Source: Planococcus shixiaomingii
GTDB taxonomy: Bacteria > Bacillota > Bacilli > Bacillales_A > Planococcaceae
Assembly: GCF_030413615.1 (NCBI RefSeq)
Contig: NZ_CP129236.1
Location: 728,001 to 792,000 of the forward strand
DNA length: 64,000 nt
Direction: 5' to 3'
The notes beneath the pieces are model-generated. The model made no database searches. It saw only the letters and a program-made list of their open reading frames with translations, and was not told where the DNA came from. The position numbers and the translations under genes were made by a program. Below, piece after piece: positions 1-64,000 of this stretch. Every line of letters starts with the position of its first letter. The stretch's first letter is position 1.

Positions 1-380
1 CCGCGTTTTTCATCTTTTTCTTCCGCCAGAACACGAAGATGTTTCCGAAGGATTTGGTGGAGGCGGGAAGAATTGACGGCTTGAGCGAACTAGGCGTCTT
101 TTTCCGGATTTATGTGCCAACGATGAAAACGACTTATGCAGCAGCGGCGATCATCACGTTTATGAACAGTTGGAACAACTACTTGTGGCCGCTGGTCATT
201 TTGCAGTCGCCAGAAAAGCGGACGATTCCGTTGCTGATTTCAAACCTTGGTTCAAGCTATTCGCCTGACTATGGTGTCATCATGTCAGCGATCGTCATCG
301 CCACCTTGCCAACAGCGCTCGTGTTCTTCTTAATGCAGAAACACTTTGTTGCTGGAATGATGGGATCGGTTAAGGGTTAA
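1..380 (+). CDS. Sugar ABC transporter permease, MalG/LacG/GanQ type (5' truncated)
   Basis: Inner-membrane permease subunit of a carbohydrate ABC importer; only the C-terminal part is in the window and the frame is open from base 3. The EAA loop that contacts the ATPase is visible (EAGRIDGLSELGVFFRIYVP), followed by typical MalG-family sequence (SWNNYLWPL) and a last membrane helix ending in QKHFVAGMMGSVKG. Because it directly precedes alpha- and beta-galactosidase genes, it probably imports galactosides or galacto-oligosaccharides, as GanQ does in Bacillus subtilis. The substrate is inferred from context, not from the sequence. Confidence 0.9.
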   Translation, partial: AFFIFFFRQNTKMFPKDLVEAGRIDGLSELGVFFRIYVPTMKTTYAAAAIITFMNSWNNYLWPLVILQSPEKRTIPLLISNLGSSYSPDYGVIMSAIVIATLPTALVFFLMQKHFVAGMMGSVKG

Positions 381-385
381 AAACC

Positions 386-506
386 GATATTTCGCAAAAC
401 AGCTGCGCTTTCCTGTGGGCTCGCGCCAAGCCTCCTCGAGCTGCGCTCTGCGGGGTCTCGGCTGACTCGCTGTCCCACGGGAGTCTCCGCTGTTTTGCTA
501 CATATC
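386..506. repeat. R1 intergenic palindromic repeat, copy 1
   Basis: A GC-rich element of about 120 bp bounded by inverted ends: GATAT at 386 matches ATATC at 502, and GCAAAACAGC at 394 matches GCTGTTTTGC at 489. The interior can fold further (TCCTGTGGG near the left end, CCCACGGGA near the right). A second copy lies at 56932-57051 with the same ends. I know similar repeats from Bacillales intergenic regions, but ran no search. An open frame on the minus strand here is only the repeat read backwards. Confidence 0.8.
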
Positions 507-550
507 TTTTTTTGTAGTAATAGAAGTGATTTTTTAAATTAATTATACTA

Positions 551-640
551 AGCGCCGGCGCGTCTAAGGGCGAGACGAAGCAAGAAGACAGGGGGTTTTC
601 CTGGCTTCTTGCGGGAGTCCTGCCCAAAGCGACCGAAGCG
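551..640 (+). repeat. R2 structured repeat, copy 1
   Basis: Begins AGCGCCGGCGCG and ends CCCAAAGCGACCGAAGCG. In the middle is a long hairpin: left arm 580-592 (GCAAGAAG, A, CAGG) and right arm 600-612, with one A-G mismatch inside the stem. Two further copies occur at 57106-57194 and, inverted, at 2912-3066. It ends 40 bases before the GTG start of the alpha-galactosidase gene, so it probably lies in that gene's leader. Confidence 0.8.
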
Positions 641-680
641 ATTTAGAAACCTTTATCTGATTTTTAGTAGGAGGGTAATT

Positions 681-2891
681 GTGCCGATTTTATACAACGA
701 CTCCACCCGGGAGTTTCACCTGCAAACCAAAAAAGTAAGTTACATATTTAGCATTTTAGAAAACAACCAGCTTGGCCACCTTTACTATGGAAAGAAACTG
801 CGTCATCGTGAGTCGTTTGATCGGCTGTTTCACGTTGGGGAAAGTCCAAATACAGCTTGCGTCAATGAAGGGGATCTTGTTTTTTCGCTGGATTTGATTA
901 AGCAAGAATATCCGGCTTATGGAACGACGGATTTCCGGGAGCCTGCTTATCAGGTTCTGCAGGAGAGCGGCAGCCGCATCACTCATTTTGTGTATCAAGA
1001 CCATCAGATTTACCAAGGGAAGAAGAAGTTGGACGGCTTGCCGGCAACTTATGTTGAGAGCGATGAGGAAGCGACGACGCTGGAGATATCCCTGGTAGAC
1101 GAGAAAACCGGTGTGGAGCTGCGGTTGTTGTACTCTGTGTTCGAAGAGTTGAATGCGATTACGCGGTCTGCTCAATTTATTAACCACGGCCAATCGGAAG
1201 TGAATTTGACGAGGGCGTTAAGTGCGAGCATCGATTTGCCGGGTTCTGATTTTGAAATGGTGCAGCTTTCGGGTTCGTGGGCGAGAGAGCGGCATGTGAA
1301 AAGCCGCAAGCTGGTTCCCGGCATTCAAAGCATTGCGAGTACACGCGGAACGAGCAGTGCGCAGCAAAACCCATTTCTGGCATTGAAACGTCCAAGTACT
1401 ACGGAACATCAAGGTGAAGTTTATGGGTTCAGTTTGGTCTACAGCGGCAACTTCTTAGCTCAAGTTGAAGTGGACCATTATGATATTTCCCGGGTAATAA
1501 TGGGAATTAACCCATTTGATTTCAATTGGCTGCTCCAAAGCAAGGAGAGCTTCCAGACGCCAGAAGTGGTGATGGTGTATTCGGACGAAGGCCTAAACAG
1601 CATGAGCCAGACGTTCCATCGCCTGTACCGGACACGATTGGCGCGCGGAAAGTGGCGTGACCGTGAACGGCCGGTGCTGATCAATAACTGGGAAGCGACC
1701 TATTGGGATTTTAATGACAAGAAAATACTGGAGCTTGCTGAAGTATCGAAGGAGCTCGGTGTTGAGCTATTCGTCTTGGACGACGGCTGGTTCGGCAAGC
1801 GCGACGATGACAAGACGTCTTTAGGAGACTGGACGTCGGATAAACGCAAATTGCCAAACGGCATCACGCAATTGGCCAAAGACATCAACGAGCTCGGACT
1901 GGAGTTCGGTTTGTGGTTTGAACCGGAAATGGTCTCGAAAGTAAGCGAGCTGTATAAAGTGCATCCGGACTGGGTTATCCGTGTTCCGGACCGTCAGATG
2001 TCGCATGGCAGAAATCAGTTCGTTCTCGATTTTTCGAGACAGGAAGTTGTGGATCATCTTCACGGCTTGATGGCGGATGTCTTACGTGAAGCGTCGATTT
2101 CGTATGTGAAGTGGGACATGAACCGCTATATGACTGAAGTCGGGTCGTTGGACTTGCCGGCAAACCGGCAGCGGGAAGTGGCGCACCGTTACATTCTAGG
2201 AGTTTATTCGTTATATGAACGGTTAACGACGGAGTTTCCGGATGTGCTGTTCGAGTCGTGTGCGGGAGGCGGCAGCCGGTTCGATCCGGGCTTGCTGCAT
2301 TATGCGCCGCAAGGATGGACGAGCGACGATACCGATGCGGTGGAGCGCTTGAAGATCCAGTACGGCACGTCGATGGTTTATCCGATTTCTTCTATGGGCG
2401 CGCATGTATCGGCAGTGCCGAATCATCAAGTGGGGCGGGTGACGAGCCTGGAAACAAGAGCGAACGTCGCTTACTTTGGCGCTTTTGGCTACGAGCTTGA
2501 CGTGACGGTGATGACTGAGGAAGAAAAAGAAGAAGTTAAAGAGCAGATTGAATTCTATAAAGCGAACCGATCGCTGATCCAGCAAGGGCAGTTTTACCGC
2601 ATCGAAAGCCCGTTTGCCGAAGACGGCAATATCACGAGCTGGATGGTTGTGTCGGATGACCAAGCCGAAGCGATGCTTGGCTATTACCAAGTGTTGGCAC
2701 AGCCTAATCCCGGATTTACTCGAGTGTTCTTTGAAGGGTTGAATCCGGAATTCGAATACGCGATCGATGGGATTGCCGATACGTTTTACGGTGACGAATT
2801 AATGAGCGCTGGTTTGCAGCTTGACCGCTGCCGTGAAAAGACTCATCCATCAGATTTTTCGTCAATCGTTTATAAGTTGAAGCAAGTATAA
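681..2891 (+). CDS. Alpha-galactosidase, glycoside hydrolase family 36
   Basis: Cytoplasmic enzyme (736 aa, no signal peptide) that removes terminal alpha-1,6-galactose from melibiose and raffinose-type sugars. The GTG at 681 was chosen because AGGAGGG at 668-674 sits in front of it; a longer frame from 609 would start inside the R2 repeat. An N-terminal beta-sandwich is followed by a TIM barrel (NNWEATYWDF, DDGWFGKRDDD). The catalytic pair fits GH36: nucleophile D479 in YVKWDMNRY and acid/base D549 in SDDTDAVER. Positions match those of Geobacillus AgaB-type enzymes. Next to a sugar permease and two beta-galactosidases, it belongs to a galactoside-use locus. Confidence 0.95.
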   Translation: MPILYNDSTREFHLQTKKVSYIFSILENNQLGHLYYGKKLRHRESFDRLFHVGESPNTACVNEGDLVFSLDLIKQEYPAYGTTDFREPAYQVLQESGSRITHFVYQDHQIYQGKKKLDGLPATYVESDEEATTLEISLVDEKTGVELRLLYSVFEELNAITRSAQFINHGQSEVNLTRALSASIDLPGSDFEMVQLSGSWARERHVKSRKLVPGIQSIASTRGTSSAQQNPFLALKRPSTTEHQGEVYGFSLVYSGNFLAQVEVDHYDISRVIMGINPFDFNWLLQSKESFQTPEVVMVYSDEGLNSMSQTFHRLYRTRLARGKWRDRERPVLINNWEATYWDFNDKKILELAEVSKELGVELFVLDDGWFGKRDDDKTSLGDWTSDKRKLPNGITQLAKDINELGLEFGLWFEPEMVSKVSELYKVHPDWVIRVPDRQMSHGRNQFVLDFSRQEVVDHLHGLMADVLREASISYVKWDMNRYMTEVGSLDLPANRQREVAHRYILGVYSLYERLTTEFPDVLFESCAGGGSRFDPGLLHYAPQGWTSDDTDAVERLKIQYGTSMVYPISSMGAHVSAVPNHQVGRVTSLETRANVAYFGAFGYELDVTVMTEEEKEEVKEQIEFYKANRSLIQQGQFYRIESPFAEDGNITSWMVVSDDQAEAMLGYYQVLAQPNPGFTRVFFEGLNPEFEYAIDGIADTFYGDELMSAGLQLDRCREKTHPSDFSSIVYKLKQV

Positions 2892-2911
2892 GTAGAAGAA
2901 ACTATTAATGT

Positions 2912-3066
2912 CGCTTCGGCGCTTTGGGAAAGGCAAAGACGATTGCTCCTGCGCAAGCTCGTCGCAAAGGAGGCGCCTTAAGTTTGTGGCGCTCCTTGGC
3001 TCTCACAATAAGCCGGGAAGAACACCCGTCTTATTGCTTCGCCTAGCCCGTGAGCGCGCCGGCGCT
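2912..3066 (-). repeat. R2 structured repeat, copy 3 (inverted)
   Basis: Read on the minus strand it starts AGCGCCGGCGCG (3066 downwards), carries the same GGGCTAGGCGAA segment as copy 2, and ends CCCAAAGCGCCGAAGCG. The hairpin arms are 3006-3017 and 3025-3036. Relative to the other copies, one stem pair has changed from G-C to T-A on both arms, so pairing is kept. An extra stretch of roughly 70 bases separates the hairpin from the end motif. It fills most of the GH36-GH35 gap. Confidence 0.75.
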
Positions 3067-3159
3067 AAGCAACTTGTTATATAAAAAGTGCCTGTCGTTT
3101 TCAAGCACATAAAAGATATTAAGCAAACCACCATTCCAACTTACATAGGAGGAGTCGAA

Positions 3160-4884
3160 GTGCTGACTGTTAAAGACGAATCGTTTTATTTAGAGGATAA
3201 GCCTTTTCAAATCTTATCGGGTGGCATGCATTATTTCCGCACGGTGCCGGAGCATTGGGAAGACCGCTTGCTGAAGTTGAAGGCGTTGGGGCTGAATACG
3301 GTAGAGACTTATATTCCGTGGAATTTCCATGAGCCGAAAAAAGGCGAGTTCCATTTTTCAGGCATGGCCGATATCGAGAGATTTATCGAGCTTGCGCACA
3401 AGTTAGGGCTGTATGTGATTTTGCGTCCAGCTCCGTATATTTGCGCCGAGTGGGAAATGGGCGGTTTGCCATCCTGGCTGTTGAAAGACAAGGAGCTGGT
3501 GATGCGAAGCAGCCATCCGAATTTCTTGGGGCATGTAGAAGATTATTTTGCTGAGCTGCTGCCGAAGTTCAAGCGCCATCTTTATCAGAACGGCGGACCG
3601 GTCATCGCCATGCAGATCGAAAATGAATACGGCGCGTATGGAAACGATTTGGCTTACTTGGATTTCTACAGAGAGCAGTACGAAAAGCATGAGTTGGATA
3701 CGTTCCTGTTTACATCGGATGGACCGAACTTTATCGGACAAGGATCGCTTCCGGAAGTCACGACGACGCTGAACTTCGGTTCGCGGGTGGACGAGGCGTT
3801 TGATGCGCTTGAAGAGCTGAAGCCGGGATCGCCGAAAATGGTGGCGGAATTTTGGATCGGCTGGTTTGATTATTGGACGGGTGAACACACGGTGCGCAGC
3901 GGAGACGATGTAGCTGCGGTTTTTAAAGAAATCATGGAGAAGAACATCTCCGTCAACTTTTATATGTTCCACGGCGGCACCAATTTCGGTTTCATGAACG
4001 GCGCGAATCATTATGACATCTATTACCCGACAATCACAAGCTATGATTACGATAGCTTGCTGACAGAGGGCGGTGCGATTACCGAGAAATACAAGGCGGT
4101 CAAGAAGGTGTTGAGCGAGTACACCGAAGTGCCAGCGGATTTTGAAGAAGCAGTGTCGGCGAAAGAATACGGCACCGTTGCGGTAGCGGAGTCTGTCAGT
4201 TTGTTTGACGTGTTAGATGGCATCAGCGGAAAAGTCGAGCACATTACGCCGCTATCAATGGAAGACATCGGCCAAGCTTACGGCTATACGCTGTACCGCA
4301 CGACCTTCAAACGCCAAGGCGAGTTGAAATTCAACTCGGATGCCATCCGCGACCGGGGTTACATTTACGTCAACGGCCGCTATATCACGACGACTTATAT
4401 CAATGACACCGATAAAGTAGCGACCTTGGATTTCCCTGAAAAGGTGAATACGCTAGAGATCTTGGTAGAGAACATGGGGCGAGCCAATTACGGCGAGCAT
4501 TTGACCGATCCAAAAGGCTTGATCAAAAACCTGTGGCTCGGGGAGCAGTATTTCTTCCACTGGGAAATGTTCAAAGTGGAGCTCGACCGTTTGCCGGCCG
4601 ATTATCAAACGAGCCAACAAGAGCGCTTCCCGAAATTCTTCCGCGGATCTTTCGATGCGGAAGAAGGACTGGATACATATGTTGATACCGAAGGCTTTAC
4701 AAAAGGCAACGTCTTCATCAACGGCTTTAATTTAGGCCGCTACTGGAACACGGCTGGGCCGCAGCAACGGCTGTACTTGCCAGGTCCATTATTGAAAAAA
4801 GAGAACAACGAAATTGTCGTGCTTGAACTTGAGAACACGACGACTGACCAAATTCAATTGCTGGCTCAACCGAAGCTTGGTTGA
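3160..4884 (+). CDS. Beta-galactosidase, glycoside hydrolase family 35
   Basis: Cytoplasmic exo-beta-galactosidase (574 aa) resembling BgaC-type GH35 enzymes, which prefer beta-1,3-linked galactose. The GTG at 3160 follows AGGAGG (3147-3152) at 7 bases; a longer frame from 3088 lacks such a site. Family marks are GGMHYFRTVPEHWEDRL near the N-terminus, acid/base E156 in QIENEYGAYG and nucleophile E230 in VAEFWIGWFDYW, followed by FYMFHGGTNFGF. The C-terminal beta domains (after about residue 380) end with NVFINGFNLGRYWNTAGPQ, typical of the family. GH36, GH35 and GH42 genes share one orientation. Confidence 0.95.
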   Translation: MLTVKDESFYLEDKPFQILSGGMHYFRTVPEHWEDRLLKLKALGLNTVETYIPWNFHEPKKGEFHFSGMADIERFIELAHKLGLYVILRPAPYICAEWEMGGLPSWLLKDKELVMRSSHPNFLGHVEDYFAELLPKFKRHLYQNGGPVIAMQIENEYGAYGNDLAYLDFYREQYEKHELDTFLFTSDGPNFIGQGSLPEVTTTLNFGSRVDEAFDALEELKPGSPKMVAEFWIGWFDYWTGEHTVRSGDDVAAVFKEIMEKNISVNFYMFHGGTNFGFMNGANHYDIYYPTITSYDYDSLLTEGGAITEKYKAVKKVLSEYTEVPADFEEAVSAKEYGTVAVAESVSLFDVLDGISGKVEHITPLSMEDIGQAYGYTLYRTTFKRQGELKFNSDAIRDRGYIYVNGRYITTTYINDTDKVATLDFPEKVNTLEILVENMGRANYGEHLTDPKGLIKNLWLGEQYFFHWEMFKVELDRLPADYQTSQQERFPKFFRGSFDAEEGLDTYVDTEGFTKGNVFINGFNLGRYWNTAGPQQRLYLPGPLLKKENNEIVVLELENTTTDQIQLLAQPKLG

Positions 4885-4914
4885 CCGAGTTTAGACTAGA
4901 AGGGATGGAATCGA

Positions 4915-6945
4915 ATGATTAACGAGAAATTACCGAAGATTTGGCACGGCGGGGACTATAACCCGGAACAATGGGATTCAAAAGAAATCTGGGATGAAGA
5001 CGTCCGGATGTTCAAACTTGCAGGAATTGATGTCGCGACATTAAACGTGTTTTCATGGGCGCTGAATCAGCCGGATGAAGAAACATACAATTTCGAATGG
5101 CTCGATGACAAGATCAACCGCTTATATGAAAACGGCATTTACACTTGCCTTGCAACAAGTACGGCAGCGCATCCGGCATGGATGGCGAAGAAATACCCGG
5201 ATGTTTTGCGCGTCGATTTCTACGGCAGAAAACGCAAGTTCGGCAGCCGGCATAACTCGTGCCCGAACAGCCCGACGTACCGCGAGTACTCAGAGAAAAT
5301 TGCTGACAAGTTAGCGGAGCGCTACAAAGACCATCCGGCAGTATTGATCTGGCACGTGTCCAATGAATACGGCGGCTACTGCTATTGCGACAACTGCCAA
5401 GACGCATTCCGCGGCTGGCTGAGCGACAAATACGGCACACTTGAGAAGTTGAACAAAGCATGGAACACCGGATTCTGGGGCCATACGTTCTATGACTGGG
5501 ACGAAATCGTCGCGCCGAATATGCTGAGCGAAGAACGTGAAAACAACGAATCGGATTTCCAAGGCATTTCACTCGATTACCGCCGCTTCCAGTCGGACAG
5601 CTTATTGGATTGCTACAAGCTGGAATATAATGCGATTCGAAAGCACACTCCGAACACGCCGATTACCACAAACTTGATGGGCACGTACCCGATGCTGGAT
5701 TACTTCAAGTGGGCGAAAGAAATGGACGTGGTGTCATGGGACAACTACCCGGCAATCGATACGCCGTTCAGCTACACGGCGATGACGCACGACTTGATGC
5801 GCGGATTGAAGAGCGGACAGCCGTTCATGCTGATGGAACAGACGCCGAGCCAGCAAAACTGGCAGCCGTACAACTCGCTGAAACGCCCAGGCGTTATGCG
5901 CTTATGGAGCTACCAGGCAATCGGCCGTGGAGCAGATACCATTCTTTACTTCCAACTGCGTCGTTCAGTCGGCGCTTGCGAGAAATACCACGGCGCAGTC
6001 ATTGAACACGTTGGCCATGAGAACACACGTGTGTTCAAAGAAGTTGCTCAAATTGGAAAAGAGTTCAACCAATTAGGGGATACGCTGCTCGATGCGCGCG
6101 TCAACGCCAAAGTGGCCATCGTCTTTGACTGGGAAAACCGTTGGGCAACAGAACTTTCAAGCGGCCCATCTGTATCACTCGACTATGTCAATGAAGTCCA
6201 TAAATACTACGACGCGTTGTATAAATTGAACGTTCAAGTCGACATGATCGGCGTCGAAGAAGACTTGAGCCAGTATGATGTGGTCATTGCGCCAGTCCTT
6301 TATATGGTGAAAGAAGGCTATGCTGCGAAAGTGGAACAGTTTGTTCAAAACGGCGGAACGTTCCTAACGACGTTCTTCAGCGGCATCGTCAACGAAACGG
6401 ATATCGTCACTCTTGGCGGTTATCCAGGTGAACTGCGCAACGTTCTTGGCATTTGGGCGGAAGAAATCGACGCATTGCATCCAGATGAAACAAATCAAAT
6501 TGTCATGAAAGATTCCCGCGGCAACATGAGCGGCAGCTATTCGTGCAACTTGTTGTTTGATTTGATTCATACAGAAGGCGCAGAAGCGGTCGCGGAATAC
6601 GGCTCCGACTTCTACAAAGGCATGCCAGTTCTGACGGTCAACCAATTCGGCGAAGGGAAAGCGTGGTACGTGGCATCAAGCCCGGACCAGGAATTCCTGG
6701 TCGATTTCCTGAAAACCGTCTGCGAAGAAGCGGGCGTTGAGCCACTCCTAGCTGTACCGGAAGGCGTCGAAACGACAGAGCGCGTGAAAGACGGTCAAAC
6801 GTATCTATTTGTGTTGAACCACAATAACGAACAAGTGACAATCGACTTGCAAGACGGCCAGTATCAGGAGGTGCTTTCAGATCAGCAAATGACTGGAAGC
6901 GTTGAGCTGGAAGCAAAAGGCGTATTGATTTTGGCGAAGAAATAA
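4915..6945 (+). CDS. Beta-galactosidase, glycoside hydrolase family 42
   Basis: 676 aa, full length for GH42 (GanA/LacA/BgaB type), expected to hydrolyse beta-galactosides, often galactan-derived oligosaccharides, in the cytoplasm. The start ATG follows AAGGGATGG. The N-terminus reads WHGGDYNPEQWD. Acid/base E151 lies in WHVSNEYGGYC, and the following CYCDNC supplies the cysteine cluster of zinc-binding GH42 enzymes. Nucleophile E308 is in FMLMEQTPSQQNW. A trimerisation domain and small C-terminal beta domain follow. It begins 30 bases after the GH35 stop and ends before a strong terminator, so it closes the locus. Confidence 0.96.
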   Translation: MINEKLPKIWHGGDYNPEQWDSKEIWDEDVRMFKLAGIDVATLNVFSWALNQPDEETYNFEWLDDKINRLYENGIYTCLATSTAAHPAWMAKKYPDVLRVDFYGRKRKFGSRHNSCPNSPTYREYSEKIADKLAERYKDHPAVLIWHVSNEYGGYCYCDNCQDAFRGWLSDKYGTLEKLNKAWNTGFWGHTFYDWDEIVAPNMLSEERENNESDFQGISLDYRRFQSDSLLDCYKLEYNAIRKHTPNTPITTNLMGTYPMLDYFKWAKEMDVVSWDNYPAIDTPFSYTAMTHDLMRGLKSGQPFMLMEQTPSQQNWQPYNSLKRPGVMRLWSYQAIGRGADTILYFQLRRSVGACEKYHGAVIEHVGHENTRVFKEVAQIGKEFNQLGDTLLDARVNAKVAIVFDWENRWATELSSGPSVSLDYVNEVHKYYDALYKLNVQVDMIGVEEDLSQYDVVIAPVLYMVKEGYAAKVEQFVQNGGTFLTTFFSGIVNETDIVTLGGYPGELRNVLGIWAEEIDALHPDETNQIVMKDSRGNMSGSYSCNLLFDLIHTEGAEAVAEYGSDFYKGMPVLTVNQFGEGKAWYVASSPDQEFLVDFLKTVCEEAGVEPLLAVPEGVETTERVKDGQTYLFVLNHNNEQVTIDLQDGQYQEVLSDQQMTGSVELEAKGVLILAKK

Positions 6946-6998
6946 AGAAACCGATAAAAGAACAGATGAAAACCGAACTCTATGAGTTTGTTTTGGAG

Positions 6999-7027
6999 GC
7001 TGCCGAGAAATTCGGCAGCTTTTTTTA
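6999..7027 (+). terminator. Rho-independent terminator of the galactosidase locus
   Basis: GCTGCCGA (6999-7006) pairs with TCGGCAGC (7012-7019), followed by a run of seven T. It lies 53 bases after the GH42 stop. Confidence 0.9.
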
Positions 7028-7129
7028 TTGGCTCTGTTAGGGAAAGTGATATCGTTTTAAAAAGGGTTATACTTAGATTGAATGGTTGTGCAGAGAGATT
7101 CAAATTTAAGTAATAGGGAGTTTATAAAA

Positions 7130-7552
7130 ATGAGTATAGCAACTTATATTGGACTGAATTTTCCGGTGAAATTGCCAGAAGATTATATTGAGGATAAAAT
7201 CGAGATTGAATATGTTTTCTCGGAAGAAGAACATCGCCAGGCAGTTAAAGAAAAGCATTTTACTGTACCTCATATTTACGAGATTTCTGTAACAGAACAT
7301 GCTATCTGGGAAATGAATGAATACCAAAAGATTCGTTCACCCCATAGTTACGAAAAAGCCCAGAAAACGTTTCTTTCTGTGTGTCTCCTATTAAAAGAAT
7401 TGTTACCGGCAGGTGATTTCTGTGAAATTTATATTTGCTGGTTAGGTGATGAGAAGGAAGAACATGAGAAAGAACTGACAATAAATTTGAATGACCTGCA
7501 AATCGAAGCGCTCGATATACACGAAAATTGCTTCATTCGAATAGAAAACTAA
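7130..7552 (+). CDS. Hypothetical protein, 140 aa
   Basis: Not recognised. The ATG at 7130 has AGGGAG at 7115-7120; an in-frame ATG at 7082 has no such site. The product is acidic and probably cytoplasmic, with no signal peptide or membrane segment. Aromatic and charged residues are spread evenly, and a central stretch (SYEKAQKTFLSVCLLLKELL) looks helical. It follows the galactosidase terminator and has its own terminator, so it is a single-gene unit unrelated by position to sugar use. Confidence 0.7.
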   Translation: MSIATYIGLNFPVKLPEDYIEDKIEIEYVFSEEEHRQAVKEKHFTVPHIYEISVTEHAIWEMNEYQKIRSPHSYEKAQKTFLSVCLLLKELLPAGDFCEIYICWLGDEKEEHEKELTINLNDLQIEALDIHENCFIRIEN

Positions 7553-7627
7553 AGGTTTATCCTAAACGAGCAAACGCTTTTACATATGAAGCTAAATAAA
7601 ACAATGGACATTAGTTGAATAAAATCG

Positions 7628-7660
7628 GGGAACCTGAATAATTTAGGTTCTCCTATTTTT
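7628..7660 (+). terminator. Probable terminator
   Basis: GGAACCT (7629-7635) pairs with AGGTTCTCC (7645-7653) around a short A/T loop, followed by TATTTTT. It lies about 75 bases after the 140-aa hypothetical gene. Confidence 0.6.
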
Positions 7661-7730
7661 ATGTGATTGCAATTACATGAACAAGCAGCAATACCGAAAT
7701 TTATTGCTGCTTACTCTTTATAGGTTTATA

Positions 7731-7758
7731 ATATTCATATATACGAATATATGAATAT
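7731..7758. promoter_or_regulatory. CzrA/SmtB-type operator
   Basis: Perfect 10-bp inverted repeat ATATTCATAT (7731-7740) and ATATGAATAT (7749-7758), separated by 8 bases, 36 bases upstream of the ArsR-family gene. TTCAT/ATGAA half-sites are typical of zinc-responsive SmtB/CzrA operators. Binding by the adjacent regulator is inferred. Confidence 0.7.
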
Positions 7759-7794
7759 AAGAGAAAGCAAACATCAGGAAGCGAGGCGAAAAAG

Positions 7795-8124
7795 ATGGAA
7801 GAATTTAAAGAAAATGTAGCCGTCAAAAGTGGCAGCAATTTAGACGAAGAAACGCTATTTGTTGTATCCCAGACGTTCAAAGCATTGGGCGATCCCACCA
7901 GAATCCGGATCTTGAATTTGCTGTTTCAACGGGAATACTCGGTGAACGACATTGCGGAAACGTTGGGTATTCGCCAGTCGACGGTGTCCCAACAACTGCG
8001 CTTTCTAAAAAATTTACGGTTAGTGAAATATAGGAGAGAAGGCACAACTTTGTATTATTCCCATGATGACGATCATGTCATGAGTGTGCTGAAACTGACA
8101 ATCGATCATGCCAGCCATAATTGA
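7795..8124 (+). CDS. czrA: ArsR/SmtB-family zinc-sensing repressor, CzrA type
   Basis: 109-aa winged-helix repressor that should leave DNA when it binds Zn(II) or Co(II). The HTH region is clear ([14 protein letters not shown], then [18 protein letters not shown]). The C-terminal helix carries the alpha-5 metal site in exact CzrA spacing: D92, H94, H105 and H108 (DxH, 10 residues, HxxH). It lies directly upstream of a CDF exporter gene in the same direction and behind a palindromic operator, so autoregulation and zinc-induced export are expected. The metal assignment follows from the family; Co or Cd response cannot be excluded. Confidence 0.92.
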
Positions 8125-8147
8125 TTTTAAGGTAGCAGAAGGTTGAA

Positions 8148-8181
8148 CTCGCTCTAGGCGGACGCTTTCCGCTCCTTCCTC
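8148..8181. repeat. Fragment of a GC-rich Bacillales-type intergenic repeat
   Basis: The sequence CTCTAGGCGGACGCTTTCCG and its surroundings stand out as GC-rich against an A/T-rich spacer. The GCGCTTTCCGC-like core resembles part of R1. No second full copy of this variant is seen in the window. Confidence 0.4.
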
Positions 8182-8238
8182 TAAATTGTATAGATAAATT
8201 GTAAATATTATTGAAATGACAGTTAGGAGGTTTTGCAG

Positions 8239-9183
8239 GTGGGGCACGATCATGGACATGACCATGCGCATGGCGCGAATAAAAAAGCGTTGACCATCGG
8301 GTTTGTGATCATTACCGCTTATATGATCATTGAAGCAATTGGCGGATTTTTGACGAATAGCCTTGCGCTGTTGGCGGATGCGGGGCATATGCTGAGCGAC
8401 TCGATTTCAATGGGAGTGGCGATACTCGCTTTTACGTTAGGTGAACGAGTGGCCAACTACAGCAAGACGTACGGCTATAAACGATTTGAAATATTGGCTG
8501 CAGTTTTTAACGGAGTGACGCTGGTGGGGATTGCGCTTTACATTTTTTATGAAGCGTACCACCGGTTTGCCGATCCGCCGGAAGTGGCATCTACGGGCAT
8601 GCTGATTATCGCGGCAATCGGCTTATTTGTTAACGTTTTAGTGGCGTGGCTGTTGATGCGCAACGGCGATACGAAGGAAAACTTGAATGTGCGTGCAGCA
8701 TTCCTTCATGTACTGGGCGACCTGCTCGGTTCTGTTGGAGCAGTAACAGCTGCGTTGCTCATCATGTTCTTCGGCTGGAGCTGGGCGGATCCGGTGGCAA
8801 GTGTCATTGTAGCCGTTCTTGTTCTAGTCAGCGGATGGCGCGTTACGAGAGATGCGGTCCATATATTGATGGAAGGTACACCGAAAAACATCGATCTTGA
8901 TGACATCGTCAAAACGATGGAGGATGTTCCGGGAATCGTCAGCATCCACGATCTGCATGCCTGGTGCATCACGAGCGGTCAAAACGCGCTTTCGTGCCAC
9001 GCTGTAATCGATGGTGATCTATCGGTGAAGGACAGCCAAAAAATTCTGCGGGCGATCGAGCATGAATTGGAGCATAAAGGCATTGGCCATGTCACCATCC
9101 AAATGGAAAACACAGAACATCCGCATGGAAATGTCGTGCTGTGCCAAAATGACGGGGAAATGTCAGTTCATCATCATCATTAA
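8239..9183 (+). CDS. czcD: Cation diffusion facilitator zinc exporter, CzcD/ZitB type
   Basis: 314-aa inner-membrane proton/metal antiporter exporting Zn(II), and possibly Co or Cd. The GTG at 8239 is used because TAGGAGG (8224-8230) is 8 bases away; the TTG at 8233 is too close to it. Six transmembrane helices are visible. The two intramembrane zinc motifs are H50/D54 (HMLSD) and H157/D161 (HVLGD). The N-terminus is His-rich (MGHDHGHDHAHG) and the protein ends in HHHH. The soluble C-terminal domain (IHDLHAWCITSG) is normal for CDFs. It forms a two-gene zinc module with the CzrA-type repressor. Confidence 0.95.
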   Translation: MGHDHGHDHAHGANKKALTIGFVIITAYMIIEAIGGFLTNSLALLADAGHMLSDSISMGVAILAFTLGERVANYSKTYGYKRFEILAAVFNGVTLVGIALYIFYEAYHRFADPPEVASTGMLIIAAIGLFVNVLVAWLLMRNGDTKENLNVRAAFLHVLGDLLGSVGAVTAALLIMFFGWSWADPVASVIVAVLVLVSGWRVTRDAVHILMEGTPKNIDLDDIVKTMEDVPGIVSIHDLHAWCITSGQNALSCHAVIDGDLSVKDSQKILRAIEHELEHKGIGHVTIQMENTEHPHGNVVLCQNDGEMSVHHHH

Positions 9184-9207
9184 AATCGCTTTTCAAGGAG
9201 GTAAAAT

Positions 9208-10089
9208 ATGAACGATATTTCACCGGAAGAAGCGAACTTAAAGATGAGACAATGGCCGAAAGCTGCCATCGCAGCGGGTTATCGCCATACTGTTGCGCTC
9301 CAAACGGATGGTATGGTGGTAGCTGTAGGTGATAATAAATACGGCCAATGCGATGTGAGCGGCTGGTGCGACATGGTAGCTGTAGTAGCAGGGAGCGCGC
9401 ATATCGGCAGTTCTCACACCGTCGGACTCCAAAAGGACGGCACCGTGGCAGCAGTCGGTTGGAATAAATACGGCCAATGTGATGTGGATGATTGGCAGGG
9501 TATCGTAGCTATAGCGGCGGGCTGGCGCCGGACCATCGGAATAAAAAGGGATGGCACACTGGTGGCTGTTGGCCAAAACAATGAAGGTCAATGCGATGTA
9601 AGCGCGTGGCGCGATATTGTGGCGGCAGCTGCCGGTGACTGGCATACCATTGGGCTTCAATCGAACGGTTTAGTGGTAAGTGCGGGAAACAATCGGTATG
9701 GCCAGTGCAATGTATGCGATTGGCGCGACATCACAGCGGTATCAGCGGGATACTTGCATACCATTGGCTTGAAAAGAGATGGCACAGTTGTGGCCGTAGG
9801 TTTGAATAAAGACGGCCAATGCGAAGTAAACAGTTGGAGCAATATCGTAGCGGTATCAGCTGGGAGCAATCATACAATCGGGCTAAAATCGGATGGCACC
9901 GTATTGGCTGTAGGCCGAAATAATGATGGCCAATGCGATGTGAGTGAGTGGCGTGATATCGTGGCGATTTCAGCAGGCAGCGCTCATACTATCGGACTTA
10001 AAAAGGACGGCACGGCAGTGGCAGCAGGCCGAAACGAGGAAGGGCAGTGCAATGTCAGCGGTTGGACCGGCATCGGATTATCTATATAG
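9208..10089 (+). CDS. RCC1-repeat beta-propeller protein
   Basis: 293 aa made almost entirely of about seven repeats of about 39 residues, each with the pattern HTIGLxxDGTVxAVGxNxxGQCDVxxWxxIVAVSAG. This is the bacterial RCC1-like repeat and should form a closed seven-bladed propeller. Repeat 2 has a four-residue insertion (GSAHIGSSHT). There is no signal peptide, so it is probably cytoplasmic. The start has AAGGAGG in front. No enzyme motif is visible; binding of a protein or ligand is the likely role, partner unknown. It starts 24 bases after the zinc exporter gene and may be co-transcribed with it. Confidence 0.85.
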   Translation: MNDISPEEANLKMRQWPKAAIAAGYRHTVALQTDGMVVAVGDNKYGQCDVSGWCDMVAVVAGSAHIGSSHTVGLQKDGTVAAVGWNKYGQCDVDDWQGIVAIAAGWRRTIGIKRDGTLVAVGQNNEGQCDVSAWRDIVAAAAGDWHTIGLQSNGLVVSAGNNRYGQCNVCDWRDITAVSAGYLHTIGLKRDGTVVAVGLNKDGQCEVNSWSNIVAVSAGSNHTIGLKSDGTVLAVGRNNDGQCDVSEWRDIVAISAGSAHTIGLKKDGTAVAAGRNEEGQCNVSGWTGIGLSI

Positions 10090-10267
10090 AAGCGAAAAGA
10101 TTGAACGGGTCAATTCCGTACAATCTTTTTTATTTTGTGAGTAACAGTTTTTAAGCAGGAAAAATATTCTTAAGTATAGAAGTTGTGGCTATGTATTTTA
10201 TTTTGAGTAAATAACAAGAGTAAGATTAATTCCTTCAACTACGTCAAAGAAAGGAAAGGGAGGGCGA

Positions 10268-10924
10268 ATGGAGCTAATCGCAAGAATCCTTTATTTCACT
10301 GCGGTTTTATTGTTGCTTGTAGGCTGTGCTGGCAATACGAATTAAGACCCCGTACAGGATTCATCAGATGACAGTACAGTAAATGAACAAGCAGAAGAAG
10401 ATACTACGGAAACAGTTGAAACGACATCAACAAGAGAGGGAGAGGAAGCGGATATGGATAAGGAGAATGAAGTCTCTTCAGAAGAAACCGTTACTACGAA
10501 CTCGGACAGCACTACTTCAAGCGATTCAAAAAGTGTAGATGCTCTATCCGAGTATTCAAGTGAACAAATCGAATACGCCCGAGTTTGGCTGCAGCTTGGA
10601 GCGAACCAGGACATCGACGGATTATACGTCGAGCACATCCCAGCAGGCACACCGCTCAATCCCGATGATGACACGAGTGACACCTATCCGGAAGACGTCA
10701 TCCAGTTGGCTGGTTCCCGTTTAGTCGATGGGTCTGTAACATATAGCGGAAACGGAGACGGCACCATCAATCTCTACAACGTTCCGCTGCGCTGGGACGG
10801 CGAGTATCCAGCTGGCGAAGAATTCTATAGTGAGATCATCGACAATACGGAACTCGTAGCGATTGACGTTGGCAATGATGAAGAAGTGATACGACTAATC
10901 AAATTGCTGCAGGTTGAATCTTAA
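10268..10924 (+). pseudogene. Lipoprotein gene interrupted by a nonsense codon
   Basis: From the ATG at 10268 (GGAGGG in front) the frame encodes a lipoprotein signal with lipobox LLVGC at C20, then stops at TAA 10343-10345 after residue 25. The same frame then stays open to 10924. The remainder is an acidic Ser/Thr/Glu-rich linker followed by a conserved-looking domain (YARVWLQLGANQDIDGLYVE, then HIPAGTPLNPDDDTSDTYPE) that I recognise from Firmicutes lipoproteins of unknown function. An internal ATG at 10454 (GAGAGGAAG in front) could give a 156-aa product, but without lipidation. A single base change or a sequencing error would explain it. Confidence 0.75.
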
Positions 10925-10952
10925 GCTACATCGTGTAAATTGCCACCAATTA

Positions 10953-10993
10953 AAAATCCCCTCAAGCAGTAACTTTCTGCTTGAGGGGATTTT
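10953..10993. terminator. Bidirectional terminator
   Basis: AAAATCCCCTCAAGCAG (10953-10969) pairs with CTGCTTGAGGGGATTTT (10977-10993). It sits between the lipoprotein gene (+) and the convergent SDR gene (-) and has A/T tracts on both sides. Confidence 0.88.
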
Positions 10994-11052
10994 GTTGTTT
11001 CAATGAATCAGGTTAATCCATTGCCTCTATATGTATAGAGCTTTTTATCCGA

Positions 11053-11769
11053 TTACGGATTAGTTGACCACAGTCCAGCGGATTTCAAGAGAACACGCGG
11101 GTGCAGTTTCAGCTGGGCAACCATCATTTCAGCCAAGTCTTCCGGCTGCATAACTTTATCCGGATTGCCGTCCGTCAAGTTTTCCGAAAACGCCAAATCA
11201 GTAGCAACCGTGCTTGGTGTTAAGGCGCTGACACGGATATTGTGTTTTCTGACTTCCAGCATCAACGATTCCGTAAGTCCCATTACGCCGAATTTCGAAG
11301 CGCTGTAGGCGCTAGTTACCGGTGCACCTTTTTGCCCGGCCGTTGACGAAATATTGATGATGTCGCCAGACTCGCGTTCGATCATCTGTGGAAGTACAGC
11401 ACGGGTTACATAATAAACACCCATCAGATTCGTATCAATAATGCCTTTCCATTGGTCAGGCGCCAGCTCAAGGAACTTGCCAAATTTGCCGATGCCGGCA
11501 TTGTTGATCAAAATATCAATCGACCCCAGCTCGTCTATTATATGTTCGACTGCTGCATTGACCGCTTCCATGTCAGCGACGTCAGCCACAGCAAATACTG
11601 TTTTCACTCCGTATTGCTCCAGTTCCGCTGCCACTTTCTCTAAGTTGGCTGCAGTGCGTCCGACAAGCCCCACGTTTATGCCTTCTGCTGCAAAAGCGAT
11701 GGCGGTCGCCCGGCCGATGCCTTTCCCAGCTCCTGTAATTAACGCATTTTTTCCTGTTAAGTTTTGCAT
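11053..11769 (-). CDS. Short-chain dehydrogenase/reductase (FabG-like)
   Basis: 238-aa NAD(P)-dependent oxidoreductase. The ATG at 11769 ([13 protein letters not shown]) has AAAGGAG in front; an upstream in-frame ATG would add 23 non-family residues. The nucleotide-binding motif GAGKGIGRA, the NNAG motif and the catalytic S..YxxxK set (ISSTAG, YSASK) are all intact. It resembles Bacillus 3-ketoacyl-ACP-reductase-like SDRs, but the substrate cannot be told. It converges on the broken lipoprotein gene. Confidence 0.88.
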
Positions 11770-11899
11770 ATGAACAGCTCCTTTATAATCAATCAATTCC
11801 ATCCCACAGTGTAACAAAGTGTGCCGGTAAAAATCCAAGTGAAGAACTCGGAAGATAGAAAAAGACAGCAGAAAGAGTTCTGCTGTCAGTGATCATACA

Positions 11900-11962
11900 G
11901 GAAGCGCAACGGATGATAATGAAGTTATTAGACTGATTAAATTGCTAAAGGGTGAAGTGTAA
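11900..11962 (+). pseudogene. 3' relic of a second copy of the lipoprotein gene
   Basis: In the plus frame the last 20 codons read GSATDDNEVIRLIKLLKGEV, then stop. They match the C-terminus of the lipoprotein at 10268-10924 (GNDEEVIRLIKLLQVES). A terminator follows at a similar distance in both. Nothing upstream resembles the rest of the gene, so a tandem copy has lost all but its 3' end. Confidence 0.7.
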
Positions 11963-11993
11963 GCAGCTGTAGTGTCGAAAATCGACTCCAATC

Positions 11994-12039
11994 AAAAAAT
12001 CCTTTCAAACAGAAAGATTCTGTTTGAAAGGGATTTTTT
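11994..12039. terminator. Bidirectional terminator
   Basis: AAAAAATCCTTTCAAACAGA pairs with TCTGTTTGAAAGGGATTTTTT around a short loop. It serves the lipoprotein relic (+) and the small gene ending at 12066 (-). Confidence 0.85.
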
Positions 12040-12065
12040 GAAGTGCCAAGTAAAATTAAAACTAT

Positions 12066-12407
12066 CTACGCAATAGATTCTTCTTCCGGAGGTCCAAGCC
12101 TGCTGCTAAGGATATTGTAGATCGCCTTAAAATGCCGGCCTTCGTACACCATCTCTTTATAAGAAGCGGAGCGAATGAGGGCTTCCTTATCCACTTTGAC
12201 AACTTCAATATGAACCGTATTGCTGCTGCCGACCTCGTTGATTTCGCGCTGCTTTTCCTGTATGAACGTTTGCGTATTCGGCGGTTCATACTGTCTGAAA
12301 GTCTCAACGACTTCATTAAAAACCGTAACCGTATCTTCTGGGCTATTGAACAGCCAGTAATAATCCTTCTTCTCGCGCGACAAGTGGAGATTGAGTTGAT
12401 AATGCAT
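12066..12407 (-). CDS. Hypothetical protein, 113 aa
   Basis: Not recognised. The ATG at 12407 (MHYQLNLHLSREKKDYYW) has AAGGAGG six bases upstream; a longer frame reaching 12506 has no such site. The product is cytoplasmic and charged, with a central helical stretch (DTVTVFNEVVETFRQYE) and an acidic end. It could be a stand-alone small regulatory or structural protein; no motif supports more. Confidence 0.7.
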   Translation of the reverse strand: MHYQLNLHLSREKKDYYWLFNSPEDTVTVFNEVVETFRQYEPPNTQTFIQEKQREINEVGSSNTVHIEVVKVDKEALIRSASYKEMVYEGRHFKAIYNILSSRLGPPEEESIA

Positions 12408-12562
12408 GGTGTTGCCTCCTTGGGAAATAAAATCTTCGAATGGGTATGATGTTCTATACCCGTTTTCGTTTATTTTAAAAGAGGCGATGCAACTCATGCT
12501 GCACATGGGAGGGGGATGGTGTTCTATGGCTTTTTGAAATTTTGATTAATGGCACTTAAATT

Positions 12563-13075
12563 CTATTCTATATCCCCTATAAACCAAATTTCTCCTTCGT
12601 AGTAGTATTCAGCTTCTTCATCAGAAATAATTTCCTTAAACCCAAATAGTTGAACTTCACTCGCCACCGTTAATTCCCATTCACTTATAAGGTTTCTATT
12701 TTCAGGCAGTGGAATCCATTTATAATCATTATTATTTCGAATAAAGAAATCCTTAAAGTGGGAATCCCCTTTAAAGACGATAATTTGAGAATTCCATATA
12801 TCTGGGGTGTTGATTGAAACAACCACCCGGTAGGTTTTGGAGTCTAGGGGCTTAAAGCTTTGTAAGTGTGAACCTTGGTTCAATAATGTTTGCATGCAAA
12901 GCCTTCTTACAGTTTTGGGTGTTTTTTTCGAATCTATAAAACTTTGGGCAACCGGCAAATGCAGATGCCAAAAACCATTATAAAATTCTGTAGGAAATAC
13001 CTTTGTCTCTTCTTCGATTGCTTTGATCATTTGCTGTGTTTTACGTTTAATGCCGCGTATTTTCTTCTCTCGCAT
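12563..13075 (-). CDS. Hypothetical protein, DUF3916-like, 170 aa
   Basis: Basic N-terminus (MREKKIRGIKRKTQQMIKAI) followed by FYNGFWHLHLPVAQSFI and a cysteine/threonine segment (TVRRLCMQTLL). This order reminds me of the DUF3916 family of Bacillus proteins, whose function is unknown; I could not check it. A good AAAGGAG precedes the start. There is no signal peptide or membrane helix. The gene is transcribed alone from the minus strand. Confidence 0.7.
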   Translation of the reverse strand: MREKKIRGIKRKTQQMIKAIEEETKVFPTEFYNGFWHLHLPVAQSFIDSKKTPKTVRRLCMQTLLNQGSHLQSFKPLDSKTYRVVVSINTPDIWNSQIIVFKGDSHFKDFFIRNNNDYKWIPLPENRNLISEWELTVASEVQLFGFKEIISDEEAEYYYEGEIWFIGDIE

Positions 13076-13119
13076 ACTTATACTCCTTTATCTGAAATTC
13101 AAGATAGATAGAACCAAGA

Positions 13120-13155
13120 GAAAAAGATTGGACTAAGTTCTGTCCAATCTTTTTC
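13120..13155 (-). terminator. Terminator of the PH-domain gene
   Basis: GAAAAAGATTGGAC (13120-13133) pairs perfectly with GTCCAATCTTTTTC (13142-13155). Read on the minus strand it ends in a T run, downstream of the gene ending at 13222. Confidence 0.85.
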
Positions 13156-13221
13156 CTGATACCGTGATTTCATAATAACTATAAACAAGTGCTCAGCTAT
13201 GTAAAACTCTGTCTTTTGAAT

Positions 13222-13587
13222 TTAGAGAATTGCTTCCGCAATCAATTTATCAAGTTTGCGAATGTCGACCTTTTTGTTTAAATTCAGTTTGAATTTACCG
13301 GCTTTTGTCCAAAGTTCCAATTCGGTATTCAAATCGAATGTTCCGCCATTTTCAGAAGAGTACATGATAATCGATTTGAAAGGAATGGAGTAAACTTCGA
13401 CTTTCTTTCCGGTTAATCCCTGTTTGTCGGAGATGATGATGCGTTTGTTGGTCACTACCGCTGTATCACGTACCGTTTTATATGCAATATGCGCTTCTTC
13501 ACCGGTAATAAGTAATTCATTAACCGATTCTGGAACATCGATTTCCTGCATGAATGTCCATGCCATCATTGTAGTTAAATCTGCCAT
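13222..13587 (-). CDS. Bacterial PH-domain protein (YvbH/YdjM-like), 121 aa
   Basis: Small cytoplasmic protein. The sequence LITGEEAHIAYKTVRDTAVV, then TNKRIIISDKQGLTGKKVEV followed by YSIPFKSI, matches the bacterial pleckstrin-homology fold (bPH), in which the TNKR(I/L) strand and the Y.IP turn are diagnostic. The role is unknown; such proteins are single-domain with unidentified ligands. AGGAGG precedes the ATG at 13587. Confidence 0.8.
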   Translation of the reverse strand: MADLTTMMAWTFMQEIDVPESVNELLITGEEAHIAYKTVRDTAVVTNKRIIISDKQGLTGKKVEVYSIPFKSIIMYSSENGGTFDLNTELELWTKAGKFKLNLNKKVDIRKLDKLIAEAIL

Positions 13588-13904
13588 GTAAATTCCTCCT
13601 TTGGTTTCTGCATCTAGTATGGCATATATTGGGAGTAAGTGGAAGAATAGGTTTACGGAACTGGATTAGTCAGAGCTTTGATTAAATAAACATATTTTTT
13701 TTGACTTTCTTACAAATTCATCCTTAAGAATCTTTTGTATTATTTTTTCCAATAGAAGACAATTAATAGGAAAATAATGCTAATATTAAGACATTAGTAA
13801 TTCGTTAAAATTGGTAACAACTTTCTAAAAAACTATAAGCGCTGAATCTTAATATATTTAATAAAAATCATAAATTTTGCCACATCCAGAGAGGCTGAAT
13901 ATAC
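13588..13904. other. A/T-rich spacer before the defence island
   Basis: 317 bases with no supported gene. Composition becomes strongly A/T-rich here and stays so to about 23.4 kb, so this is the left border of the island. I saw no att-like repeat or tRNA end. Confidence 0.5.
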
Positions 13905-15512
13905 ATGGGCATGACCGTACTAAAAACCTGGGACTTTAATAGATCCACGTTGGAAAGTATCAAAAACGATACTTACTTTGACTATCCTGTGGTTTATTTT
14001 CTGAACAACAATACCACGGTATATATTGGGGAAACTGTAGCCTTTAAAAATCGAATGAAGTCTCACTTGAATAATATTGAGAGAAAGAAATTAGAAAAAA
14101 TGACTCTCATCATCCATGAAAAATTTCACCGTTCTGCTACATACAATATTGAAACGAAACTAATCAATTATTTCTTAGGTGATGATCGCTACAAGCTGCA
14201 GAATAAGAGTCAGACTGCGCAAAGCGTAACGCACAACTACCATAACAAGGAATTTTACGACAAAGAGATATTCAATGATATATGGAAAGAACTCTTGAAA
14301 AGGAAGCTGGTCAATAACCCTGCTCATGTAATTGAAAACAGGGACATATTTAAACTTTCTCCTTTCAAAGAGCTGACAATGACACAACTCGAGCTTAAAA
14401 CAAAAATTTTGGAGGTTTGTGAAGATCACATCGACGCTGATGAAACGTTTGTGTTTATGGTTAAAGGCGAAGCCGGTGTAGGGAAGAGTGTGGTCCTAAG
14501 TTCCGTGTTCAATAGCATCCAGGAACGAGCAGCTGATAAAACTTCTAATCTTTATCAAACAAAGAATTATTTGCTCGTTAATCATACAGAGATGTTGAAA
14601 ACGTATAAAAACATCGCGGCCAATGTGAAGTTTCTCAAAAAGAATAACTTCGACAAGCCCACAAGTTTCATTAACAAGCAAAAAAAAGCTACAGAAAAAG
14701 CGGACATTGTCTTGGTCGACGAAGCGCATTTATTGCTGAGCAGAACTGATGCCTTCAATGGATTCAATGAAGACAATCAATTAGAAGAAATCATTAAGCA
14801 CAGCAAAGTCGTCATCGTTGTTTACGATGAAAAACAGGTCTTAAAACTGAAAAGCTATTGGGACGAGGAGCGGCTGAAAAATATAGTGCCGGATCATCAA
14901 ACTGAAGAGCCCTATATTTTAAAAGAACAATTCCGCATGAATGCTGGAGACGATGTGATTGACTGGATCGACAATTTTGTAGAGAAACGAATTCTAAAGT
15001 TACCAAGAGATGAAAAATATGATTTTAAAATTTTCGACTCTGCCAAGGAAATGCATACTGCCATAGTTGAAAAGAATAAAGAACACGGACTTTCCAGAGT
15101 GGTTTCGACATTCGACTATAAACATAAGAAAGATGGCGAGCAGCATTACATCAGAGAAGACAGCTTGGAAATTCCATGGAACTCAACAGATACCAAAAAT
15201 ACATGGGCAGAGAATCACGAGACAATCAAAGAAGCGGGATCCATCTATACAATTCAAGGCTTTGATCTAAATTATGTGGGTGTGATATTGGGGCCATCTA
15301 TAACTTATGATGAGCAAAATGGTTGCTTGAAGATCATTGCTGAAAAATATAGCGACACCGAAGCTTTCAGAGGAAAAGAAGGAATTGAAGATGTTGAAAA
15401 AGCGAAAGAACAAATTATATTGAATTCCATCAATGTGTTGATGAAGAGGGGGATAAAAGGGCTTTATATTTATGCTAGTGATGAGAAGTTGAAGGAGCGG
15501 CTTTTCAAATAA
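13905..15512 (+). CDS. GIY-YIG nuclease fused to DUF2075 helicase
   Basis: 535 aa. Residues about 25-120 resemble a GIY-YIG nuclease: YPVVYFLNNN and VYIGET, then R in FKNRMKSH, a conserved E in YNIETKLINYFLGD and N in YKLQNKSQ. From about residue 160 follows a superfamily I-like NTPase of the DUF2075 type with Walker A GEAGVGKSV, Walker B IVLVDEAHLL, motif LKEQFRMN and TIQGFDLNYVGVILG near the end. Such fusions are found in anti-phage and restriction-rich islands and are expected to process nucleic acid. It is a single-gene unit at the left edge of the island. Target and nuclease activity are unproven. Confidence 0.88.
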   Translation: MGMTVLKTWDFNRSTLESIKNDTYFDYPVVYFLNNNTTVYIGETVAFKNRMKSHLNNIERKKLEKMTLIIHEKFHRSATYNIETKLINYFLGDDRYKLQNKSQTAQSVTHNYHNKEFYDKEIFNDIWKELLKRKLVNNPAHVIENRDIFKLSPFKELTMTQLELKTKILEVCEDHIDADETFVFMVKGEAGVGKSVVLSSVFNSIQERAADKTSNLYQTKNYLLVNHTEMLKTYKNIAANVKFLKKNNFDKPTSFINKQKKATEKADIVLVDEAHLLLSRTDAFNGFNEDNQLEEIIKHSKVVIVVYDEKQVLKLKSYWDEERLKNIVPDHQTEEPYILKEQFRMNAGDDVIDWIDNFVEKRILKLPRDEKYDFKIFDSAKEMHTAIVEKNKEHGLSRVVSTFDYKHKKDGEQHYIREDSLEIPWNSTDTKNTWAENHETIKEAGSIYTIQGFDLNYVGVILGPSITYDEQNGCLKIIAEKYSDTEAFRGKEGIEDVEKAKEQIILNSINVLMKRGIKGLYIYASDEKLKERLFK

Positions 15513-15579
15513 AAAGCGATATATCTTAATGGTTTTTTCCGAATAACAGCTCATTCTTGCTTACTTTCTCTAAGTAAAA

Positions 15580-15616
15580 AAGAACATGTCTCATGTGGAG
15601 ATGGTCCTTATTTTAT
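15580..15616 (+). terminator. Possible weak terminator
   Basis: An imperfect hairpin (GAACATGTCTC against GAGATGGTCC) followed by TTATTTTATTT lies about 70 bases after the GIY-YIG/DUF2075 stop. The stem has mismatches. Confidence 0.35.
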
Positions 15617-15718
15617 TTAAATTAACTAACGAATAGTCAATAAGCTATTTTCTTATCATTCGACTTTAAATGGTAAATCACATAATTATAAATCACGTAA
15701 TTGAAAGGAATGAATTTA

Positions 15719-18280
15719 TTGGAATTACAAAATGAAATTTGGAATTGGACTAATCGATTGCCTAATTGGCATAGCGATTTACTTAGAAGATTATACGAAA
15801 AGGGAAAATTAAACGAAGTTGATCAATCTGAAGTAATAGACAATATCTTAGAAAGCGTTGGTTTAGCGAATAGAAAAGTTTCAATGTCGAAATTAATTAA
15901 AGAGCAAATACCTAATAAAAGAGCTAATAGTCAAGTCAAAATTAAATCCTTAAGTAATCTAGAAAATATATCTGCAATAGATAGACGGAGTGTTATGGAT
16001 TTTAATACAGAGGGGTTAACAATAATTTACGGAGATAACTCTGCGGGGAAATCGAGTTATGCAAGGGTATTGAAACAAGCATGCCGAGCAGCTGATAATA
16101 ATTCGAAGATTCATCCCAATATTTACGAACCACAAGGAAAAGTTGGTACAGTCCAAATAAATATTATTGCAGAAGATGGAGTAAGTAAGACGATTTATCG
16201 GGAAGTAAACACTTCACCGGAAAAACTGACTTCTCATTTTAGTATTTTCGATAGTGAATGTGCAAAAATATATACAGAAGAAGAAAATGATGTCGTATTT
16301 ATACCTACTGAATTACAGATATTCAATCTACTTGCAATCGAACAAAATAGTTTAAGAAAAATAATTACTGAAGAAAAAGAAGCGATGTTACAGACTACTC
16401 CAGACATATCTCATATTAATCAAGAAACAGCTGTAAGAAGGTTTCTTGATTCAATTAGTCACAAAACATTTCATTCAGACGTGGATGAAGTATGCAGATT
16501 CACTTTAAATGAACAAAAGCGTTTAACAGAAATTGAAGAAGATATTAGAGTGCTTTCTCACTCAAATCCAGAAAAGCATTTGAAAGAATTAGAAAGAAAT
16601 ATAAGTGATGTCTCTATATTAAAAGAAAGCCTAATGGATATTAGTAGTAAACTAACCAAAGAAAATATGGAACAGTTTATATCACACCATGACAAATTTT
16701 TAAACGCAAAAGAAACGTTAGAAATCGAAAAAGACTTTGCTTTTAATAAACAACCCTTAGCGGGAGTTGGATCAAATCCATGGATGAACTTATGGAATGC
16801 AGCAAAAGAATTTAATAATATTGCATATCCGGAAAAAAAATTCCCGAATACTACTGAGAATGCTGAATGTTTATTATGTCAGCAGGTGTTAAAAGAAGAA
16901 TCAAAAAACAGATTAAATAATTTTGAAGAATTCATCCAAAGTACTTTTACTCAGGAAAAAAATCGATGGGACAAGCTTCGAAAAGAGTATATAACTACAA
17001 TTAAGTCATTACCATTTGAAGAAGTAGAAAACGCTTCAATTAGGAAATTTTTAAACCAAGAAGATTTTGATTTAGAAATTCTTATTGAGAAATTTATTCG
17101 CTCAGTATTTAAGGCGAAATCAGAACTTCTGAAAGCAGAAGAAAACAAAAAGGTAAACTTGCTAGAATTGGAAAAAAATCCACTAATTCAAATTAATAAT
17201 TGGATCAAACTTAATAGTCATGAACTAGAACGTCTTAGAAAATTATCAGCTTCTGATGGCAAAGAATTATTGCAGAAAGAAAGACAAGAATTATTAGCGA
17301 AACAAGAGGCCAATAAAAAAATAGAAGAAATCTATAAAATTGTTGATATCAGAAAAAATGAGGATAAGTACAAAAAGGCAATTGGGTTACTATATACTAC
17401 CAAGATTACAATGAAGTACAAGGAGTTATCAAACGCATATATTACTGATAATTTTAAAGAACAAATTAAGAAGGAATTAAAATCTCTTCGGTGCGATAAT
17501 GTTTTGTTCGACTTAAAAAGCAGAGGAGTAAAGGGGCAAACTAAAATTAAATTGTCAATAAATTCTAATATCAATCCGAAACTAAAAGAGATATTTAGTG
17601 AAGGTGAACAAAAAGCTTTATCCTTAGCATTTTTTCTGGCAGAAGTTTCGTCGTTAAATCATAATGGTGGAATAATTTTAGATGATCCTGTATCTTCTTT
17701 TGACCAAGGAAGAAGAGAATATGCTGCGAAGAGAATTATTGAAGAAGCCGAGAAGAGACAAGTAATTGTTTTTACACATGATATTGTGTTTTTACATACT
17801 TTGCAAAAGCTAGGCAAACTAAGAAAGACAAGTTTAAGTTGTAATGTTGTTCGAAGAGTCAATCAAACAGCTGGAGTGATCACAAAAGATTTTCCATGGG
17901 TTGCTCAACCTATTAATAAAAGAATTAAGTATTTGAGAAATGAGTTACAAACAATGAGTAAAAAAGAAGTTGAATTTGATCCTAATAAATATCACTTTGA
18001 AGTTAAGACTTGGTATTCTTTATTAAGAGAGGGGTGGGAGCGGTCTATTGAAGAGCTAATGTTTGGAGGAGTAATTGAGCGTTTTGATGCAAGTATAAAA
18101 ACTCTGCAATTAAAAAATGCTAAAATTACTGATGATTTAATTCAACAAGTTCAAGAAGGTATGACAATAGCGTCAAACATGGTTCATGATGAATCACCAG
18201 CCATAGGTAGATTAGTACCTAGTATTGAGGAAATGGAAGATGATTTATTGAAATTGGAAAGTTTTAAAAATAGTTTTTAA
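15719..18280 (+). CDS. Large zinc-hook AAA_13-type ATPase of a defence island
   Basis: SMC/Rad50-like ATPase of about 853 aa. The TTG at 15719 lies 9 bases after AAAGGA; the ATG at 15710 overlaps that site. An N-terminal domain (WNWTNRLPNWHSDLLRRLYE) is typical of AAA_13 proteins. Then come Walker A GDNSAGKSS (105-113), a long coiled coil with CxxC zinc hook C384/C387 (ECLLCQQ), a second coil, signature SEGEQKA (627-633), Walker B IILDDPVSSFD (D655, D656) and H-loop FTHD. The C-terminal region has R770-x3-E774 (LREGWER) and H823 (NMVHDES), an arrangement reminiscent of PrrC/RloC anticodon nucleases. It is probably a one-gene anti-phage protein; tRNA cleavage is a hypothesis. Confidence 0.85.
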   Translation: MELQNEIWNWTNRLPNWHSDLLRRLYEKGKLNEVDQSEVIDNILESVGLANRKVSMSKLIKEQIPNKRANSQVKIKSLSNLENISAIDRRSVMDFNTEGLTIIYGDNSAGKSSYARVLKQACRAADNNSKIHPNIYEPQGKVGTVQINIIAEDGVSKTIYREVNTSPEKLTSHFSIFDSECAKIYTEEENDVVFIPTELQIFNLLAIEQNSLRKIITEEKEAMLQTTPDISHINQETAVRRFLDSISHKTFHSDVDEVCRFTLNEQKRLTEIEEDIRVLSHSNPEKHLKELERNISDVSILKESLMDISSKLTKENMEQFISHHDKFLNAKETLEIEKDFAFNKQPLAGVGSNPWMNLWNAAKEFNNIAYPEKKFPNTTENAECLLCQQVLKEESKNRLNNFEEFIQSTFTQEKNRWDKLRKEYITTIKSLPFEEVENASIRKFLNQEDFDLEILIEKFIRSVFKAKSELLKAEENKKVNLLELEKNPLIQINNWIKLNSHELERLRKLSASDGKELLQKERQELLAKQEANKKIEEIYKIVDIRKNEDKYKKAIGLLYTTKITMKYKELSNAYITDNFKEQIKKELKSLRCDNVLFDLKSRGVKGQTKIKLSINSNINPKLKEIFSEGEQKALSLAFFLAEVSSLNHNGGIILDDPVSSFDQGRREYAAKRIIEEAEKRQVIVFTHDIVFLHTLQKLGKLRKTSLSCNVVRRVNQTAGVITKDFPWVAQPINKRIKYLRNELQTMSKKEVEFDPNKYHFEVKTWYSLLREGWERSIEELMFGGVIERFDASIKTLQLKNAKITDDLIQQVQEGMTIASNMVHDESPAIGRLVPSIEEMEDDLLKLESFKNSF

Positions 18281-18289
18281 AAATGTAAA

Positions 18290-18418
18290 TTGTCATTTCA
18301 AGTCGAACACCGTAAGAAATTCAACAATACCCCAAACGGAGTATTGTTGAATAAATCGCATCCCTATGTCCCACGCAATTCCATCTATTTAAGAAACCTG
18401 CATGAAGTATTCAAATAA
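18290..18418 (+). pseudogene. Possible gene remnant (C-terminal 42 codons)
   Basis: The frame reads SFQVEHRKKFNNTPNGVLLN and continues KSHPYVPRNSIYLRNLHEVFK before TAA at 18416. Composition is protein-like, but there is no ribosome binding site and no ATG or GTG start. It begins 10 bases after the AAA_13 gene and may be the tail of a lost gene. A perfect 12-bp inverted repeat (18319-18330 and 18341-18352) lies inside it. Family not recognised. Confidence 0.35.
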
Positions 18419-18832
18419 TCCAGCAACGGAGAGGATTCTTCATGTATTTTTATGTCTTGGCGTAAATAGTGATAAATATATGGAATATAAGTAAAATATG
18501 GATATTTATGTAATTAAAAACTATCCTTTGTCTTGGACATTTTTTCACTATCAATTTTATTTATTGTCCCTGAATTACGGCATTTCCAAGATGCAGATCT
18601 TTTCTTGCACTCCCTCCCAATCCCGGATAAAATTCAAAGTTCGTGGCCCTAAGAAAGAAACAAGTCTAATAAATTCTGATAATTTGATTGCATGCGAAAG
18701 AAACCCCGACCTCGTGAACACAGGATTCACGAGGATGAAGTTTTGCTGTTTATGAAAAAAGTGGAATTGACATAAATTGTGCCGCTCCCAAGGAAGCGAT
18801 ATTAAAATTAATAAACTAGTATAATTCTAGCA
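18419..18832. other. A/T-rich spacer with one hairpin
   Basis: About 410 bases without a supported gene. A 9-bp hairpin (CCTCGTGAA at 18710, TTCACGAGG at 18726) is the only clear structure; it has no T run. An open frame at 18498-18755 has no ribosome binding site or recognisable sequence. Confidence 0.4.
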
Positions 18833-19582
18833 CTATACCAGTTCTAAACAATTTTCTAATAATGAGTTTTCAAGGCAGCTAAACTCGTCATCCCAGAAGT
18901 CTAATTCAATTAAAATATTTTTACACCAATAAAAGATATCATCATTTATAATAACTGTGGCTACTGTAGCTGCATAGTCTTTTTGAGGCAAACCTTGTCT
19001 GAGAAGAGACTTTAGCCCATTAATCACCATATTTTTACGGCGAGTACTTGTACTTATACCCTGATAGTATTCACTTAGATTATCGGAAATTTTTTCAAGA
19101 GACTCATGGATATTATTCCCAATCATAAACCTGGATTGTACTAACCTTTCTGTATCATTTAGATATAATACGTCAATGGTATTTCGGCCTGTTTGATCTT
19201 TTGATTTCAAACGATAATTCTTCATAGCAATATGCACTTTGGGATCGTCTATGCATGGATTAATAATATATTCTATATTAGGATCATGCTCTCCTTTATT
19301 AAGGTTACATCTTTTACAAGAGGGTAGAAGATTATCCCAATCTACCACTAAATCAGGATAATATTTTTTGGGAAGAAAGTGTTCTACTTCCATATACTTA
19401 CTTTCCTCTTTGATGTTACATTCACAGTAACAGCACTTTTCTTTTGATAATTCTAACAATGCCAATTTAATATATGTTTGACTCCAAACATTTGAACCAT
19501 TAAGTTTGTATTCACTGACTAAATCAGCAACTGTTTGATCAGTTAACTGAGTAGGTTTTGGGTTTCTAATTAACTTAATCAT
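18833..19582 (-). CDS. ptuB: Septu-like HNH endonuclease (PtuB family)
   Basis: 249 aa. It has the PtuB-type HNH layout: KCCYCE (first CxxC), then YMEVEHFLPKKYYPDLVVDW with the catalytic-type His, then DNLLPSCKRCNLNKG (second CxxC). The N-terminal MIKLIRNPKPTQLTDQT segment is also usual for this group. In Septu the HNH protein acts with the PtuA ATPase to restrict phage. Its ATG overlaps the ATPase stop by one base (TAATG), a strong sign of coupled translation. PtuB-like HNH proteins also occur with retrons; no reverse transcriptase is present here. Confidence 0.85.
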   Translation of the reverse strand: MIKLIRNPKPTQLTDQTVADLVSEYKLNGSNVWSQTYIKLALLELSKEKCCYCECNIKEESKYMEVEHFLPKKYYPDLVVDWDNLLPSCKRCNLNKGEHDPNIEYIINPCIDDPKVHIAMKNYRLKSKDQTGRNTIDVLYLNDTERLVQSRFMIGNNIHESLEKISDNLSEYYQGISTSTRRKNMVINGLKSLLRQGLPQKDYAATVATVIINDDIFYWCKNILIELDFWDDEFSCLENSLLENCLELV

Positions 19583-20769
19583 TAAATGCCACCACCAATA
19601 GCAGCTAATTGGATTTCCAAGATTTTTTTTAGAGGATTCCTTGGATGCAACATTAAATCCAATACTTTATAAGCGTTTATTGCACTGTCAACGTCTTCTT
19701 TATCTAATGCCTCTTCAAAATCCTTTAGTATATTAATATAAGTATCTGAACGTGTCTCTTCTAATCCCATAACGTCTTTTAAGATTTCTTCTACTGTCCA
19801 TCCTTGATAACCAAATTCGCTACTCGGTAAATCACGTACATATACCATATTTTCTTCATTTATTCCCAAGGCAATTAATTCGTTTGGTTCTGCAGTCTGA
19901 ATCATGTGAGGACTGTGAGTAGTAAGAATAATTTGTGCTTTAGGTACTACTTCTTTAAAAACTTGGATTAATTTAGACTGCCATTGAGGATGAAGATGTA
20001 AATCTGCTTCATCTATTAAAATTAATCCATCGAAATTGGTTACATTGAGACCTGGATTTTTAAATCTATATTCAATCTGTTTAATTAGGCCAAGTAACAA
20101 AATCAATACTGATTTATACCCTGACGACAAATACTCAAAATATATATCTTTACCAAAAGCTGATAACAAGATTTCATGAGTATCTGGTATAACAGCTTTA
20201 AATGAAACGTTAGGGTCAATTATTCCAAAGCACTTTTTAGCTAATTCTAAATTTTGGACTTGGTACTCTTTTAATAATCCTGGATGGGCTGACCACATAA
20301 ATCGACTAAGGAACCAACTTTTAATATTATTAGGTGATGTTCCTAGAGAAGCAGTTTCATTAGCTACTACATGGATTTCTTGTACTGGATCTTTTGAAAT
20401 AGCCGAAACTTCTATATAGTCTAATTGCCGATTAGACTTAAATACCAATACATTTAATAAATGATCTTGGAACGGATGAAGTGGGTATTCGCCTTGTTCA
20501 GCTGGATGAAAAAAGTTTCTAACAAATGTCCTTGATTCGTTTGACTCTTGATCCGATAACGAAATTGTCCAACTACCAGAATCATATTTAGAATTCCTTC
20601 TCAATGTTTTAGAACCGTAACGTGCAAAAGAGTGACTTATACATTCTAAAATTGTTGTTTTACCGACACCGTTTGGACCACATATTAAGTTCATGCCAGG
20701 ATTGAAGGAGATTTCTAGCTGATCAATTCCTCCAATTGCATTAATGGAGATTTTTTCGATTTTTGTCAT
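19582..20769 (-). CDS. ptuA: Septu-like AAA/ABC ATPase (PtuA family)
   Basis: 395 aa; the ATG at 20769 (MTKIEKISINAIGGIDQLEI) follows AAGGTGG at 7 bases, whereas a frame from 20811 has no such site. Walker A is GPNGVGKTT, the signature is LSSGYKSVL, Walker B is LILIDEADLHLHPQWQ and the H-loop THSPHM; all appear intact. This OLD/RecF-like domain is the ATPase partner of the HNH nuclease immediately downstream. The C-terminal about 90 residues (EVLDLMLHPRNPLKKILE region) are helical. Together the two genes match the type I Septu layout. Anti-phage function is inferred from the family. Confidence 0.85.
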   Translation of the reverse strand: MTKIEKISINAIGGIDQLEISFNPGMNLICGPNGVGKTTILECISHSFARYGSKTLRRNSKYDSGSWTISLSDQESNESRTFVRNFFHPAEQGEYPLHPFQDHLLNVLVFKSNRQLDYIEVSAISKDPVQEIHVVANETASLGTSPNNIKSWFLSRFMWSAHPGLLKEYQVQNLELAKKCFGIIDPNVSFKAVIPDTHEILLSAFGKDIYFEYLSSGYKSVLILLLGLIKQIEYRFKNPGLNVTNFDGLILIDEADLHLHPQWQSKLIQVFKEVVPKAQIILTTHSPHMIQTAEPNELIALGINEENMVYVRDLPSSEFGYQGWTVEEILKDVMGLEETRSDTYINILKDFEEALDKEDVDSAINAYKVLDLMLHPRNPLKKILEIQLAAIGGGI

Positions 20770-21379
20770 AACAGCCACCTTCGCCTTGCATTTTTTACTA
20801 AATAATACCATAAATGAAAGATGTTCGTAAACTTATAAAAAAGAAACATACCGGTATAAGGTGCTTCCCAGAGGAAGAAACAATTCTAAACGATTTTGAC
20901 AATACACGACCATTTATACCTTATACGTAGCCACACCGGATACTTCAACATTTTGGGAAAGGTTTTTTCTTTTTATTCATCGGAACAAATTGTAGGGAAT
21001 TTTCTCGCTCGCTGGAAAGCTTAATTATTAAAGTCAAAACATTATAAGCTTCTCCTATTACATTGAAGCTCGATGAGCTGAAATTAATAGCGGCTCAAAT
21101 CAAAAATTAAAAGGAAAGATGGAGGGCGTGCTACTTCAGAATGACGGGGCCACTTGTTAAGCCTCTAGGGATTGGAGTGATTGCCGCTTCTGAATTATAA
21201 AATTGAAATAAAAATGAAATGTAATAAAAGAAATAGATTGTTAGTAACGGTCTCTTAAGTTATCTTTAATTTAAGAGATATTTAAAATTTAATCTAAAAA
21301 GATTAATATTCCCAACTATTCCTGTTTTAAATAAAAATTATAATTAAATGAAAAATCGGTTAAAGGAGAAAAATCATAA
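20770..21379. other. Spacer between divergent defence modules
   Basis: 610 bases separating Septu (-) from the ATPase/nuclease-like pair (+). It contains repeat A (20879-21004). The last 150 bases are extremely A/T-rich and should hold the promoter of the plus-strand pair; AAAGGAG stands just before the ATG at 21380. No gene is supported. Confidence 0.5.
20879..21004 (+). repeat. Dispersed repeat A (pair of repeat B at 33288)
   Basis: Both copies begin AAC(A/G)(A/G)TTCTAAACGA.TTTGACA and continue with shared blocks (TTGGGAAAGG / TTGGAAAGGA; AAATTGTAGGGAATT / AAATTGTGTGGAATT) over about 125 bases. A shorter match to the central part (CGACAATACACTACAATTGA) is at 23441-23460. No coding capacity or transposon end is evident. 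Confidence 0.55.
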
Positions 21380-22726
21380 ATGGAATTATTAATTGAAAAC
21401 ATTGGATTGGTTAATAGAGCTCAAATAAAGTTAGATGGCTTAACAGTCATTGCTGGAGAAAATGATACAGGCAAAAGTACAGTTGGAAAAGCTATTTTTT
21501 CTATAATAAAAGGGATGAACAGCCACCATAGGGATTTTAAAGAAGATAAGTTTTCTCAAATTGATGATGTAATTGACAATATTTATTTTAAAGTTCGGGA
21601 TATTTCTAATAAGTCCAATCATAGAGAATCAACTGAATTTTCGAGAACTCTTTATCCGCCTGAAATACGTAGAGTTTTACTCAAATATTTCAACGTAGAA
21701 GATTATGAAATGATTTCAAACTATTTAGTTTCTTATAAAGAAAGTATTCATTTAGAGTTAGACAAGTTAGAAGCTTCAGAGGAGTCGAGGACGGAAGTTC
21801 ATTTATTACAAGATAAATTAGATTCTTTATTACAGAACGCACAAGATCGAGATAATTATATTTACAGATCTATAAGATTAGCTCTCAAATCGGAATTTGG
21901 ATCTGATTTGTCAAATAAGTTTACTGAAGAACATTCAAAAATTGTCTATTACGAAAATGGTGAAAGAATTTTTGATGGAAATGTAGTAGATGGCATTATA
22001 AAAAGCGCTTCATTTTCTTTAACACCACTAGAAATAGAAGATGTGACCTATATTGAATCACCTTTAATCTTGCAAATGTATAAAATGGTAGCAAGTTCAA
22101 ATATTTTTATAAATGCTTCAAAATTAAATAGAATAAAAAGAAATAATAAAGGACCAATTCCTTTCCATATGAAAGATTTAATTTCAAAAATGTCTAACTC
22201 TACATATTATGAAGTTGAATTCGAGGACTCAAATTTAAAAATAATAGAAGAAATTAGCTCCATAATTGGTGGAGAAACTATATTTGATAAGGACAGTGAC
22301 GAATTTATTTTTGAAAAAGGTATAAACGGAAAACAGTATTCGTTTAATACTTCTAATGTGGCTTCCGGAATAAAATCTTTTAGTATGATTCAAATGTTGT
22401 TAAAATCCCAATCAATTAATCCTAGAAGTATATTAATTTTAGATGAGCCTGAGATTCATTTACACCCCAAATGGCAAATTAGATACTGTGAAATATTGGT
22501 TAAGTTAGCAGAGAGGGGCATTAAGGTTTTAGTAAACTCACATAGCCCTTATATTATACAGGCGTTAAAAGTACTGAGTGAAAAATACGAAATTGAAGAA
22601 AAAACTAATTTCTATTTAGCTGAAAAAAATGAAAATGGAAGCTCGTTAATTTCAAATGTGAACGAAGATCTGAATTCTGTATTTAAAAAATTGTCTGATC
22701 CATTACAAAGCTTAGTATGGGAGTAA
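21380..22726 (+). CDS. AAA ATPase of an unassigned two-gene defence module
   Basis: 448-aa OLD/RecF-like ATPase (AAA_15/AAA_21 type), cytoplasmic. Walker A GENDTGKST begins at residue 26. A helical insertion of about 250 residues follows, and then SGIKSFSMIQMLL, which stands in the place of the ABC signature. Walker B is LILDEPEIHLHPKWQ (D355, E356) and the H-loop NSHSPYII. No Toprim, HNH or other nuclease domain follows the ATPase, so activity should come from the partner gene 6 bases downstream. Gene order and size do not match Gabija, Septu or retron ATPases that I know. Confidence 0.85.
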   Translation: MELLIENIGLVNRAQIKLDGLTVIAGENDTGKSTVGKAIFSIIKGMNSHHRDFKEDKFSQIDDVIDNIYFKVRDISNKSNHRESTEFSRTLYPPEIRRVLLKYFNVEDYEMISNYLVSYKESIHLELDKLEASEESRTEVHLLQDKLDSLLQNAQDRDNYIYRSIRLALKSEFGSDLSNKFTEEHSKIVYYENGERIFDGNVVDGIIKSASFSLTPLEIEDVTYIESPLILQMYKMVASSNIFINASKLNRIKRNNKGPIPFHMKDLISKMSNSTYYEVEFEDSNLKIIEEISSIIGGETIFDKDSDEFIFEKGINGKQYSFNTSNVASGIKSFSMIQMLLKSQSINPRSILILDEPEIHLHPKWQIRYCEILVKLAERGIKVLVNSHSPYIIQALKVLSEKYEIEEKTNFYLAEKNENGSSLISNVNEDLNSVFKKLSDPLQSLVWE

Positions 22727-22732
22727 ATGGTA

Positions 22733-23401
22733 ATGTTAACTAATTTCTTAAATAAAGGCATCCAACTAAATATTTTTGAGTTAAAGGCACTAAAAAACCT
22801 AGAAGGTAGTTGCGCTAATAAAGCGAATTTGGAAGTAATTGATTATGATAAAGTAAAAGAAAAAATATACTCATTAATGAATGGTCCAGGAAATAGATTG
22901 AAATTTAACCAACCAAAATCATGTGATGCTTTAAAAATATTGCCGGCTCAATTTAGATTAGATTTTATTGAAATAAAGGGAATAAAAGATTTTTGTGACA
23001 ATTTACAAGAAAAAGCGAAAATCGAGGCAGATGAAAAAATTGAAGCCCAAGTCCAAAAATTTAATTTGGAAAATAAAATCGAACAAAGTTTAGACTTATT
23101 TAAATTATTATTGCAAATTACCCAATTCGAAGTAAATAATACTGTAAAAGAAGAGATTTTGAATAATGCATTAAAAAAGTATATTGTGGTAATTGATGAG
23201 GAAATTGAAGAAGATTATGCTAAGCAAATTGCTGTCAGTTTGGATTTTTTAAGTACCGCTTCCAATTACAAAAATGAAGTAATAATTAAATTGCAAGAAT
23301 CTATTGATGGAATTGAAACTGTTAAAATTTCAAAACCAGTATTGATGAGCCATTCTAAAATTGATCAGTATTATGAAGGAATTGGTAGTGCTGTTTCATA
23401 A
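22733..23401 (+). CDS. Partner protein with PD-(D/E)XK-like motif
   Basis: 222 aa, family not recognised. The ATG at 22733 lies 9 bases after GGGAG; an ATG at 22727 is too close to it. Residues 62-82 contain K-S-C-D-A-L, then a short beta-like stretch, then FIEIKG: D65, E80 and K82 in the spacing D-x14-E-x-K. This fits motifs II and III of PD-(D/E)XK nucleases, and many such enzymes have the same hydrophobic FIE(I/L)K strand. The rest is helical (long Glu/Lys-rich stretches). With the ATPase it probably forms the effector of an anti-phage module. The nuclease assignment rests on this motif only. Confidence 0.7.
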   Translation: MLTNFLNKGIQLNIFELKALKNLEGSCANKANLEVIDYDKVKEKIYSLMNGPGNRLKFNQPKSCDALKILPAQFRLDFIEIKGIKDFCDNLQEKAKIEADEKIEAQVQKFNLENKIEQSLDLFKLLLQITQFEVNNTVKEEILNNALKKYIVVIDEEIEEDYAKQIAVSLDFLSTASNYKNEVIIKLQESIDGIETVKISKPVLMSHSKIDQYYEGIGSAVS

Positions 23402-23440
23402 AAATCACGTCTATGGTAAAGAAACGATTGTATAGAATTT

Positions 23441-23460
23441 CGACAATACACTACAATTGA
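23441..23460 (+). repeat. Partial match to dispersed repeats A and B
   Basis: CGACAATACACTACAATTGA matches the centre of repeat B (TGACAATACACTACAATTTT) at 33306-33325. It lies at the right edge of the A/T-rich island, just before duplicated flanking sequence begins. Confidence 0.4.
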
Positions 23461-23494
23461 TTGCAGTAACGAGAACCGTTTCCCTGTGTCAAAC

Positions 23495-23860
23495 CCAATT
23501 CAGTTTATTTACTTCAATTGCATCAAGAAAAAGCCGTATCCACTGACCTCAAAGGTTAACGGATACGGCTTTCCTGTGTTTATCTGTGAAATAACTAGTT
23601 ATAAAATCTGAAAGCCATTCATTAAAGTAACTGCTGTGCCAGCAACCGGTAGACATCCAACCGTTTTTCCAGGGAATGCGGGATGCTGCAGATCATGGCT
23701 TCTTCAAAACCGTATTCGATTTGCTCCCGCTGCAATTGATCTGCCACGTCTTTAGCGGAGCCGACTAAATGGATTTTGCGACTTGCCAGGATTTGCATGC
23801 GGTCCATTTCCGTCAATGCGGAATTTTGTGCTTCTTCGGGTGTCATGAGCGGCATGATGC
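23495..23860 (-). pseudogene. 3' relic of an LLM-class monooxygenase gene with its terminator
   Basis: The minus strand encodes the last 78 or so codons (IMPLMTPEEAQNSALTEMDR ... RLLAQQLL) of the flavin monooxygenase intact at 25477-26469, with only a few residue changes. The flanking terminator (23528-23573) is the same as the one at 25384-25426. Homology stops sharply near 23860, in the codons before IMPLM. The fragment lacks a start and the FMN-binding N-terminal half, so it is not functional. Confidence 0.85.
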
Positions 23861-23869
23861 TGGAAGCGG

Positions 23870-23998
23870 GGGGAATTAAAGTTGGTCAAGACTGAAGAAT
23901 CATCTGAAAGGAAGAGCATCTGGAGCAACTCTTCCTTTGATAGCGATTATTGAACTCAGTCTTACGAATCTTTGTACTGATACCGCGATGCCAACTGA
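23870..23998 (+). pseudogene. 3' relic of the membrane-protein gene at 26808
   Basis: In frame this reads GELKLVKTEESSERKSIWSN, continues SSFDSDY, stop, TQSYESLY, stop, YRDAN, stop. It matches the C-terminal 42 residues of the intact protein encoded at 26808-27602, with two internal TGA codons. A matching terminator follows in both places. It abuts the LLM relic after only about 10 bases, so the two form an internally deleted copy of the 25.4-27.7 kb block. Confidence 0.8.
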
Positions 23999-24037
23999 AA
24001 AAGCCGCCTTAGTTTACTATAGGGCGGCTTTTTTTTT
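23999..24037 (+). terminator. Terminator retained after the relic
   Basis: AAGCCGCC (24001-24008) pairs with GGGCGGCTT (24022-24030) and is followed by eight T. The sequence after it (TTCGGAGAGTCTAC) also resembles that after the intact gene's terminator at 27645. Confidence 0.8.
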
Positions 24038-24206
24038 CGGAGAGTCTACCACATGGAAGTGAAGATCCCTTACAGATCCATTCTTCTGTCCGAGCTGCAA
24101 TTCTTGGCTCGTGATCGGAAAGAAAAAGTAAAATGATTGTATATATATCGAATAATATTTAGCGCAAGCTGAATTCCTCCAGAGCGATGCTAGGGGAATG
24201 ATTTTC

Positions 24207-24572
24207 CTAATATTCCCCGTATATGGCAACCCACGTATTCACACCGACAATGCCATCAACTTTCAAGCCTTTATCCCTTTGGTATTGCCGGACATTTTTG
24301 TCTGTGCTTGGCCCAAAGATTCCATCGACTGCTGTTTTTAGCCCATACTGATTTAATGTCCATTGGAGGAGTTCCACTTCAATGCGCACACTTCCTTTGC
24401 GCAGAATAAACTGGTGTTCCGGCGCGATGTCCATTAGATTCTCAAGTCTTGCCGGCAACTTCTCTTCCTGACCTACAGATGCGTTGCTTGTAGCTGCCAC
24501 CGATTGAGAGGAGAGGGGAAATGCAACTAATAACCCAAATGCCAGCAACAGTGGAATCCATTTCTTCTTCAC
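24207..24572 (-). CDS. Secreted peptidoglycan-binding protein (PG_binding_1), 121 aa
   Basis: The GTG at 24572 is chosen from AGGAGG at 8 bases; the open frame extends to 24722 but lacks a start signal there. Residues 1-28 form a Sec signal peptide (VKKKWIPLLLAFGLLVAFPL, then SSQSVAA). The C-terminal about 60 residues are one peptidoglycan-binding domain: VELLQWTLNQYGLKTAVDGI, FGPSTDKNVRQYQRDKGLKV, DGIVGVNTW. No catalytic domain is attached, so it probably binds cell wall only. A short relic of a related gene is at 33224-33268. Confidence 0.85.
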   Translation of the reverse strand: MKKKWIPLLLAFGLLVAFPLSSQSVAATSNASVGQEEKLPARLENLMDIAPEHQFILRKGSVRIEVELLQWTLNQYGLKTAVDGIFGPSTDKNVRQYQRDKGLKVDGIVGVNTWVAIYGEY

Positions 24573-24851
24573 GGCTGATTCCTCCTGAATATTTATTTGC
24601 CTCTTGTCTACCTCGCCAATGGCTGATTTAAACTCGTATACAAGTAGTTCTATAAATAAGTGTCGTTCCCTGAGAAGCAAAAGTATGATTTTAAAAAAGT
24701 AAGGAAATGAAACATAGTGCAATCAGGGGGACGTGATAGAATATCAGTTAGTGACACATGAAATCTTCTTATAGTAAGCAGTATTATCTTGCCTGGAAGG
24801 AATTGCAGCCTTCATGGATGATAGATGAATTGAAAAGGATGGGATTACAAA

Positions 24852-25307
24852 GTGGACAAGACCGTAGAACAAAAAATGAATGAGATGCTTGAAGTGTTTA
24901 ACAGTCTTCCGAATTGCAGGATTGAACCGACTGAGGGCGATCGGATGCTAATCGCCAGCAATAAACCGGTTCCTTGGAGTGACGCTCTTGAAAATAAGGA
25001 CGCGGTATCATCACATAAAATTGGGTACATTACACCTCATAAAGCGGCACTCGGTCTCTATATTGATTTTCCGCATAATTATTTAGATATCGACAGGGTA
25101 GAGGAAATCATAGATCCCGAAATCACATTGACTTATTACGAGCCAGGCACCAAGGCTTCAACAGTGAAAAGCTGGTGGAGATTCCGGTCAGATGAAAAGT
25201 TCGACAGCATCCACCTGGTCCTGAGAAAAACGGAGCTGGCGTTATATGATTTCAAGAGAGAAGAATGGGTTCAATTGATGGAAGAGATAACTGGTGTTCA
25301 TAAATAA
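24852..25307 (+). CDS. Hypothetical protein, 151 aa
   Basis: Not recognised with confidence. GTG start at 24852 with AAAGGATGGG upstream. It has no signal or membrane segment. A helical N-terminus (VEQKMNEMLEVFNSLP) is followed by a mixed alpha/beta region with paired aromatic residues (SWWRFRSDEKFDSIHLVLRK). The general shape recalls small DUF proteins of Bacillales, but I assign none. It stands alone between the peptidoglycan-binding gene (-) and the LLM gene (-), sharing a bidirectional terminator with the latter. Confidence 0.7.
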   Translation: MDKTVEQKMNEMLEVFNSLPNCRIEPTEGDRMLIASNKPVPWSDALENKDAVSSHKIGYITPHKAALGLYIDFPHNYLDIDRVEEIIDPEITLTYYEPGTKASTVKSWWRFRSDEKFDSIHLVLRKTELALYDFKREEWVQLMEEITGVHK

Positions 25308-25383
25308 TTGATATTATAGCCAAATAAAAATCGCCTTCTATATCAAACTCAATTCAATTGATTAACTCCAATTACATCTAGAA

Positions 25384-25426
25384 AAAGCCGTATCCACTGA
25401 CCTCAAAGGTTAACGGATACGGCTTT
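25384..25426. terminator. Bidirectional terminator (duplicate of that at 23528)
   Basis: AAAGCCGTATCC (25384-25395) pairs with GGATACGGCTTT (25415-25426). It sits between the convergent 151-aa gene (+) and LLM gene (-). The whole hairpin including its loop is repeated at 23531-23573. Confidence 0.85.
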
Positions 25427-25476
25427 CCTGTGTTTAGCTGTGAATTTAACTAGTTATAGAATCTAAAAACCTTTAA

Positions 25477-26469
25477 TTAAAGTAATTGCTGTGCCAGTAA
25501 ACGATAGACATCCAACCGTTTTTCCTGGGAATGAGGGATGCTGCAAATCATGGCTTCTTCAAAGCCGTATTCATTTTGCTCCCGTTGCAATTGATCTGCC
25601 ACGTCTTTAGCAGACCCGACTAAATGGATTTTGCGGCTTGCCTGGATTTGCATGCGGTCCATTTCCGTCAATGCGGAATTTTGTGCTTCTTCCGGTGTCA
25701 TGAGAGGCATGATGCGGCCTTTCATAAACATCAGGCGCGAAATGTCCTGCGGCAATGCTTCGTATTCCGCTTCTTCGGCCGTTTCAGCCGTTGTCACTAA
25801 ATACGACACGGAAATTTCCGGTTTTTCCATAAAAGCAGAAGCTACGAAATTTGCCCGGTACGAATCTAAAATGTCTTTCGTCATGCCACCATTGAAAAAC
25901 TGGGCAAACGAATAGCCGACGCCCATTCGTCCGGCCTCCAATGCGCTATTGCCGCTCGAGCCGAGCAACCAGGCTTCCGGCAGTTTGATATGTGTCGGAG
26001 AAGCGATTGTTTTATTGTAGAGACTGTCTTCAGGCACTTCGTCGTTGATCAGTTTCAGCGCCGTGTCGAATTTCCCGTACATATCATCGGTCATGGCCCG
26101 GCGTCCTTCAGACAATGCGTAGATGGAACTGTGGTCACCGCCTGGTGCGCGTCCCACACCGAAATCGATGCGGCCAGGCGCAAGGGCGCTCAATGTCTTG
26201 AACACCTCCGCAAGTTTCAAAGGCGAGTAATGCATCATCATCACGCCGCCTGTGCCGATTCGGATGTTCTCTGTTTTGGCGCTTAGGTAAGCGGCAGTGA
26301 CTTCAGGAGCGGAGCTGGAAAATGCGCCCGAGCCATGATGTTCTGCCATCCACATCCGGCTGTAGCCTAACTTGTCGGCGAGAACCGCGAGTTCCACCGC
26401 TTTTTTCATGGCGTCTTCTGCTGTGTTTCCGGTTGTGACAGGAGCTTGGTCCAATACGCTTAATTTCAT
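25477..26469 (-). CDS. LLM-class flavin-dependent monooxygenase (luciferase-like)
   Basis: 330 aa, full length for MsnO8-type luciferase-like monooxygenases that use reduced FMN and oxygen. Typical motifs are SVLDQAPVTTG at the N-terminus, YSRMWMAEHHGSGAFSSSAP, RIGTGGVMMMHYSPLKLAEV and GRIDFGVGRAPGG, and WLLGSSG in the second half. AAGGAAGG precedes the ATG at 26469. It is divergent from the membrane-protein gene at 26808; the two genes were duplicated together (see the relics at 23.5-24.0 kb). Physiological substrate unknown. Confidence 0.92.
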   Translation of the reverse strand: MKLSVLDQAPVTTGNTAEDAMKKAVELAVLADKLGYSRMWMAEHHGSGAFSSSAPEVTAAYLSAKTENIRIGTGGVMMMHYSPLKLAEVFKTLSALAPGRIDFGVGRAPGGDHSSIYALSEGRRAMTDDMYGKFDTALKLINDEVPEDSLYNKTIASPTHIKLPEAWLLGSSGNSALEAGRMGVGYSFAQFFNGGMTKDILDSYRANFVASAFMEKPEISVSYLVTTAETAEEAEYEALPQDISRLMFMKGRIMPLMTPEEAQNSALTEMDRMQIQASRKIHLVGSAKDVADQLQREQNEYGFEEAMICSIPHSQEKRLDVYRLLAQQLL

Positions 26470-26807
26470 CTATATAACTTCCTTCCTTATATTGCAAGTT
26501 TGCACATTAAGGAGTATAGCAGTCCGGCATGCTGAAAATCATGCTATCTGCCTGTGAAATTGTTTCCTGGAAAGCAAGGCAGTCACAAAAAATAGCGGGG
26601 TAAGCTTTCTAGAAACCTCTAAACAGGTGCTTGTATCGTTCAGCCCCACACTAAACTTTTGAATCTTTTTAACGGGTGTTCCGTATACTTAAAGCGAGAT
26701 AGAAAAAAGCGTTCAACTTACAAAGGTACGCTTCTAAAGGTTTCATCAGCTTAAACGATCTTTTAAAGTTTCATTTCTCACTTACTCTTTGCGAAAGGAA
26801 TGATTTA

Positions 26808-27602
26808 ATGGGTACCGTTACACTTGTCATCTTCCTCTTTTTTCTTCCGTGCGCTTGGCTTTTTTGGACCAGCATGGATTTGAAAAGCGGCAAAACCGGA
26901 AAATCCCGCTGGAGAATCTCCCTGGCGGCTCTTATTGCAGTTATCCTCATCAGTGTTGTTTTAAACTACTCTTTTTCTAATGCATATCAGCTCTCTTTTT
27001 TTCAAAATGGTGTTGAAAGTATCGTTGCCATCGTTCTATGCGCAGCATTTCTGCTGATCGTTGGCATCGTCAATGTCATCGTAAGCATCCTTTTCAAAGG
27101 CGCACCTAAATCGTTTCATAACCCGAAAGTGGCATGGGTTGTTACAGGGGTACTGTGTGCCATCATTCTATTTTTCACTATGTGGGTTTATCCGTTAGCA
27201 GAGAAAGCATCCTATATACATAAAGTTGAAAAAGCGCTAGCTATGTCCGAACAGCAACAAGCTGATGAGGAAATCACCGTGGTGTTCATTAGTTCCGAAA
27301 AACAATGCATCCGCACCACATCATCAAATTGCAACAACGAGACGTACAAAAACTCATTTTTCCTTAAAAACAATTTAGATACTCAAAAAGAGGTCCAGGT
27401 ACGTATTCGGGCGCTGGATTCCGAACAAAAAGAACTGAAGGTAATAGAGTCGGATGTTATGACGCTTGAACCAGGCGAATTAAAGCTGGTCGAGACGGAA
27501 GAAACGTCCGATAAAGCCAGCATCTGGAGCCGCTCTTCGTTTGAAACCGAGTATCGAACTCAGTCTTACGAATCTTTGTACAGGTACCGGGATGCCGATT
27601 AA
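26808..27602 (+). CDS. Four-helix membrane protein of unknown function, 264 aa
   Basis: Membrane segments at about residues 3-20, 37-53, 66-93 and 111-130, then an extracytoplasmic-like domain of about 125 residues rich in Glu and Lys with two cysteines (SEKQCIRTTSSNCNNETY). The start ATG follows GAAAGGAATGATTTA. Not recognised as a named family. A decayed copy of its last 42 codons lies at 23870-23998. A terminator follows at 27645. Confidence 0.7.
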   Translation: MGTVTLVIFLFFLPCAWLFWTSMDLKSGKTGKSRWRISLAALIAVILISVVLNYSFSNAYQLSFFQNGVESIVAIVLCAAFLLIVGIVNVIVSILFKGAPKSFHNPKVAWVVTGVLCAIILFFTMWVYPLAEKASYIHKVEKALAMSEQQQADEEITVVFISSEKQCIRTTSSNCNNETYKNSFFLKNNLDTQKEVQVRIRALDSEQKELKVIESDVMTLEPGELKLVETEETSDKASIWSRSSFETEYRTQSYESLYRYRDAD

Positions 27603-27644
27603 GAAACTCTGTTCTTGTGTCAAACAGTATTGCACATATACAAA

Positions 27645-27681
27645 AAATCCGCCCTATTTAACTAAGGGCGGATTTCTTTTT
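27645..27681 (+). terminator. Rho-independent terminator
   Basis: AAATCCGCCC pairs with GGGCGGATTT around a TATTTAACTAA loop, then CTTTTTC. It follows the membrane-protein gene by about 45 bases. Confidence 0.85.
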
Positions 27682-27741
27682 CGAAAAATCTACTTCCGGG
27701 AAAGTAAATATTCATTGCATATCAGTTCATTCTTTTATGGC

Positions 27742-28920
27742 TTACTCGCCGACCATGCCGTCATTATCATTATCCCGCATATGGGGGTACAACCAATGAT
27801 CGCTCATGATGGGCATGCTGAAACCTGCTTCTTCTGCTTCTTTGATCGTCACCTGTCCATTGCCGTTTAGATCAACACTGGAAACATCTCCGCCTGTGTT
27901 TGCAGGGGCTGACTCTGTAGGCTCACTGTCTGTGGTTTCACTGCTTGAATCAGCAGGCTCACTGCCTGTTAAACCGAGCGATTCGTTTACTTCATCAGGG
28001 TTCACGTTGTCAAAGGTGTCAACGACTTCGTTGCCCATTACCGTATACGTATACTGATAACTTGAAGGAATCTGCGTATCCGTATCCGGATAGGTGATAA
28101 TGGCTTCAAAATTAGTAGCTCCACTTGCATCGCGGATGACGTCTTCCATATAAGCTTGATCACCATGCCGGTTAAGCGTACTTTCCTGTGGAGTAATATT
28201 GTAGGCATTCGACACTCCGCCGAGAGAATCAGCAATGACATGCCCTTCATCTAATATGTCACTTTCGACGCCAGGAACCTTCGCCTCATCAGAATAATAT
28301 CTGCCGGTCGATAATACAGGTTCGTTATGGTCATCCTGTACAATTATTTCGGCAGCAACGACACGCGCCAGTTGCCCGTGTTCATTCGTAAATGCCCAAT
28401 ATTCACGGTCCCCATACCCAATGTCGACAACGATTTTAGGTTCGCGATATCCAGACACATCACCGCCATCCACTTCGATCATTTCGTATCCTGCGAACAG
28501 TTCATCATTTAGTTTGGCTTCTGCTTCCGAAGATGCTTTTTCTTTAGCAGCCAGTTCCTGCGCTTCTTTCTCTTTCACAAGCTTCTCAGCTGCCGCTTTT
28601 TCTTTTTTCTTTTCTTCCGCAGCCTGTTTCTCAGCTTCTTCCTGAGCAATACGTTGTTCTTCAGCTTTTTCCTTGGCCGATTTTTCTTTCTGCGCTTCCA
28701 CCTGTTCACTTTCGACGCTGGCTGCAGTTTCAACTTCGTCTGCTGTAAATCCGAAGCCAATAAAAGAGCCAATTATCACTGCAAATGAAACACCCGCCGC
28801 AAGAGCACTTTGCTTAACAGTCAGCCCTTTTTTGAACAAAGCACTGACGAGTAACATAACGATGCTCGCAGCGAAAGCCAATAAGGCAAGCAGCATTAAT
28901 AAAATAAACACGACATCCAT
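27742..28920 (-). CDS. Membrane-anchored DNA/RNA non-specific endonuclease with calcium-binding tail
   Basis: 392 aa. Two N-terminal membrane helices (about 3-28 and 36-58), then a 70-residue Lys/Glu/Ala coiled coil (about 75-138). Residues 140-305 form an Endonuclea_NS_2-type nuclease: DEGHVIADSLGG (224-235, catalytic H227), YNITPQ (N241) and STLNRHGDQ (N250). A Ser/Glu/Thr linker leads to an EF-hand-like loop DLNGNGQVTIKEAE (350-363) and a terminal DNDNDGMVGE that resembles an Excalibur repeat without its cysteine. The nuclease is probably displayed outside the cell; roles in DNA degradation or uptake are possible. Confidence 0.82.
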   Translation of the reverse strand: MDVVFILLMLLALLAFAASIVMLLVSALFKKGLTVKQSALAAGVSFAVIIGSFIGFGFTADEVETAASVESEQVEAQKEKSAKEKAEEQRIAQEEAEKQAAEEKKKEKAAAEKLVKEKEAQELAAKEKASSEAEAKLNDELFAGYEMIEVDGGDVSGYREPKIVVDIGYGDREYWAFTNEHGQLARVVAAEIIVQDDHNEPVLSTGRYYSDEAKVPGVESDILDEGHVIADSLGGVSNAYNITPQESTLNRHGDQAYMEDVIRDASGATNFEAIITYPDTDTQIPSSYQYTYTVMGNEVVDTFDNVNPDEVNESLGLTGSEPADSSSETTDSEPTESAPANTGGDVSSVDLNGNGQVTIKEAEEAGFSMPIMSDHWLYPHMRDNDNDGMVGE

Positions 28921-29455
28921 TTAATATTTCCCCCTTGATTTCTCTATTTCTAGATCTATATTACTACTTTCTAATGATGAATATACCACAATTTTAAAGG
29001 TAAATACTAGGGTGTGATAATTTTTTGTTTGGAAATATTTAGAACAACTAATCTATTTCCTCATACATACGCCATCATCAAACAAATACTGATTAGAATA
29101 AAAGATGCATACTAAAAATAATATAAGTATAGAAGAGACCCTTTCTTCAAGCAGATCGAGTGGGAACAGTAAGCGGGTAGAAGGACAAAATTTCAACTCG
29201 AATGCCGTCAAAAGAAGAATGCAGGATAGAGCCTTGTACTACACACATTTCTGGCCATACAGGGCAATTTATATTCAACCATAGACATATCCGCTGCAAT
29301 CTAATTGGGTGTGTTTTTTTGTTTCTTCATCTTGGTGAATCATGCGATATACATGGGAAAATCGTGATATCTATTTGTGTGAGCCCAGCGAAAACAGGGA
29401 ATCCAATTACTAATAGGACAATTCCTCGATTGAATTGGAAAAGGAGAGTGTCGAA
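28921..29455. other. Spacer upstream of the UvrA-like gene
   Basis: About 535 bases without a supported gene. A frame at 29202-29510 overlaps the UvrA-like gene and has no good start. GGGTGTGTTTTTTT near 29308 could pair weakly with ACACAC upstream (about 29240), possibly an attenuator-like structure, but the pairing is poor. Confidence 0.35.
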
Positions 29456-31726
29456 ATGGCAGATAAAAGAGATGAAATCATTTTGCGGGGGCTTCGCGAA
29501 AATAATTTAAAGAATATCGATTTAAATATCCCGAAAGAAAAAATCAATGTGTTTACCGGCCTGTCAGGTTCAGGGAAAAGTTCGGTCGTATTTGATACCT
29601 TAGCGACAGAAAGCAGAAGACAAATGACGTTAAACTATCCTCTTTATATCCGGCATCTGATGCCAAGGTACGAAAGGCCGCATGCCGACTTGATGCAGCA
29701 CTTAAGCCCGGTTGTCGTCGTGGAACAGAAACCGATCAGAGGCAATTCTCGCTCGACTGTTGGGACTTATATGGATATTGATCCTTTAATCCGGCTGTTG
29801 TTTTCACGGATCGGCAGTCCGCCGATCGGTTCAGCCACCGAATTTTCGCGTGAAAGTTCTTTTGGCAACTGCCCGGTATGCAACGGCTTCGGGGAAATCG
29901 TTGTGCCCGATATCACCAAAATCATCGATCACACGAAATCACTCCGGGACTCTGCAGTGAGATTCAAGCCGCTGGCGCCGCCCGGCTGGCAAGGCAGATG
30001 GATAGTGGACGGCGGATTATTCGACGCCGATCTCCCGATCAAAGATTTCACGGAAGATAAATACAATCTTCTAGTCTACGGGCCGCCGGAAGGCAAGCAG
30101 GCATTTGGAACTTATTATTACAAAGATGGCACTACGGAAATCGAATGGGACGGCATCATTCCGCGCTTTATTCGCCTGTACATTAATCGCGATCTCACGA
30201 AGTTGAAGAGAACGTCCCAGGAAGATGTCTTAGCAATGACGACGCACACAACGTGCCCGACCTGCGAAGGTTCGGGATTAAATCCGAAAGTGCTGGAATG
30301 CAAAATCAACGGCTTGAATATCGCACAATACGACCATCTGGAGCTGACAGAATTGCTGGGTGAACTGGCGAAAATACAAGACCCTGTCGGAACATCAATT
30401 GCACAGCAAGCGTTTCCGAATGTAAAACAACTGGTCGACTTGGGGCTGGGTTATTTGAGTCTGGCGCGAAAAATGGGAACCTTGTCGGGTGGAGAAGCGC
30501 AGCGCGTGAAAATTGCCCGCCATTTAGGCAGCAGTTTAAATAACATCACGTATATTTTCGATGAACCCAGTGCAGGGCTTCATCCGGAAGAAATCGACAT
30601 GCTGACGCACATGTTGAAAAATTTAAGAGACAATCACAATACCGTCGTCGTGATCGAACATAATTTAGCGGTCATTAAAACGGCAGATGAAATCATCGAA
30701 ATGGGTCCGGGAGCTGGAGTGAGCGGCGGCGAAGTGGTGTATCAAGGCACACAAGCAGGGTTGAAGAAAGCTTCAGCCATAACCGATTTGAATCATAAAG
30801 TCACCATCAATAAAAATCCAAGAAAAGCAGAAAACGGATTCTCGATAAAAGATGCGGCTGCCAACAACTTGAAAAATGTCAGTGTGGAAATCCCGAAAAA
30901 CGTCCTGGTGTCGGTATGCGGCGTTTCAGGGTCCGGCAAGAGTTCGTTGCTGTTCGGCGGATTTATGGAGAACTATCCCGAAACCATCGCGGTCAGCCAA
31001 GGCAGCATCGGCACTTCCAGCCGTTCGACGCTTGCTACTTACATGGGGATTATGGATGATATCCGGTCGATTCTGGCCAAAGAAACGGGACAACCGGTGG
31101 GATTGTTCAGCTTTAATTCGACAGGTGCCTGCCCGGTATGCGAGGGCAAAGGCGTCACCACGCCGGACGTGGCTTTTGCGGATCCCATAACCGTCACATG
31201 TGAAGCCTGTAGAGGGACGCGGTATTCAGACGAAGCCCTGTCCCACCGCCACTTAGGAAAAAATATCGTGGAAATTTTAGAGCTGTCGATCGACGAAACC
31301 AATCAGTATTTAAAAATGCCGAAAATCGTCAAAAAAGTAGATACCTTAAAAGATGTAGGCTTGGGCTATCTAACATTAGGGCAGACGACCAGCTCGTTGA
31401 GTGGAGGCGAAGTGCAACGCCTCAAACTTGCCAGTCACTTGAAAAAAGAAGGGCAAATCTATTTATTGGATGAACCCTCATTAGGCCTGCATACCAAAGA
31501 CAACGCTCATTTATTGGACGTCTTCCAAGGCCTTGTCGACAAAGGCAATTCGGTCATCCTCATCGAGCACAATCTGAACTTTATCGCCGCGAGCGACTGG
31601 GTCATCGAAATGGGTCCAGGCGGCGGAAAAAAAGGAGGCGAAGTCTTGTTCGAAGGAACACCGGTAAGCATGCTCCAGTCGGGAACATTGACGGCGAAGT
31701 GGCTGAGAAAAGGTGTGAAGGGATAA
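29456..31726 (+). CDS. UvrA-like ABC ATPase (short UvrA paralogue)
   Basis: 756 aa, shorter than housekeeping UvrA (about 950). The ATG at 29456 follows AAAGGAG at 8 bases; a TTG at 29435 would add seven residues. Two ABC modules are present: Walker A GLSGSGKSS and GVSGSGKSS, signatures LSGGEAQRVK and LSGGEVQRLK, Walker B IFDEPSAGLHPEEI and LLDEPSLGLH. Zinc-finger cysteines are CPVCNGFGE, CPTCEGSG, CPVCEGKG and CEACRGTRY. Such short paralogues (UvrA2/DrrC-like) are linked to tolerance of DNA-binding drugs or to accessory repair. It stands alone; substrate unknown. Confidence 0.9.
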   Translation: MADKRDEIILRGLRENNLKNIDLNIPKEKINVFTGLSGSGKSSVVFDTLATESRRQMTLNYPLYIRHLMPRYERPHADLMQHLSPVVVVEQKPIRGNSRSTVGTYMDIDPLIRLLFSRIGSPPIGSATEFSRESSFGNCPVCNGFGEIVVPDITKIIDHTKSLRDSAVRFKPLAPPGWQGRWIVDGGLFDADLPIKDFTEDKYNLLVYGPPEGKQAFGTYYYKDGTTEIEWDGIIPRFIRLYINRDLTKLKRTSQEDVLAMTTHTTCPTCEGSGLNPKVLECKINGLNIAQYDHLELTELLGELAKIQDPVGTSIAQQAFPNVKQLVDLGLGYLSLARKMGTLSGGEAQRVKIARHLGSSLNNITYIFDEPSAGLHPEEIDMLTHMLKNLRDNHNTVVVIEHNLAVIKTADEIIEMGPGAGVSGGEVVYQGTQAGLKKASAITDLNHKVTINKNPRKAENGFSIKDAAANNLKNVSVEIPKNVLVSVCGVSGSGKSSLLFGGFMENYPETIAVSQGSIGTSSRSTLATYMGIMDDIRSILAKETGQPVGLFSFNSTGACPVCEGKGVTTPDVAFADPITVTCEACRGTRYSDEALSHRHLGKNIVEILELSIDETNQYLKMPKIVKKVDTLKDVGLGYLTLGQTTSSLSGGEVQRLKLASHLKKEGQIYLLDEPSLGLHTKDNAHLLDVFQGLVDKGNSVILIEHNLNFIAASDWVIEMGPGGGKKGGEVLFEGTPVSMLQSGTLTAKWLRKGVKG

Positions 31727-31794
31727 TTAAGGAATAGGAGCTGTGGAGTTGGAATTGACCAAGTTCTTGTGAAGGAAAAGGACAATTTTAGCGA

Positions 31795-31959
31795 GTGGAT
31801 GAATTCACCATGGAAATGTTTTTTCACTATAACTGGATAATTTGGGAAAAGTGGTACCGGTGGTGCGGGGGAATCAGTGAGGAAGAACTGCTAAAAAAAG
31901 GACCGGTGCCCGCAAATCTTGTAGGCAGGGGACTTACTGAAATGAATTCAAACCAATAA
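31795..31959 (+). pseudogene. N-terminal relic of a DinB-family gene
   Basis: From GTG 31795 or ATG 31810 the frame reads DEFTMEMFFHYNWIIWEKWY, then RWCGGISEEELLKKG, and then loses similarity before TAA at 31957. The FxYNW...WxxWC...EELL order matches the start of DinB/DfsB-type proteins as I remember them, which continue for another 110 residues. No such continuation is seen, so this is either a truncated gene or a 49-54-aa product. A terminator follows at once. Confidence 0.45.
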
Positions 31960-32004
31960 AAACAGAAAGCGGCAAATTCCATGTCGCTTTCTGTTTTTAT
32001 TTTT
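31958..32004 (+). terminator. Rho-independent terminator
   Basis: AAAAACAGAAAGCG (31958-31971) pairs perfectly with CGCTTTCTGTTTTT (31985-31998), followed by more T. It probably ends the UvrA-like transcript. Confidence 0.88.
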
Positions 32005-32215
32005 AGGCAACTTCACTAAAGTAAATATTTATATTATCGACTTATATATTTGCGATATTCAGATAAATAAAACATAGGTTGATTTAAAGAAATGTATTAA
32101 TTAGAAAGGGACGAAAGATGGCAACTTCTACTGCGAACTGACCTATTATCCCTATACTGAAACTGGTGGAGCGGATGCTATAATCAGCAATCGGGGTTTA
32201 AATGTTCGGCCTTTA

Positions 32216-32258
32216 GGTTCACAAAACCCACTCCCATTCGTATATTGAGCGTGAATGC
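32216..32258 (+). repeat. Orphan copy of the promoter block at 33497
   Basis: 43 bases match 33497-33539 at 38 positions. It contains TTCACA, 17 bases, TATATT. Nothing rightward of it is a plus-strand gene: the next element is the terminator at 32281, then the CPBP gene on the other strand. Confidence 0.6.
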
Positions 32259-32280
32259 TGAATAAGTGAATTATTAAAGA

Positions 32281-32330
32281 CCTAAATAAACCGCCATTCC
32301 GAAATGGAATGGCGGTTTATTTAGGTTTTA
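32281..32330. terminator. Terminator of the CPBP protease gene
   Basis: A perfect 20-bp stem: CCTAAATAAACCGCCATTCC (32281-32300) and GGAATGGCGGTTTATTTAGG (32306-32325), with a GAAAT loop. It overlaps the end of the minus-strand gene. Confidence 0.88.
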
Positions 32331-33143
32331 TTTTATAGACTGCTGCCTTGTTTCCAAATTCCGACCCATCCATAAACTAATGAAAATCAACAATCCCACA
32401 CTGACAATCAGCATAATGAGGTTCGCGCCAGCCTTTGCATACAAATCATTTATATCCTTCACCATGAGCCATTCCAGAAAAGACGGATTGACGAAAGTTT
32501 GGTATACAGAGAAGGTGTTGTTGAAGATATGAAGCAGGATGGGCAAGAGCAAATTGCCGGTCTTCACATACAGGAGTGACGCCACCACGGCAAACAGAAA
32601 GGAGCCGAAAATATTGAAGTGGAAGATGGCGAAAATCAGACTAGTTAAGCTGATTCCTTTCCATAAGCCGAATATTGCCATCAGTTGATTCAGGAGCACC
32701 TCTCGGAACACAAACTCTTCCGCAATCGGCGCGATGACCGCTAAGATAAAGCCGATCGCGACCAAATACCATAAGGCATCGGGGAGCTGCCGTTGTGTGA
32801 GTAGAGAATCGACTACAGTGGGCGAGAGAGACAGGAGCCCACGCAACAGGAGCCAATAGAGGCTGATCGATGAAGCTGTTACCAGTACGGTAAGGCCGAA
32901 TACCGGCAGGAGCCAGCGCGCGGTCCCGCGGTAAAATACAACTTGACGCAGTTTCACACCGCGCTTATTGAAAGAATAGCTGCAAATGCCCACAGGCAGA
33001 ACGATATAGAAAACCAACATGGCGAATAAACTATTGAGGAGAACGTTTCCAGTGGCCTGCAGCAGAAGGGAAACCGATACAATGGACACAACTGTCATCA
33101 AGCCTATCACAAACCGGGTCCTCATCTCCTCAAACATCCACAT
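32328..33143 (-). CDS. CPBP-family intramembrane metalloprotease
   Basis: 271 aa with about seven to eight membrane helices. The CPBP/CaaX-protease-like motifs are present: EEFVFRE (EExxxR type), FAIFHFN with its His and the last HIFNNTF. Members cleave or modify membrane peptides, often giving self-immunity to bacteriocins. No bacteriocin precursor was found nearby. It is a single-gene unit between two duplicated promoter blocks. Start ATG 33143 has a usable AAGAAAGGCGGCG upstream; an internal ATG six residues later is also possible. Confidence 0.85.
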   Translation of the reverse strand: MWMFEEMRTRFVIGLMTVVSIVSVSLLLQATGNVLLNSLFAMLVFYIVLPVGICSYSFNKRGVKLRQVVFYRGTARWLLPVFGLTVLVTASSISLYWLLLRGLLSLSPTVVDSLLTQRQLPDALWYLVAIGFILAVIAPIAEEFVFREVLLNQLMAIFGLWKGISLTSLIFAIFHFNIFGSFLFAVVASLLYVKTGNLLLPILLHIFNNTFSVYQTFVNPSFLEWLMVKDINDLYAKAGANLIMLIVSVGLLIFISLWMGRNLETRQQSIK

Positions 33144-33223
33144 CGCCGCCTTTCTTGAAGGTGCAGATTGAATACGAGTTTGGTTTCATATTATCATGAC
33201 GAGAGAAATTTCTATTAATCTCA

Positions 33224-33268
33224 GGTCCGAAGATTCCATCAATCGCTTTTATTTTCTATCCGTATTCT
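33224..33268 (-). pseudogene. Fragment of a peptidoglycan-binding-domain gene
   Basis: Read on the minus strand this gives EYG, stop, KIKAIDGIFGP, which matches QYGLKTAVDGIFGP of the protein at 24207-24572. Only about 15 codons remain and one is a stop. Confidence 0.5.
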
Positions 33269-33287
33269 CTAGAAGTGGCCTGTAAAA

Positions 33288-33413
33288 AACAGTTCTAAAC
33301 GACTTTGACAATACACTACAATTTTTATCGTATACATCTTCGCCACCAATGTATCACCTTTCTTGGAAAGGACATTTTGTTTTATTAACTTGTAAAAATT
33401 GTGTGGAATTATG
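33288..33413 (+). repeat. Dispersed repeat B (pair of repeat A at 20879)
   Basis: About 125 bases aligned with repeat A: shared AACAGTTCTAAACGA start, TTTGACAATACAC core, and AAATTGTGTGGAATT end. It lies between the peptidoglycan-binding relic and the YfiT promoter. An open frame here (33349-33561) is not supported. Confidence 0.55.
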
Positions 33414-33496
33414 CTTTACATATGGACCGTTCGCTGATGCAAAAGGGCAGAGAGGAAGCCGCAATCGGGAACCAGATTTTGAGCGCACCCTCTGTC

Positions 33497-33539
33497 GGTT
33501 TACAAACCCCACTCCCCTTGGTATATTGGGCGTGAATGC
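33497..33539 (+). promoter_or_regulatory. SigA-type promoter of the YfiT gene
   Basis: TTTACA (33499-33504), a 17-base spacer and TATATT (33522-33527), 53 bases before the ATG. The same block with five changes occurs at 32216-32258. Confidence 0.65.
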
Positions 33540-33579
33540 AATGGTTTACAAATACGAATAAGGAAAAGAGGTTGGAAAA

Positions 33580-34089
33580 ATGGATGTGAAATTTCCTATT
33601 GGAAAATTAGAGGTTCCTGAAAACGTAAAATCTGAAGATGTACAGGGCTGGCTTGGCAAAATCGACAATTACACGACGCGGTTGAGAGAAGCGGTCGATG
33701 GATTAAACGATGAGCAACTCGGCAAGAAGTACAGAGAAGGCAGCTGGACCGTGCGTCAGCTGGTGCATCATATTGCGGATTCGCAGTTGAATATGTACCA
33801 GCGCTTGAAACTCGCTTTGACGGATGACAATCCGACAGTTCCTGCTTTTGATCAGGAGAAATGGGTGGCGCTTCCGGACAATGAGTTGCCGGTGGAAAGT
33901 TCGATCCGGATGCTCGAAGGCTTGAACGAACGGATCGTTGCACTTGGGCAGCATGTGACGGAAGAGCAGCTGGACCGCGTCTTCACCCATGAAACAAACG
34001 GCGAAATCAGCGTCGCCACAAAACTGGCGAAACTGTGCTGGCACGAAGAGCATCATTTGGAGCATATCAAAATCGCCTTGGCGAACTAA
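33580..34089 (+). CDS. yfiT: YfiT/BstA-type DinB metal-dependent protein
   Basis: 169-aa four-helix-bundle protein. The three metal-ligand histidines typical of the family are in VRQLVHHIADSQLNMYQR and LCWHEEHHLEHIKIAL. The N-terminus (MDVKFPIGKLEVPENV) is characteristic of Bacillus YfiT, whose staphylococcal relatives act as bacillithiol transferases. The likely role is thiol conjugation or hydrolysis for detoxification; substrate unknown. AAGAGGTTGG precedes the ATG. It has its own promoter and terminator. Confidence 0.9.
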   Translation: MDVKFPIGKLEVPENVKSEDVQGWLGKIDNYTTRLREAVDGLNDEQLGKKYREGSWTVRQLVHHIADSQLNMYQRLKLALTDDNPTVPAFDQEKWVALPDNELPVESSIRMLEGLNERIVALGQHVTEEQLDRVFTHETNGEISVATKLAKLCWHEEHHLEHIKIALAN

Positions 34090-34125
34090 ATCGCACCTAG
34101 GTGTCGAACATAATTAAACAATGAG

Positions 34126-34171
34126 TTTACAAAACCGCTGGCGAAAATTACTTCGTTCGGCGGTTTTCAAT
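34126..34171 (+). terminator. Probable terminator after yfiT
   Basis: AACCGC...CGAA pairs with TTCG...GGCGGTT with a small internal loop, followed by TTCAATTT. It is about 40 bases downstream of the stop. Confidence 0.6.
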
Positions 34172-34385
34172 TTGGCAGGAAAGTGAAATGTATGGCTGCA
34201 TTTATCTTTTAAAAATTTTCCTTTAGGCCATCGTTCTGAATCTGATCGCCTATGGTAGAATAATCCTAATAATGAATTTTTATAAAAGTAATCAGTGGTA
34301 CAGAGAAGACGGTGATTTTTTATTCACCTAATTCTCTGTATCGGAAAAGCAAAATCCGCATTATCAAATGACAGGGGCTGAATGT

Positions 34386-34847
34386 ATGTTGGGAGAAAGA
34401 GACGAAGAGGTGTTCGCGAAGAAACCGGCGGAGAAACGCAGGCTCGGTGAACCGACAGGCGCGTTTAAAGGCGCGGCTTGGGGAGCACTGGTGATTGGGG
34501 TGTCTTCGTATTTGATCGGGTTGTACAATGCGACGATGGAGTTGAACGAAAAAGGCTATTATATTGTGTTGCTGATTCTCGGGCTTTACTCCGCGGTATC
34601 GCTTCAAAAAGCGGTCAGGGACCGAGATGAAGGAATACGGGTCACGAACCTGTATTACGGCATCAGCTGGTTCGCGCTGATTTCGGCGATTGCCCTAATG
34701 GCGATTGGCCTGTTCAACGCCGGCAGTATTGTGCTCAGTGAGAAAGGTTTTTACGGCATCTCGTTCGTGCTGAGTTTGTTTGCTGTTGTGACTGTACAAA
34801 AGAATGTCCGCGATGCGGAAGAAGCGAAAAATATAGGAGAATCGTGA
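34386..34847 (+). CDS. YiaA/YiaB-type membrane protein
   Basis: 153 aa; ATG 34386 has AGGGG at 8 bases, whereas an upstream ATG at 34368 has none. It contains two tandem YiaAB domains, each of two helices: GAAWGALVIGVSSYLIGLYN with YIVLLILGLYSAVSLQKAVRDR, then ISWFALISAIALMAIGLFNA with GISFVLSLFAVVTVQKNVRD. Each unit ends in the (Q)K.VRD signature. Function of the family is unknown. Terminator follows. Confidence 0.88.
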   Translation: MLGERDEEVFAKKPAEKRRLGEPTGAFKGAAWGALVIGVSSYLIGLYNATMELNEKGYYIVLLILGLYSAVSLQKAVRDRDEGIRVTNLYYGISWFALISAIALMAIGLFNAGSIVLSEKGFYGISFVLSLFAVVTVQKNVRDAEEAKNIGES

Positions 34848-34871
34848 CACGATTCCAAGCAACTATCATAA

Positions 34872-34909
34872 AGAAGGAAGCGTCCAATATCTATTGGGCG
34901 CTTCTTTTT
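34872..34909 (+). terminator. Rho-independent terminator
   Basis: GAAGCGTCCAATA pairs with TATTGGGCGCTTC (one G-T), followed by TTTTTAT. Confidence 0.85.
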
Positions 34910-35054
34910 ATGCTTGCGGAATAATAGTGCTCCGTTAACGTAAATCTCCATAATATATTGATTGATAATGCAGATTCTGGGTACATGTTTATTAAGAAGA
35001 CTACGCAGTCATTTTAACCAATCTATAAGATGTATTAGAAAAGAGGTTTGTTAG

Positions 35055-36284
35055 GTGGAAAATATCCTTCCGATAGTAGCAGTGGTACTGATTTTGATAG
35101 TTGGGCTTTTGCTTTATTTTAATAGAAGAAAAGAAACACCTCCAGAGCCTGAAATACTATCCAGTCCGGAAAGTGAACCGGAAATAAAAAATAGTGAGCC
35201 GGAAGTAGAAGAAGATCCTTATGTTCTTTTTATGCCTCACGTTTCAGAAGTTGAAGATGAAAAAATAGTGGAGAGGCAATATAGAAAGATAGAAATCCCT
35301 GCAATTCTGAAATTTGATATTCGGGAAACACTTAATGCCGGGTCACTTGTAATTGAAGATGCTAAGAAATATAAGGTAAAATTCAGTCCTGAAGTGGTGA
35401 AAGGGTTAAAGGACAAGAACATGACGCTTATAGAACGAGTGAACGGAAAAGGGTATCTTCCTGCAGTAAAAAAAGAAGGCACGAAAGGCATTTATGAGCA
35501 AGCTGTTTTATTGAAAAAGGTTGATCCGAAGCTGGTTGCTCATGCGAGCTTCAGTTTGTTAACCGCTGTCGTCGGACAGCAGCAATTGATTGAAATCCAA
35601 AGTTCGTTGAAAAAGATTGAAGAAAAATTAGCTGTTTTATTGCAAAACAGGGACAATGACTTTGCCGGGAAAATCGAATCCAGGTTCAGTTATTTCAGAG
35701 AAGCAATCACGCGCTTCAGAAACAATGGCATCCTGCTTGGCGGCGTGGAAGATCAAAAAATAGAAGATTTCTATACGGCTACTATTCAAGATTTGAAGGT
35801 TTTAAATAAAGATCTTAAAGGAATAGGCGAAAGCATAGATCGGTTGAAGGAGCATGAAACGATTCGGAATTGGGGAGAAGCGGCAGTAATAAAGGATTAT
35901 AAGAGACTGATTGATACATTCAACAACAAACAGGAACTGGTGTTGTTGAACATAAAGTTTATCGAAGAATGTTACGAGCCTTACTTAACTTCAGTAAGAA
36001 ATTATCAAGAAGCGAATTCAAAATCCCGATCATTAGATGAAGTGGTGGCTGAAAACAATAACATTATTAGCGTAATTGAAAGCAAAGTGAAAAAGATTGA
36101 AGAGAACTACAAAGTGAAATTGAACTTTGGCGTAAAGGCGTTGAAATACAGAAATCTTGAGGGGTTAAAAGAAATCGCTCCACTAAGAATAAGTCAGCAA
36201 AAAATTTCATCTCAAGAAGTTCCTTCTGAGTTGTTAGTTGAAATTGTAGATGAAGAGAAAGTGTATGCGTATGTGCCGAAATAG
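35055..36284 (+). CDS. Membrane-anchored coiled-coil protein, 409 aa
   Basis: Not recognised. GTG 35055 with AAGAGG at 8 bases. One N-terminal membrane helix (IVAVVLILIVGLLLYF, residues about 6-22), a Pro/Glu-rich linker to about residue 55, then a cytoplasmic domain of about 340 residues that is largely helical (LIEIQSSLKKIEEKLAVLLQ and later Lys/Glu-rich helices). The arrangement is that of a single-pass scaffold with no enzymatic motif. It has its own terminator at 36299. Confidence 0.7.
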   Translation: MENILPIVAVVLILIVGLLLYFNRRKETPPEPEILSSPESEPEIKNSEPEVEEDPYVLFMPHVSEVEDEKIVERQYRKIEIPAILKFDIRETLNAGSLVIEDAKKYKVKFSPEVVKGLKDKNMTLIERVNGKGYLPAVKKEGTKGIYEQAVLLKKVDPKLVAHASFSLLTAVVGQQQLIEIQSSLKKIEEKLAVLLQNRDNDFAGKIESRFSYFREAITRFRNNGILLGGVEDQKIEDFYTATIQDLKVLNKDLKGIGESIDRLKEHETIRNWGEAAVIKDYKRLIDTFNNKQELVLLNIKFIEECYEPYLTSVRNYQEANSKSRSLDEVVAENNNIISVIESKVKKIEENYKVKLNFGVKALKYRNLEGLKEIAPLRISQQKISSQEVPSELLVEIVDEEKVYAYVPK

Positions 36285-36298
36285 ATTTTATAAACTTT

Positions 36299-36335
36299 CA
36301 CACCCGCTGCTTCAACATAGCGGGTGTGTTTTTTA
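36299..36335 (+). terminator. Rho-independent terminator
   Basis: CACCCGCT (36301-36308) pairs with AGCGGGTG (36319-36326), followed by TGTTTTTTAT. Confidence 0.85.
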
Positions 36336-36416
36336 TTTCCTTTAGCAGACTTTAATAGGAAAACTGTTTCGCCGCAAAGCCGATTCGGGAAGAGATAGGG
36401 GAGGAGGGGTATACAG

Positions 36417-37403
36417 ATGAATTCATTTAAAGCAATTGTCATTAAAGAACAGGAAGACGAAGTGATTTACGGAGTGGAACAAATAGGTGAGGAAGAGCTA
36501 TCAGACGGTGACGTAGTCATTAAAGTGGCGTATTCTTCGATCAATTACAAAGACATGTTGGCGGTGCAGAAAAAAGGCGGCGTGATCCGGAACTATCCGA
36601 TGATTCCTGGGATCGATTTGAGCGGCACCGTTGTGCAGTCAGCCGATTCCCGTTTTCAGAAGGGGCAGGAAGTCGTCGTCACAGGTTTTGAAATGGGGAT
36701 GAGCCACACAGGCGGATTCGCCGAATATGCCCGGGTACCTGCGGATTGGGTTGTGCCGTTGCCGGAAAACTTGAGCCTGCGGGACGCGATGGTCTTTGGA
36801 ACAGCAGGATTTACGGCCGCGCTGTCCATCTTGGCATTGGAGAAGAACGGCATGGATCCGAAAAACAATCCCAAAATACTGGTGACCGGGTCGACAGGCG
36901 GAGTCGGCAGCATTGCGGTGAAGATACTGGCTAAAATCGGATACGGGAATATTACGGCGTTAGTCCGCAAAGAACGTCAAGTGGAAGTGGCGAAATCACT
37001 CGGCGCGCATACCGTCGTTTTCCCCGATGACTTGGGCGAATTGAAAAAGCCGTTAAGCAAAGAAAAATTCGATTATATTCTCGATACTGTTGGAGGGGAT
37101 GTAACTTCTGTTTTGATTCCACAGCTTTCCTATGGCGGCAGCATGTGTATGTGCGGAATGGCGGCAGGTGTCGGGCTGAATGCCACTGTCCTGCCGTTTA
37201 TCTTAAGAGGGGTCAACCTGCTTGGCATCGATTCAGTCAACGTACCGATTGAAAAACGCCCGGCGATTTGGGCGAAAATGGCGAATGACTGGAACATTGC
37301 TGGAACGACTTTGGTAGATGAGGTCGCACTTGAAGAAGTGCCCGGCACGATCGAGGCCATCAAAAAAGGGGAGCATCTAGGGCGCACCATTGTGAAGTGC
37401 TAA
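36417..37403 (+). CDS. YhdH/YhfP-family NADPH quinone oxidoreductase
   Basis: 328-aa medium-chain reductase of the YhdH/YhfP (acryloyl-CoA reductase-like) group; zinc-free. GGGAGGAGG precedes the ATG. The family-specific sequence is complete: SSINYKDMLAVQKKGGVIRN, YPMIPGIDLSGTV, nucleotide-binding TGSTGGVGSIAV and the end GEHLGRTIVKC. It should reduce an activated alkene or quinone using NADPH in the cytoplasm. It lies about 100 bases before the TspO-like gene, possibly one transcript. Confidence 0.92.
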   Translation: MNSFKAIVIKEQEDEVIYGVEQIGEEELSDGDVVIKVAYSSINYKDMLAVQKKGGVIRNYPMIPGIDLSGTVVQSADSRFQKGQEVVVTGFEMGMSHTGGFAEYARVPADWVVPLPENLSLRDAMVFGTAGFTAALSILALEKNGMDPKNNPKILVTGSTGGVGSIAVKILAKIGYGNITALVRKERQVEVAKSLGAHTVVFPDDLGELKKPLSKEKFDYILDTVGGDVTSVLIPQLSYGGSMCMCGMAAGVGLNATVLPFILRGVNLLGIDSVNVPIEKRPAIWAKMANDWNIAGTTLVDEVALEEVPGTIEAIKKGEHLGRTIVKC

Positions 37404-37506
37404 CAAGCGTTTGGCTAATTTTAAACTCAGATACTCAAGCGCCGGCTTTGTAGAGAAAGATTCTTTGGACAAAAGAAAAACTTTCTGCCGAAAGGATGCG
37501 GCTAAT

Positions 37507-38316
37507 ATGGATGAAAATACATTGAAGAAAACAAAAATCTTCACCATATTGAATCTGGTTTTTTATTTTTTAACGCTCGGTGTCAATTACCTCGGATCGT
37601 CCGGATTTTTTAACGGGAAAAGCCAAAAGGATATCTCAGATGAATACACAACGCTCATATCCCCAGCACCGTTTACTTTTTCAATTTGGGGCGTTATTTA
37701 CAGTTTGCTGCTGATTACATTGGTCTATTTATTTGTGAAAAGAAAAGACCGGAATATCAGCAAGCTGATTCTATTGATTTCTCCTTTATTTATCGTGAGT
37801 GCTCTGTGCAATATGAGTTGGATTATTGCATTTTCTTATGAACAATTGGGCATATCAACGCTGCTGATTTTTGGCATGCTGTTCTCACTGCTTACTATCG
37901 TGGAAAGAATCTATAAAAATCGCTTTGAATTTCCTTCCACTCTTGCAGGACTCAGTTTCACGTTCTATGGTTCGTGGGTTTTCATCGCTACGATCGTCAA
38001 TATCTCGTTGTTTTTAGTGCAGTTGGAATGGAATGGATTCGGCATTTCCGATTCCGTCTGGACAATCATCATCTTGATGGTTGCCATCGCATTTGTCCTT
38101 TTTTACTTGTCTCGGTATAAAAACGCAGCTTTTCCCATTCCTATCGCATGGGCGTTCTTCGGGATATACAGTTCTTATGCGAGCGGACGGTTCGATCCTG
38201 CTATGTCGACGGCCATTCAAGGCGTTCTTTTAGCGGGAATCGCGATCTTTCTTATTGCGGTGGTGTGGAGGTTTATCAAAAATGGAAACTCTCTTTTCCT
38301 AAGGCATACAGCTTAA
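37507..38316 (+). CDS. TspO/MBR-related tryptophan-rich membrane protein
   Basis: 269 aa. The ATG at 37507 (MDENTLKKTKIF) has AAAGGATG upstream; a longer frame from 37411 is not supported. About seven helices. The stretch APFTFSIWGVIYSLLLITLV resembles the TspO signature (P.F...WG.IY), as does CNMSWIIAF. This extended family is usually annotated as tryptophan-rich sensory protein; ligand (porphyrin or other) is unknown. It is followed by a strong terminator. Confidence 0.8.
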   Translation: MDENTLKKTKIFTILNLVFYFLTLGVNYLGSSGFFNGKSQKDISDEYTTLISPAPFTFSIWGVIYSLLLITLVYLFVKRKDRNISKLILLISPLFIVSALCNMSWIIAFSYEQLGISTLLIFGMLFSLLTIVERIYKNRFEFPSTLAGLSFTFYGSWVFIATIVNISLFLVQLEWNGFGISDSVWTIIILMVAIAFVLFYLSRYKNAAFPIPIAWAFFGIYSSYASGRFDPAMSTAIQGVLLAGIAIFLIAVVWRFIKNGNSLFLRHTA

Positions 38317-38344
38317 GATTGCTTTCCAAATAAAAGCAGACACA

Positions 38345-38381
38345 AAAAGCGTGGCCAGGAACCAACCCTGGCCCCGCTTTT
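38345..38381 (+). terminator. Bidirectional terminator
   Basis: AAAAGCGTGGCCAGG (38345-38359) pairs with CCTGGCCCCGCTTTT (38367-38381). It lies between the TspO-like gene (+) and the SDR gene (-). Confidence 0.85.
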
Positions 38382-38395
38382 CATTTACTCAAAAC

Positions 38396-39145
38396 TTATT
38401 TTGTATTCGTAAACCCGCCATCAATGCGAATTGTATCCCCATTAATGTACTGTGCCTTCGATGTCAAAAGGAAAGCTACAACTTCCGCGACTTCCTTCGG
38501 TGTTCCAAGGCGTTTCTGCGGAATGCCGGCTTCTGCGTTGGCTTTCATTTCCGGGTTGTTTTCGAAGAACGTTTTGACCATCGGGGTTTCAGTTGGACCT
38601 GGCGCAATGGCGTTGACGCGGAGGCCGTCCTTGGCGTATTCTGCGACCAAGCTTTTCGTCATACCGACGATGCCGTGTTTCGTCGCGGCATAAGTGACGA
38701 CCGAATCCTGTCCAATGACGCCTGCGCTTGATGCGGTATTGACAATCGAGCCGCCGCCGTTCTTCACCATGACTTCTGCTACGTAGCGCAAACCATACAG
38801 GGCGCCAAGTAGGTTGATGCCGACGATCTGCTCGATTTCCTGGATATCTGTTTCCAAGAAATACTTGCCGCTGCCGGAAATGCCGGCATTGTTGAAGAAG
38901 TAATCGATCGAACCGAAATGATCGAGCGTTTTATCTACGTAGTTTTTCACGTCTTCCGCTTTTGAGACATCGGCTTTGATGAAGATGGCGTCGACGCCTT
39001 TTGCTTTCAGTTGATCGACGGTTTCGTTGCCACCTTTTTCACTGATGTCGACAACTGAAATGTTGATGCCTTCTTCTGCGAGACGAAGTGCTGCCGATTG
39101 CCCCAGCCCGCTGCCTCCGCCTGTGATGATTGCTGTTTTAGCCAT
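38396..39145 (-). CDS. Short-chain dehydrogenase/reductase, 249 aa
   Basis: Classical SDR with NAD-type binding motif GGGSGLGQSAA, an acidic residue after strand 2 (SVVDISEKG, suggesting NAD), FNNAGISG and catalytic S..YxxxK (SSAGVIGQDSVVTYAATKHG). The end KAQYINGDTIRIDGGFTNTK is typical. AGGAGG precedes the ATG. Related to glucose 1-dehydrogenase/cyclopentanol dehydrogenase-like SDRs; substrate cannot be told. Transcribed alone. Confidence 0.9.
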   Translation of the reverse strand: MAKTAIITGGGSGLGQSAALRLAEEGINISVVDISEKGGNETVDQLKAKGVDAIFIKADVSKAEDVKNYVDKTLDHFGSIDYFFNNAGISGSGKYFLETDIQEIEQIVGINLLGALYGLRYVAEVMVKNGGGSIVNTASSAGVIGQDSVVTYAATKHGIVGMTKSLVAEYAKDGLRVNAIAPGPTETPMVKTFFENNPEMKANAEAGIPQKRLGTPKEVAEVVAFLLTSKAQYINGDTIRIDGGFTNTK

Positions 39146-39399
39146 GTACTTTTCCTCCTCTAGTGAAATTGTTTATTTTAGAATTGCTACCTTAGTCGTT
39201 TCCCGAATTAAGGAGGAGTTAATCAGGCAATCGGCAATCATGGAGTTTATTCAGTTCATTAACACAAACATCTAAACTTTTGAGAACCATGTAATCAGTG
39301 CGTTCCAAGTCTAAACATATGGATAAAAAGGACTTTGTAAAACAGCTAACGAATATACTTGAAGATAAAGAACAGCTTTTGCAGGAGGCGGATTTAGCT

Positions 39400-39966
39400 A
39401 TGATCATCTATACGATTGGGCATTCGAGCCATTCAAAGGAGTTTTTCGAATTCATGCTGAAGGAAAACAACATCGAGCTTTTAGCGGATGTCCGCGCGTT
39501 TCCGGGAAGCCGGAAATGGCCGCAGTTTTCCAAAGATCTTTTACCCGTATGGCTTGAAGCGGAAGGAATCGCTTACGAGCATTTTCCGAAGCTCGGAGGC
39601 AGGCGCAGGAATTCCAAAACGGTGGATGAGCAAAAAAATGCAGGCTGGCGCAACCAATCTTTCCACAACTATGCGGATTATACGTTGTCTGATGAATTCG
39701 AAGAGGGAATTGAGGAGCTGCTGCAAAAGGCGTCTCAACAGCGGACGGCATATTGCTGTTCGGAGCGGCATCCTTCACGCTGCCACCGGTTATTGATCAG
39801 CAACTGGCTAGTGGCGAGGGGCCATCAAGTCAAGCACATCATCGATGGAAAAGGCGGAACCGTAGAGCTAGTGGATCATGAGCTTGGCATGTGGGGAGCG
39901 CCGCCAGAACTTGAAAACGGCGGAACAGTAATATATCCGGCGAACGAGGAAGAGGCAACAGAGTAA
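39400..39966 (+). CDS. DUF488 family protein, 188 aa
   Basis: Start ATG 39400 (MIIYTIGHSSHSKEFFEFML) fits both AGGAGG at 39384 and the usual DUF488 N-terminus; a frame from 39298 would add 34 residues. Family marks: LADVRAFPGSRKWPQFSKD, EHFPKLGGRRR, and CCSERHPSRCHRLLISNWL with cysteines and CHR. DUF488 proteins are cytoplasmic and of unknown function; a DNA-processing role has been suggested for some. A long hairpin at 40007 follows. Confidence 0.88.
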   Translation: MIIYTIGHSSHSKEFFEFMLKENNIELLADVRAFPGSRKWPQFSKDLLPVWLEAEGIAYEHFPKLGGRRRNSKTVDEQKNAGWRNQSFHNYADYTLSDEFEEGIEELLQKASQQRTAYCCSERHPSRCHRLLISNWLVARGHQVKHIIDGKGGTVELVDHELGMWGAPPELENGGTVIYPANEEEATE

Positions 39967-40006
39967 AGTCACCTTTCAGCGTTGACCACTGCACATACAT
40001 AATTGA

Positions 40007-40045
40007 AAGCGACAGCTGGACATATTGCATGTCCAGCTGTCGCTT
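40007..40045. terminator. Perfect 17-bp hairpin between convergent genes
   Basis: AAGCGACAGCTGGACAT (40007-40023) and its exact complement (40029-40045) with a five-base loop. T runs are weak on both sides, so terminator function is likely but not certain. Confidence 0.65.
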
Positions 40046-40137
40046 GTTAATCGGGTTGAATTGCCGTTTATGAATAAGTTATCACTTTCCAAATAGCTTT
40101 CGATAAATTGCATTACATCATACACAGATTATCTAAT

Positions 40138-40722
40138 TTATTTCTTTTTTCTTTGTCTTAATATAACAAAAGCCGTAATCGTCCCTCCAACTAACCCGTC
40201 AATCATATCAATCATTGTGTCATCCGCATTTCTTCCTTGGATAGTAAAGTTAAGCAACTTATCTCCAGCGAATTCCATCAATTCCCAGACAGCTGCAGAA
40301 GCAAGCGAAAAACAAATGATGTAAAGGCCGATAAAAATAGTCGGGAGCTGAGCCGTCAAATGCTCTCCCACCATTTTCTGGAGGATAATCCAGCTTGCAA
40401 TCGCAAGCATAATCCCAGAGATAATGTGAAGGAAATCATCAAAATGTGGAATGTCGTAAAAACCGCCAAAAGTACCCAGTCCCACTGAAATGAAAATAAA
40501 ACCATAAACGATGTTAACAAAAAAACTTGGCAGAGAATGTTCAAACCGTCTTTGTATAAAAGCGGCAGCTCCCATTAGCAAGAGTGTTAAAACGCCCATG
40601 GTCACTTTTGTGTTTTCTCCAATGGCAAACATATAACAAGTACCAATGGCCAGCAAAATAAAGACCGTCCACCATACGCTTCTTTCCCATTTTTTCCCTC
40701 GTTCGATCATCGTTAACTCCAT
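40138..40722 (-). CDS. Five-to-six-helix membrane protein (YjdF/DUF2238-like), 194 aa
   Basis: Multi-pass membrane protein with paired charged motifs inside or next to helices: DIPHFDDFLHIISG, WELMEFAGD and NADDTMIDMIDGLVGG. This His/Asp pattern is similar to YjdF-type (DUF2238) proteins, function unknown. ATG 40722 has AAAGGATG about 10 bases upstream, but the internal ATG four codons later has AATGGAG at 6 bases and is equally good. Single-gene unit. Confidence 0.72.
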   Translation of the reverse strand: MELTMIERGKKWERSVWWTVFILLAIGTCYMFAIGENTKVTMGVLTLLLMGAAAFIQRRFEHSLPSFFVNIVYGFIFISVGLGTFGGFYDIPHFDDFLHIISGIMLAIASWIILQKMVGEHLTAQLPTIFIGLYIICFSLASAAVWELMEFAGDKLLNFTIQGRNADDTMIDMIDGLVGGTITAFVILRQRKKK

Positions 40723-41147
40723 TTACTTTCATCCTTTCGAAACCCTTTGAAAAATTCGTATTTTACCATTTTACTTCATCTCCAGCGAAAAAGGGTCCAT
40801 TTACTCTTATAGCAACCTAGCTTCCAGACAGACTCTTTATTCTTTGAAGAAGCAAGCGTTTTGCAAAACAGACATGTCGACTTGAAAAAGACTGAATAGA
40901 ATTCGGGAAATCCAGGAGTTTAATTGTTTGGAAAATATTAAACTGATACGAAAAATTGCCATAATAATTGCTCTGCTCGCTGTGGAAAAAGGGAGAGACA
41001 TGAAAGGTTCCTATATGAGTAATCCAAAGAAGTCAGAGAGAAACGTCTCCTGTAGGATTTTTATGGCCAATAGCAAGTAGCTCTAATTGAGTCGCGTATA
41101 GCGTTGAATGTGAACTGAAATAAAGCAGCTTCAATGGATACTCAACT
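40723..41147. other. Spacer without a supported gene
   Basis: About 425 bases between two minus-strand genes. No conserved frame, hairpin or repeat was recognised apart from the terminator at its right end. Confidence 0.4.
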
Positions 41148-41188
41148 AAAACAGCCCGGCGAATTATTCAATCCGCCGGGCTGTTTTA
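41148..41188 (-). terminator. Terminator of the CdaR-type regulator gene
   Basis: AAAACAGCCCGGCG pairs exactly with CGCCGGGCTGTTTT; U-rich when read on the minus strand. Confidence 0.85.
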
Positions 41189-41216
41189 TGTATTCTGAAG
41201 TTATGCTTACAGTACC

Positions 41217-42293
41217 TCACTTCCGGATGGTCAACGCCAAATGCAATACGACGGCATCCTGGAATTCAGAGGGGTCCAACCCTGTAATATCCTTAATCTT
41301 TTTCAAGCGGTAGCTCAAAGTATGGCGGTGAATCATTAACTGGGCAGCGGTTTCGGCATGGTTTTTATTGCAGGCGAAATACAGGGTCAGGGTTTGGCAC
41401 AAAGGTTCATTCAGTCCCGTTAATATCCTGCCAGTGAACTTTGCAAGATCGTCTTGAGGATTCCGCTTCAATAGTGCCATCAATTCCACGTCTTCAAAGT
41501 AAATCAATTGCTGATCGGGTTTTCCGAACTCCAAGGCATTTCTAGCAGCCAAATAGGAAGTCCGGACATCAAAAATGCTGTTGACCGCTACTCCGACTCC
41601 AATTCGTCCAGGTGCGGTTTTCTGCAAAAAATGAAGCAAAGTATATAATTTTTTCTCCAACTCAGCTGGCTTCTCATTCGCCGCCAATAAGAAAATTTCG
41701 TTTAACTGGGAATGGCCCGCGACGACAGTTTGACCATGGAAATGCCCTTCAACTTGTTCGACAATCCGCTGGGAAGGAGAAGGCGTTTTTTTTAATTCAA
41801 TCAGCAGCGTGGTATATGAAATTTTGCCATCAAGGCCCATTTGGGATATCCGTTCATGCACGGCGGCGGACAAAGGCTTGCCGCTCGTCAGTTCTTCAAA
41901 GATTAATTCATTGCGCTTGCGGTTCCATTCAATATGGGAAGTAATGAGTGATTGGTGGACCATCATTTCAGTAGTCAATTGGACCAGCGTTGAAATTTCC
42001 TTTAACTCTTCCGGATTACCGGTGATGCCGATTACGCCGACTAATTTCCCTTGAAAATAAATTGGCATATTGACGCCAGGTTTCACGCCTTGCCATTCCG
42101 TTAAATCATCTTCTGCGATGGATAGCGTCTCACCGGTTTTAGCCACTTGTGCCGCTCCTTCATGAATCTTTTCAATCCGTTCTGTTTCTCCAGAAGCCAA
42201 AATGATGCCATTGGTATCCATCACGTTCAAATTGCGGTTTAGGCGGATCATGGTTTGCTCGACAATTTCTTCCGCTAACTGTTTTGTAATCAT
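41217..42293 (-). CDS. cdaR: CdaR-family sugar-diacid/glycerate regulator
   Basis: 358 aa. The N-terminal about 130 residues match the sugar-diacid recognition domain (MITKQLAEEIVEQTMIRLNR, GVIGITGNPEELKE); the C-terminal about 60 residues are a PucR-type HTH (TLTLYFACNKNHAETAAQLM, IHRHTLSYRLKKIKDITGLD). It is divergent from a glycerate kinase gene and a GntP permease gene, the usual CdaR regulon, so it should activate them in response to glycerate or a sugar diacid. Intergenic space is 132 bases and holds a cre site. Confidence 0.92.
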   Translation of the reverse strand: MITKQLAEEIVEQTMIRLNRNLNVMDTNGIILASGETERIEKIHEGAAQVAKTGETLSIAEDDLTEWQGVKPGVNMPIYFQGKLVGVIGITGNPEELKEISTLVQLTTEMMVHQSLITSHIEWNRKRNELIFEELTSGKPLSAAVHERISQMGLDGKISYTTLLIELKKTPSPSQRIVEQVEGHFHGQTVVAGHSQLNEIFLLAANEKPAELEKKLYTLLHFLQKTAPGRIGVGVAVNSIFDVRTSYLAARNALEFGKPDQQLIYFEDVELMALLKRNPQDDLAKFTGRILTGLNEPLCQTLTLYFACNKNHAETAAQLMIHRHTLSYRLKKIKDITGLDPSEFQDAVVLHLALTIRK

Positions 42294-42326
42294 AAAAGCT
42301 CCTCTTTGTATATATATTCTAAATAT

Positions 42327-42356
42327 TTAGTCGAAAATATATACACCTAGTATAAT
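42327..42356 (+). promoter_or_regulatory. Probable promoter of the glycerate operon
   Basis: A perfect -10 TATAAT (42351-42356) with a poor -35 (TTAGTC, 18-base spacing). A weak -35 is expected for an activator-dependent promoter such as one controlled by CdaR. Confidence 0.45.
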
Positions 42357-42387
42357 GTATCTACTTGCCCTTTGCATTACAATTTTG

Positions 42388-42401
42388 TGTAAGCGCTTTA
42401 A
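42388..42401. promoter_or_regulatory. CcpA cre site
   Basis: TGTAAGCGCTTTAA matches the catabolite-responsive element pattern (TGWAARCGYTWNCA) except at the penultimate base. It lies about 30 bases downstream of the -10 element, where CcpA would block transcription when glucose is present. Confidence 0.65.
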
Positions 42402-42425
42402 TAAAGTGGCAAGGAGGTTTTCATA

Positions 42426-43556
42426 GTGAAAATCATGGTAGCACCCGATTCGTTCAAAGGAAGTTTGTCTGCAATGGAAGCGGCACAGGCAATGGCAGAA
42501 GCGATACAAGAACTGGATAGCCAAGCAGAGACGATCCTTTTGCCGGCAGCGGATGGCGGGGAAGGCACAATGAGCACAATGGTCGAAGCGACTGGCGGCA
42601 AATTGGTTGCCCAGCAAGTCGAGGATCCGCTTGGCCGGAAAGTGTCCGCCTGTTACGGGATTCTTGGAGACGGCAAAACGTGCGTCATCGAAATCGCGGA
42701 AGCGTCCGGTTTGATGCGATTAAAACAACATGAACGAAATCCAGTCACCGCTTCTTCATTTGGTACAGGTGAATTAATCAAGTCTGCGTTGGATGCCGGT
42801 TTTCGGAACTACATTATCGGACTTGGCGGCAGCGCTACCAATGACGGAGGAGCAGGGATGCTCGAAGCTCTTGGTATGAAATTCCTAGACCGGAATGGAG
42901 GAGTGCTGGCCCGCGGCGGTGGAGCATTGGGCGAACTTGCCGAAATCGATGATTCCGGTTTTGACCGCCGCATTTCGCAAAGCACTTTCGTCATCGCTTG
43001 TGATGTGGAAAATCCCTTGGTCGGTGAACAAGGGGCTTCTGCAGTATTCGGGCCACAAAAAGGAGCATCTTTTGAAACAGTCCAAAAGCTCGACGCCAAT
43101 CTGCGGAATTTCGCAGGAATTATCGAACAGCAGGCCGGCATATCTCTCCACGATAAAAAAGGCGCCGGTGCAGCAGGAGGTGCAGGTGGAGCCATGCAGG
43201 CATTTTTCTTGGGAGAAATGAGGCGAGGCGTCGATGTGGTATTAGAAGCCATTTCGTTTCAGGAGCAGTTGGAAACAGTCAATCTGGTGGTGACAGGGGA
43301 AGGGAAAACAGACAGCCAGACCTTATCCGGAAAAACACCTTTAGGCATTGCCGAAGCCGGAAAGAATGCCGGCAAACCGGTGATCCTGATTTCCGGCATA
43401 GTCGACAGCGAGAGTTATAGTTTGCTTGCGCCTTATTTCACTGAAATCCATTCGGTTGTAGATGGGGATGTAACGGCCGAACAATCAATAGCTGATCCGT
43501 ATCTTCATTTGAAAGTAAAAACACAAAAAGTATTCAAACCGTATTTAAAAAAATAA
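42426..43556 (+). CDS. glxK: Glycerate kinase (GlxK/GarK family)
   Basis: 376-aa cytoplasmic kinase that phosphorylates glycerate, feeding lower glycolysis. GTG start after AAGGAGG. Sequence is family-typical throughout: MVAPDSFKGSLSAMEAAQAM, PAADGGEGTMSTMVEATGG, GLGGSATNDGGAGMLEALG, GAGAAGGAGGAMQAFFLG and VTGEGKTDSQTLSGKTP. It is followed after 13 bases by the GntP permease gene, forming a two-gene operon under the divergent CdaR regulator. Confidence 0.96.
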   Translation: MKIMVAPDSFKGSLSAMEAAQAMAEAIQELDSQAETILLPAADGGEGTMSTMVEATGGKLVAQQVEDPLGRKVSACYGILGDGKTCVIEIAEASGLMRLKQHERNPVTASSFGTGELIKSALDAGFRNYIIGLGGSATNDGGAGMLEALGMKFLDRNGGVLARGGGALGELAEIDDSGFDRRISQSTFVIACDVENPLVGEQGASAVFGPQKGASFETVQKLDANLRNFAGIIEQQAGISLHDKKGAGAAGGAGGAMQAFFLGEMRRGVDVVLEAISFQEQLETVNLVVTGEGKTDSQTLSGKTPLGIAEAGKNAGKPVILISGIVDSESYSLLAPYFTEIHSVVDGDVTAEQSIADPYLHLKVKTQKVFKPYLKK

Positions 43557-43569
43557 AAGGGGTGTTAAC

Positions 43570-44919
43570 ATGTTATTCGTTATTATTGCCTTAAGTGTTG
43601 TGCTGGTCGTATTGTTGACTGCCGTATTAAAGCTTCATCCGTTCTTATCGTTACTGATTGGGGCATTCTTTATGGGTATCGCGTCCGGCATGCCACTGGC
43701 TGATGTAGTGCTCAGTGTCAATGAAGGATTTGGCGGGTTGATGACAAACATCGGGATTGTCATTGTCGCCGGTACCATTATCGGGGTCATTTTAGAAAAG
43801 TCCGGGGCTGCATACCGGATGGCGGAAGTGGTTTTGCGCCTAATTGGTGAAAAGCGGCCGCAGTTGGCCATGTCGATCATAGGATATATCGTATCGATTC
43901 CTGTTTTTTGTGATTCTGGATTTATTATTTTATCAAGTTTGAAAAAAGCGTTGGCTAAACGGGCGAAAGTTTCCATCGCTTCGATGTCCGTGGCGCTTGC
44001 AACCGGTTTGTATGCAACGCATACATTAGTGCCGCCGACACCGGGGCCGATTGCAGCTGCCGGTAATATCGGGGCTGAAAATTACTTGGGGACCATCATT
44101 TTGATCGGTCTGGTTGTCGCAATTCCCGCTGCGATTGTCGGTTATTTCTGGGCGGTCAAAGTGGCTGCGAAAATCGAAGTGCCTGAAGATACAGTGAAAA
44201 GCGGCGATTTGAGCTACGAAGAAGTCATCAAATCATTTGGTGAAATGCCTTCTACATTTAAAGCATTCCTGCCGATTGCGCTTCCGGTTTTATTAATCGG
44301 AGCAGGATCGATCGCAAGCGTTCTTGGCGGAGAAGATGGACTGACGAATACGGTGAGATTTTTAGGTTCACCAACTGTGGCATTATTATTTGGTGTGTTT
44401 GCAGCGTTTTTATTGCTTCCAAAATGGAACGAAGAAACATTGTCTGGCTGGATTGGGGAGGGGCTTGTAAGTGCTGCACCAATTCTATTGATTACTGGTG
44501 CCGGTGGGGCATTCGGGCGCGTTATCACCAATTCTGGAGTGGCTGATTTGATTGGCGGCATGGATTTGTCTGCTCTGGCCGGGGGATCACTATTCCTGCT
44601 GATTCCATTCTTTATTGCAGCGGCGTTAAAAACGGCTCAAGGATCTTCAACAGCGGCGCTTGTCATCACATCGACCTTGGTGGCGCCGCTCTTGCCGTCA
44701 CTTGGCGTTGAAGGTGCAGTGCCACTGGCGCTTGTGGTCATGGCAATCGGTGCGGGCGCCATGACAGTGAGCCATGTAAACGACAGTTTCTTCTGGGTGA
44801 TCACACAATTCAGTGGAATGAAAGTAACAGATGCTTATAAAGCCCAGACAGTGGCGACGTTGCTGCAAGGGGTTACCACAATTGTTTTCACCATGATTTT
44901 ATGGACAATTCTTGTTTAG
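43570..44919 (+). CDS. GntP-family gluconate/glycerate:proton symporter
   Basis: 449-aa inner-membrane symporter with about 12 helices. GntP marks include PFLSLLIGAFFMGIASGMPL, PVFCDSGFIILSSL and ATHTLVPPTPGPIAAAGNIG. The ATG has AAAGGGG upstream. Members import gluconate, glycerate or other hydroxy acids with protons; because its partner gene is glycerate kinase, glycerate is the most likely substrate. A bidirectional terminator follows. Confidence 0.93.
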   Translation: MLFVIIALSVVLVVLLTAVLKLHPFLSLLIGAFFMGIASGMPLADVVLSVNEGFGGLMTNIGIVIVAGTIIGVILEKSGAAYRMAEVVLRLIGEKRPQLAMSIIGYIVSIPVFCDSGFIILSSLKKALAKRAKVSIASMSVALATGLYATHTLVPPTPGPIAAAGNIGAENYLGTIILIGLVVAIPAAIVGYFWAVKVAAKIEVPEDTVKSGDLSYEEVIKSFGEMPSTFKAFLPIALPVLLIGAGSIASVLGGEDGLTNTVRFLGSPTVALLFGVFAAFLLLPKWNEETLSGWIGEGLVSAAPILLITGAGGAFGRVITNSGVADLIGGMDLSALAGGSLFLLIPFFIAAALKTAQGSSTAALVITSTLVAPLLPSLGVEGAVPLALVVMAIGAGAMTVSHVNDSFFWVITQFSGMKVTDAYKAQTVATLLQGVTTIVFTMILWTILV

Positions 44920-44958
44920 CATCTTTTTAATTGAGATAACATTTTGAACCTAATTTTC

Positions 44959-45001
44959 AAGCCGGTGAAGAAAAAGCTATGCTTTTCTTCACCGGCTTTT
45001 T
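44959..45001. terminator. Bidirectional terminator
   Basis: AAGCCGGTGAAGAAAA pairs exactly with TTTTCTTCACCGGCTT around AGCTATGC, between the GntP gene (+) and the DUF202 gene (-). Confidence 0.88.
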
Positions 45002-45036
45002 AGATTATTGAACAATTAGTTGAACAGAATGCCGGC

Positions 45037-45414
45037 TTACATGATCATGAAAAAGTAAATGATGACCATGACAATCATGATGATCAGCATAGAGGAAATC
45101 AGTGTGATGCTCATATTCGACGGAATGAAAGTCTCGTTAAGAAGCTGCTGGCGTTTTTTGTTATAGTTTTGAGTGGCCAAGAAAATAATAGTGAGGCCGA
45201 ACACACAAGCAAAAATACCAAGTGCAATGGTGAAGACATCGACAAACTGATTGCGCGTGGCACCCATTGTAAAATGCAGGCTGGTCGCCAAGAAGCCGAC
45301 ACCGACGATTGAAATGGCGGTGCGGATCCATGCCAAATACGTTCTTTCATTGGCGAGGTGCTGCTGGGTATAGCTAAGCTGGTTTTTTTCTTTTTGGTCA
45401 GGCTGCCGTGGCAT
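45037..45414 (-). CDS. YidH/DUF202 membrane protein
   Basis: 125 aa. ATG 45414 (MPRQPDQKEKNQLSYTQQHL) has AAGGAG at 8 bases; an upstream in-frame start at 45435 overlaps that site. The DUF202 signature ANERTYLAWIRTAIS precedes three membrane helices. Function unknown. Monocistronic. Confidence 0.88.
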   Translation of the reverse strand: MPRQPDQKEKNQLSYTQQHLANERTYLAWIRTAISIVGVGFLATSLHFTMGATRNQFVDVFTIALGIFACVFGLTIIFLATQNYNKKRQQLLNETFIPSNMSITLISSMLIIMIVMVIIYFFMIM

Positions 45415-45582
45415 AAGTTCTTCTCCTTTCGGCAAAGATTATTTCTGGGACTTTGACAGAAAGGAATAAAAGAAATTCTGAAAAAGTCATATGACTGGTA
45501 TGTTACTACTGAAGCTAAAAAATATCTAGAAAGCACGATTGAATGGACTTGTGTCAGCACCTTCTGTATTTAAATGAAAAAC

Positions 45583-46383
45583 TTAAGGGGTCATGAATGA
45601 ACGAAACACCGCATTAAACTGCAAGGGATTATCCTGATGTGCGCAATGGCTGGCATCAGCAATTTCAATCAACCTGCAATCAGATTCACTAGCGGCCCAT
45701 GAAGAGGCGATCTTTTTGATGTTTCCTGTATGATCATGTTCTCCGTACACAAGCAGGAGGGGTTTGTTTATGTTGTATCCTTTTTCGTAATGCAAGCATG
45801 CAGCTGTTGCCAAAAAAATTCTTGAGAAGTCTTTTTTTCCTATCGAATCTAAAGCTTTCGTCAAATATTGCTGCACGTCCGGTTTTAATGCACTGGCTTT
45901 TACGCTTGTGTTAACCAATTTTTTCCATGGATACATCTGAATAAGCATCGGCGTTAACTTCAAATAAAACCTCTCTAAACCAGTCAATCTCATCGTATTG
46001 CAAGTACAACCAATCAATACCAGCTTCTCTACTTTATCCGGGTGATAGAACGCCATCTCCTGTGTTGCATTTCCTCCCATTGATTGGCCGACAAACGTCG
46101 CCTTTTCAATGCCTTCTTTATTCATAATCTCAATTAAATCGTCGAGCAGTAACTTCACGCTGAAGTTTTTACCCAAAGGTCTTGATAACCCATGGCCTCT
46201 GGCATCCCACATTAAGAGGTTAAATTCCTCACTTACAATTGGCAGTTGTTCATTGAACATATTGTGATCAGCACCAGCGCCATGCAGGAATACTACCCAA
46301 GAACTTTTTCTTTTATTTGACACCCAATAGTGGATATTGCAGCCGTCTTTAGCCAAAACTTTTTCCCGCAGGTTACTAGTCAT
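45583..46383 (-). CDS. Alpha/beta hydrolase, 266 aa
   Basis: Cytoplasmic alpha/beta-hydrolase. The oxyanion loop is HGAGAD, the nucleophile elbow is GQSMGG (Ser), a late acid lies in LLVYGEHDHTG (Asp) and the final His in DASHCAHQDNP. The catalytic triad is therefore complete. The long cap region (RLTGLERFYLKLTPMLIQMY) is typical of esterase or C-C hydrolase branches. Substrate unknown. Single-gene unit. Confidence 0.9.
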   Translation of the reverse strand: MTSNLREKVLAKDGCNIHYWVSNKRKSSWVVFLHGAGADHNMFNEQLPIVSEEFNLLMWDARGHGLSRPLGKNFSVKLLLDDLIEIMNKEGIEKATFVGQSMGGNATQEMAFYHPDKVEKLVLIGCTCNTMRLTGLERFYLKLTPMLIQMYPWKKLVNTSVKASALKPDVQQYLTKALDSIGKKDFSRIFLATAACLHYEKGYNINKPLLLVYGEHDHTGNIKKIASSWAASESDCRLIEIADASHCAHQDNPLQFNAVFRSFMTP

Positions 46384-46516
46384 AGAAACAGTCCTTTATG
46401 AAGCAATGTATAACAACAATGCCATTTTAGCATTTTTTTTTGTATTCAAGTATTTGATTGTCTGACGCATGAAATCAGGTCAATCAAGAAAAATCGGCAT
46501 TCCCAGCTTACTAGTG

Positions 46517-46566
46517 CAAAAAGCACCGATTTCTCCATTAAAAAGAGAAATCGATGCTTTTTTATT
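46517..46566 (-). terminator. Terminator of the YitT-family gene
   Basis: AAAGCA(C)CGATTTCTC pairs with GAGAAATCGATGCTTT with one mismatch; on the minus strand it directly follows the gene ending at 46568. Confidence 0.8.
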
Positions 46567-46567
46567 A

Positions 46568-47443
46568 TTAGTGAATGTCACGTTTCTTAAAGCTGCCGCC
46601 TCTGACTTCGGCCACGTCGTAGACGGCGATGAAGGCGTTGCTGTCGATTTCGTAGATGATTTCTTTCATTTTGCTGTCTTCAAGCCGGTTGATGATGCAG
46701 GTGATTTCTTTGTATGCCTCGTTCGTGTAGGCACCTTTGACAATGCTGTAGGTAGCATTGCGGCCTAAGCGGTCATAGATGGTCTGAACGAGCTGCTCCG
46801 GTTCACTTGATATGATTTTGTATGTTTTCGATCCGCTGAATCCTTCTTCAACCAGATGAATTACTTTGGATGCGATGAAATAAGCGATTCCGGAAAGGAA
46901 AGCGCCTTTCAGGCCGAAGACGAAGGAAACGACGATAAAGACGAATACGTTGAGGAATAGGATCATATCACTCGTCCCGAATGGCAGTTTGCGTGAAAGC
47001 AGCACAGCCAGCATGTCGATGCCGTCGAGCGCACCGCCGTTCCGCAAGGCAAGACCCATTCCGATCCCGATGATAATTCCGCCGATGACCGTAACCAATA
47101 AAGTATCGCCTTCAACGATGGTTGGGACGTGGTGCATGACAGTGGTTGCGTAGGCGAGGGAAGCAATGCCGATAACGGAGTAGATGGCGAAGCTTCTGCC
47201 GATCTGTTTATAGCCTAAATAAACGAACGGGATATTCAGGACAGCAATCAGCAAGCCGAGCGGCAGTTCGGATAATTGGGAGCCGACGATGCTGAGGCCT
47301 GTGATTCCGCCGTCTGAAACATTGTTTGGAATCAGGACAGCTTCAAGGCCGTACGCGGTGATAAAGGCCCCGATAATAATGGGCAGCGCCCTCAAAAGAG
47401 TTTTAGCCCTATTTGTTTTTCGTTTTTTTGCTGTTGCATTCAT
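46568..47443 (-). CDS. YitT-family membrane protein (DUF161/DUF2179)
   Basis: 291 aa. About six membrane helices (IIGAFITAYGLEAVLIPNNV, DGGITGLSIVGSQLSELPLG region) typical of YitT, followed by a cytoplasmic DUF2179 domain of about 80 residues (KTYKIISSEPEQLVQTIYDR, LGRNATYSIVKGAYTNEAYK, ITCIINRLE). Members are common and multi-copy in Bacillales; function remains unknown. GAAGGGGAAAATAGC precedes the ATG. Monocistronic. Confidence 0.92.
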   Translation of the reverse strand: MNATAKKRKTNRAKTLLRALPIIIGAFITAYGLEAVLIPNNVSDGGITGLSIVGSQLSELPLGLLIAVLNIPFVYLGYKQIGRSFAIYSVIGIASLAYATTVMHHVPTIVEGDTLLVTVIGGIIIGIGMGLALRNGGALDGIDMLAVLLSRKLPFGTSDMILFLNVFVFIVVSFVFGLKGAFLSGIAYFIASKVIHLVEEGFSGSKTYKIISSEPEQLVQTIYDRLGRNATYSIVKGAYTNEAYKEITCIINRLEDSKMKEIIYEIDSNAFIAVYDVAEVRGGSFKKRDIH

Positions 47444-47745
47444 GCTATTTTCCCCTTCTTTGAAATGTCTTAATGGAATTTTTTTACCCTAACTAATAAA
47501 TATAACCTTTTTTTGACTGTTTTAGTAGGGATAACTTAAGAAGAAGAAGCAAGAAGAGCAATTTGTGCTCTGCAAGAGATAAATAATTGAAAAAAGGGAT
47601 TGTACAGGTGTGTCTTGAATTTTATTAAGGATGAGCAAAATCAGAGGAAGAGCTGAAAGGGTTCAGCCCTAAAAAAGGAACTAGTAAATCAACTTGGCGT
47701 ATAGCGTTGCCGGTAGTTTTTCACCGAACAGAAAGGGGATGGAAA
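47444..47745. other. Divergent spacer, no gene seen
   Basis: About 300 bases between the YitT (-) and alcohol-dehydrogenase-like (+) genes. It should hold both promoters; none is clear enough to place. Confidence 0.35.
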
Positions 47746-48714
47746 ATGAAAGCCATGGTCTGCACCCGTTATGGGCCGCCGGAAGTTTTAGAGCTGCAAC
47801 AGGTCGACAAGCCGGTACCGAAAGCCGGTGAAATTTTGGTAAGAGTGCGCGCTTCTACTGTAACAGCTGGGGATTGCGAGATTCGGAGCTTTAAGTTTCC
47901 GGTATTGCTGTGGATTTCGCTGCGGTTGTTTTTCGGTGTGCGGAAACCGAGACTGGACATACTGGGACAGGAATTTGCCGGTGAAATTGAATCTGCGGGT
48001 GAAGGACAGACGCTATTCAAAAAAGGGGAGCGCGTATACGGTGCGACTGGATTGAAGCTTGGCGCTTATGCCGACTATCTCTGCCTTCCCGGCAGTTCTG
48101 CCATTGCCCGCATGCCGGAAGGCCTTAGTTTTGAAGAAGCCGCCACCATCCCCACTGGCGGCATGAATGCTTTGTTTTTTCTTCGGAAAGCCAAAATTCA
48201 AGCCGGCCAAAAAGTGCTCATTATCGGAGCCGGAGGAAGCATCGGCACAGTGGCCGTTCAGCTCGCTAAAAGTTCAGGTGCTGAAGTGACCGCCATCGAC
48301 AGTAAGGAAAAGCTGGACATGCTTTTATCCATCGGCGCGGACAAAGTGATCGATTACCGGCAAGAAGACTTTACTGCCAGTGGCGAAGCCTACGATGTAA
48401 TTTTCGACGTTGCGGGAAAAAGCCCATTTTTGAAAACCGTCAATTCATTGAAGCCTAAAGGCATCTACTTGATGGGCAATCCGAGCCTTGCCCAACTGTT
48501 CCGCAGGCTTTTGCCGACGAAAAAAGGCGACCGGAAAATCATAGCGGGAGCGGCCAGCTATAGAGCCGAAGATCTGCGCTATTTGAACAAACTGCTGGAA
48601 GAAGGGAAGATCAAGCCGGTCATTGACCAATCCTTTCCGCTCGAACAGCTGCGTGAAGCGCATCATTATGTAGAGAGTGGAATGAAGAAGGGGAATGTGG
48701 TCATAACCAATTGA
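47746..48714 (+). CDS. Zinc-free medium-chain NAD(P)-dependent reductase
   Basis: 322 aa. ATG 47746 (MKAMVCTRYGPPEVLELQQV) has AAAGGGGATGG upstream; a GTG at 47707 is less likely. MDR marks: GQEFAGEIESAG, EEAATIPTGGMNALFFLRKA, Rossmann motif IIGAGGSIGTVAVQLAKSSG and the C-terminal HHYVESGMKKGNVVI. It lacks the zinc-ligand cysteines of true alcohol dehydrogenases, so quinone or enone reduction is more likely. Single-gene unit. Confidence 0.9.
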   Translation: MKAMVCTRYGPPEVLELQQVDKPVPKAGEILVRVRASTVTAGDCEIRSFKFPVLLWISLRLFFGVRKPRLDILGQEFAGEIESAGEGQTLFKKGERVYGATGLKLGAYADYLCLPGSSAIARMPEGLSFEEAATIPTGGMNALFFLRKAKIQAGQKVLIIGAGGSIGTVAVQLAKSSGAEVTAIDSKEKLDMLLSIGADKVIDYRQEDFTASGEAYDVIFDVAGKSPFLKTVNSLKPKGIYLMGNPSLAQLFRRLLPTKKGDRKIIAGAASYRAEDLRYLNKLLEEGKIKPVIDQSFPLEQLREAHHYVESGMKKGNVVITN

Positions 48715-48792
48715 TGATCCAAGTTAATCTGTTCAAGAAACAGTGGTTAGTTGGTTTTTATTCCTTAATAACTCTGCGTTATTTGCAAATTA

Positions 48793-48834
48793 AAACACCG
48801 GCTACGAAATCGATTGATTTCATAGCCGGCGTTT
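48793..48834. terminator. Bidirectional terminator
   Basis: AAAC(A)CCGGCTACGAAATC pairs with GATTTCATAGCCGG(C)GTTT around GATT, between the MDR gene (+) and arr (-). Confidence 0.8.
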
Positions 48835-48850
48835 ACTTCTTCATATAAAG

Positions 48851-49267
48851 TTAATCCAATATAATGGCCTTTCCCTGTTCACGCAACGTCTTTAAAGAAG
48901 CAAGCATGTGGTCAATTTCTTCATCGGAATGCCGTTCCCAGGAACCCAATTCGGCGATGATTTTAAGAGGCGATTTGGACCGGTACGAGCGTGTTGGATT
49001 TCCGGGAAAGCGTTTGTCGGTCAAGTTCGGATCGTTTTCGAAATCGCCCAACGGTTCTACAATGTAGATTCGTTCTTTGGCATTGGATGCGGCTAATTCA
49101 GCACCCCATTTGGCGGCTTCTAGTGTAGCCGTGAAATAGATATGACTCAATTTTTGTTCTTGGTAATTGGAAGGGTTTTTCGGTTCCAATAAATCGCCAA
49201 TCTTCAATTGGGCTTTCGTTCCGTGAAAGAAAGGACCACGATCCAATACTTCTTTGTTGTCATTCAT
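48851..49267 (-). CDS. arr: Rifampin ADP-ribosyltransferase (Arr)
   Basis: 138 aa, full length for Arr. The whole protein follows the family: FFHGTKAQLKIGDLLEP, SHIYFTATLEAAKWGAELA, RIYIVEPLGDFENDPNLTDK and RFPGNPTRSYRSKSPLKII. The N-terminal HGT and the later YF..T and D.NLTDKRFPGNPTRSYRS segments build the NAD-binding site. Arr inactivates rifamycins by ADP-ribosylating their C23 hydroxyl. It is bordered by terminators on both sides and shows no mobile-element context, so it looks like a resident chromosomal gene. AGGAGG precedes the ATG. Confidence 0.93.
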   Translation of the reverse strand: MNDNKEVLDRGPFFHGTKAQLKIGDLLEPKNPSNYQEQKLSHIYFTATLEAAKWGAELAASNAKERIYIVEPLGDFENDPNLTDKRFPGNPTRSYRSKSPLKIIAELGSWERHSDEEIDHMLASLKTLREQGKAIILD

Positions 49268-49410
49268 AGGAATCTGCCTCCTGAATTTTTATTGTATAAA
49301 ACAGTATAGGGCAGGAATTTGGAGAAAAGTAGTCTATAAATAATTTTTTATTAGCGGTATAATAGAAGTAGATAGAATGATGCCGAACAATGTTTTTCTT
49401 ATACATAAGT

Positions 49411-49452
49411 ACAGCCTGCTTTCTCGATAGTGAGAAAGCAGGCTGTTTTGAT
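49411..49452 (+). terminator. Stable hairpin/terminator in the arr upstream region
   Basis: ACAGCCTGCTTTCTC pairs exactly with GAGAAAGCAGGCTGT, followed by TTTTGATTTT. It is about 95 bases before the aldo/keto reductase gene and has no plus-strand gene before it; it may isolate or attenuate that gene. Confidence 0.7.
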
Positions 49453-49547
49453 TTTCAGGAGACAGTGCCATCGTTTACCCAGATTCACAGCGGGTAGATA
49501 GTTGTATATGTGTTATTAAACCAACTTGCTAAAAGAGGTGTTCGCTG

Positions 49548-50534
49548 ATGAAGAATGAGATAACAATTAAACATAAACTTGGCTTGGGTACCGCCCCGCT
49601 TGGCAATATGTTCAGGAACGTTCCAGAAGATGAAGCGATGGAGACGATCCAGTCAGCGTGGGACACCGGAATCCGGTATTTTGACACGGCGCCGTTTTAT
49701 GGCGCGGGGCTCGCTGAATTTCGGCTCGGTGAATTCTTATCTACCTATAACCGTGACGACTATTTGCTGAGTTCGAAGGTCGGCCGGATTATACTGGACG
49801 AAGAGGAAGAAAAAGAGGGGCTGTTTGAATACGGCCGAAAGAATAAAGTTCAGACGGATTATACGGAGGACGGCACGCTCCAATCGATTGAAGAAAGTTT
49901 AAAGCGTCTGAAAACGGACCGCTTGGATATAGTTTATGTGCACGATCTCTCGCCGGACTTTTTGGGAGATGAATGGATTACAAAATTCGATGAAGCGCGC
50001 AAAGGCGCGTTCAAAGTGCTGGATCGTCTCAGAGATGAAGGCGTTATTAAAGCCTGGGGACTTGGAGTGAACACGACGACTCCGATTGAAGTGGCGCTTG
50101 AGCTGGAAGAAGCGCACCCGGATTTGAGCTTGTCTGCCACACAATATACTTTGCTTCAACATGAGCGTGCCCTCGAGCGCATGATGCCGCTCGCGCTGAA
50201 AAAAGACGGCGGCCTCGTGATCGGCTCGGCCTACAATTCGGGTGCGTTGTTAGGTGGAGAGTATTTCGATTATAAGGAAATCACCCCTGAAATCAAAAAG
50301 AGAGTCAGTCGCTTCCATGACGTGGCACGCAATCATGGCGTGAAATTGAAAGATGCAGCGCTCCAGTTTTCAACAGCTCACCCTGCAGTAAAAGCAGTGG
50401 TGACAGGTTCCACAAGACCTGAACGAATCAAAGAAGACCTGCAGGCCATGCAGGCATCTATTCCAGCTGCTTTCTGGGAAGAGCTGGTCGAGTTGGGGCT
50501 CATTTCTTCCAAAGCGGTTTTGCCGGGCAAATAA
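49548..50534 (+). CDS. Aldo/keto reductase (sugar/pyridoxal dehydrogenase-like)
   Basis: 328 aa, TIM-barrel AKR. Catalytic tetrad: Asp in RYFDTAPFYGAG, Tyr in the same motif, Lys in LLSSKVGR and His in VYVHD. The sequence GLGTAPLGNMFRNVPEDEAM and LQHERALERMMPLALKKDGG suits the D-threo-aldose/L-fucose/pyridoxal dehydrogenase branch. It should oxidise or reduce a sugar or aldehyde using NAD(P). AAGAGGTG precedes the ATG. Followed by a terminator. Confidence 0.92.
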   Translation: MKNEITIKHKLGLGTAPLGNMFRNVPEDEAMETIQSAWDTGIRYFDTAPFYGAGLAEFRLGEFLSTYNRDDYLLSSKVGRIILDEEEEKEGLFEYGRKNKVQTDYTEDGTLQSIEESLKRLKTDRLDIVYVHDLSPDFLGDEWITKFDEARKGAFKVLDRLRDEGVIKAWGLGVNTTTPIEVALELEEAHPDLSLSATQYTLLQHERALERMMPLALKKDGGLVIGSAYNSGALLGGEYFDYKEITPEIKKRVSRFHDVARNHGVKLKDAALQFSTAHPAVKAVVTGSTRPERIKEDLQAMQASIPAAFWEELVELGLISSKAVLPGK

Positions 50535-50595
50535 CATTGGAAAGAAAAGGTTCCAGTATTGGATGCCTTTGAAAAAGTCCATTTAATTAAAAGCA

Positions 50596-50635
50596 GAAGC
50601 TGACTTTCTTCGTAAGAAAGTCAGCTTCTTTTCTT
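50596..50635 (+). terminator. Rho-independent terminator
   Basis: GAAGCTGACTTTCTT pairs exactly with AAGAAAGTCAGCTTC (loop CGT), followed by TTTTCTTT. Confidence 0.88.
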
Positions 50636-50726
50636 TGCAATGTGTTGTGTGAAGCACTCAGTAATTCTCAAAGGATTTGAGGATTTTCCTTAGATCAATT
50701 AAAAACAGCAATTCATTGTGGATGAA

Positions 50727-50769
50727 TTTTTACCATAAAGCAGACATTTATGGTAAAAAGGAGTATAAT
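50727..50769 (+). promoter_or_regulatory. Promoter with a 13-bp palindromic operator
   Basis: TTTTTACCATAAA (50727-50739) and its exact complement TTTATGGTAAAAA (50747-50759) flank CAGACA (50741-50746), which with TATAAT (50764-50769, 17-base spacing) makes a SigA promoter. The operator therefore encloses the -35 box. It should control the cupin genes about 220 bases downstream. The regulator is not in the window as far as I can tell. Confidence 0.65.
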
Positions 50770-50988
50770 TGAATGTGAAAAAAAGAGTTTATACATATAG
50801 AAAGAAGTACCGATTCTTATTTGCAAATTGTAAGCAGAGAGGAGGAACAACCACAGAATTGAATAAAACCGCAAACACAAGCTGCTGCTTCTTTAGCCAT
50901 TGCCAAAAAGATTTGGGTCTTAAAACAGTTTTCAGACGATATTTGCCTGACCCTTGGTTTGGTTGGATTAAATTTTGGAGGGTTCGAA
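50770..50988 (+). other. Long leader upstream of the first cupin gene
   Basis: About 215 bases between the palindromic promoter and the cupin ATG. An open frame (50769-51029) begins at the promoter itself and ends inside the cupin gene in another frame. AGAGAGGAGG at 50837 precedes a TTG (50860) in that frame. I see no recognised riboswitch. Confidence 0.35.
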
Positions 50989-51465
50989 ATGGAGCCGCAA
51001 TTAAATCATGCTTTTTCAGTTGCGCATGAAGAAGGAAAAGCCTACTGGTTTGACCGCAACCTGATGGAAATTAAAGCAACCGGCGCAGAAACGAATGATG
51101 TTTTTTCTTTGATCGAAGGCTGGCATCCGGTGGGTTATGAAACGCCATTGCATCTTCATCGAAATGAAGAAGAATCCTTATATGTTTTAGAAGGTGAAGT
51201 GATATACACCATCGGCGAAAAAACGATGACGGGAAAAGCCGGAACATTTTTTTACGTGCCTCGCAACATGCCCCATAAATTTAAAGTTGTGAGCGCTGAT
51301 CCGGCGAGGACCTTGACCATGTTAACACCTGCTAAAGGATTGCAATTTTATATTGAAGCCGCTGTGGAGGCGGATGAGCGTAAATTGCCACCGGCTACGC
51401 TCCAACCGGATATCGAAAAAATGATGGCGGCTTCCCAGAAATACGGCGTTGAAGTTGTAGAATAA
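50989..51465 (+). CDS. Cupin-domain protein, copy 1 (158 aa)
   Basis: ATG 50989 has TGGAGGG at 6 bases; a GTG/ATG farther up would add 10 residues. A single conserved cupin barrel: motif 1 in GYETPLHLHRNEEESLYVLE (two His, Glu) and motif 2 in GTFFYVPRNMPHKFKV (His). Metal-binding residues are therefore complete. Similar to quercetin-2,3-dioxygenase-like single cupins, substrate unknown. A paralogue of the same length follows 100 bases downstream. Confidence 0.85.
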   Translation: MEPQLNHAFSVAHEEGKAYWFDRNLMEIKATGAETNDVFSLIEGWHPVGYETPLHLHRNEEESLYVLEGEVIYTIGEKTMTGKAGTFFYVPRNMPHKFKVVSADPARTLTMLTPAKGLQFYIEAAVEADERKLPPATLQPDIEKMMAASQKYGVEVVE

Positions 51466-51565
51466 GCTATCGTTATACCATTATGCTTGTGGAATCTCAT
51501 TACTTATCACGTGCAAAATTGCCGCATGCCTAGATCTTGCCCTAAAAAATCGGGAGGTAATGAAC

Positions 51566-52042
51566 GTGGTACATCAAATGAGTAACGCTTTTTCATTTGC
51601 GCATGGAGAAGGCGACGCTTACTGGTTTAACGGTACTTTGATGGAAGTAAAAGCAACCGGTAATGAAACAAATGGCGCTTTCAGCCTGCTTGAAGGACTG
51701 CTTCCATCGGGATATGAAACGCCATTGTACGCCAAAACCAATGAAGAGGACATGTTTTATGTGCTGGAAGGCGAAATAACATTCACCGTTGGGGAAAAAA
51801 TGATTAAAGGAATACCAGGAACTTTTGTTTATGTGCCGCGCCACATTAAACATAAGTTCAAAGTTGAAGGGTCTACACCCGCGAAAGCGCTATTCATGTT
51901 TACGCCTGCTGGAGTGGAACAGTTTTTCATTGAAATGAGTGTGCCAGCTGACAAATATGAATTGCCATCAGAGCCCATGGAGTTGGATATGGAGAAATTT
52001 GCAGCAGCTGGACAGAAATACGGTATCGAAAATTTAGGGTAA
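51566..52042 (+). CDS. Cupin-domain protein, copy 2 (158 aa)
   Basis: GTG 51566 lies 8 bases after GGAGG; an ATG at 51560 is too close to it. It matches copy 1 across its length (AYWF..LMEVKATGNET, VLEGE...VGEKM). In motif 1, copy 1 has LHLHRNEEE where this protein has LYAKTNEED, so both His ligands are missing, while motif 2 keeps its His (RHIKHKFKV). It is probably impaired in metal binding and may be a non-catalytic partner or diverging duplicate. Confidence 0.85.
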   Translation: MVHQMSNAFSFAHGEGDAYWFNGTLMEVKATGNETNGAFSLLEGLLPSGYETPLYAKTNEEDMFYVLEGEITFTVGEKMIKGIPGTFVYVPRHIKHKFKVEGSTPAKALFMFTPAGVEQFFIEMSVPADKYELPSEPMELDMEKFAAAGQKYGIENLG

Positions 52043-52121
52043 ATTAGAGCAATGCGGCTAATTCTGCACGAAAAAAATTGGACTTTGAGAATTAGATAGG
52101 ATGTTTAGAAGGATAAGCGAA

Positions 52122-52166
52122 AACACCTGTTTCAGAAGTTTGAATTCTGAAGCAGGTGCTTTTTTA
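52122..52166 (+). terminator. Rho-independent terminator of the cupin pair
   Basis: CACCTGTTTCAGAA (52124-52137) pairs with TTCTGAAGCAGGTG (52145-52158) with one mismatch, followed by CTTTTTT. Confidence 0.85.
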
Positions 52167-52324
52167 ATTAGTGGTCATAATTAGACTGCCCATCAATTGG
52201 AAAAAAATGAAGGATTGCTCGCCCCCATTGCAGAATAATATAATCTCAAAGCAATCGTCGCTTGCATAGTCATATGAAATGACACAAGAGAATCGAAAGC
52301 GGACTTAGAGAAAGAAGGCTTGGA

Positions 52325-52927
52325 ATGAGAGGATTTATCTTATATGCGGGGATCGTGTTAGGCAATTTTGGATTGATAAAATTGTCGGAGCGCTGGTATG
52401 GGGCGGCTTGGTTTACGGAGTGGTTATTCGGTTTGTTGACCGTTGGGCTATTCGCCTTGTTTTTGAAGGGATGGAAGCATATTAATGCCAGCAGTGGCGG
52501 GCTCGTCTTTGTAACAGCCCTATCTATGCTAGCGATCGATTCTATCTTTTTTGTGCAGGATTTGCCAGCTATCATCTGCAGTTTCTTGTTAGGGTTACTG
52601 CTCATTCCGATTTACACAAATCACCGTGACGGAGCATTAACAGCCGGAGGGTTTGTGCTAGCCAATATTTTAATCAACATAGAAACGGAAAGCAGCGTAA
52701 CGGTATGGCTGATTTTAGGGATGACCGGAATTGGCGCTTTGATCGGCTCGCGCTTCCGCTTTCCATTGTTGAAGCGCTGCTTTACAGTACTCTTTTTACT
52801 GGCGGCTATTCTGTTGCTGCTCATCAATTTTTTCGAGGAAGCTTATTTTATCGTTCTAGTATTGGTGGTATTCATCTTGTTAGTCGTTATCGGATCATAC
52901 AAGTTTTCGAGACCTTCTGTTTCATGA
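52325..52927 (+). CDS. Multi-pass membrane protein, 200 aa
   Basis: Not recognised. About seven hydrophobic helices with very short loops (GFILYAGIVLGNFGLIKL; WLFGLLTVGLFALFLKGW; AIICSFLLGLLLIPIY; LFLLAAILLLLINFF; FIVLVLVVFILLVVIG). GAAAGAAGG precedes the ATG. No catalytic or transport signature. It may share a transcript with the small frame at 52971. Confidence 0.68.
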   Translation: MRGFILYAGIVLGNFGLIKLSERWYGAAWFTEWLFGLLTVGLFALFLKGWKHINASSGGLVFVTALSMLAIDSIFFVQDLPAIICSFLLGLLLIPIYTNHRDGALTAGGFVLANILINIETESSVTVWLILGMTGIGALIGSRFRFPLLKRCFTVLFLLAAILLLLINFFEEAYFIVLVLVVFILLVVIGSYKFSRPSVS

Positions 52928-52970
52928 AATTTTTGAACTGCCATCTTTGAAAGAATGGGAGGGAAGAGTT

Positions 52971-53054
52971 ATGAAGGCATATGCTCGAGAAAATATATTA
53001 AAGCAACTCCTGGATAGGACGTTGATCGGCTACCATGTTAACAAAAGCCCGTAA
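52971..53054 (+). CDS. Candidate 27-aa small protein
   Basis: ATG 52971 with GGGAGGGAAG at a good distance. The product is MKAYARENILKQLLDRTLIG followed by YHVNKSP. A strong terminator overlaps the stop codon, which favours a real 3' end. The peptide is amphipathic in its first 18 residues. It could also be the remaining start of a larger lost gene. It is 43 bases after the 200-aa membrane-protein gene. Confidence 0.4.
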   Translation: MKAYARENILKQLLDRTLIGYHVNKSP

Positions 53055-53090
53055 AGAAAAAGCAATGTTTTTTCTTTACGGGCTTTTTTA
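53043..53090 (+). terminator. Rho-independent terminator
   Basis: AAAAGCCCGTAAAGAAAAA pairs with TTTTTCTTTACGGGCTTTT, then more T. It overlaps the stop of the 27-aa frame. Confidence 0.9.
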
Positions 53091-53142
53091 CATTTCTCTA
53101 AAACTAACTGGATAGGAGCTGTTCGCTATGGAGAATAGCCTT

Positions 53143-53277
53143 TTATAGAGAGTGATGTCGATTCAATTCGACCGAATCAAAACTTCCAATAATTTCTTCA
53201 TGAAGTTTTTTCGTTTCTACATGAACTTTTAAGGTTTCTACATGAATTATTTGTACTTCTACATGAGCTTTGCGCAA
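53143..53277 (-). CDS. Doubtful 44-aa frame with heptad repeats
   Basis: TTG at 53277 to TAA at 53143 encodes RKAHVEVQIIHVETLKVHVE followed by TKKLHEEIIGSFDSVELNRH. The HVE(T/V) motif recurs every 7 residues, a direct result of the 21-bp DNA repeat. The ribosome binding site is weak and there is no ATG in this frame. Coding status is uncertain. Confidence 0.25.
   Translation of the reverse strand: MRKAHVEVQIIHVETLKVHVETKKLHEEIIGSFDSVELNRHHSL
53194..53268. repeat. 21-bp direct repeat, four units
   Basis: TTCT(A/T)CATGA(A/G) starts at 53194, 53215, 53236 and 53257, exactly 21 bases apart, with variable 10-base remainders. The period keeps any reading frame. The repeat is too short and its spacers too variable for a CRISPR array. 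Confidence 0.75.
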
Positions 53278-53399
53278 TCCCTGTCATACTTTTCCACTTA
53301 AAATTGATATTCAGTTTATATTCGTCCGCTATGATGGATTGCGTATTATTTTAGGCAGGAACGCATGCCAGCCCGAAAAAGCGTTCGCCGGAATGGCCA

Positions 53400-54287
53400 T
53401 CAGCCGCGATTCTCATTAAAAACATCCTCCAGGGTATAAGCGATCTGAATTTTTTTTGGATTGAAATATATTTTATGATCGAATATGCCGTTGCCGCCTA
53501 TAAAGAATTGGGTAGACGGATTTCGTTCTGCAATGTCTTCTAATTGTTCGAATAGATGGGGATTATGTGTGAACGGTGTTGCCGTCGTTGCGGACAGGAT
53601 GAGTTTCTGCGGTTCTAACCGCTGGACTAAGTCCTCAATGGATGACAGCTTCGGTGATGGCCCCGCTGCAATCGTTTGCCAGCCGTGCATCATCGCCTGC
53701 AGCAAAACGATGTGCAAAGGGATTTCGTGCATTTCATGAGGCAAACAGCATCCGAGCATGAGTGGGGCTTCTTCCACCAAATCAAAGTTGCGGCGGATTT
53801 GCACCAAAAAATCACGGATGGCTAGACTTGTTATGGTCTCTTGGCTTTCATCCCACTTCCCGCTCGCCCATAAATCCCCGATTTCCCGCATCAAGGGCTG
53901 AATCGTGGTGCTTAAAAATTTCTCCAAGCCATGGCGGTGAAGTGCTTGCTTCAATAAGAGCAATAACCCTGCTTCATCATACATAGAGCCTTTCTCTAAA
54001 AGAGCCAGTACATCTTCGCTTACAGGCATTTTAGGAACAGGCTCTGGCGTTTGATGCGAACGGAATAAGTGCAGCGCTTCTTTCATTGAATGGCCTTGAT
54101 CTCGCAATCTGCAGATTTTCATCAATGTTGCTACGTCTTCACAAGTGTATAACCTGTAGCCATTCATATGCCGTTTTGGGCAGATCAGTCCATATCGCTC
54201 TTCCCATTTCCGGATAACTTGCGGAGATAAACCAGTCAGTTGGGACACTTCTTTTACAAGAAGACCATGTTCTTGGTTTTTTTTCAT
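53400..54287 (-). CDS. MerR-family regulator with cobalamin-binding-like domain (LitR/CarH type)
   Basis: 295 aa. An N-terminal MerR HTH (residues 9-75: VKEVSQLTGLSPQVIRKWEE, RYGL) is followed by a helical domain and a B12-binding-like Rossmann domain. In CarH numbering the helical cap motif is W-x9-E-H; here W140 and E150 are kept but the next residue is T151. The lower-axial-ligand motif E-x-H-x-x-G appears as E185-M-H187-E-I-P190, so the key His is kept and Gly is Pro. It is divergent from the crt genes, as expected for a light- or B12-responsive repressor of carotenoid synthesis. Confidence 0.85.
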   Translation of the reverse strand: MKKNQEHGLLVKEVSQLTGLSPQVIRKWEERYGLICPKRHMNGYRLYTCEDVATLMKICRLRDQGHSMKEALHLFRSHQTPEPVPKMPVSEDVLALLEKGSMYDEAGLLLLLKQALHRHGLEKFLSTTIQPLMREIGDLWASGKWDESQETITSLAIRDFLVQIRRNFDLVEEAPLMLGCCLPHEMHEIPLHIVLLQAMMHGWQTIAAGPSPKLSSIEDLVQRLEPQKLILSATTATPFTHNPHLFEQLEDIAERNPSTQFFIGGNGIFDHKIYFNPKKIQIAYTLEDVFNENRG

Positions 54288-54340
54288 TGTGCCGGGCCTC
54301 TTTCCTCGAAGAAATCCTAGTATTTCTTATTAACTTACCT

Positions 54341-54371
54341 TATACTAACGTTATATAAACATTATACAAAA
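54341..54371. promoter_or_regulatory. Candidate operator between the MerR gene and crtN
   Basis: TATACTAACGTTATATA is a near-perfect palindrome (one extra base) centred on AACGTT, with TATAC / TTATAC repeated at 54341 and 54362. It lies in the 227-base divergent spacer, 54 bases from the MerR start. Assignment to the regulator is inferred. Confidence 0.4.
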
Positions 54372-54514
54372 ATTAAACAGGTAAAGTTTAAAAACTAATG
54401 TGCGGGGAATAAGAGGGACTAATACATTGTAATTTTATGGTTGGCTGTAAAATGTTTCGATCAAACCTTGTACAGTGAAGCGTCAGACTAAATAGGAGAA
54501 TCGAGGAGATTCAA

Positions 54515-56035
54515 GTGAAAAAGAAAGTTAGTGTCATCGGAGCGGGCGTGGCTGGTCTTGCAAGCGCTTGCCGGTTGCAGTGTGCTGGATACGAAGTCAC
54601 GTTATATGAAAAAGAGTCTATGGCTGGCGGGAAGATGCATCGAATCCAACAAGACGGTTACCAGTTTGACTTAGGTCCGACCATTGTCATGATGCCGGAA
54701 CTTTATCGTGAAGTATTTGAAATGTGCGGCGTCGACCCAGATGATTATATACCGATGCAGCGTCTGGATCCGATGTACAGCGTATTTTTTGAAGGCGAGA
54801 GAGACAAACATTACGAAATCAGTTCAGATTTGATCAAGCTGACAAAAACGCTTGAACAATTCGGAGAAGAAGATACGCAAGGTTTTTTCAAATATATACA
54901 AGAGATCTACAGCCGGTTCGTAGTCGCAAAAGAACATTTTCTTCAAAAGCCTTTCCGCAAACCATCCGATTTTTATAACTTGTCGGTGCTGCGCCAAGGA
55001 CTGAAGCTAAAGACGTTCGACAATGCCGATACGTTCATCAGCAAATACATTAAAAACGAACGCTTGAAGCAAATGATCAGCTTCCAAACCTTATACATTG
55101 GTGTTTCTCCTTATAGCGGCCCATCTCTATATACAATGATTCCGATGATCGAATTCCTGTATGGCGTATGGTTTATTAAAGGAGGAATGTATACGTTAGC
55201 ACAATCTCTTGAACGCTTATTCCTGGAACAAGGCGGTACCGTTCATTACAACTCTCCAGTGGACGAAATAGTTATCGAAGGCGGCAAAGCGATAGGCATC
55301 CAAGTGAACGGCGAATTCATCGCGTCAGACTTTGTGATGTGCAATGCCGATTTCCCTTATGCGATGAAAAATCTGGTTGCAGAACCAAAGGCAAAAGGAA
55401 AATACACCGATAAGAAAATTGACAACATGAAATACTCGTGTTCGTGCTTCTTGATGTACCTCGGAATGGACAAAAAGTACGAGGAAGTGCCGAACGCCCA
55501 CAACTTTATCTTCAATGAAGAGCTGGAACGGAACTTGAATGATATCTTTTCAGGAAAGCGTCTCGACACAGCCTCATTCTATGTCTACATCGGTTCGAAG
55601 CTGGATCCGAGCCTGGCGCCTGAAGGAAAAGACGGATTGTATGTGCTCGTGCCGGTTTCCGATAAATCGGTTTCCCAATACGAATGGAATGATGAAACAA
55701 TCAAGCATTACCGCAACAATATTTTAAATGCTTTGGAGAAAATTAAAGGGTTTGAGAACGTCAAGCAAGAAATTGTATCTGAATCTTATATGACGCCACC
55801 GGACTTTGAGCGACGCTTTAATGCCTATAACGGAGCTACTTTCGGTCTCCAGCCAACACTTGCACAAAGCAATCATATGCGCCCTCAAAGTAAAGCGACT
55901 CATTGTGAAAACCTTTACTTCACAGGAAGCAGTACACACCCGGGTGCTGGTGTTCCAATTGTCTTGTTGTCCGCCCGAATCGCTACGGAAGAGCTTTTGC
56001 ATGATGACAAAGGAATTCTATTCCACACCCGCTGA
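54515..56035 (+). CDS. crtN: 4,4'-diapophytoene desaturase (CrtN)
   Basis: 506-aa FAD-dependent desaturase that converts colourless 4,4'-diapophytoene to yellow diapo-carotenes. The N-terminal dinucleotide motif VIGAGVAGLASACRL and YEKESMAGGKM are followed by FDLGPTIVMMPELY; the C-terminal carotenoid-oxidoreductase signature is YFTGSSTHPGAGVPIVLLSA. Size and motifs suit C30 CrtN. GAGGAG precedes the GTG-AAA-AAG start. It is the first gene of the crt operon and is followed 14 bases later by crtM, giving the two steps to coloured C30 carotenoid. Confidence 0.93.
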   Translation: MKKKVSVIGAGVAGLASACRLQCAGYEVTLYEKESMAGGKMHRIQQDGYQFDLGPTIVMMPELYREVFEMCGVDPDDYIPMQRLDPMYSVFFEGERDKHYEISSDLIKLTKTLEQFGEEDTQGFFKYIQEIYSRFVVAKEHFLQKPFRKPSDFYNLSVLRQGLKLKTFDNADTFISKYIKNERLKQMISFQTLYIGVSPYSGPSLYTMIPMIEFLYGVWFIKGGMYTLAQSLERLFLEQGGTVHYNSPVDEIVIEGGKAIGIQVNGEFIASDFVMCNADFPYAMKNLVAEPKAKGKYTDKKIDNMKYSCSCFLMYLGMDKKYEEVPNAHNFIFNEELERNLNDIFSGKRLDTASFYVYIGSKLDPSLAPEGKDGLYVLVPVSDKSVSQYEWNDETIKHYRNNILNALEKIKGFENVKQEIVSESYMTPPDFERRFNAYNGATFGLQPTLAQSNHMRPQSKATHCENLYFTGSSTHPGAGVPIVLLSARIATEELLHDDKGILFHTR

Positions 56036-56049
56036 AAGGGGAGCTTTCT

Positions 56050-56907
56050 ATGACTGCTCACATGTCTGACTTAGACGACTTTGCGTTTTGTGAACAAATC
56101 ATCAAACGCTATTCAAAAAGTTTTTACTACGCATTTTCAAAACTTCCCGATGAAAAAGCACGAGCTGTTTATGCCTTGTATGCCTTTTGCCGGACAGCAG
56201 ATGATAGTGTTGACGAAAACCTTGGAAGTGCCGCTCAGCTGACGGCGTTGGACAAATTGAAGGATGAACTCGATCGTTTTGCCCAAAAACAAGAAATCGA
56301 CCACCCTTTGTGGCGCGCTTTGCGTGTTGTCTTTAACACTTACGATATGGACCTCGAGCCGTTTTATGACCAAATCAAAGGGCAGCGAATGGACATCTCT
56401 TTTTCCGCTCCTAAAACGCTTGAGGATGTTGAAACGTACAGCTATTACGTTGCCGGTTCGGTGGGACGCATGCTGTTGCCAATCATCGCTTCAAATTCGA
56501 AAGTGGATTGCACGGACTCAGCTGTCAGTTTAGGTGTCGCGATGCAGCTGACGAATATTTTGCGGGACGTCGGGGAAGATTACCGCGGGAAGGGAAGAGT
56601 TTATCTTCCATTAGAAGAACTGCAAAGAGCCGACTATGGCATTGAGCAATTGGCCAATGCAGAGATCAACGATAGTTTTATAGAAGTTTGGGAAGGGATG
56701 GCTAAGCGGGCGGAAGAGTTGTATGACGAGTTTCTTGAATGCGTCTCAAACTTTGACCAAGACAGCCGCTTTCCCGTTCTGGTCTCTGCGCAGGTCTATC
56801 GCGGGATTTTAGGAAGTGTCCGCCAAAACAACTACGATTGCTTTGCCCGGAAAAACTATGTGACGAAACGGGAAATGGTTCGGATATTAAGTGAGTCAAT
56901 TGTATAG
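56050..56907 (+). CDS. crtM: 4,4'-diapophytoene (dehydrosqualene) synthase (CrtM)
   Basis: 285 aa; condenses two farnesyl diphosphates to 4,4'-diapophytoene. Both magnesium-binding DxxxD motifs are present: DDSVD (51-55) and DVGED (173-177, in QLTNILRDVGEDYRGKGRVY). The YSKSFYYAFSKLP N-terminus is typical of squalene/phytoene synthases, and linkage to CrtN points to the C30 route. AAAGGGGAG precedes the ATG. After the stop comes the composite R1-R2 repeat, before the next crt gene. Confidence 0.94.
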   Translation: MTAHMSDLDDFAFCEQIIKRYSKSFYYAFSKLPDEKARAVYALYAFCRTADDSVDENLGSAAQLTALDKLKDELDRFAQKQEIDHPLWRALRVVFNTYDMDLEPFYDQIKGQRMDISFSAPKTLEDVETYSYYVAGSVGRMLLPIIASNSKVDCTDSAVSLGVAMQLTNILRDVGEDYRGKGRVYLPLEELQRADYGIEQLANAEINDSFIEVWEGMAKRAEELYDEFLECVSNFDQDSRFPVLVSAQVYRGILGSVRQNNYDCFARKNYVTKREMVRILSESIV

Positions 56908-56931
56908 GTTGCACTAATAATTTTTCTTTTT

Positions 56932-57051
56932 GATATTCCGCAAAACAGCTGCGCTTTCCGCGGGCTTGCGCCGAACTAACTCGTGCTAACGCCCGAGTGG
57001 ATTTCGGCACTTCGCTGTCCCACAGGAGTCTCCGCTGTTTTGCTCCATATC
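56932..57051. repeat. R1 intergenic palindromic repeat, copy 2
   Basis: Same ends as copy 1: GATAT (56932) and GCAAAACAGC (56940) match GCTGTTTTGC (57034) and ATATC (57047). The flanks (GCGCTTTCC on the left, GTCCCAC.GGAGTCTCC on the right) are shared with copy 1, while the centre differs. It begins 25 bases after the crtM stop. Confidence 0.8.
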
Positions 57052-57105
57052 ATTTATAAAAAATGCAGGAAAATTTATGTTAACTTATTTGTTAGTAGTT
57101 TTTTT

Positions 57106-57194
57106 AGCGCCGGCGCGTCTGCGGGCTAGGCGAAACAAGAAGACGGATGTTTTTCCGGCTTCTTGTGGAAGCCAGGCCCAAAGCGTCCGAAGCG
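57106..57194 (+). repeat. R2 structured repeat, copy 2
   Basis: Starts AGCGCCGGCGCGTCT and ends CCCAAAGCGTCCGAAGCG. Hairpin arms CAAGAAGACGG (57136-57146) and CCGGCTTCTTG (57155-57165) keep the stem and the internal A-G mismatch seen in copies 1 and 3. It follows R1 by 54 bases, the same order and nearly the same spacing as at 386-640. Confidence 0.8.
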
Positions 57195-57268
57195 GTATGC
57201 AAAAAGTGAATTTCTTTTATTCAACTTATCTAAATGAAAATAACTTCGGAAAGAAGGACGGTACATGT

Positions 57269-58771
57269 ATGGCGAATCCTAACAAATCCGTACTCGTTAT
57301 TGGAGGAGGTCTCGGAGGTTTATCCGCCGCTATTTCTCTTGCGCAAAACGGGTACGCAGTTTCTTTATATGAGAAGAATGAACATGTAGGGGGAAAGCTG
57401 AACCGTCTGGAACAGGACGGCTTTGGCTTTGACCTTGGCCCGTCCATTTTAACGATGCCGCACGTTTTTGATAAGCTGTTCCGCGGCAGCGGGAAGCGCA
57501 TGGCTGATTATGTACCCATCAAGCGGCTGAATCGGGAGTGGCGTTCTTTCTTTCCGGATGGCACGGTGTTGGATTTGTACGGGGACCTTCGGATTATGGA
57601 ACGGGAGAATCCGTGGCTTACCCGCAAGGATATGAAAGAGTATTACGCATTTTTGAAGTATGCGAAACGGATTTACGATACGACGGAAGCGGGTTATTTT
57701 GAAAAGGGCCTTGATTCGACAAAAGAGGTGGTTGCTGAGCAAGGAGCTATTGCGTCGTTAAAAGGCTTTGATGTGTTTTCGACAGTGCACGGAGCAATTT
57801 CAAAACGCATCAGCAATCCTCATCTGCGCGACATGCTTTCGTATTTCGTTAAATACGTCGGTTCTTCTCCGTACAGCGCGCCTGCGGTTCTCAATATGAT
57901 GATTTACATGCAGCATGTCCAAGGCTGCTGGTACGTAGTAGGCGGGATGCATAAATTAGCGGAAGGCTTGACGAAACTTGCGAGGGAAGCGGGCGTTCAA
58001 ATCCATACCGGTCTCGGCGTCATGCACGTGCACACGGATAACAACAGGAAAATCACCGGAGTGGAACTTGAAGACGGCACTGTGAAGACAGCCGATTATT
58101 ACGTATCGAATATGGAAGTCATTCCGTTCTACAAAAAGATGGTGGCTGCGGATAAGAAGTTTGTGCGGAAACTGGAAAAGAAATTTGAACCGTCAAGTTC
58201 TGGCTTAGTGCTGCATCTCGGCGTGAAAAAGGAATATCCTTTCTTGAATCACCACAACTTCTTCTTTTCGGAGAATCTGCATGAACAGATGGAGAAAGTG
58301 TTCAAGAAACACGAGCTGCCGGACGATCCGACGATCTACGTCGTCAATACGAATAAAACCGATCCAACGCAGGCACCTCCGGGACACGAAAACTTAAAAA
58401 TCCTGCCGCATATTCCGTATATACAGGATAAGCCGTTTACACCAGCAGATTACGTGAAGTTTGAAGCGACCGTTCTCGAAAAGCTTGAACGCATGGGCTT
58501 GCACGGATTGCGGGATAACATTGTGACGCGTGACGTCTGGACGCCTCATGATATTGAGCGTACTTACGGATCGGACCGCGGAGCGATTTACGGAACCGTT
58601 TCCGATAAAAAGACCAACAAAGGCTTTAAGCACAAAAAACAGAGCGAACTGTACGACAATCTTTATTTTGTCGGGGGCACGGTAAATCCGGGCGGCGGCA
58701 TGCCGATGGTGACACTTAGCGGCCAACAAGTGAGCGATAAAATCGTGAAGCGCGAAGGGGCGCTGAAGTGA
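57269..58771 (+). CDS. crtP: CrtP/CrtNb-like diapocarotenoid oxidase (second CrtN paralogue)
   Basis: 500-aa FAD-dependent carotenoid oxidoreductase. ATG 57269 ([20 protein letters not shown]) has GAAGGA upstream; an open frame reaching 57077 only translates the R2 repeat. It has [18 protein letters not shown] and the C-terminal [20 protein letters not shown]. The GGGMP ending is characteristic of the CrtP/CrtNb branch, which oxidises the terminal methyl of 4,4'-diaponeurosporene to an aldehyde or acid; a desaturase role cannot be excluded. It leads into the CrtO-like acyltransferase gene 67 bases downstream. Confidence 0.88.
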
Positions 58772-58838
58772 TAAAGAGAAACTTCATTTGGTGAGGCGCA
58801 ATATTTGAAACTAATGAGAGTGCCGGGGTGATTCGCAA

Positions 58839-59348
58839 ATGCCGTTAATTGAATTATCTCTTGGATGGCTTATATTGGCGGATGTCGTTGCGTGGGCGAT
58901 TTTTCATCTCGGCATTTCTTATTGTGTTTTTAAAATCCCTTCTCAATGGTTTATCTTCCAGAGCCGGCTGTTTCGCTCTTTCCACTTTGAGCGGAATGGG
59001 GAGTTGTGGCAGCAAATTTTCCGCATAAAAGGGTGGAAACAACGCCTGCCAGACGGAACCATGTTTTTTAAAAGTGCCTATAACAAGCAGTCGCTTCATG
59101 GGTTTGATAGCTCGTCTTTGGCTCGATTCGTCATTGAATCCAGAAGAGCCGAAATGACCCACTGGCTGTCGATAATTCCGGCCCCGCTGTTCTTATTGTG
59201 GAATCCAGCAGAGGCATTTTGGGCAAACGTAGCGTATGCGGTGTTGTTTAATATCCCGTTTATTTTGGCCCAGCGGTACAACCGTCCGCGCATAGAGCGT
59301 TTAATCATTCAAAAACAAAACAAGTCCCGGGCGATGTTATTTCGCTGA
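58839..59348 (+). CDS. crtO: CrtO-like glycosyl-diaponeurosporenoate acyltransferase
   Basis: 169-aa membrane protein with four helices (LGWLILADVVAWAIFHLGIS; IIPAPLFLLW; NVAYAVLFNIPFILAQRYNR). Matches the staphylococcal CrtO family, which acylates the sugar of glycosyl-4,4'-diaponeurosporenoate in the last step of staphyloxanthin synthesis. Conserved parts are RLFRSFHFERNGELWQQIF and WKQRLPDGTMFFKSAYNKQ. The glycosyltransferase (crtQ) and aldehyde dehydrogenase expected before this step are not in the window. A GTG in GTGCCGGGGTGATT precedes the ATG. Confidence 0.85.
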   Translation: MPLIELSLGWLILADVVAWAIFHLGISYCVFKIPSQWFIFQSRLFRSFHFERNGELWQQIFRIKGWKQRLPDGTMFFKSAYNKQSLHGFDSSSLARFVIESRRAEMTHWLSIIPAPLFLLWNPAEAFWANVAYAVLFNIPFILAQRYNRPRIERLIIQKQNKSRAMLFR

Positions 59349-59493
59349 GGGATTTTTTCGTTTCATCGTTTTGGCAGATGACCGGGAACACTAGAGTAAG
59401 AAGAATAAATTCCGGGTGAAGAGGGTATACAGTATGGGAGATTCATAATTAAGCATCACTTTGATCAATAAAATGAATGGAGTGAATGATAAC

Positions 59494-60123
59494 ATGGAAA
59501 ATGTCATCATCAGTTATTTTAAAGTGGAAAGTGAAGCTTTTCAGGCGTTATCTGAGCTGAAAAATTCCAGTACGTTCGATGAACGGTTTACGCTTTCACA
59601 AGTAGCTTTATTAAAAAACTCAAACGGTCAAATTATAATGAAGGATGGCTTTGATACAGGCAAACGGACTCAAAATGATACGTGGAAAGGTGGATTGATC
59701 GGTACGCTTGTCGGGGTTCTAGGCGGTCCGCTTGGCATGCTGCTCGGATTCGGGATTGGTTCAGTGGTCGGATTGGCCAAAGATGCAGGTGAAGCCAAGG
59801 AAGAATCGAGCCTGATTTCAGCCATCACCTCTCGGATGAAAGAAGGCGACGTGGCAATTGTGGCGGTTGCTCAGGAGCTGTCTGAAGAACCCTTTAACCT
59901 GGTTGCAGAGAAGTTTGATGCGGTGACCGTGCGTTACAGTGCCAGCGATATCCAGGAAGAAGTGGAACATGCACAGACTGTGGAGAGAAATCTCCAGGAG
60001 CGGGCAAAAGAGGAAATGCGTCAGGAACGTTCTGAACAACGCAGAGAAACCGTTAATGAATACCGCAGTAAATTCAAGGAAGAGTTTGAAGAACTTAAAA
60101 AGCGGTTTTCTTCCACAGACTAA
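59494..60123 (+). CDS. DUF1269-like protein, 209 aa
   Basis: ATG 59494 (MENVIISYFKVESEAFQALS) has GGAG upstream. The N-terminal region is followed by a glycine-rich hydrophobic hairpin (GGLIGTLVGVLGGPLGMLLG, FGIGSVVGL) and an ADVAIVAVAQELSEEP-like strand, the layout of DUF1269 (membrane-active or general-stress) proteins. The C-terminal 60 residues are a charged helix rich in Glu, Arg and Gln. Role unknown. A terminator follows. Confidence 0.78.
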   Translation: MENVIISYFKVESEAFQALSELKNSSTFDERFTLSQVALLKNSNGQIIMKDGFDTGKRTQNDTWKGGLIGTLVGVLGGPLGMLLGFGIGSVVGLAKDAGEAKEESSLISAITSRMKEGDVAIVAVAQELSEEPFNLVAEKFDAVTVRYSASDIQEEVEHAQTVERNLQERAKEEMRQERSEQRRETVNEYRSKFKEEFEELKKRFSSTD

Positions 60124-60130
60124 CTTAAAA

Positions 60131-60168
60131 AATGACTTCGGATTTACACCCGAAGTCATTTTTTATTT
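60131..60168. terminator. Bidirectional terminator
   Basis: AATGACTTCGG pairs exactly with CCGAAGTCATT, followed by TTTTATTTTA; between the DUF1269-like gene (+) and the SDR gene (-). Confidence 0.86.
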
Positions 60169-60175
60169 TATTAAA

Positions 60176-60925
60176 TTAAAGTGCCGCCATTCCGCCATCA
60201 ACGCGGTACTGAGAACCTGTGATGAATGTACTCTCATCTGAAGCCAAGAACAGTACCAAGTTCGAGATATCCTCGGATTCGCCGTAACGGCCGAGTGGAA
60301 TGCTTTTCGCAAGTGTTGCTTCGTCCACTTTCAATCCGCCTTCGAGTGAACGCATCATGCGCGTATTGACCGGAGATGGGTGAATTGAGTTGACCCGGAT
60401 TCCGTACGCTGCGTTTTCAACCGCCGCGGCTTTCGTCAAACCGACCACTGCGTGTTTGGACGCAATATAAGGCGAAACGTTTGGAGATCCACTTAAACCG
60501 GCTACCGATGAAGTATTGATGATGCTTCCTGATTTTTGGCTGATCATGACCGGCAACACATTTTGCAAGCCCAAGAATACACCGCGGACGTTAACCGCAA
60601 GAACTTTATCCAGGTCTTCTACTTTTTGTTCAGTGATCGTCGCGACTTTCCCTTCGATTCCTGCGTTGTTGAAGAAAATATCGATTTTCCCGTAAGTGTC
60701 CATTGTTTTTTTCACGTAGTTTTTAACATCTTCTTCTTTAGAAACATCCGCTTGCACAGTCAATACATTATCGCCTAATTCTTTTTTCGCTTCAGCTAAT
60801 GCCTCTTTGAATAAATCGACCAACACGACAGATGCGCCTTCTTCTAAAAAGCGTTTAGCGGTGACTTTACCGATTCCGCCTGCACCACCAGTGATGACTG
60901 CTACTTTGTCTTGTAATCTTCCCAT
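60176..60925 (-). CDS. Short-chain dehydrogenase/reductase, 249 aa
   Basis: Classical SDR: GGAGGIGKVTAKRF binding motif, acidic residue in VVLVDLFKEA (NAD preference), FFNNAGIEG, and catalytic SSVAGLSGSPNVSPYIASKH. Ends YRVDGGMAAL. AGGAGG precedes the ATG at 60925. Similar in length and architecture to the SDR at 38396 but clearly divergent in sequence. Substrate unknown. An imperfect palindrome lies about 80 bases upstream. Confidence 0.9.
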   Translation of the reverse strand: MGRLQDKVAVITGGAGGIGKVTAKRFLEEGASVVLVDLFKEALAEAKKELGDNVLTVQADVSKEEDVKNYVKKTMDTYGKIDIFFNNAGIEGKVATITEQKVEDLDKVLAVNVRGVFLGLQNVLPVMISQKSGSIINTSSVAGLSGSPNVSPYIASKHAVVGLTKAAAVENAAYGIRVNSIHPSPVNTRMMRSLEGGLKVDEATLAKSIPLGRYGESEDISNLVLFLASDESTFITGSQYRVDGGMAAL

Positions 60926-61000
60926 ACTAAAACTCCTCCTTAGATTTTATTGGATCTGTACAGCTTTGTTCCTGTACCTCAAAACTAATACTACGCTAAT

Positions 61001-61020
61001 ATATCTTTGATTCAAGATAT
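61001..61020. promoter_or_regulatory. Palindromic operator candidate
   Basis: ATATCTT (61001-61007) and AAGATAT (61014-61020) with an inner TTGA.TCAA. It lies 76 bases upstream of the SDR start. The size suits a MarR/TetR-type site; no regulator gene is next to it. Confidence 0.4.
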
Positions 61021-61395
61021 CTGCTCAGAGTCGTTCATTTATTCTGACAAAAGACCGGAATATATGGCTATCATGTACCCTGATTAAGAGCGACTCAACC
61101 GTCTGTTGAAGATTGTACTGCTAAAAAATCATGCAGAGCAACCGAGTACTATTGGAGTAAGAGAATTTTACACAAGTGAAAGCGTGAGGCCAAAAGGTAT
61201 CGAGAATCGGAAGGAGAAACATAATCCTGCTTTATTTAAGAAAAACCTTGAATAAAAGGACTTTGGAAAAGCGTTAGCGAAATATACAGTTAAAAGAATT
61301 AATGAATATTCTACCTACCCATGTTTTTGTCTGATTTTTGCTGTCAGGAGTTGATGAGGCTTATCATTTTTTAACAATATGGGAGGGTGTAAATA
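61021..61395. other. Spacer without a supported gene
   Basis: About 375 bases before the gene at 61396. No conserved frame, hairpin or repeat was recognised. Confidence 0.35.
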
Positions 61396-61863
61396 ATGAG
61401 CGCATCTAATCGAGATGAAATGATGAAGAAATTGGACTTTTTTATCGGCCATTGGGACATGGAAGTGACTCACCCGCATATTCAGCCGAACCCGATCTTA
61501 GGCCACTCCAGCATTGAGTGGATGGAAGAGAAGTATATTATCCAGCGCATACAGATCAATAAAAGCGAATTTCCTAGCAGCACGACTATTTACGATTGGG
61601 ATGCTAAAATGGATCAGTATGTGATGCATTATTTTGATTCGCGCGGGGTGACTCGCCTATATCAAATGACGCTGGGAGATGGCGTATGGAAGTGGTGGAG
61701 AGACAAAGCCGATTTTTCATCTTTAAAATTCTTTCAGCGCTCTACCGGGAAGGTTGATGAGACGGGAACGGTCATCGAGAGCATATTGGAGAAATCGGAC
61801 GACGGAATAAACTGGGAACATGATTTCAAAACGGTGTATAGAAAAGTGGAAGAACAGATGTAA
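61396..61863 (+). CDS. Lipocalin-like/DUF1579-like protein, 155 aa
   Basis: Cytoplasmic beta-rich protein. KLDFFIGHWDMEVTHPHIQP at the start and alternating strands (SSIEWMEEKYIIQRIQI; TTIYDWDAKMDQYVMHYFDS) suggest a small beta-barrel such as the DUF1579/nitrobindin-like group. No enzyme motif. ATG 61396 is preceded by GGGAGGGTG. Ligand unknown. Confidence 0.72.
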   Translation: MSASNRDEMMKKLDFFIGHWDMEVTHPHIQPNPILGHSSIEWMEEKYIIQRIQINKSEFPSSTTIYDWDAKMDQYVMHYFDSRGVTRLYQMTLGDGVWKWWRDKADFSSLKFFQRSTGKVDETGTVIESILEKSDDGINWEHDFKTVYRKVEEQM

Positions 61864-61901
61864 ATTGAAAAAGTTTATAGAATAGGCAGCATAGAAGAAA
61901 G

Positions 61902-61949
61902 AGGCTTTCCTAAGAGTCATTTAAGATGACACAAGGAAAGCCTGTTTTA
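61902..61949 (+). terminator. Rho-independent terminator
   Basis: AGGCTTTCC pairs with GGAAAGCCT, with an inner GTCAT/ATGAC helix, followed by GTTTTATT. Confidence 0.8.
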
Positions 61950-62052
61950 TTAAGTTATGTTTATGCCTTCGCGCTTTTAGAATCCAAAAGGTGAGAAACA
62001 GCGATAATGTTATTTTTCAAAAATTCAACCGTTCATTAAAGTGGTGAAAAAC

Positions 62053-62532
62053 CTATTCACCGTCTATTTTTTCAACAAAACTTGCGAGATTTTCCAATGT
62101 AGAATTTAATCCTTCGTCATGATCTTCTTTTCGTATTCCTTCAGGTACGTTTTCACAAATGATGGTGACCTTTGTTCCTTCTGTCACTGCTTCCAAATAC
62201 CACGTCTGAGTCATCACACCCGAGAATGCCGGATCTTCAGAATCAAAATTCCCGGCTAGCACAATTTTGGTGTCGGGAACCAACTCGAGAAACTTTCCTT
62301 GAGCTACATCGGTATTTTCAGAGGTTTTCCCAGAGTTTTCATGATCCGTTTCATAGGTAAGGGTCAACTTGTAAGTTCCGCCAATGTAGGGTTCAAACGC
62401 ATCAATTTGAGCCGACATTCCTTTTGGCGGAAGCCACAAAACCAAGGTTTCCGGATTCATAAACGCCTCATAGATGGCTTTCGGAGTGGCCATAATCACT
62501 TGTGAAGCAGAATCGATTCGGTTACTTATCAT
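62053..62532 (-). CDS. SRPBCC (AHSA1/START-like) protein, 159 aa
   Basis: Small helix-grip protein. The typical order of the AHSA1 family is visible: IMATPKAIYEAFMNPETLVL (first helix), WLPPKGM, GGTYKLTLTYE, and a C-terminal helix (LNSTLENLASFVE). Such proteins bind hydrophobic ligands or act as activators of Hsp90-like ATPases; function here unknown. GGGAGG precedes the ATG at 62532. Confidence 0.88.
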   Translation of the reverse strand: MISNRIDSASQVIMATPKAIYEAFMNPETLVLWLPPKGMSAQIDAFEPYIGGTYKLTLTYETDHENSGKTSENTDVAQGKFLELVPDTKIVLAGNFDSEDPAFSGVMTQTWYLEAVTEGTKVTIICENVPEGIRKEDHDEGLNSTLENLASFVEKIDGE

Positions 62533-62871
62533 GATAAAAAACCTCCCGATTAAGTTTTGATGTGTTAATTCTTACGGAGAAGTAAAGAGATAACCAACTT
62601 GAAACCCTGTTTTTAAATCTATTCCTTTGTTGCTTTTATAGTAAACGCATGCGGCAACTTATGCCTTTTATTTAAATCAGTCCTTAGCTGATTTTTGTTT
62701 TTTTTATTTCTTCCCCGCCAGTGGTCTAAGCATTTGGGGTGTGGTTTCTTCATTTCCTCATAATTTAAGAAGATAAATTCCAATAATAGATGATATGATG
62801 ATTAGATGAAAATGCATCAGATAGAATGATGTAATTAAGAGGTTTTTCAGTTTTACAGAACAGGTGATTAA
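62533..62871. other. Divergent spacer, no gene seen
   Basis: About 340 A/T-rich bases between the SRPBCC gene (-) and the helicase gene (+). No clear promoter could be placed. Confidence 0.35.
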
Positions 62872-64000
62872 ATGGTTAACGCAAATAAAAGTACATATAA
62901 AACGTCAATAAGACTGACAAAAACAGCTTCGGAAAAAATGAGAGGGTTCGGGATTAGCGAACGCTCGTTTTTTGTTGGGGGAAAACCTTTCAAAGTGTTT
63001 ATGGAAAGGTATCCTTCAAGTGCGGATGGCTCTCTTTCGGTTGCCCTGATATTCGACAAATCCGAGAATAGCCGGCTGGCCGAAAAAGAACTGGAAGGAT
63101 CCATCGTCCTTCACTGCATTTTCACGAACCACCAAATGCTGGTGACGAACTTGACGCTCCGGAAATCATACCAAGCACTCGGCACGAACTGGCAGCGGGA
63201 AGAGCTTATCGCTTTTGACAACTCCCGTGATCCGGCTCCGGTAGCACTTATCAATGTGATCAACCGGATGACGCCTGCGAAAGAAAGTTCCGATTATGTG
63301 AAAAAGCGGATCGGCAGCTGGGAAGGCTATTTGAAAATCCAGGAGCGCGGGATGGATATTCCGGATATTAAGACCGGTTATTCGAAGCTGGCGTTCAGCC
63401 ACGATTTCAGCCGCATCACGTTGGCAGGTTGCCAAATGAAAGACAACGAGTGGAAAACACTGAAAGGTTTAAGCGTACGGCTTACCGGCATCGACGGCGA
63501 TGTCGGGACCGTCATCAAAGCGGCGAACCGGACTGTGGAAATAGAGCTTCAAAACTATATCGTCAAACAGCTGCGCGAAAAAGGGCATGCACTCTCTAAA
63601 AAAGAAGTCGTCTTCAGCAATTTTGCGGCATTGAGCCAGATCAGAAGGCTGCGCCAAGGTTTCACGAATTTGGAGAAGGGCCTGGCGGTGAACCCGAACC
63701 TCGACCGTCTGTTATTCGAAGAAAAGCCGAAAGTCGCGCCGCTTCAACTGATCGAAAAGCTCGCGTGTCATAACCGGCTGAATGAGTTTCAGCAACGAGC
63801 GGTTTCGGGTGCTGTGGCAGCGGAAGATTTGTATGTCATCCAAGGTCCGCCTGGTACGGGGAAAACAACGGTTATTGCGGAGATTTGCCTCCAGAACGCG
63901 AAAAAAGGATTAAAGACGCTTGTCGCTTCGCAGTCGAATCTGGCGGTCGATAATGCGCTCGGACGCTTATTAGCTAACAAGGATATCCGGATTCTTCGCG
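62872..64000 (+). CDS. Superfamily I DNA/RNA helicase (3' truncated by window end)
   Basis: Only the first 376 codons are present. ATG 62872 has AGGTGA upstream. A helicase-associated N-terminal region of about 300 residues (beta-rich, RFGISER and LVTNLTLRKSYQALG) leads into the RecA-like core: NRLNEFQQRAVSGAVAAEDL, Walker A VIQGPPGTGKTTVIAEI, and motif Ia LVASQSNLAVDNALGRLL. This matches the AAA_11/Dna2-like SF1B helicases (Upf1/SMUBP2 type). Later motifs are outside the window, so any fused nuclease cannot be seen. Confidence 0.9.
   Translation, partial: MVNANKSTYKTSIRLTKTASEKMRGFGISERSFFVGGKPFKVFMERYPSSADGSLSVALIFDKSENSRLAEKELEGSIVLHCIFTNHQMLVTNLTLRKSYQALGTNWQREELIAFDNSRDPAPVALINVINRMTPAKESSDYVKKRIGSWEGYLKIQERGMDIPDIKTGYSKLAFSHDFSRITLAGCQMKDNEWKTLKGLSVRLTGIDGDVGTVIKAANRTVEIELQNYIVKQLREKGHALSKKEVVFSNFAALSQIRRLRQGFTNLEKGLAVNPNLDRLLFEEKPKVAPLQLIEKLACHNRLNEFQQRAVSGAVAAEDLYVIQGPPGTGKTTVIAEICLQNAKKGLKTLVASQSNLAVDNALGRLLANKDIRILR

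Follow-up and report, generated by a model that had tools for sequence, protein, structure and literature searches.

What do two adjacent, co-directed genes, the first encoding an OLD-like ATPase and the second a small predicted nuclease, do for the bacterium that carries them? The question is raised by the window, that is, the whole 64,000-nucleotide stretch of the Planococcus shixiaomingii genome analysed here, in which the initial annotation had read such a pair as a defence module belonging to no described system. Our analyses show that the pair is real and widespread, and place it not in a new kind of defence system but in one that was described recently; most likely, the two genes stop phage infection together.

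The ATPase gene, which would supply the sensor or regulator subunit (WonA-like), occupies 21380..22726 on the forward strand and encodes an OLD-like ABC protein of 448 aa, while its PD-(D/E)XK-like nuclease partner, the predicted effector (WonB-like), occupies 22733..23401 on the same strand and comprises 222 aa. Two starts are available to the partner, since ATG 22727 directly follows the ATPase stop codon, giving the longest reading (22727..23401, forward strand, 224 aa), and ATG 22733 lies six bases after it. A GGAG within the end of the ATPase gene (22720..22723, forward strand), on a reading of the sequence the probable ribosome-binding site of the partner, stands 9 bases ahead of ATG 22733 and 3 ahead of ATG 22727. 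Because of this spacing, and because the closest homologue uses the same start, ATG 22733 is the better choice, which bears out the six-base gap and 222-aa product first proposed; residues D65, E80 and K82 of this product are D67, E82 and K84 in the 224-aa numbering.

All the ATP-binding motifs attributed to the ATPase are present in the 21380-22726 reading frame: Walker A GENDTGKST (residues 26-34; 21455..21481, forward strand), Walker B with its following stretch, DEPEIHLHP (residues 355-363; 22442..22468, forward strand), and the H-loop histidine H388 (22541..22543, forward strand). Among 24 aligned homologues, G31, K32, S33 and T34 of Walker A, D355, E356, P357, E358, H362 and P363 of the Walker B stretch, and H388 are all invariant, and the Walker B glutamate is separated from the H-loop histidine by 32-33 residues in every locus showing both. 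Profile and structure comparison identify an OLD-type ABC ATPase with intact ATP motifs and, as had been claimed, without a nuclease domain of its own, there being no Toprim match and 60 residues from H388 to the C-terminal end. Its top PADLOC model is HEC-02A (7.8e-32) and its best structural neighbours include PtuA and the heads of Rad50 and SMC proteins. The spacing between Walker A and Walker B is more variable, being 324 residues in the window, 153-218 in five loci and 284-338 in other homologues. In L070, L074, L080, L082 and L088 this region is about 70-140 aa shorter than in the window ATPase, and these short-linker ATPases retain a partner of the same kind.

The partner owes its predicted catalytic function to the motif D-x14-E-x-K, set on FIEIK, in which the aspartate codon (D65) lies at 22925..22927 and the E-x-K codons (E80 and K82) at 22970..22978, both on the forward strand. 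We aligned 69 partners, consisting of 72 partner ORFs less six (L029, L030, L044, L063 and L069, which are short or broken, and L079, which is the same as L077) plus two plasmid rows and the window's own. The motif recognised in the initial annotation is confirmed by this alignment: the aspartate and glutamate are conserved in 69/69 and the lysine in 67/69, with a D-to-E gap of 11-14 residues. Since it is conserved across these 69 partners, the spacing of the three residues is not due to chance, and the active site is kept even in partners only 11% identical to the window's. The alignment indicates D41, D67, E82, K84 and K117 (224-aa numbering) as the residues that matter. Structure prediction returned a confident alpha/beta model rather than an all-helical one, with the motif on a beta hairpin: D67 stands where strand 68-72 begins, and strand 77-84 carries both E82 and K84 (224-aa numbering). 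In its topology, the model does not refute the initial reading.

A VIA structure comparison of the partner placed PD-(D/E)XK or XPF-like folds in 20 of the top 22 rows, the other two being Upx and a SEAC/EGOC chain. The rows with such folds comprise Cdn1, Can2, Cfr10I, EcoO109I, FokI, Bse634I, PspGI, XPF-ERCC1, Mus81-Eme1, Zip2-Spo16 and HamA. Foldseek with the partner alone gave no significant match in PDB or BFVD, its top, non-significant PDB rows being mostly G-alpha subunits, and a PDB sequence profile search gave two rows only, the better of them a ribosomal protein (E 0.048). No model in Pfam or PADLOC matched the window's partner; NCBIfam gave three rows, at best 0.0011 and far below their cut-offs. 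The 69 partners weakly matched 46 families, mostly unrelated, of which 25 were listed; these include the nuclease families NERD (three partners), SduA_C (two) and Tox-REase-9 (one). Single-sequence searches with the window's partner recovered only itself among 60 relatives, 398 genomes of the class, GTDB contigs, plasmids and phages, and its relatives were reached by way of ATPase searches. As the partner is named by none of the libraries scanned, annotation may miss such pairs.

Do the two genes travel together? A GTDB scan with the ATPase yielded 317 confirmed loci, of which we analysed the best 80, a top-ranked subset that therefore leans to close relatives; record titles place these 80 in Bacillota, Bacteroidota, Campylobacterota, gammaproteobacteria, Spirochaetales, Fusobacteriota and others. 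The ORF downstream of each ATPase was located by position, not motif, and four loci at contig edges (L014, L027, L045 and L062) were left unscored. Counted by HMM and by visual inspection, 73 of the 76 scorable loci among these best 80 have a partner, or what is left of one, adjoining the ATPase. The HMM, which was built from the same partners that it counts, the ORFs having first been found by position, accounts for 69; an adjacent match was seen by eye at L056, L075 and L089, and L049, whose HMM score is under the cut-off, was counted by motif only. The 73 include truncated partners at L029, L044 and L063, and at L089 a partner cut off by the end of the contig. At the three exceptions the ATPase is intact, the partner having an internal deletion at L030 and being absent at L034 and L069. 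We dropped partner loss at these three loci as evidence for an effector role, because it was the ATPase that led us to the loci and the pattern is partly produced by construction. Hence the genes occur together nearly always, and the proposal that an OLD-like ATPase and a separate PD-(D/E)XK-like protein form one two-gene unit is supported. Furthermore, no third gene is conserved across homologous loci, nor are other neighbours.

Among the pairs reached through the ATPase, that of Lysinibacillus alkalisoli is 57% (ATPase) and 37% (partner) identical to that of P. shixiaomingii, and Metasolibacillus has more distant pairs; both genera belong, like P. shixiaomingii, to the Planococcaceae. Within the window's family the ATPase occurs in 6/261 genomes at E 1e-15, and a search with the partner profile returned the same six genomes and one more, in which a distant partner homologue of 174 aa lies behind a different AAA ATPase, of 333 aa (L098:1459-2962). 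In the family of L059 the ATPase occurs in 8/299 genomes at E 1e-60, that of L059 among them, and the partner is found at six of the seven new loci, the ATPase match at the seventh being partial. At L026:1920-7685 glyQ is preceded by three OLD-like ATPases in tandem. Every one of them has a small ORF behind it, and the first of these ORFs shows a D..ExK-like stretch yet no match to the partner profile; nucleases may have been exchanged in this arrangement.

Copies are also found on mobile elements. Among 67 loci in IMG/VR there are 28 long ATPase matches, several of them near-identical copies, and a motif-bearing partner lies beside 24 of the 28; one phage record holds an ATPase homologue. Two plasmids, one of Klebsiella and one of Acinetobacter, carry the pair. 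On the 5.9-kb Klebsiella plasmid it directly follows the replication gene (L090, NZ_CP103616.1:3382-5347), where its annotations are only AAA family ATPase and hypothetical protein.

In the window the pair lies in an A/T-rich island, as the initial annotation stated, with 32.1% G+C in 13000-23600 versus 45.0% in 1-12000 plus 24001-64000; the pair itself has 28.3%. Septu is indeed adjacent, PADLOC identifying PtuA at 19582-20811 (1.2e-154) and PtuB at 18833-19582 (4.5e-93), and beyond it are an 859-aa AAA_13-type protein at 15701-18280 (candidate PDC-S06, PADLOC 1.4e-243) and, from a domain search, a protein at 13905-15512 that combines GIY-YIG with a Schlafen group 3 helicase domain. The PADLOC PDC-S14 models match only the GIY-YIG end of this last protein. 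Given these neighbours, the pair sits in a defence island of this genome.

From 460 flank ORFs at the homologous loci we selected the 121 proteins encoded immediately beside the pair; among the families listed (25 of 161, and 25 of 67 in another scan) there were seven GlyQ, five AspRS-type proteins, four NadA and three enolases. In Bisgaardia (L049:3827-10275) and Leptotrichia (L071:4082-8945) the pair is flanked by glyQ and glyS; it lies downstream of hisS-aspS in a Lachnospiraceae MAG (L059:1649-6867), and inside or beside an operon of this glyQ-glyS/hisS-aspS set at L088:2856-5399; in Metasolibacillus (L084:5001-11213) hisS-aspS starts one intervening gene beyond it. The Bisgaardia locus also has a gene for a YhcG-type (DUF1016) nuclease at the same insertion place. 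A few clades supply most of these matches, which may be inherited, and the placement is most simply read as a recurrent insertion hotspot that the loci share. A Poisson estimate for the placement was set aside, its background rate being a guess and its clades having been counted by eye. A link to tRNA synthetases as a general rule was rejected, for at seven further loci of the Lachnospiraceae family none of GlyQ, GlyS, HisS and AspS, the four proteins sought, lies within about 1.5 kb (0/7); nor did ARAGORN find a tRNA gene in the window or at 15 loci. We consider it highly doubtful that members recognise or cut particular tRNAs (glycine, aspartate), with the repeated glyQ-glyS and hisS-aspS placement reflecting that connection and not only a convenient site.

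What is observed is the pair itself, the ATPase motifs, a partner with conserved active-site residues and the fold predicted for it, the co-occurrence of the two genes, and carriage by viral contigs and plasmids. From this we infer, with considerable confidence, a WonAB-like pair in which an ATPase sensor controls a nuclease effector that aborts phage infection. As an ABC-type dimer the ATPase would sense infection, and it would hold, stabilise or activate the small nuclease in a complex; the nuclease, once triggered, would cut nucleic acid of the infected cell, so that phage production would be halted by sacrificing the cell, as in abortive infection. The substrate, by analogy with WonAB, would more likely be tRNA or rRNA. 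PMC12137116 reports that protection by WonAB requires both genes, variants in the ATPase motifs and WonB K71A being inactive; that overproduction of WonB halts growth and translation only with active WonA; and that genomic DNA is intact after WonB action, for which the authors propose an rRNA or tRNA target. The same paper predicts that WonB (AWB73976.1) docks on a face made by the C-terminal extensions of the WonA (AWB73975.1) dimer. As activated WonAB arrests translation and spares genomic DNA, we somewhat favour RNA over DNA as the probable target.

A system of the same kind might instead use its nuclease as a restriction-like effector against phage or host DNA, a possibility that we hold to be substantial, if the less probable course: the nearest structural neighbours of the partner are mostly DNA-cutting restriction enzymes, together with Can2 and Cdn1. 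Similarity of fold does not settle what is cut, however, and for WonB, which has this layout and has been tested, PMC12137116 describes arrested translation with genomic DNA intact. The occurrence of a two-gene unit on plasmids and viral contigs would also suit a toxin-antitoxin pair, serving mainly to maintain mobile elements, in which the ATPase neutralises a toxic nuclease. This we regard as improbable, since in PMC12137116 the WonAB nuclease is toxic only in the presence of active ATPase, a dependence that speaks against a simple antitoxin, and the strictly kept ATPase motifs suit a sensor better. Least likely of all, and very unlikely in itself, is a housekeeping or repair role like that of SbcCD, which would accord with the Rad50 and SMC heads near the ATPase and with a number of copies in housekeeping operons, but not with so patchy a distribution in the two families surveyed, such strong divergence, or carriage by viral contigs and plasmids.

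In the comparison with known systems, the contrast originally drawn with Gabija, Septu and Toprim-partner systems holds. The ATPases of PARIS, Gabija and OLD are related to that of the window (AriA 6.6e-17, GajA 6.9e-15, Old 4.4e-17), and these systems cut with a Toprim domain, either fused to the ATPase or on its own; neither protein of the pair has a Toprim match, and the partner instead bears D..ExK on a hairpin. The Toprim assignment is partly given in PMC10952713, which also describes Menshen as a DUF262 protein with an OLD nuclease. The Menshen model NsnB matches the ATPase (1.3e-23) and NsnC one homologous partner (7.6e-4). We reject that identity, given that five short NsnC matches in 161 genomes include none at an ATPase-nuclease pair, that no DUF262 occurs among nine window proteins scanned, and that a conserved third gene is lacking. 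PtuA of Septu is a relative of the window ATPase, but PtuB is an HNH nuclease, and the PD-(D/E)XK-like partner has neither a PtuB nor an HNH match. HEC-02, whose name in PADLOC we read as Hma-embedded candidate, supplies the top ATPase model, whereas the window's partner has no HEC-02B match and each HEC-02B model matches at most six of the 69 partners (best 7.5e-6).

The claim that the pair is unassigned and architecturally new did not survive. PD-T4-4, described by Vassallo et al. in 2022, is a cousin: its model PD-T4-4_A matches the window ATPase (7.1e-31 and 5.8e-25), and PD-T4-4_B is not among the 11 families listed for the 69 partners at E 0.01, in a library that may lack that model. Table 1 of PMC10952713 gives PD-T4-4 an AAA ATPase (PF13175) and a PD(D/E)XK domain, and PMC9519451 locates it in an integrative element. 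The same architecture is found in WonAB, which PMC12137116 describes from the WASA-1 prophage of V. cholerae: one gene of the operon encodes an OLD-ABC ATPase, the other a PD-(D/E)xK protein. Its authors regard it as a close relative of the 'OLD-ABC ATPase + novel REase' operon (cited there from Krishnan et al. 2020), which 0.96% of bacterial genomes carry, and as resembling PD-T4-4, some such systems having a distinct nuclease; PMC12409358 agrees on its class. Vibrio records were not matched by three ATPase queries against phages or two against plasmids. Like the window pair, these operons place the ATPase first and the PD-(D/E)xK nuclease second with no third gene, and WonA has Walker A, Walker B and H-loop without a nuclease domain. 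Its E-to-H spacing is 33 (E300, H333) against 32-33 at the loci compared here, and its Walker A-to-B distance, from published numbers, is 266 against 324 in the window, some relatives falling below 266 and others above it; the catalytic lysine of WonB is at 71, that of the window's partner at 82 (222-aa numbering). On this shared layout and these motifs, rather than on the WonA and WonB sequences, we file the window pair as a member of the WonAB/OLD-ABC ATPase + novel REase kind. The homologues of WonAB are reported mainly from Gram-negative bacteria, and our survey adds Gram-positive members (Planococcaceae, Lachnospiraceae), some of which the wider operon list may already include; with versions as diverse as these, the substrate of WonB-like nucleases becomes testable in laboratory strains.
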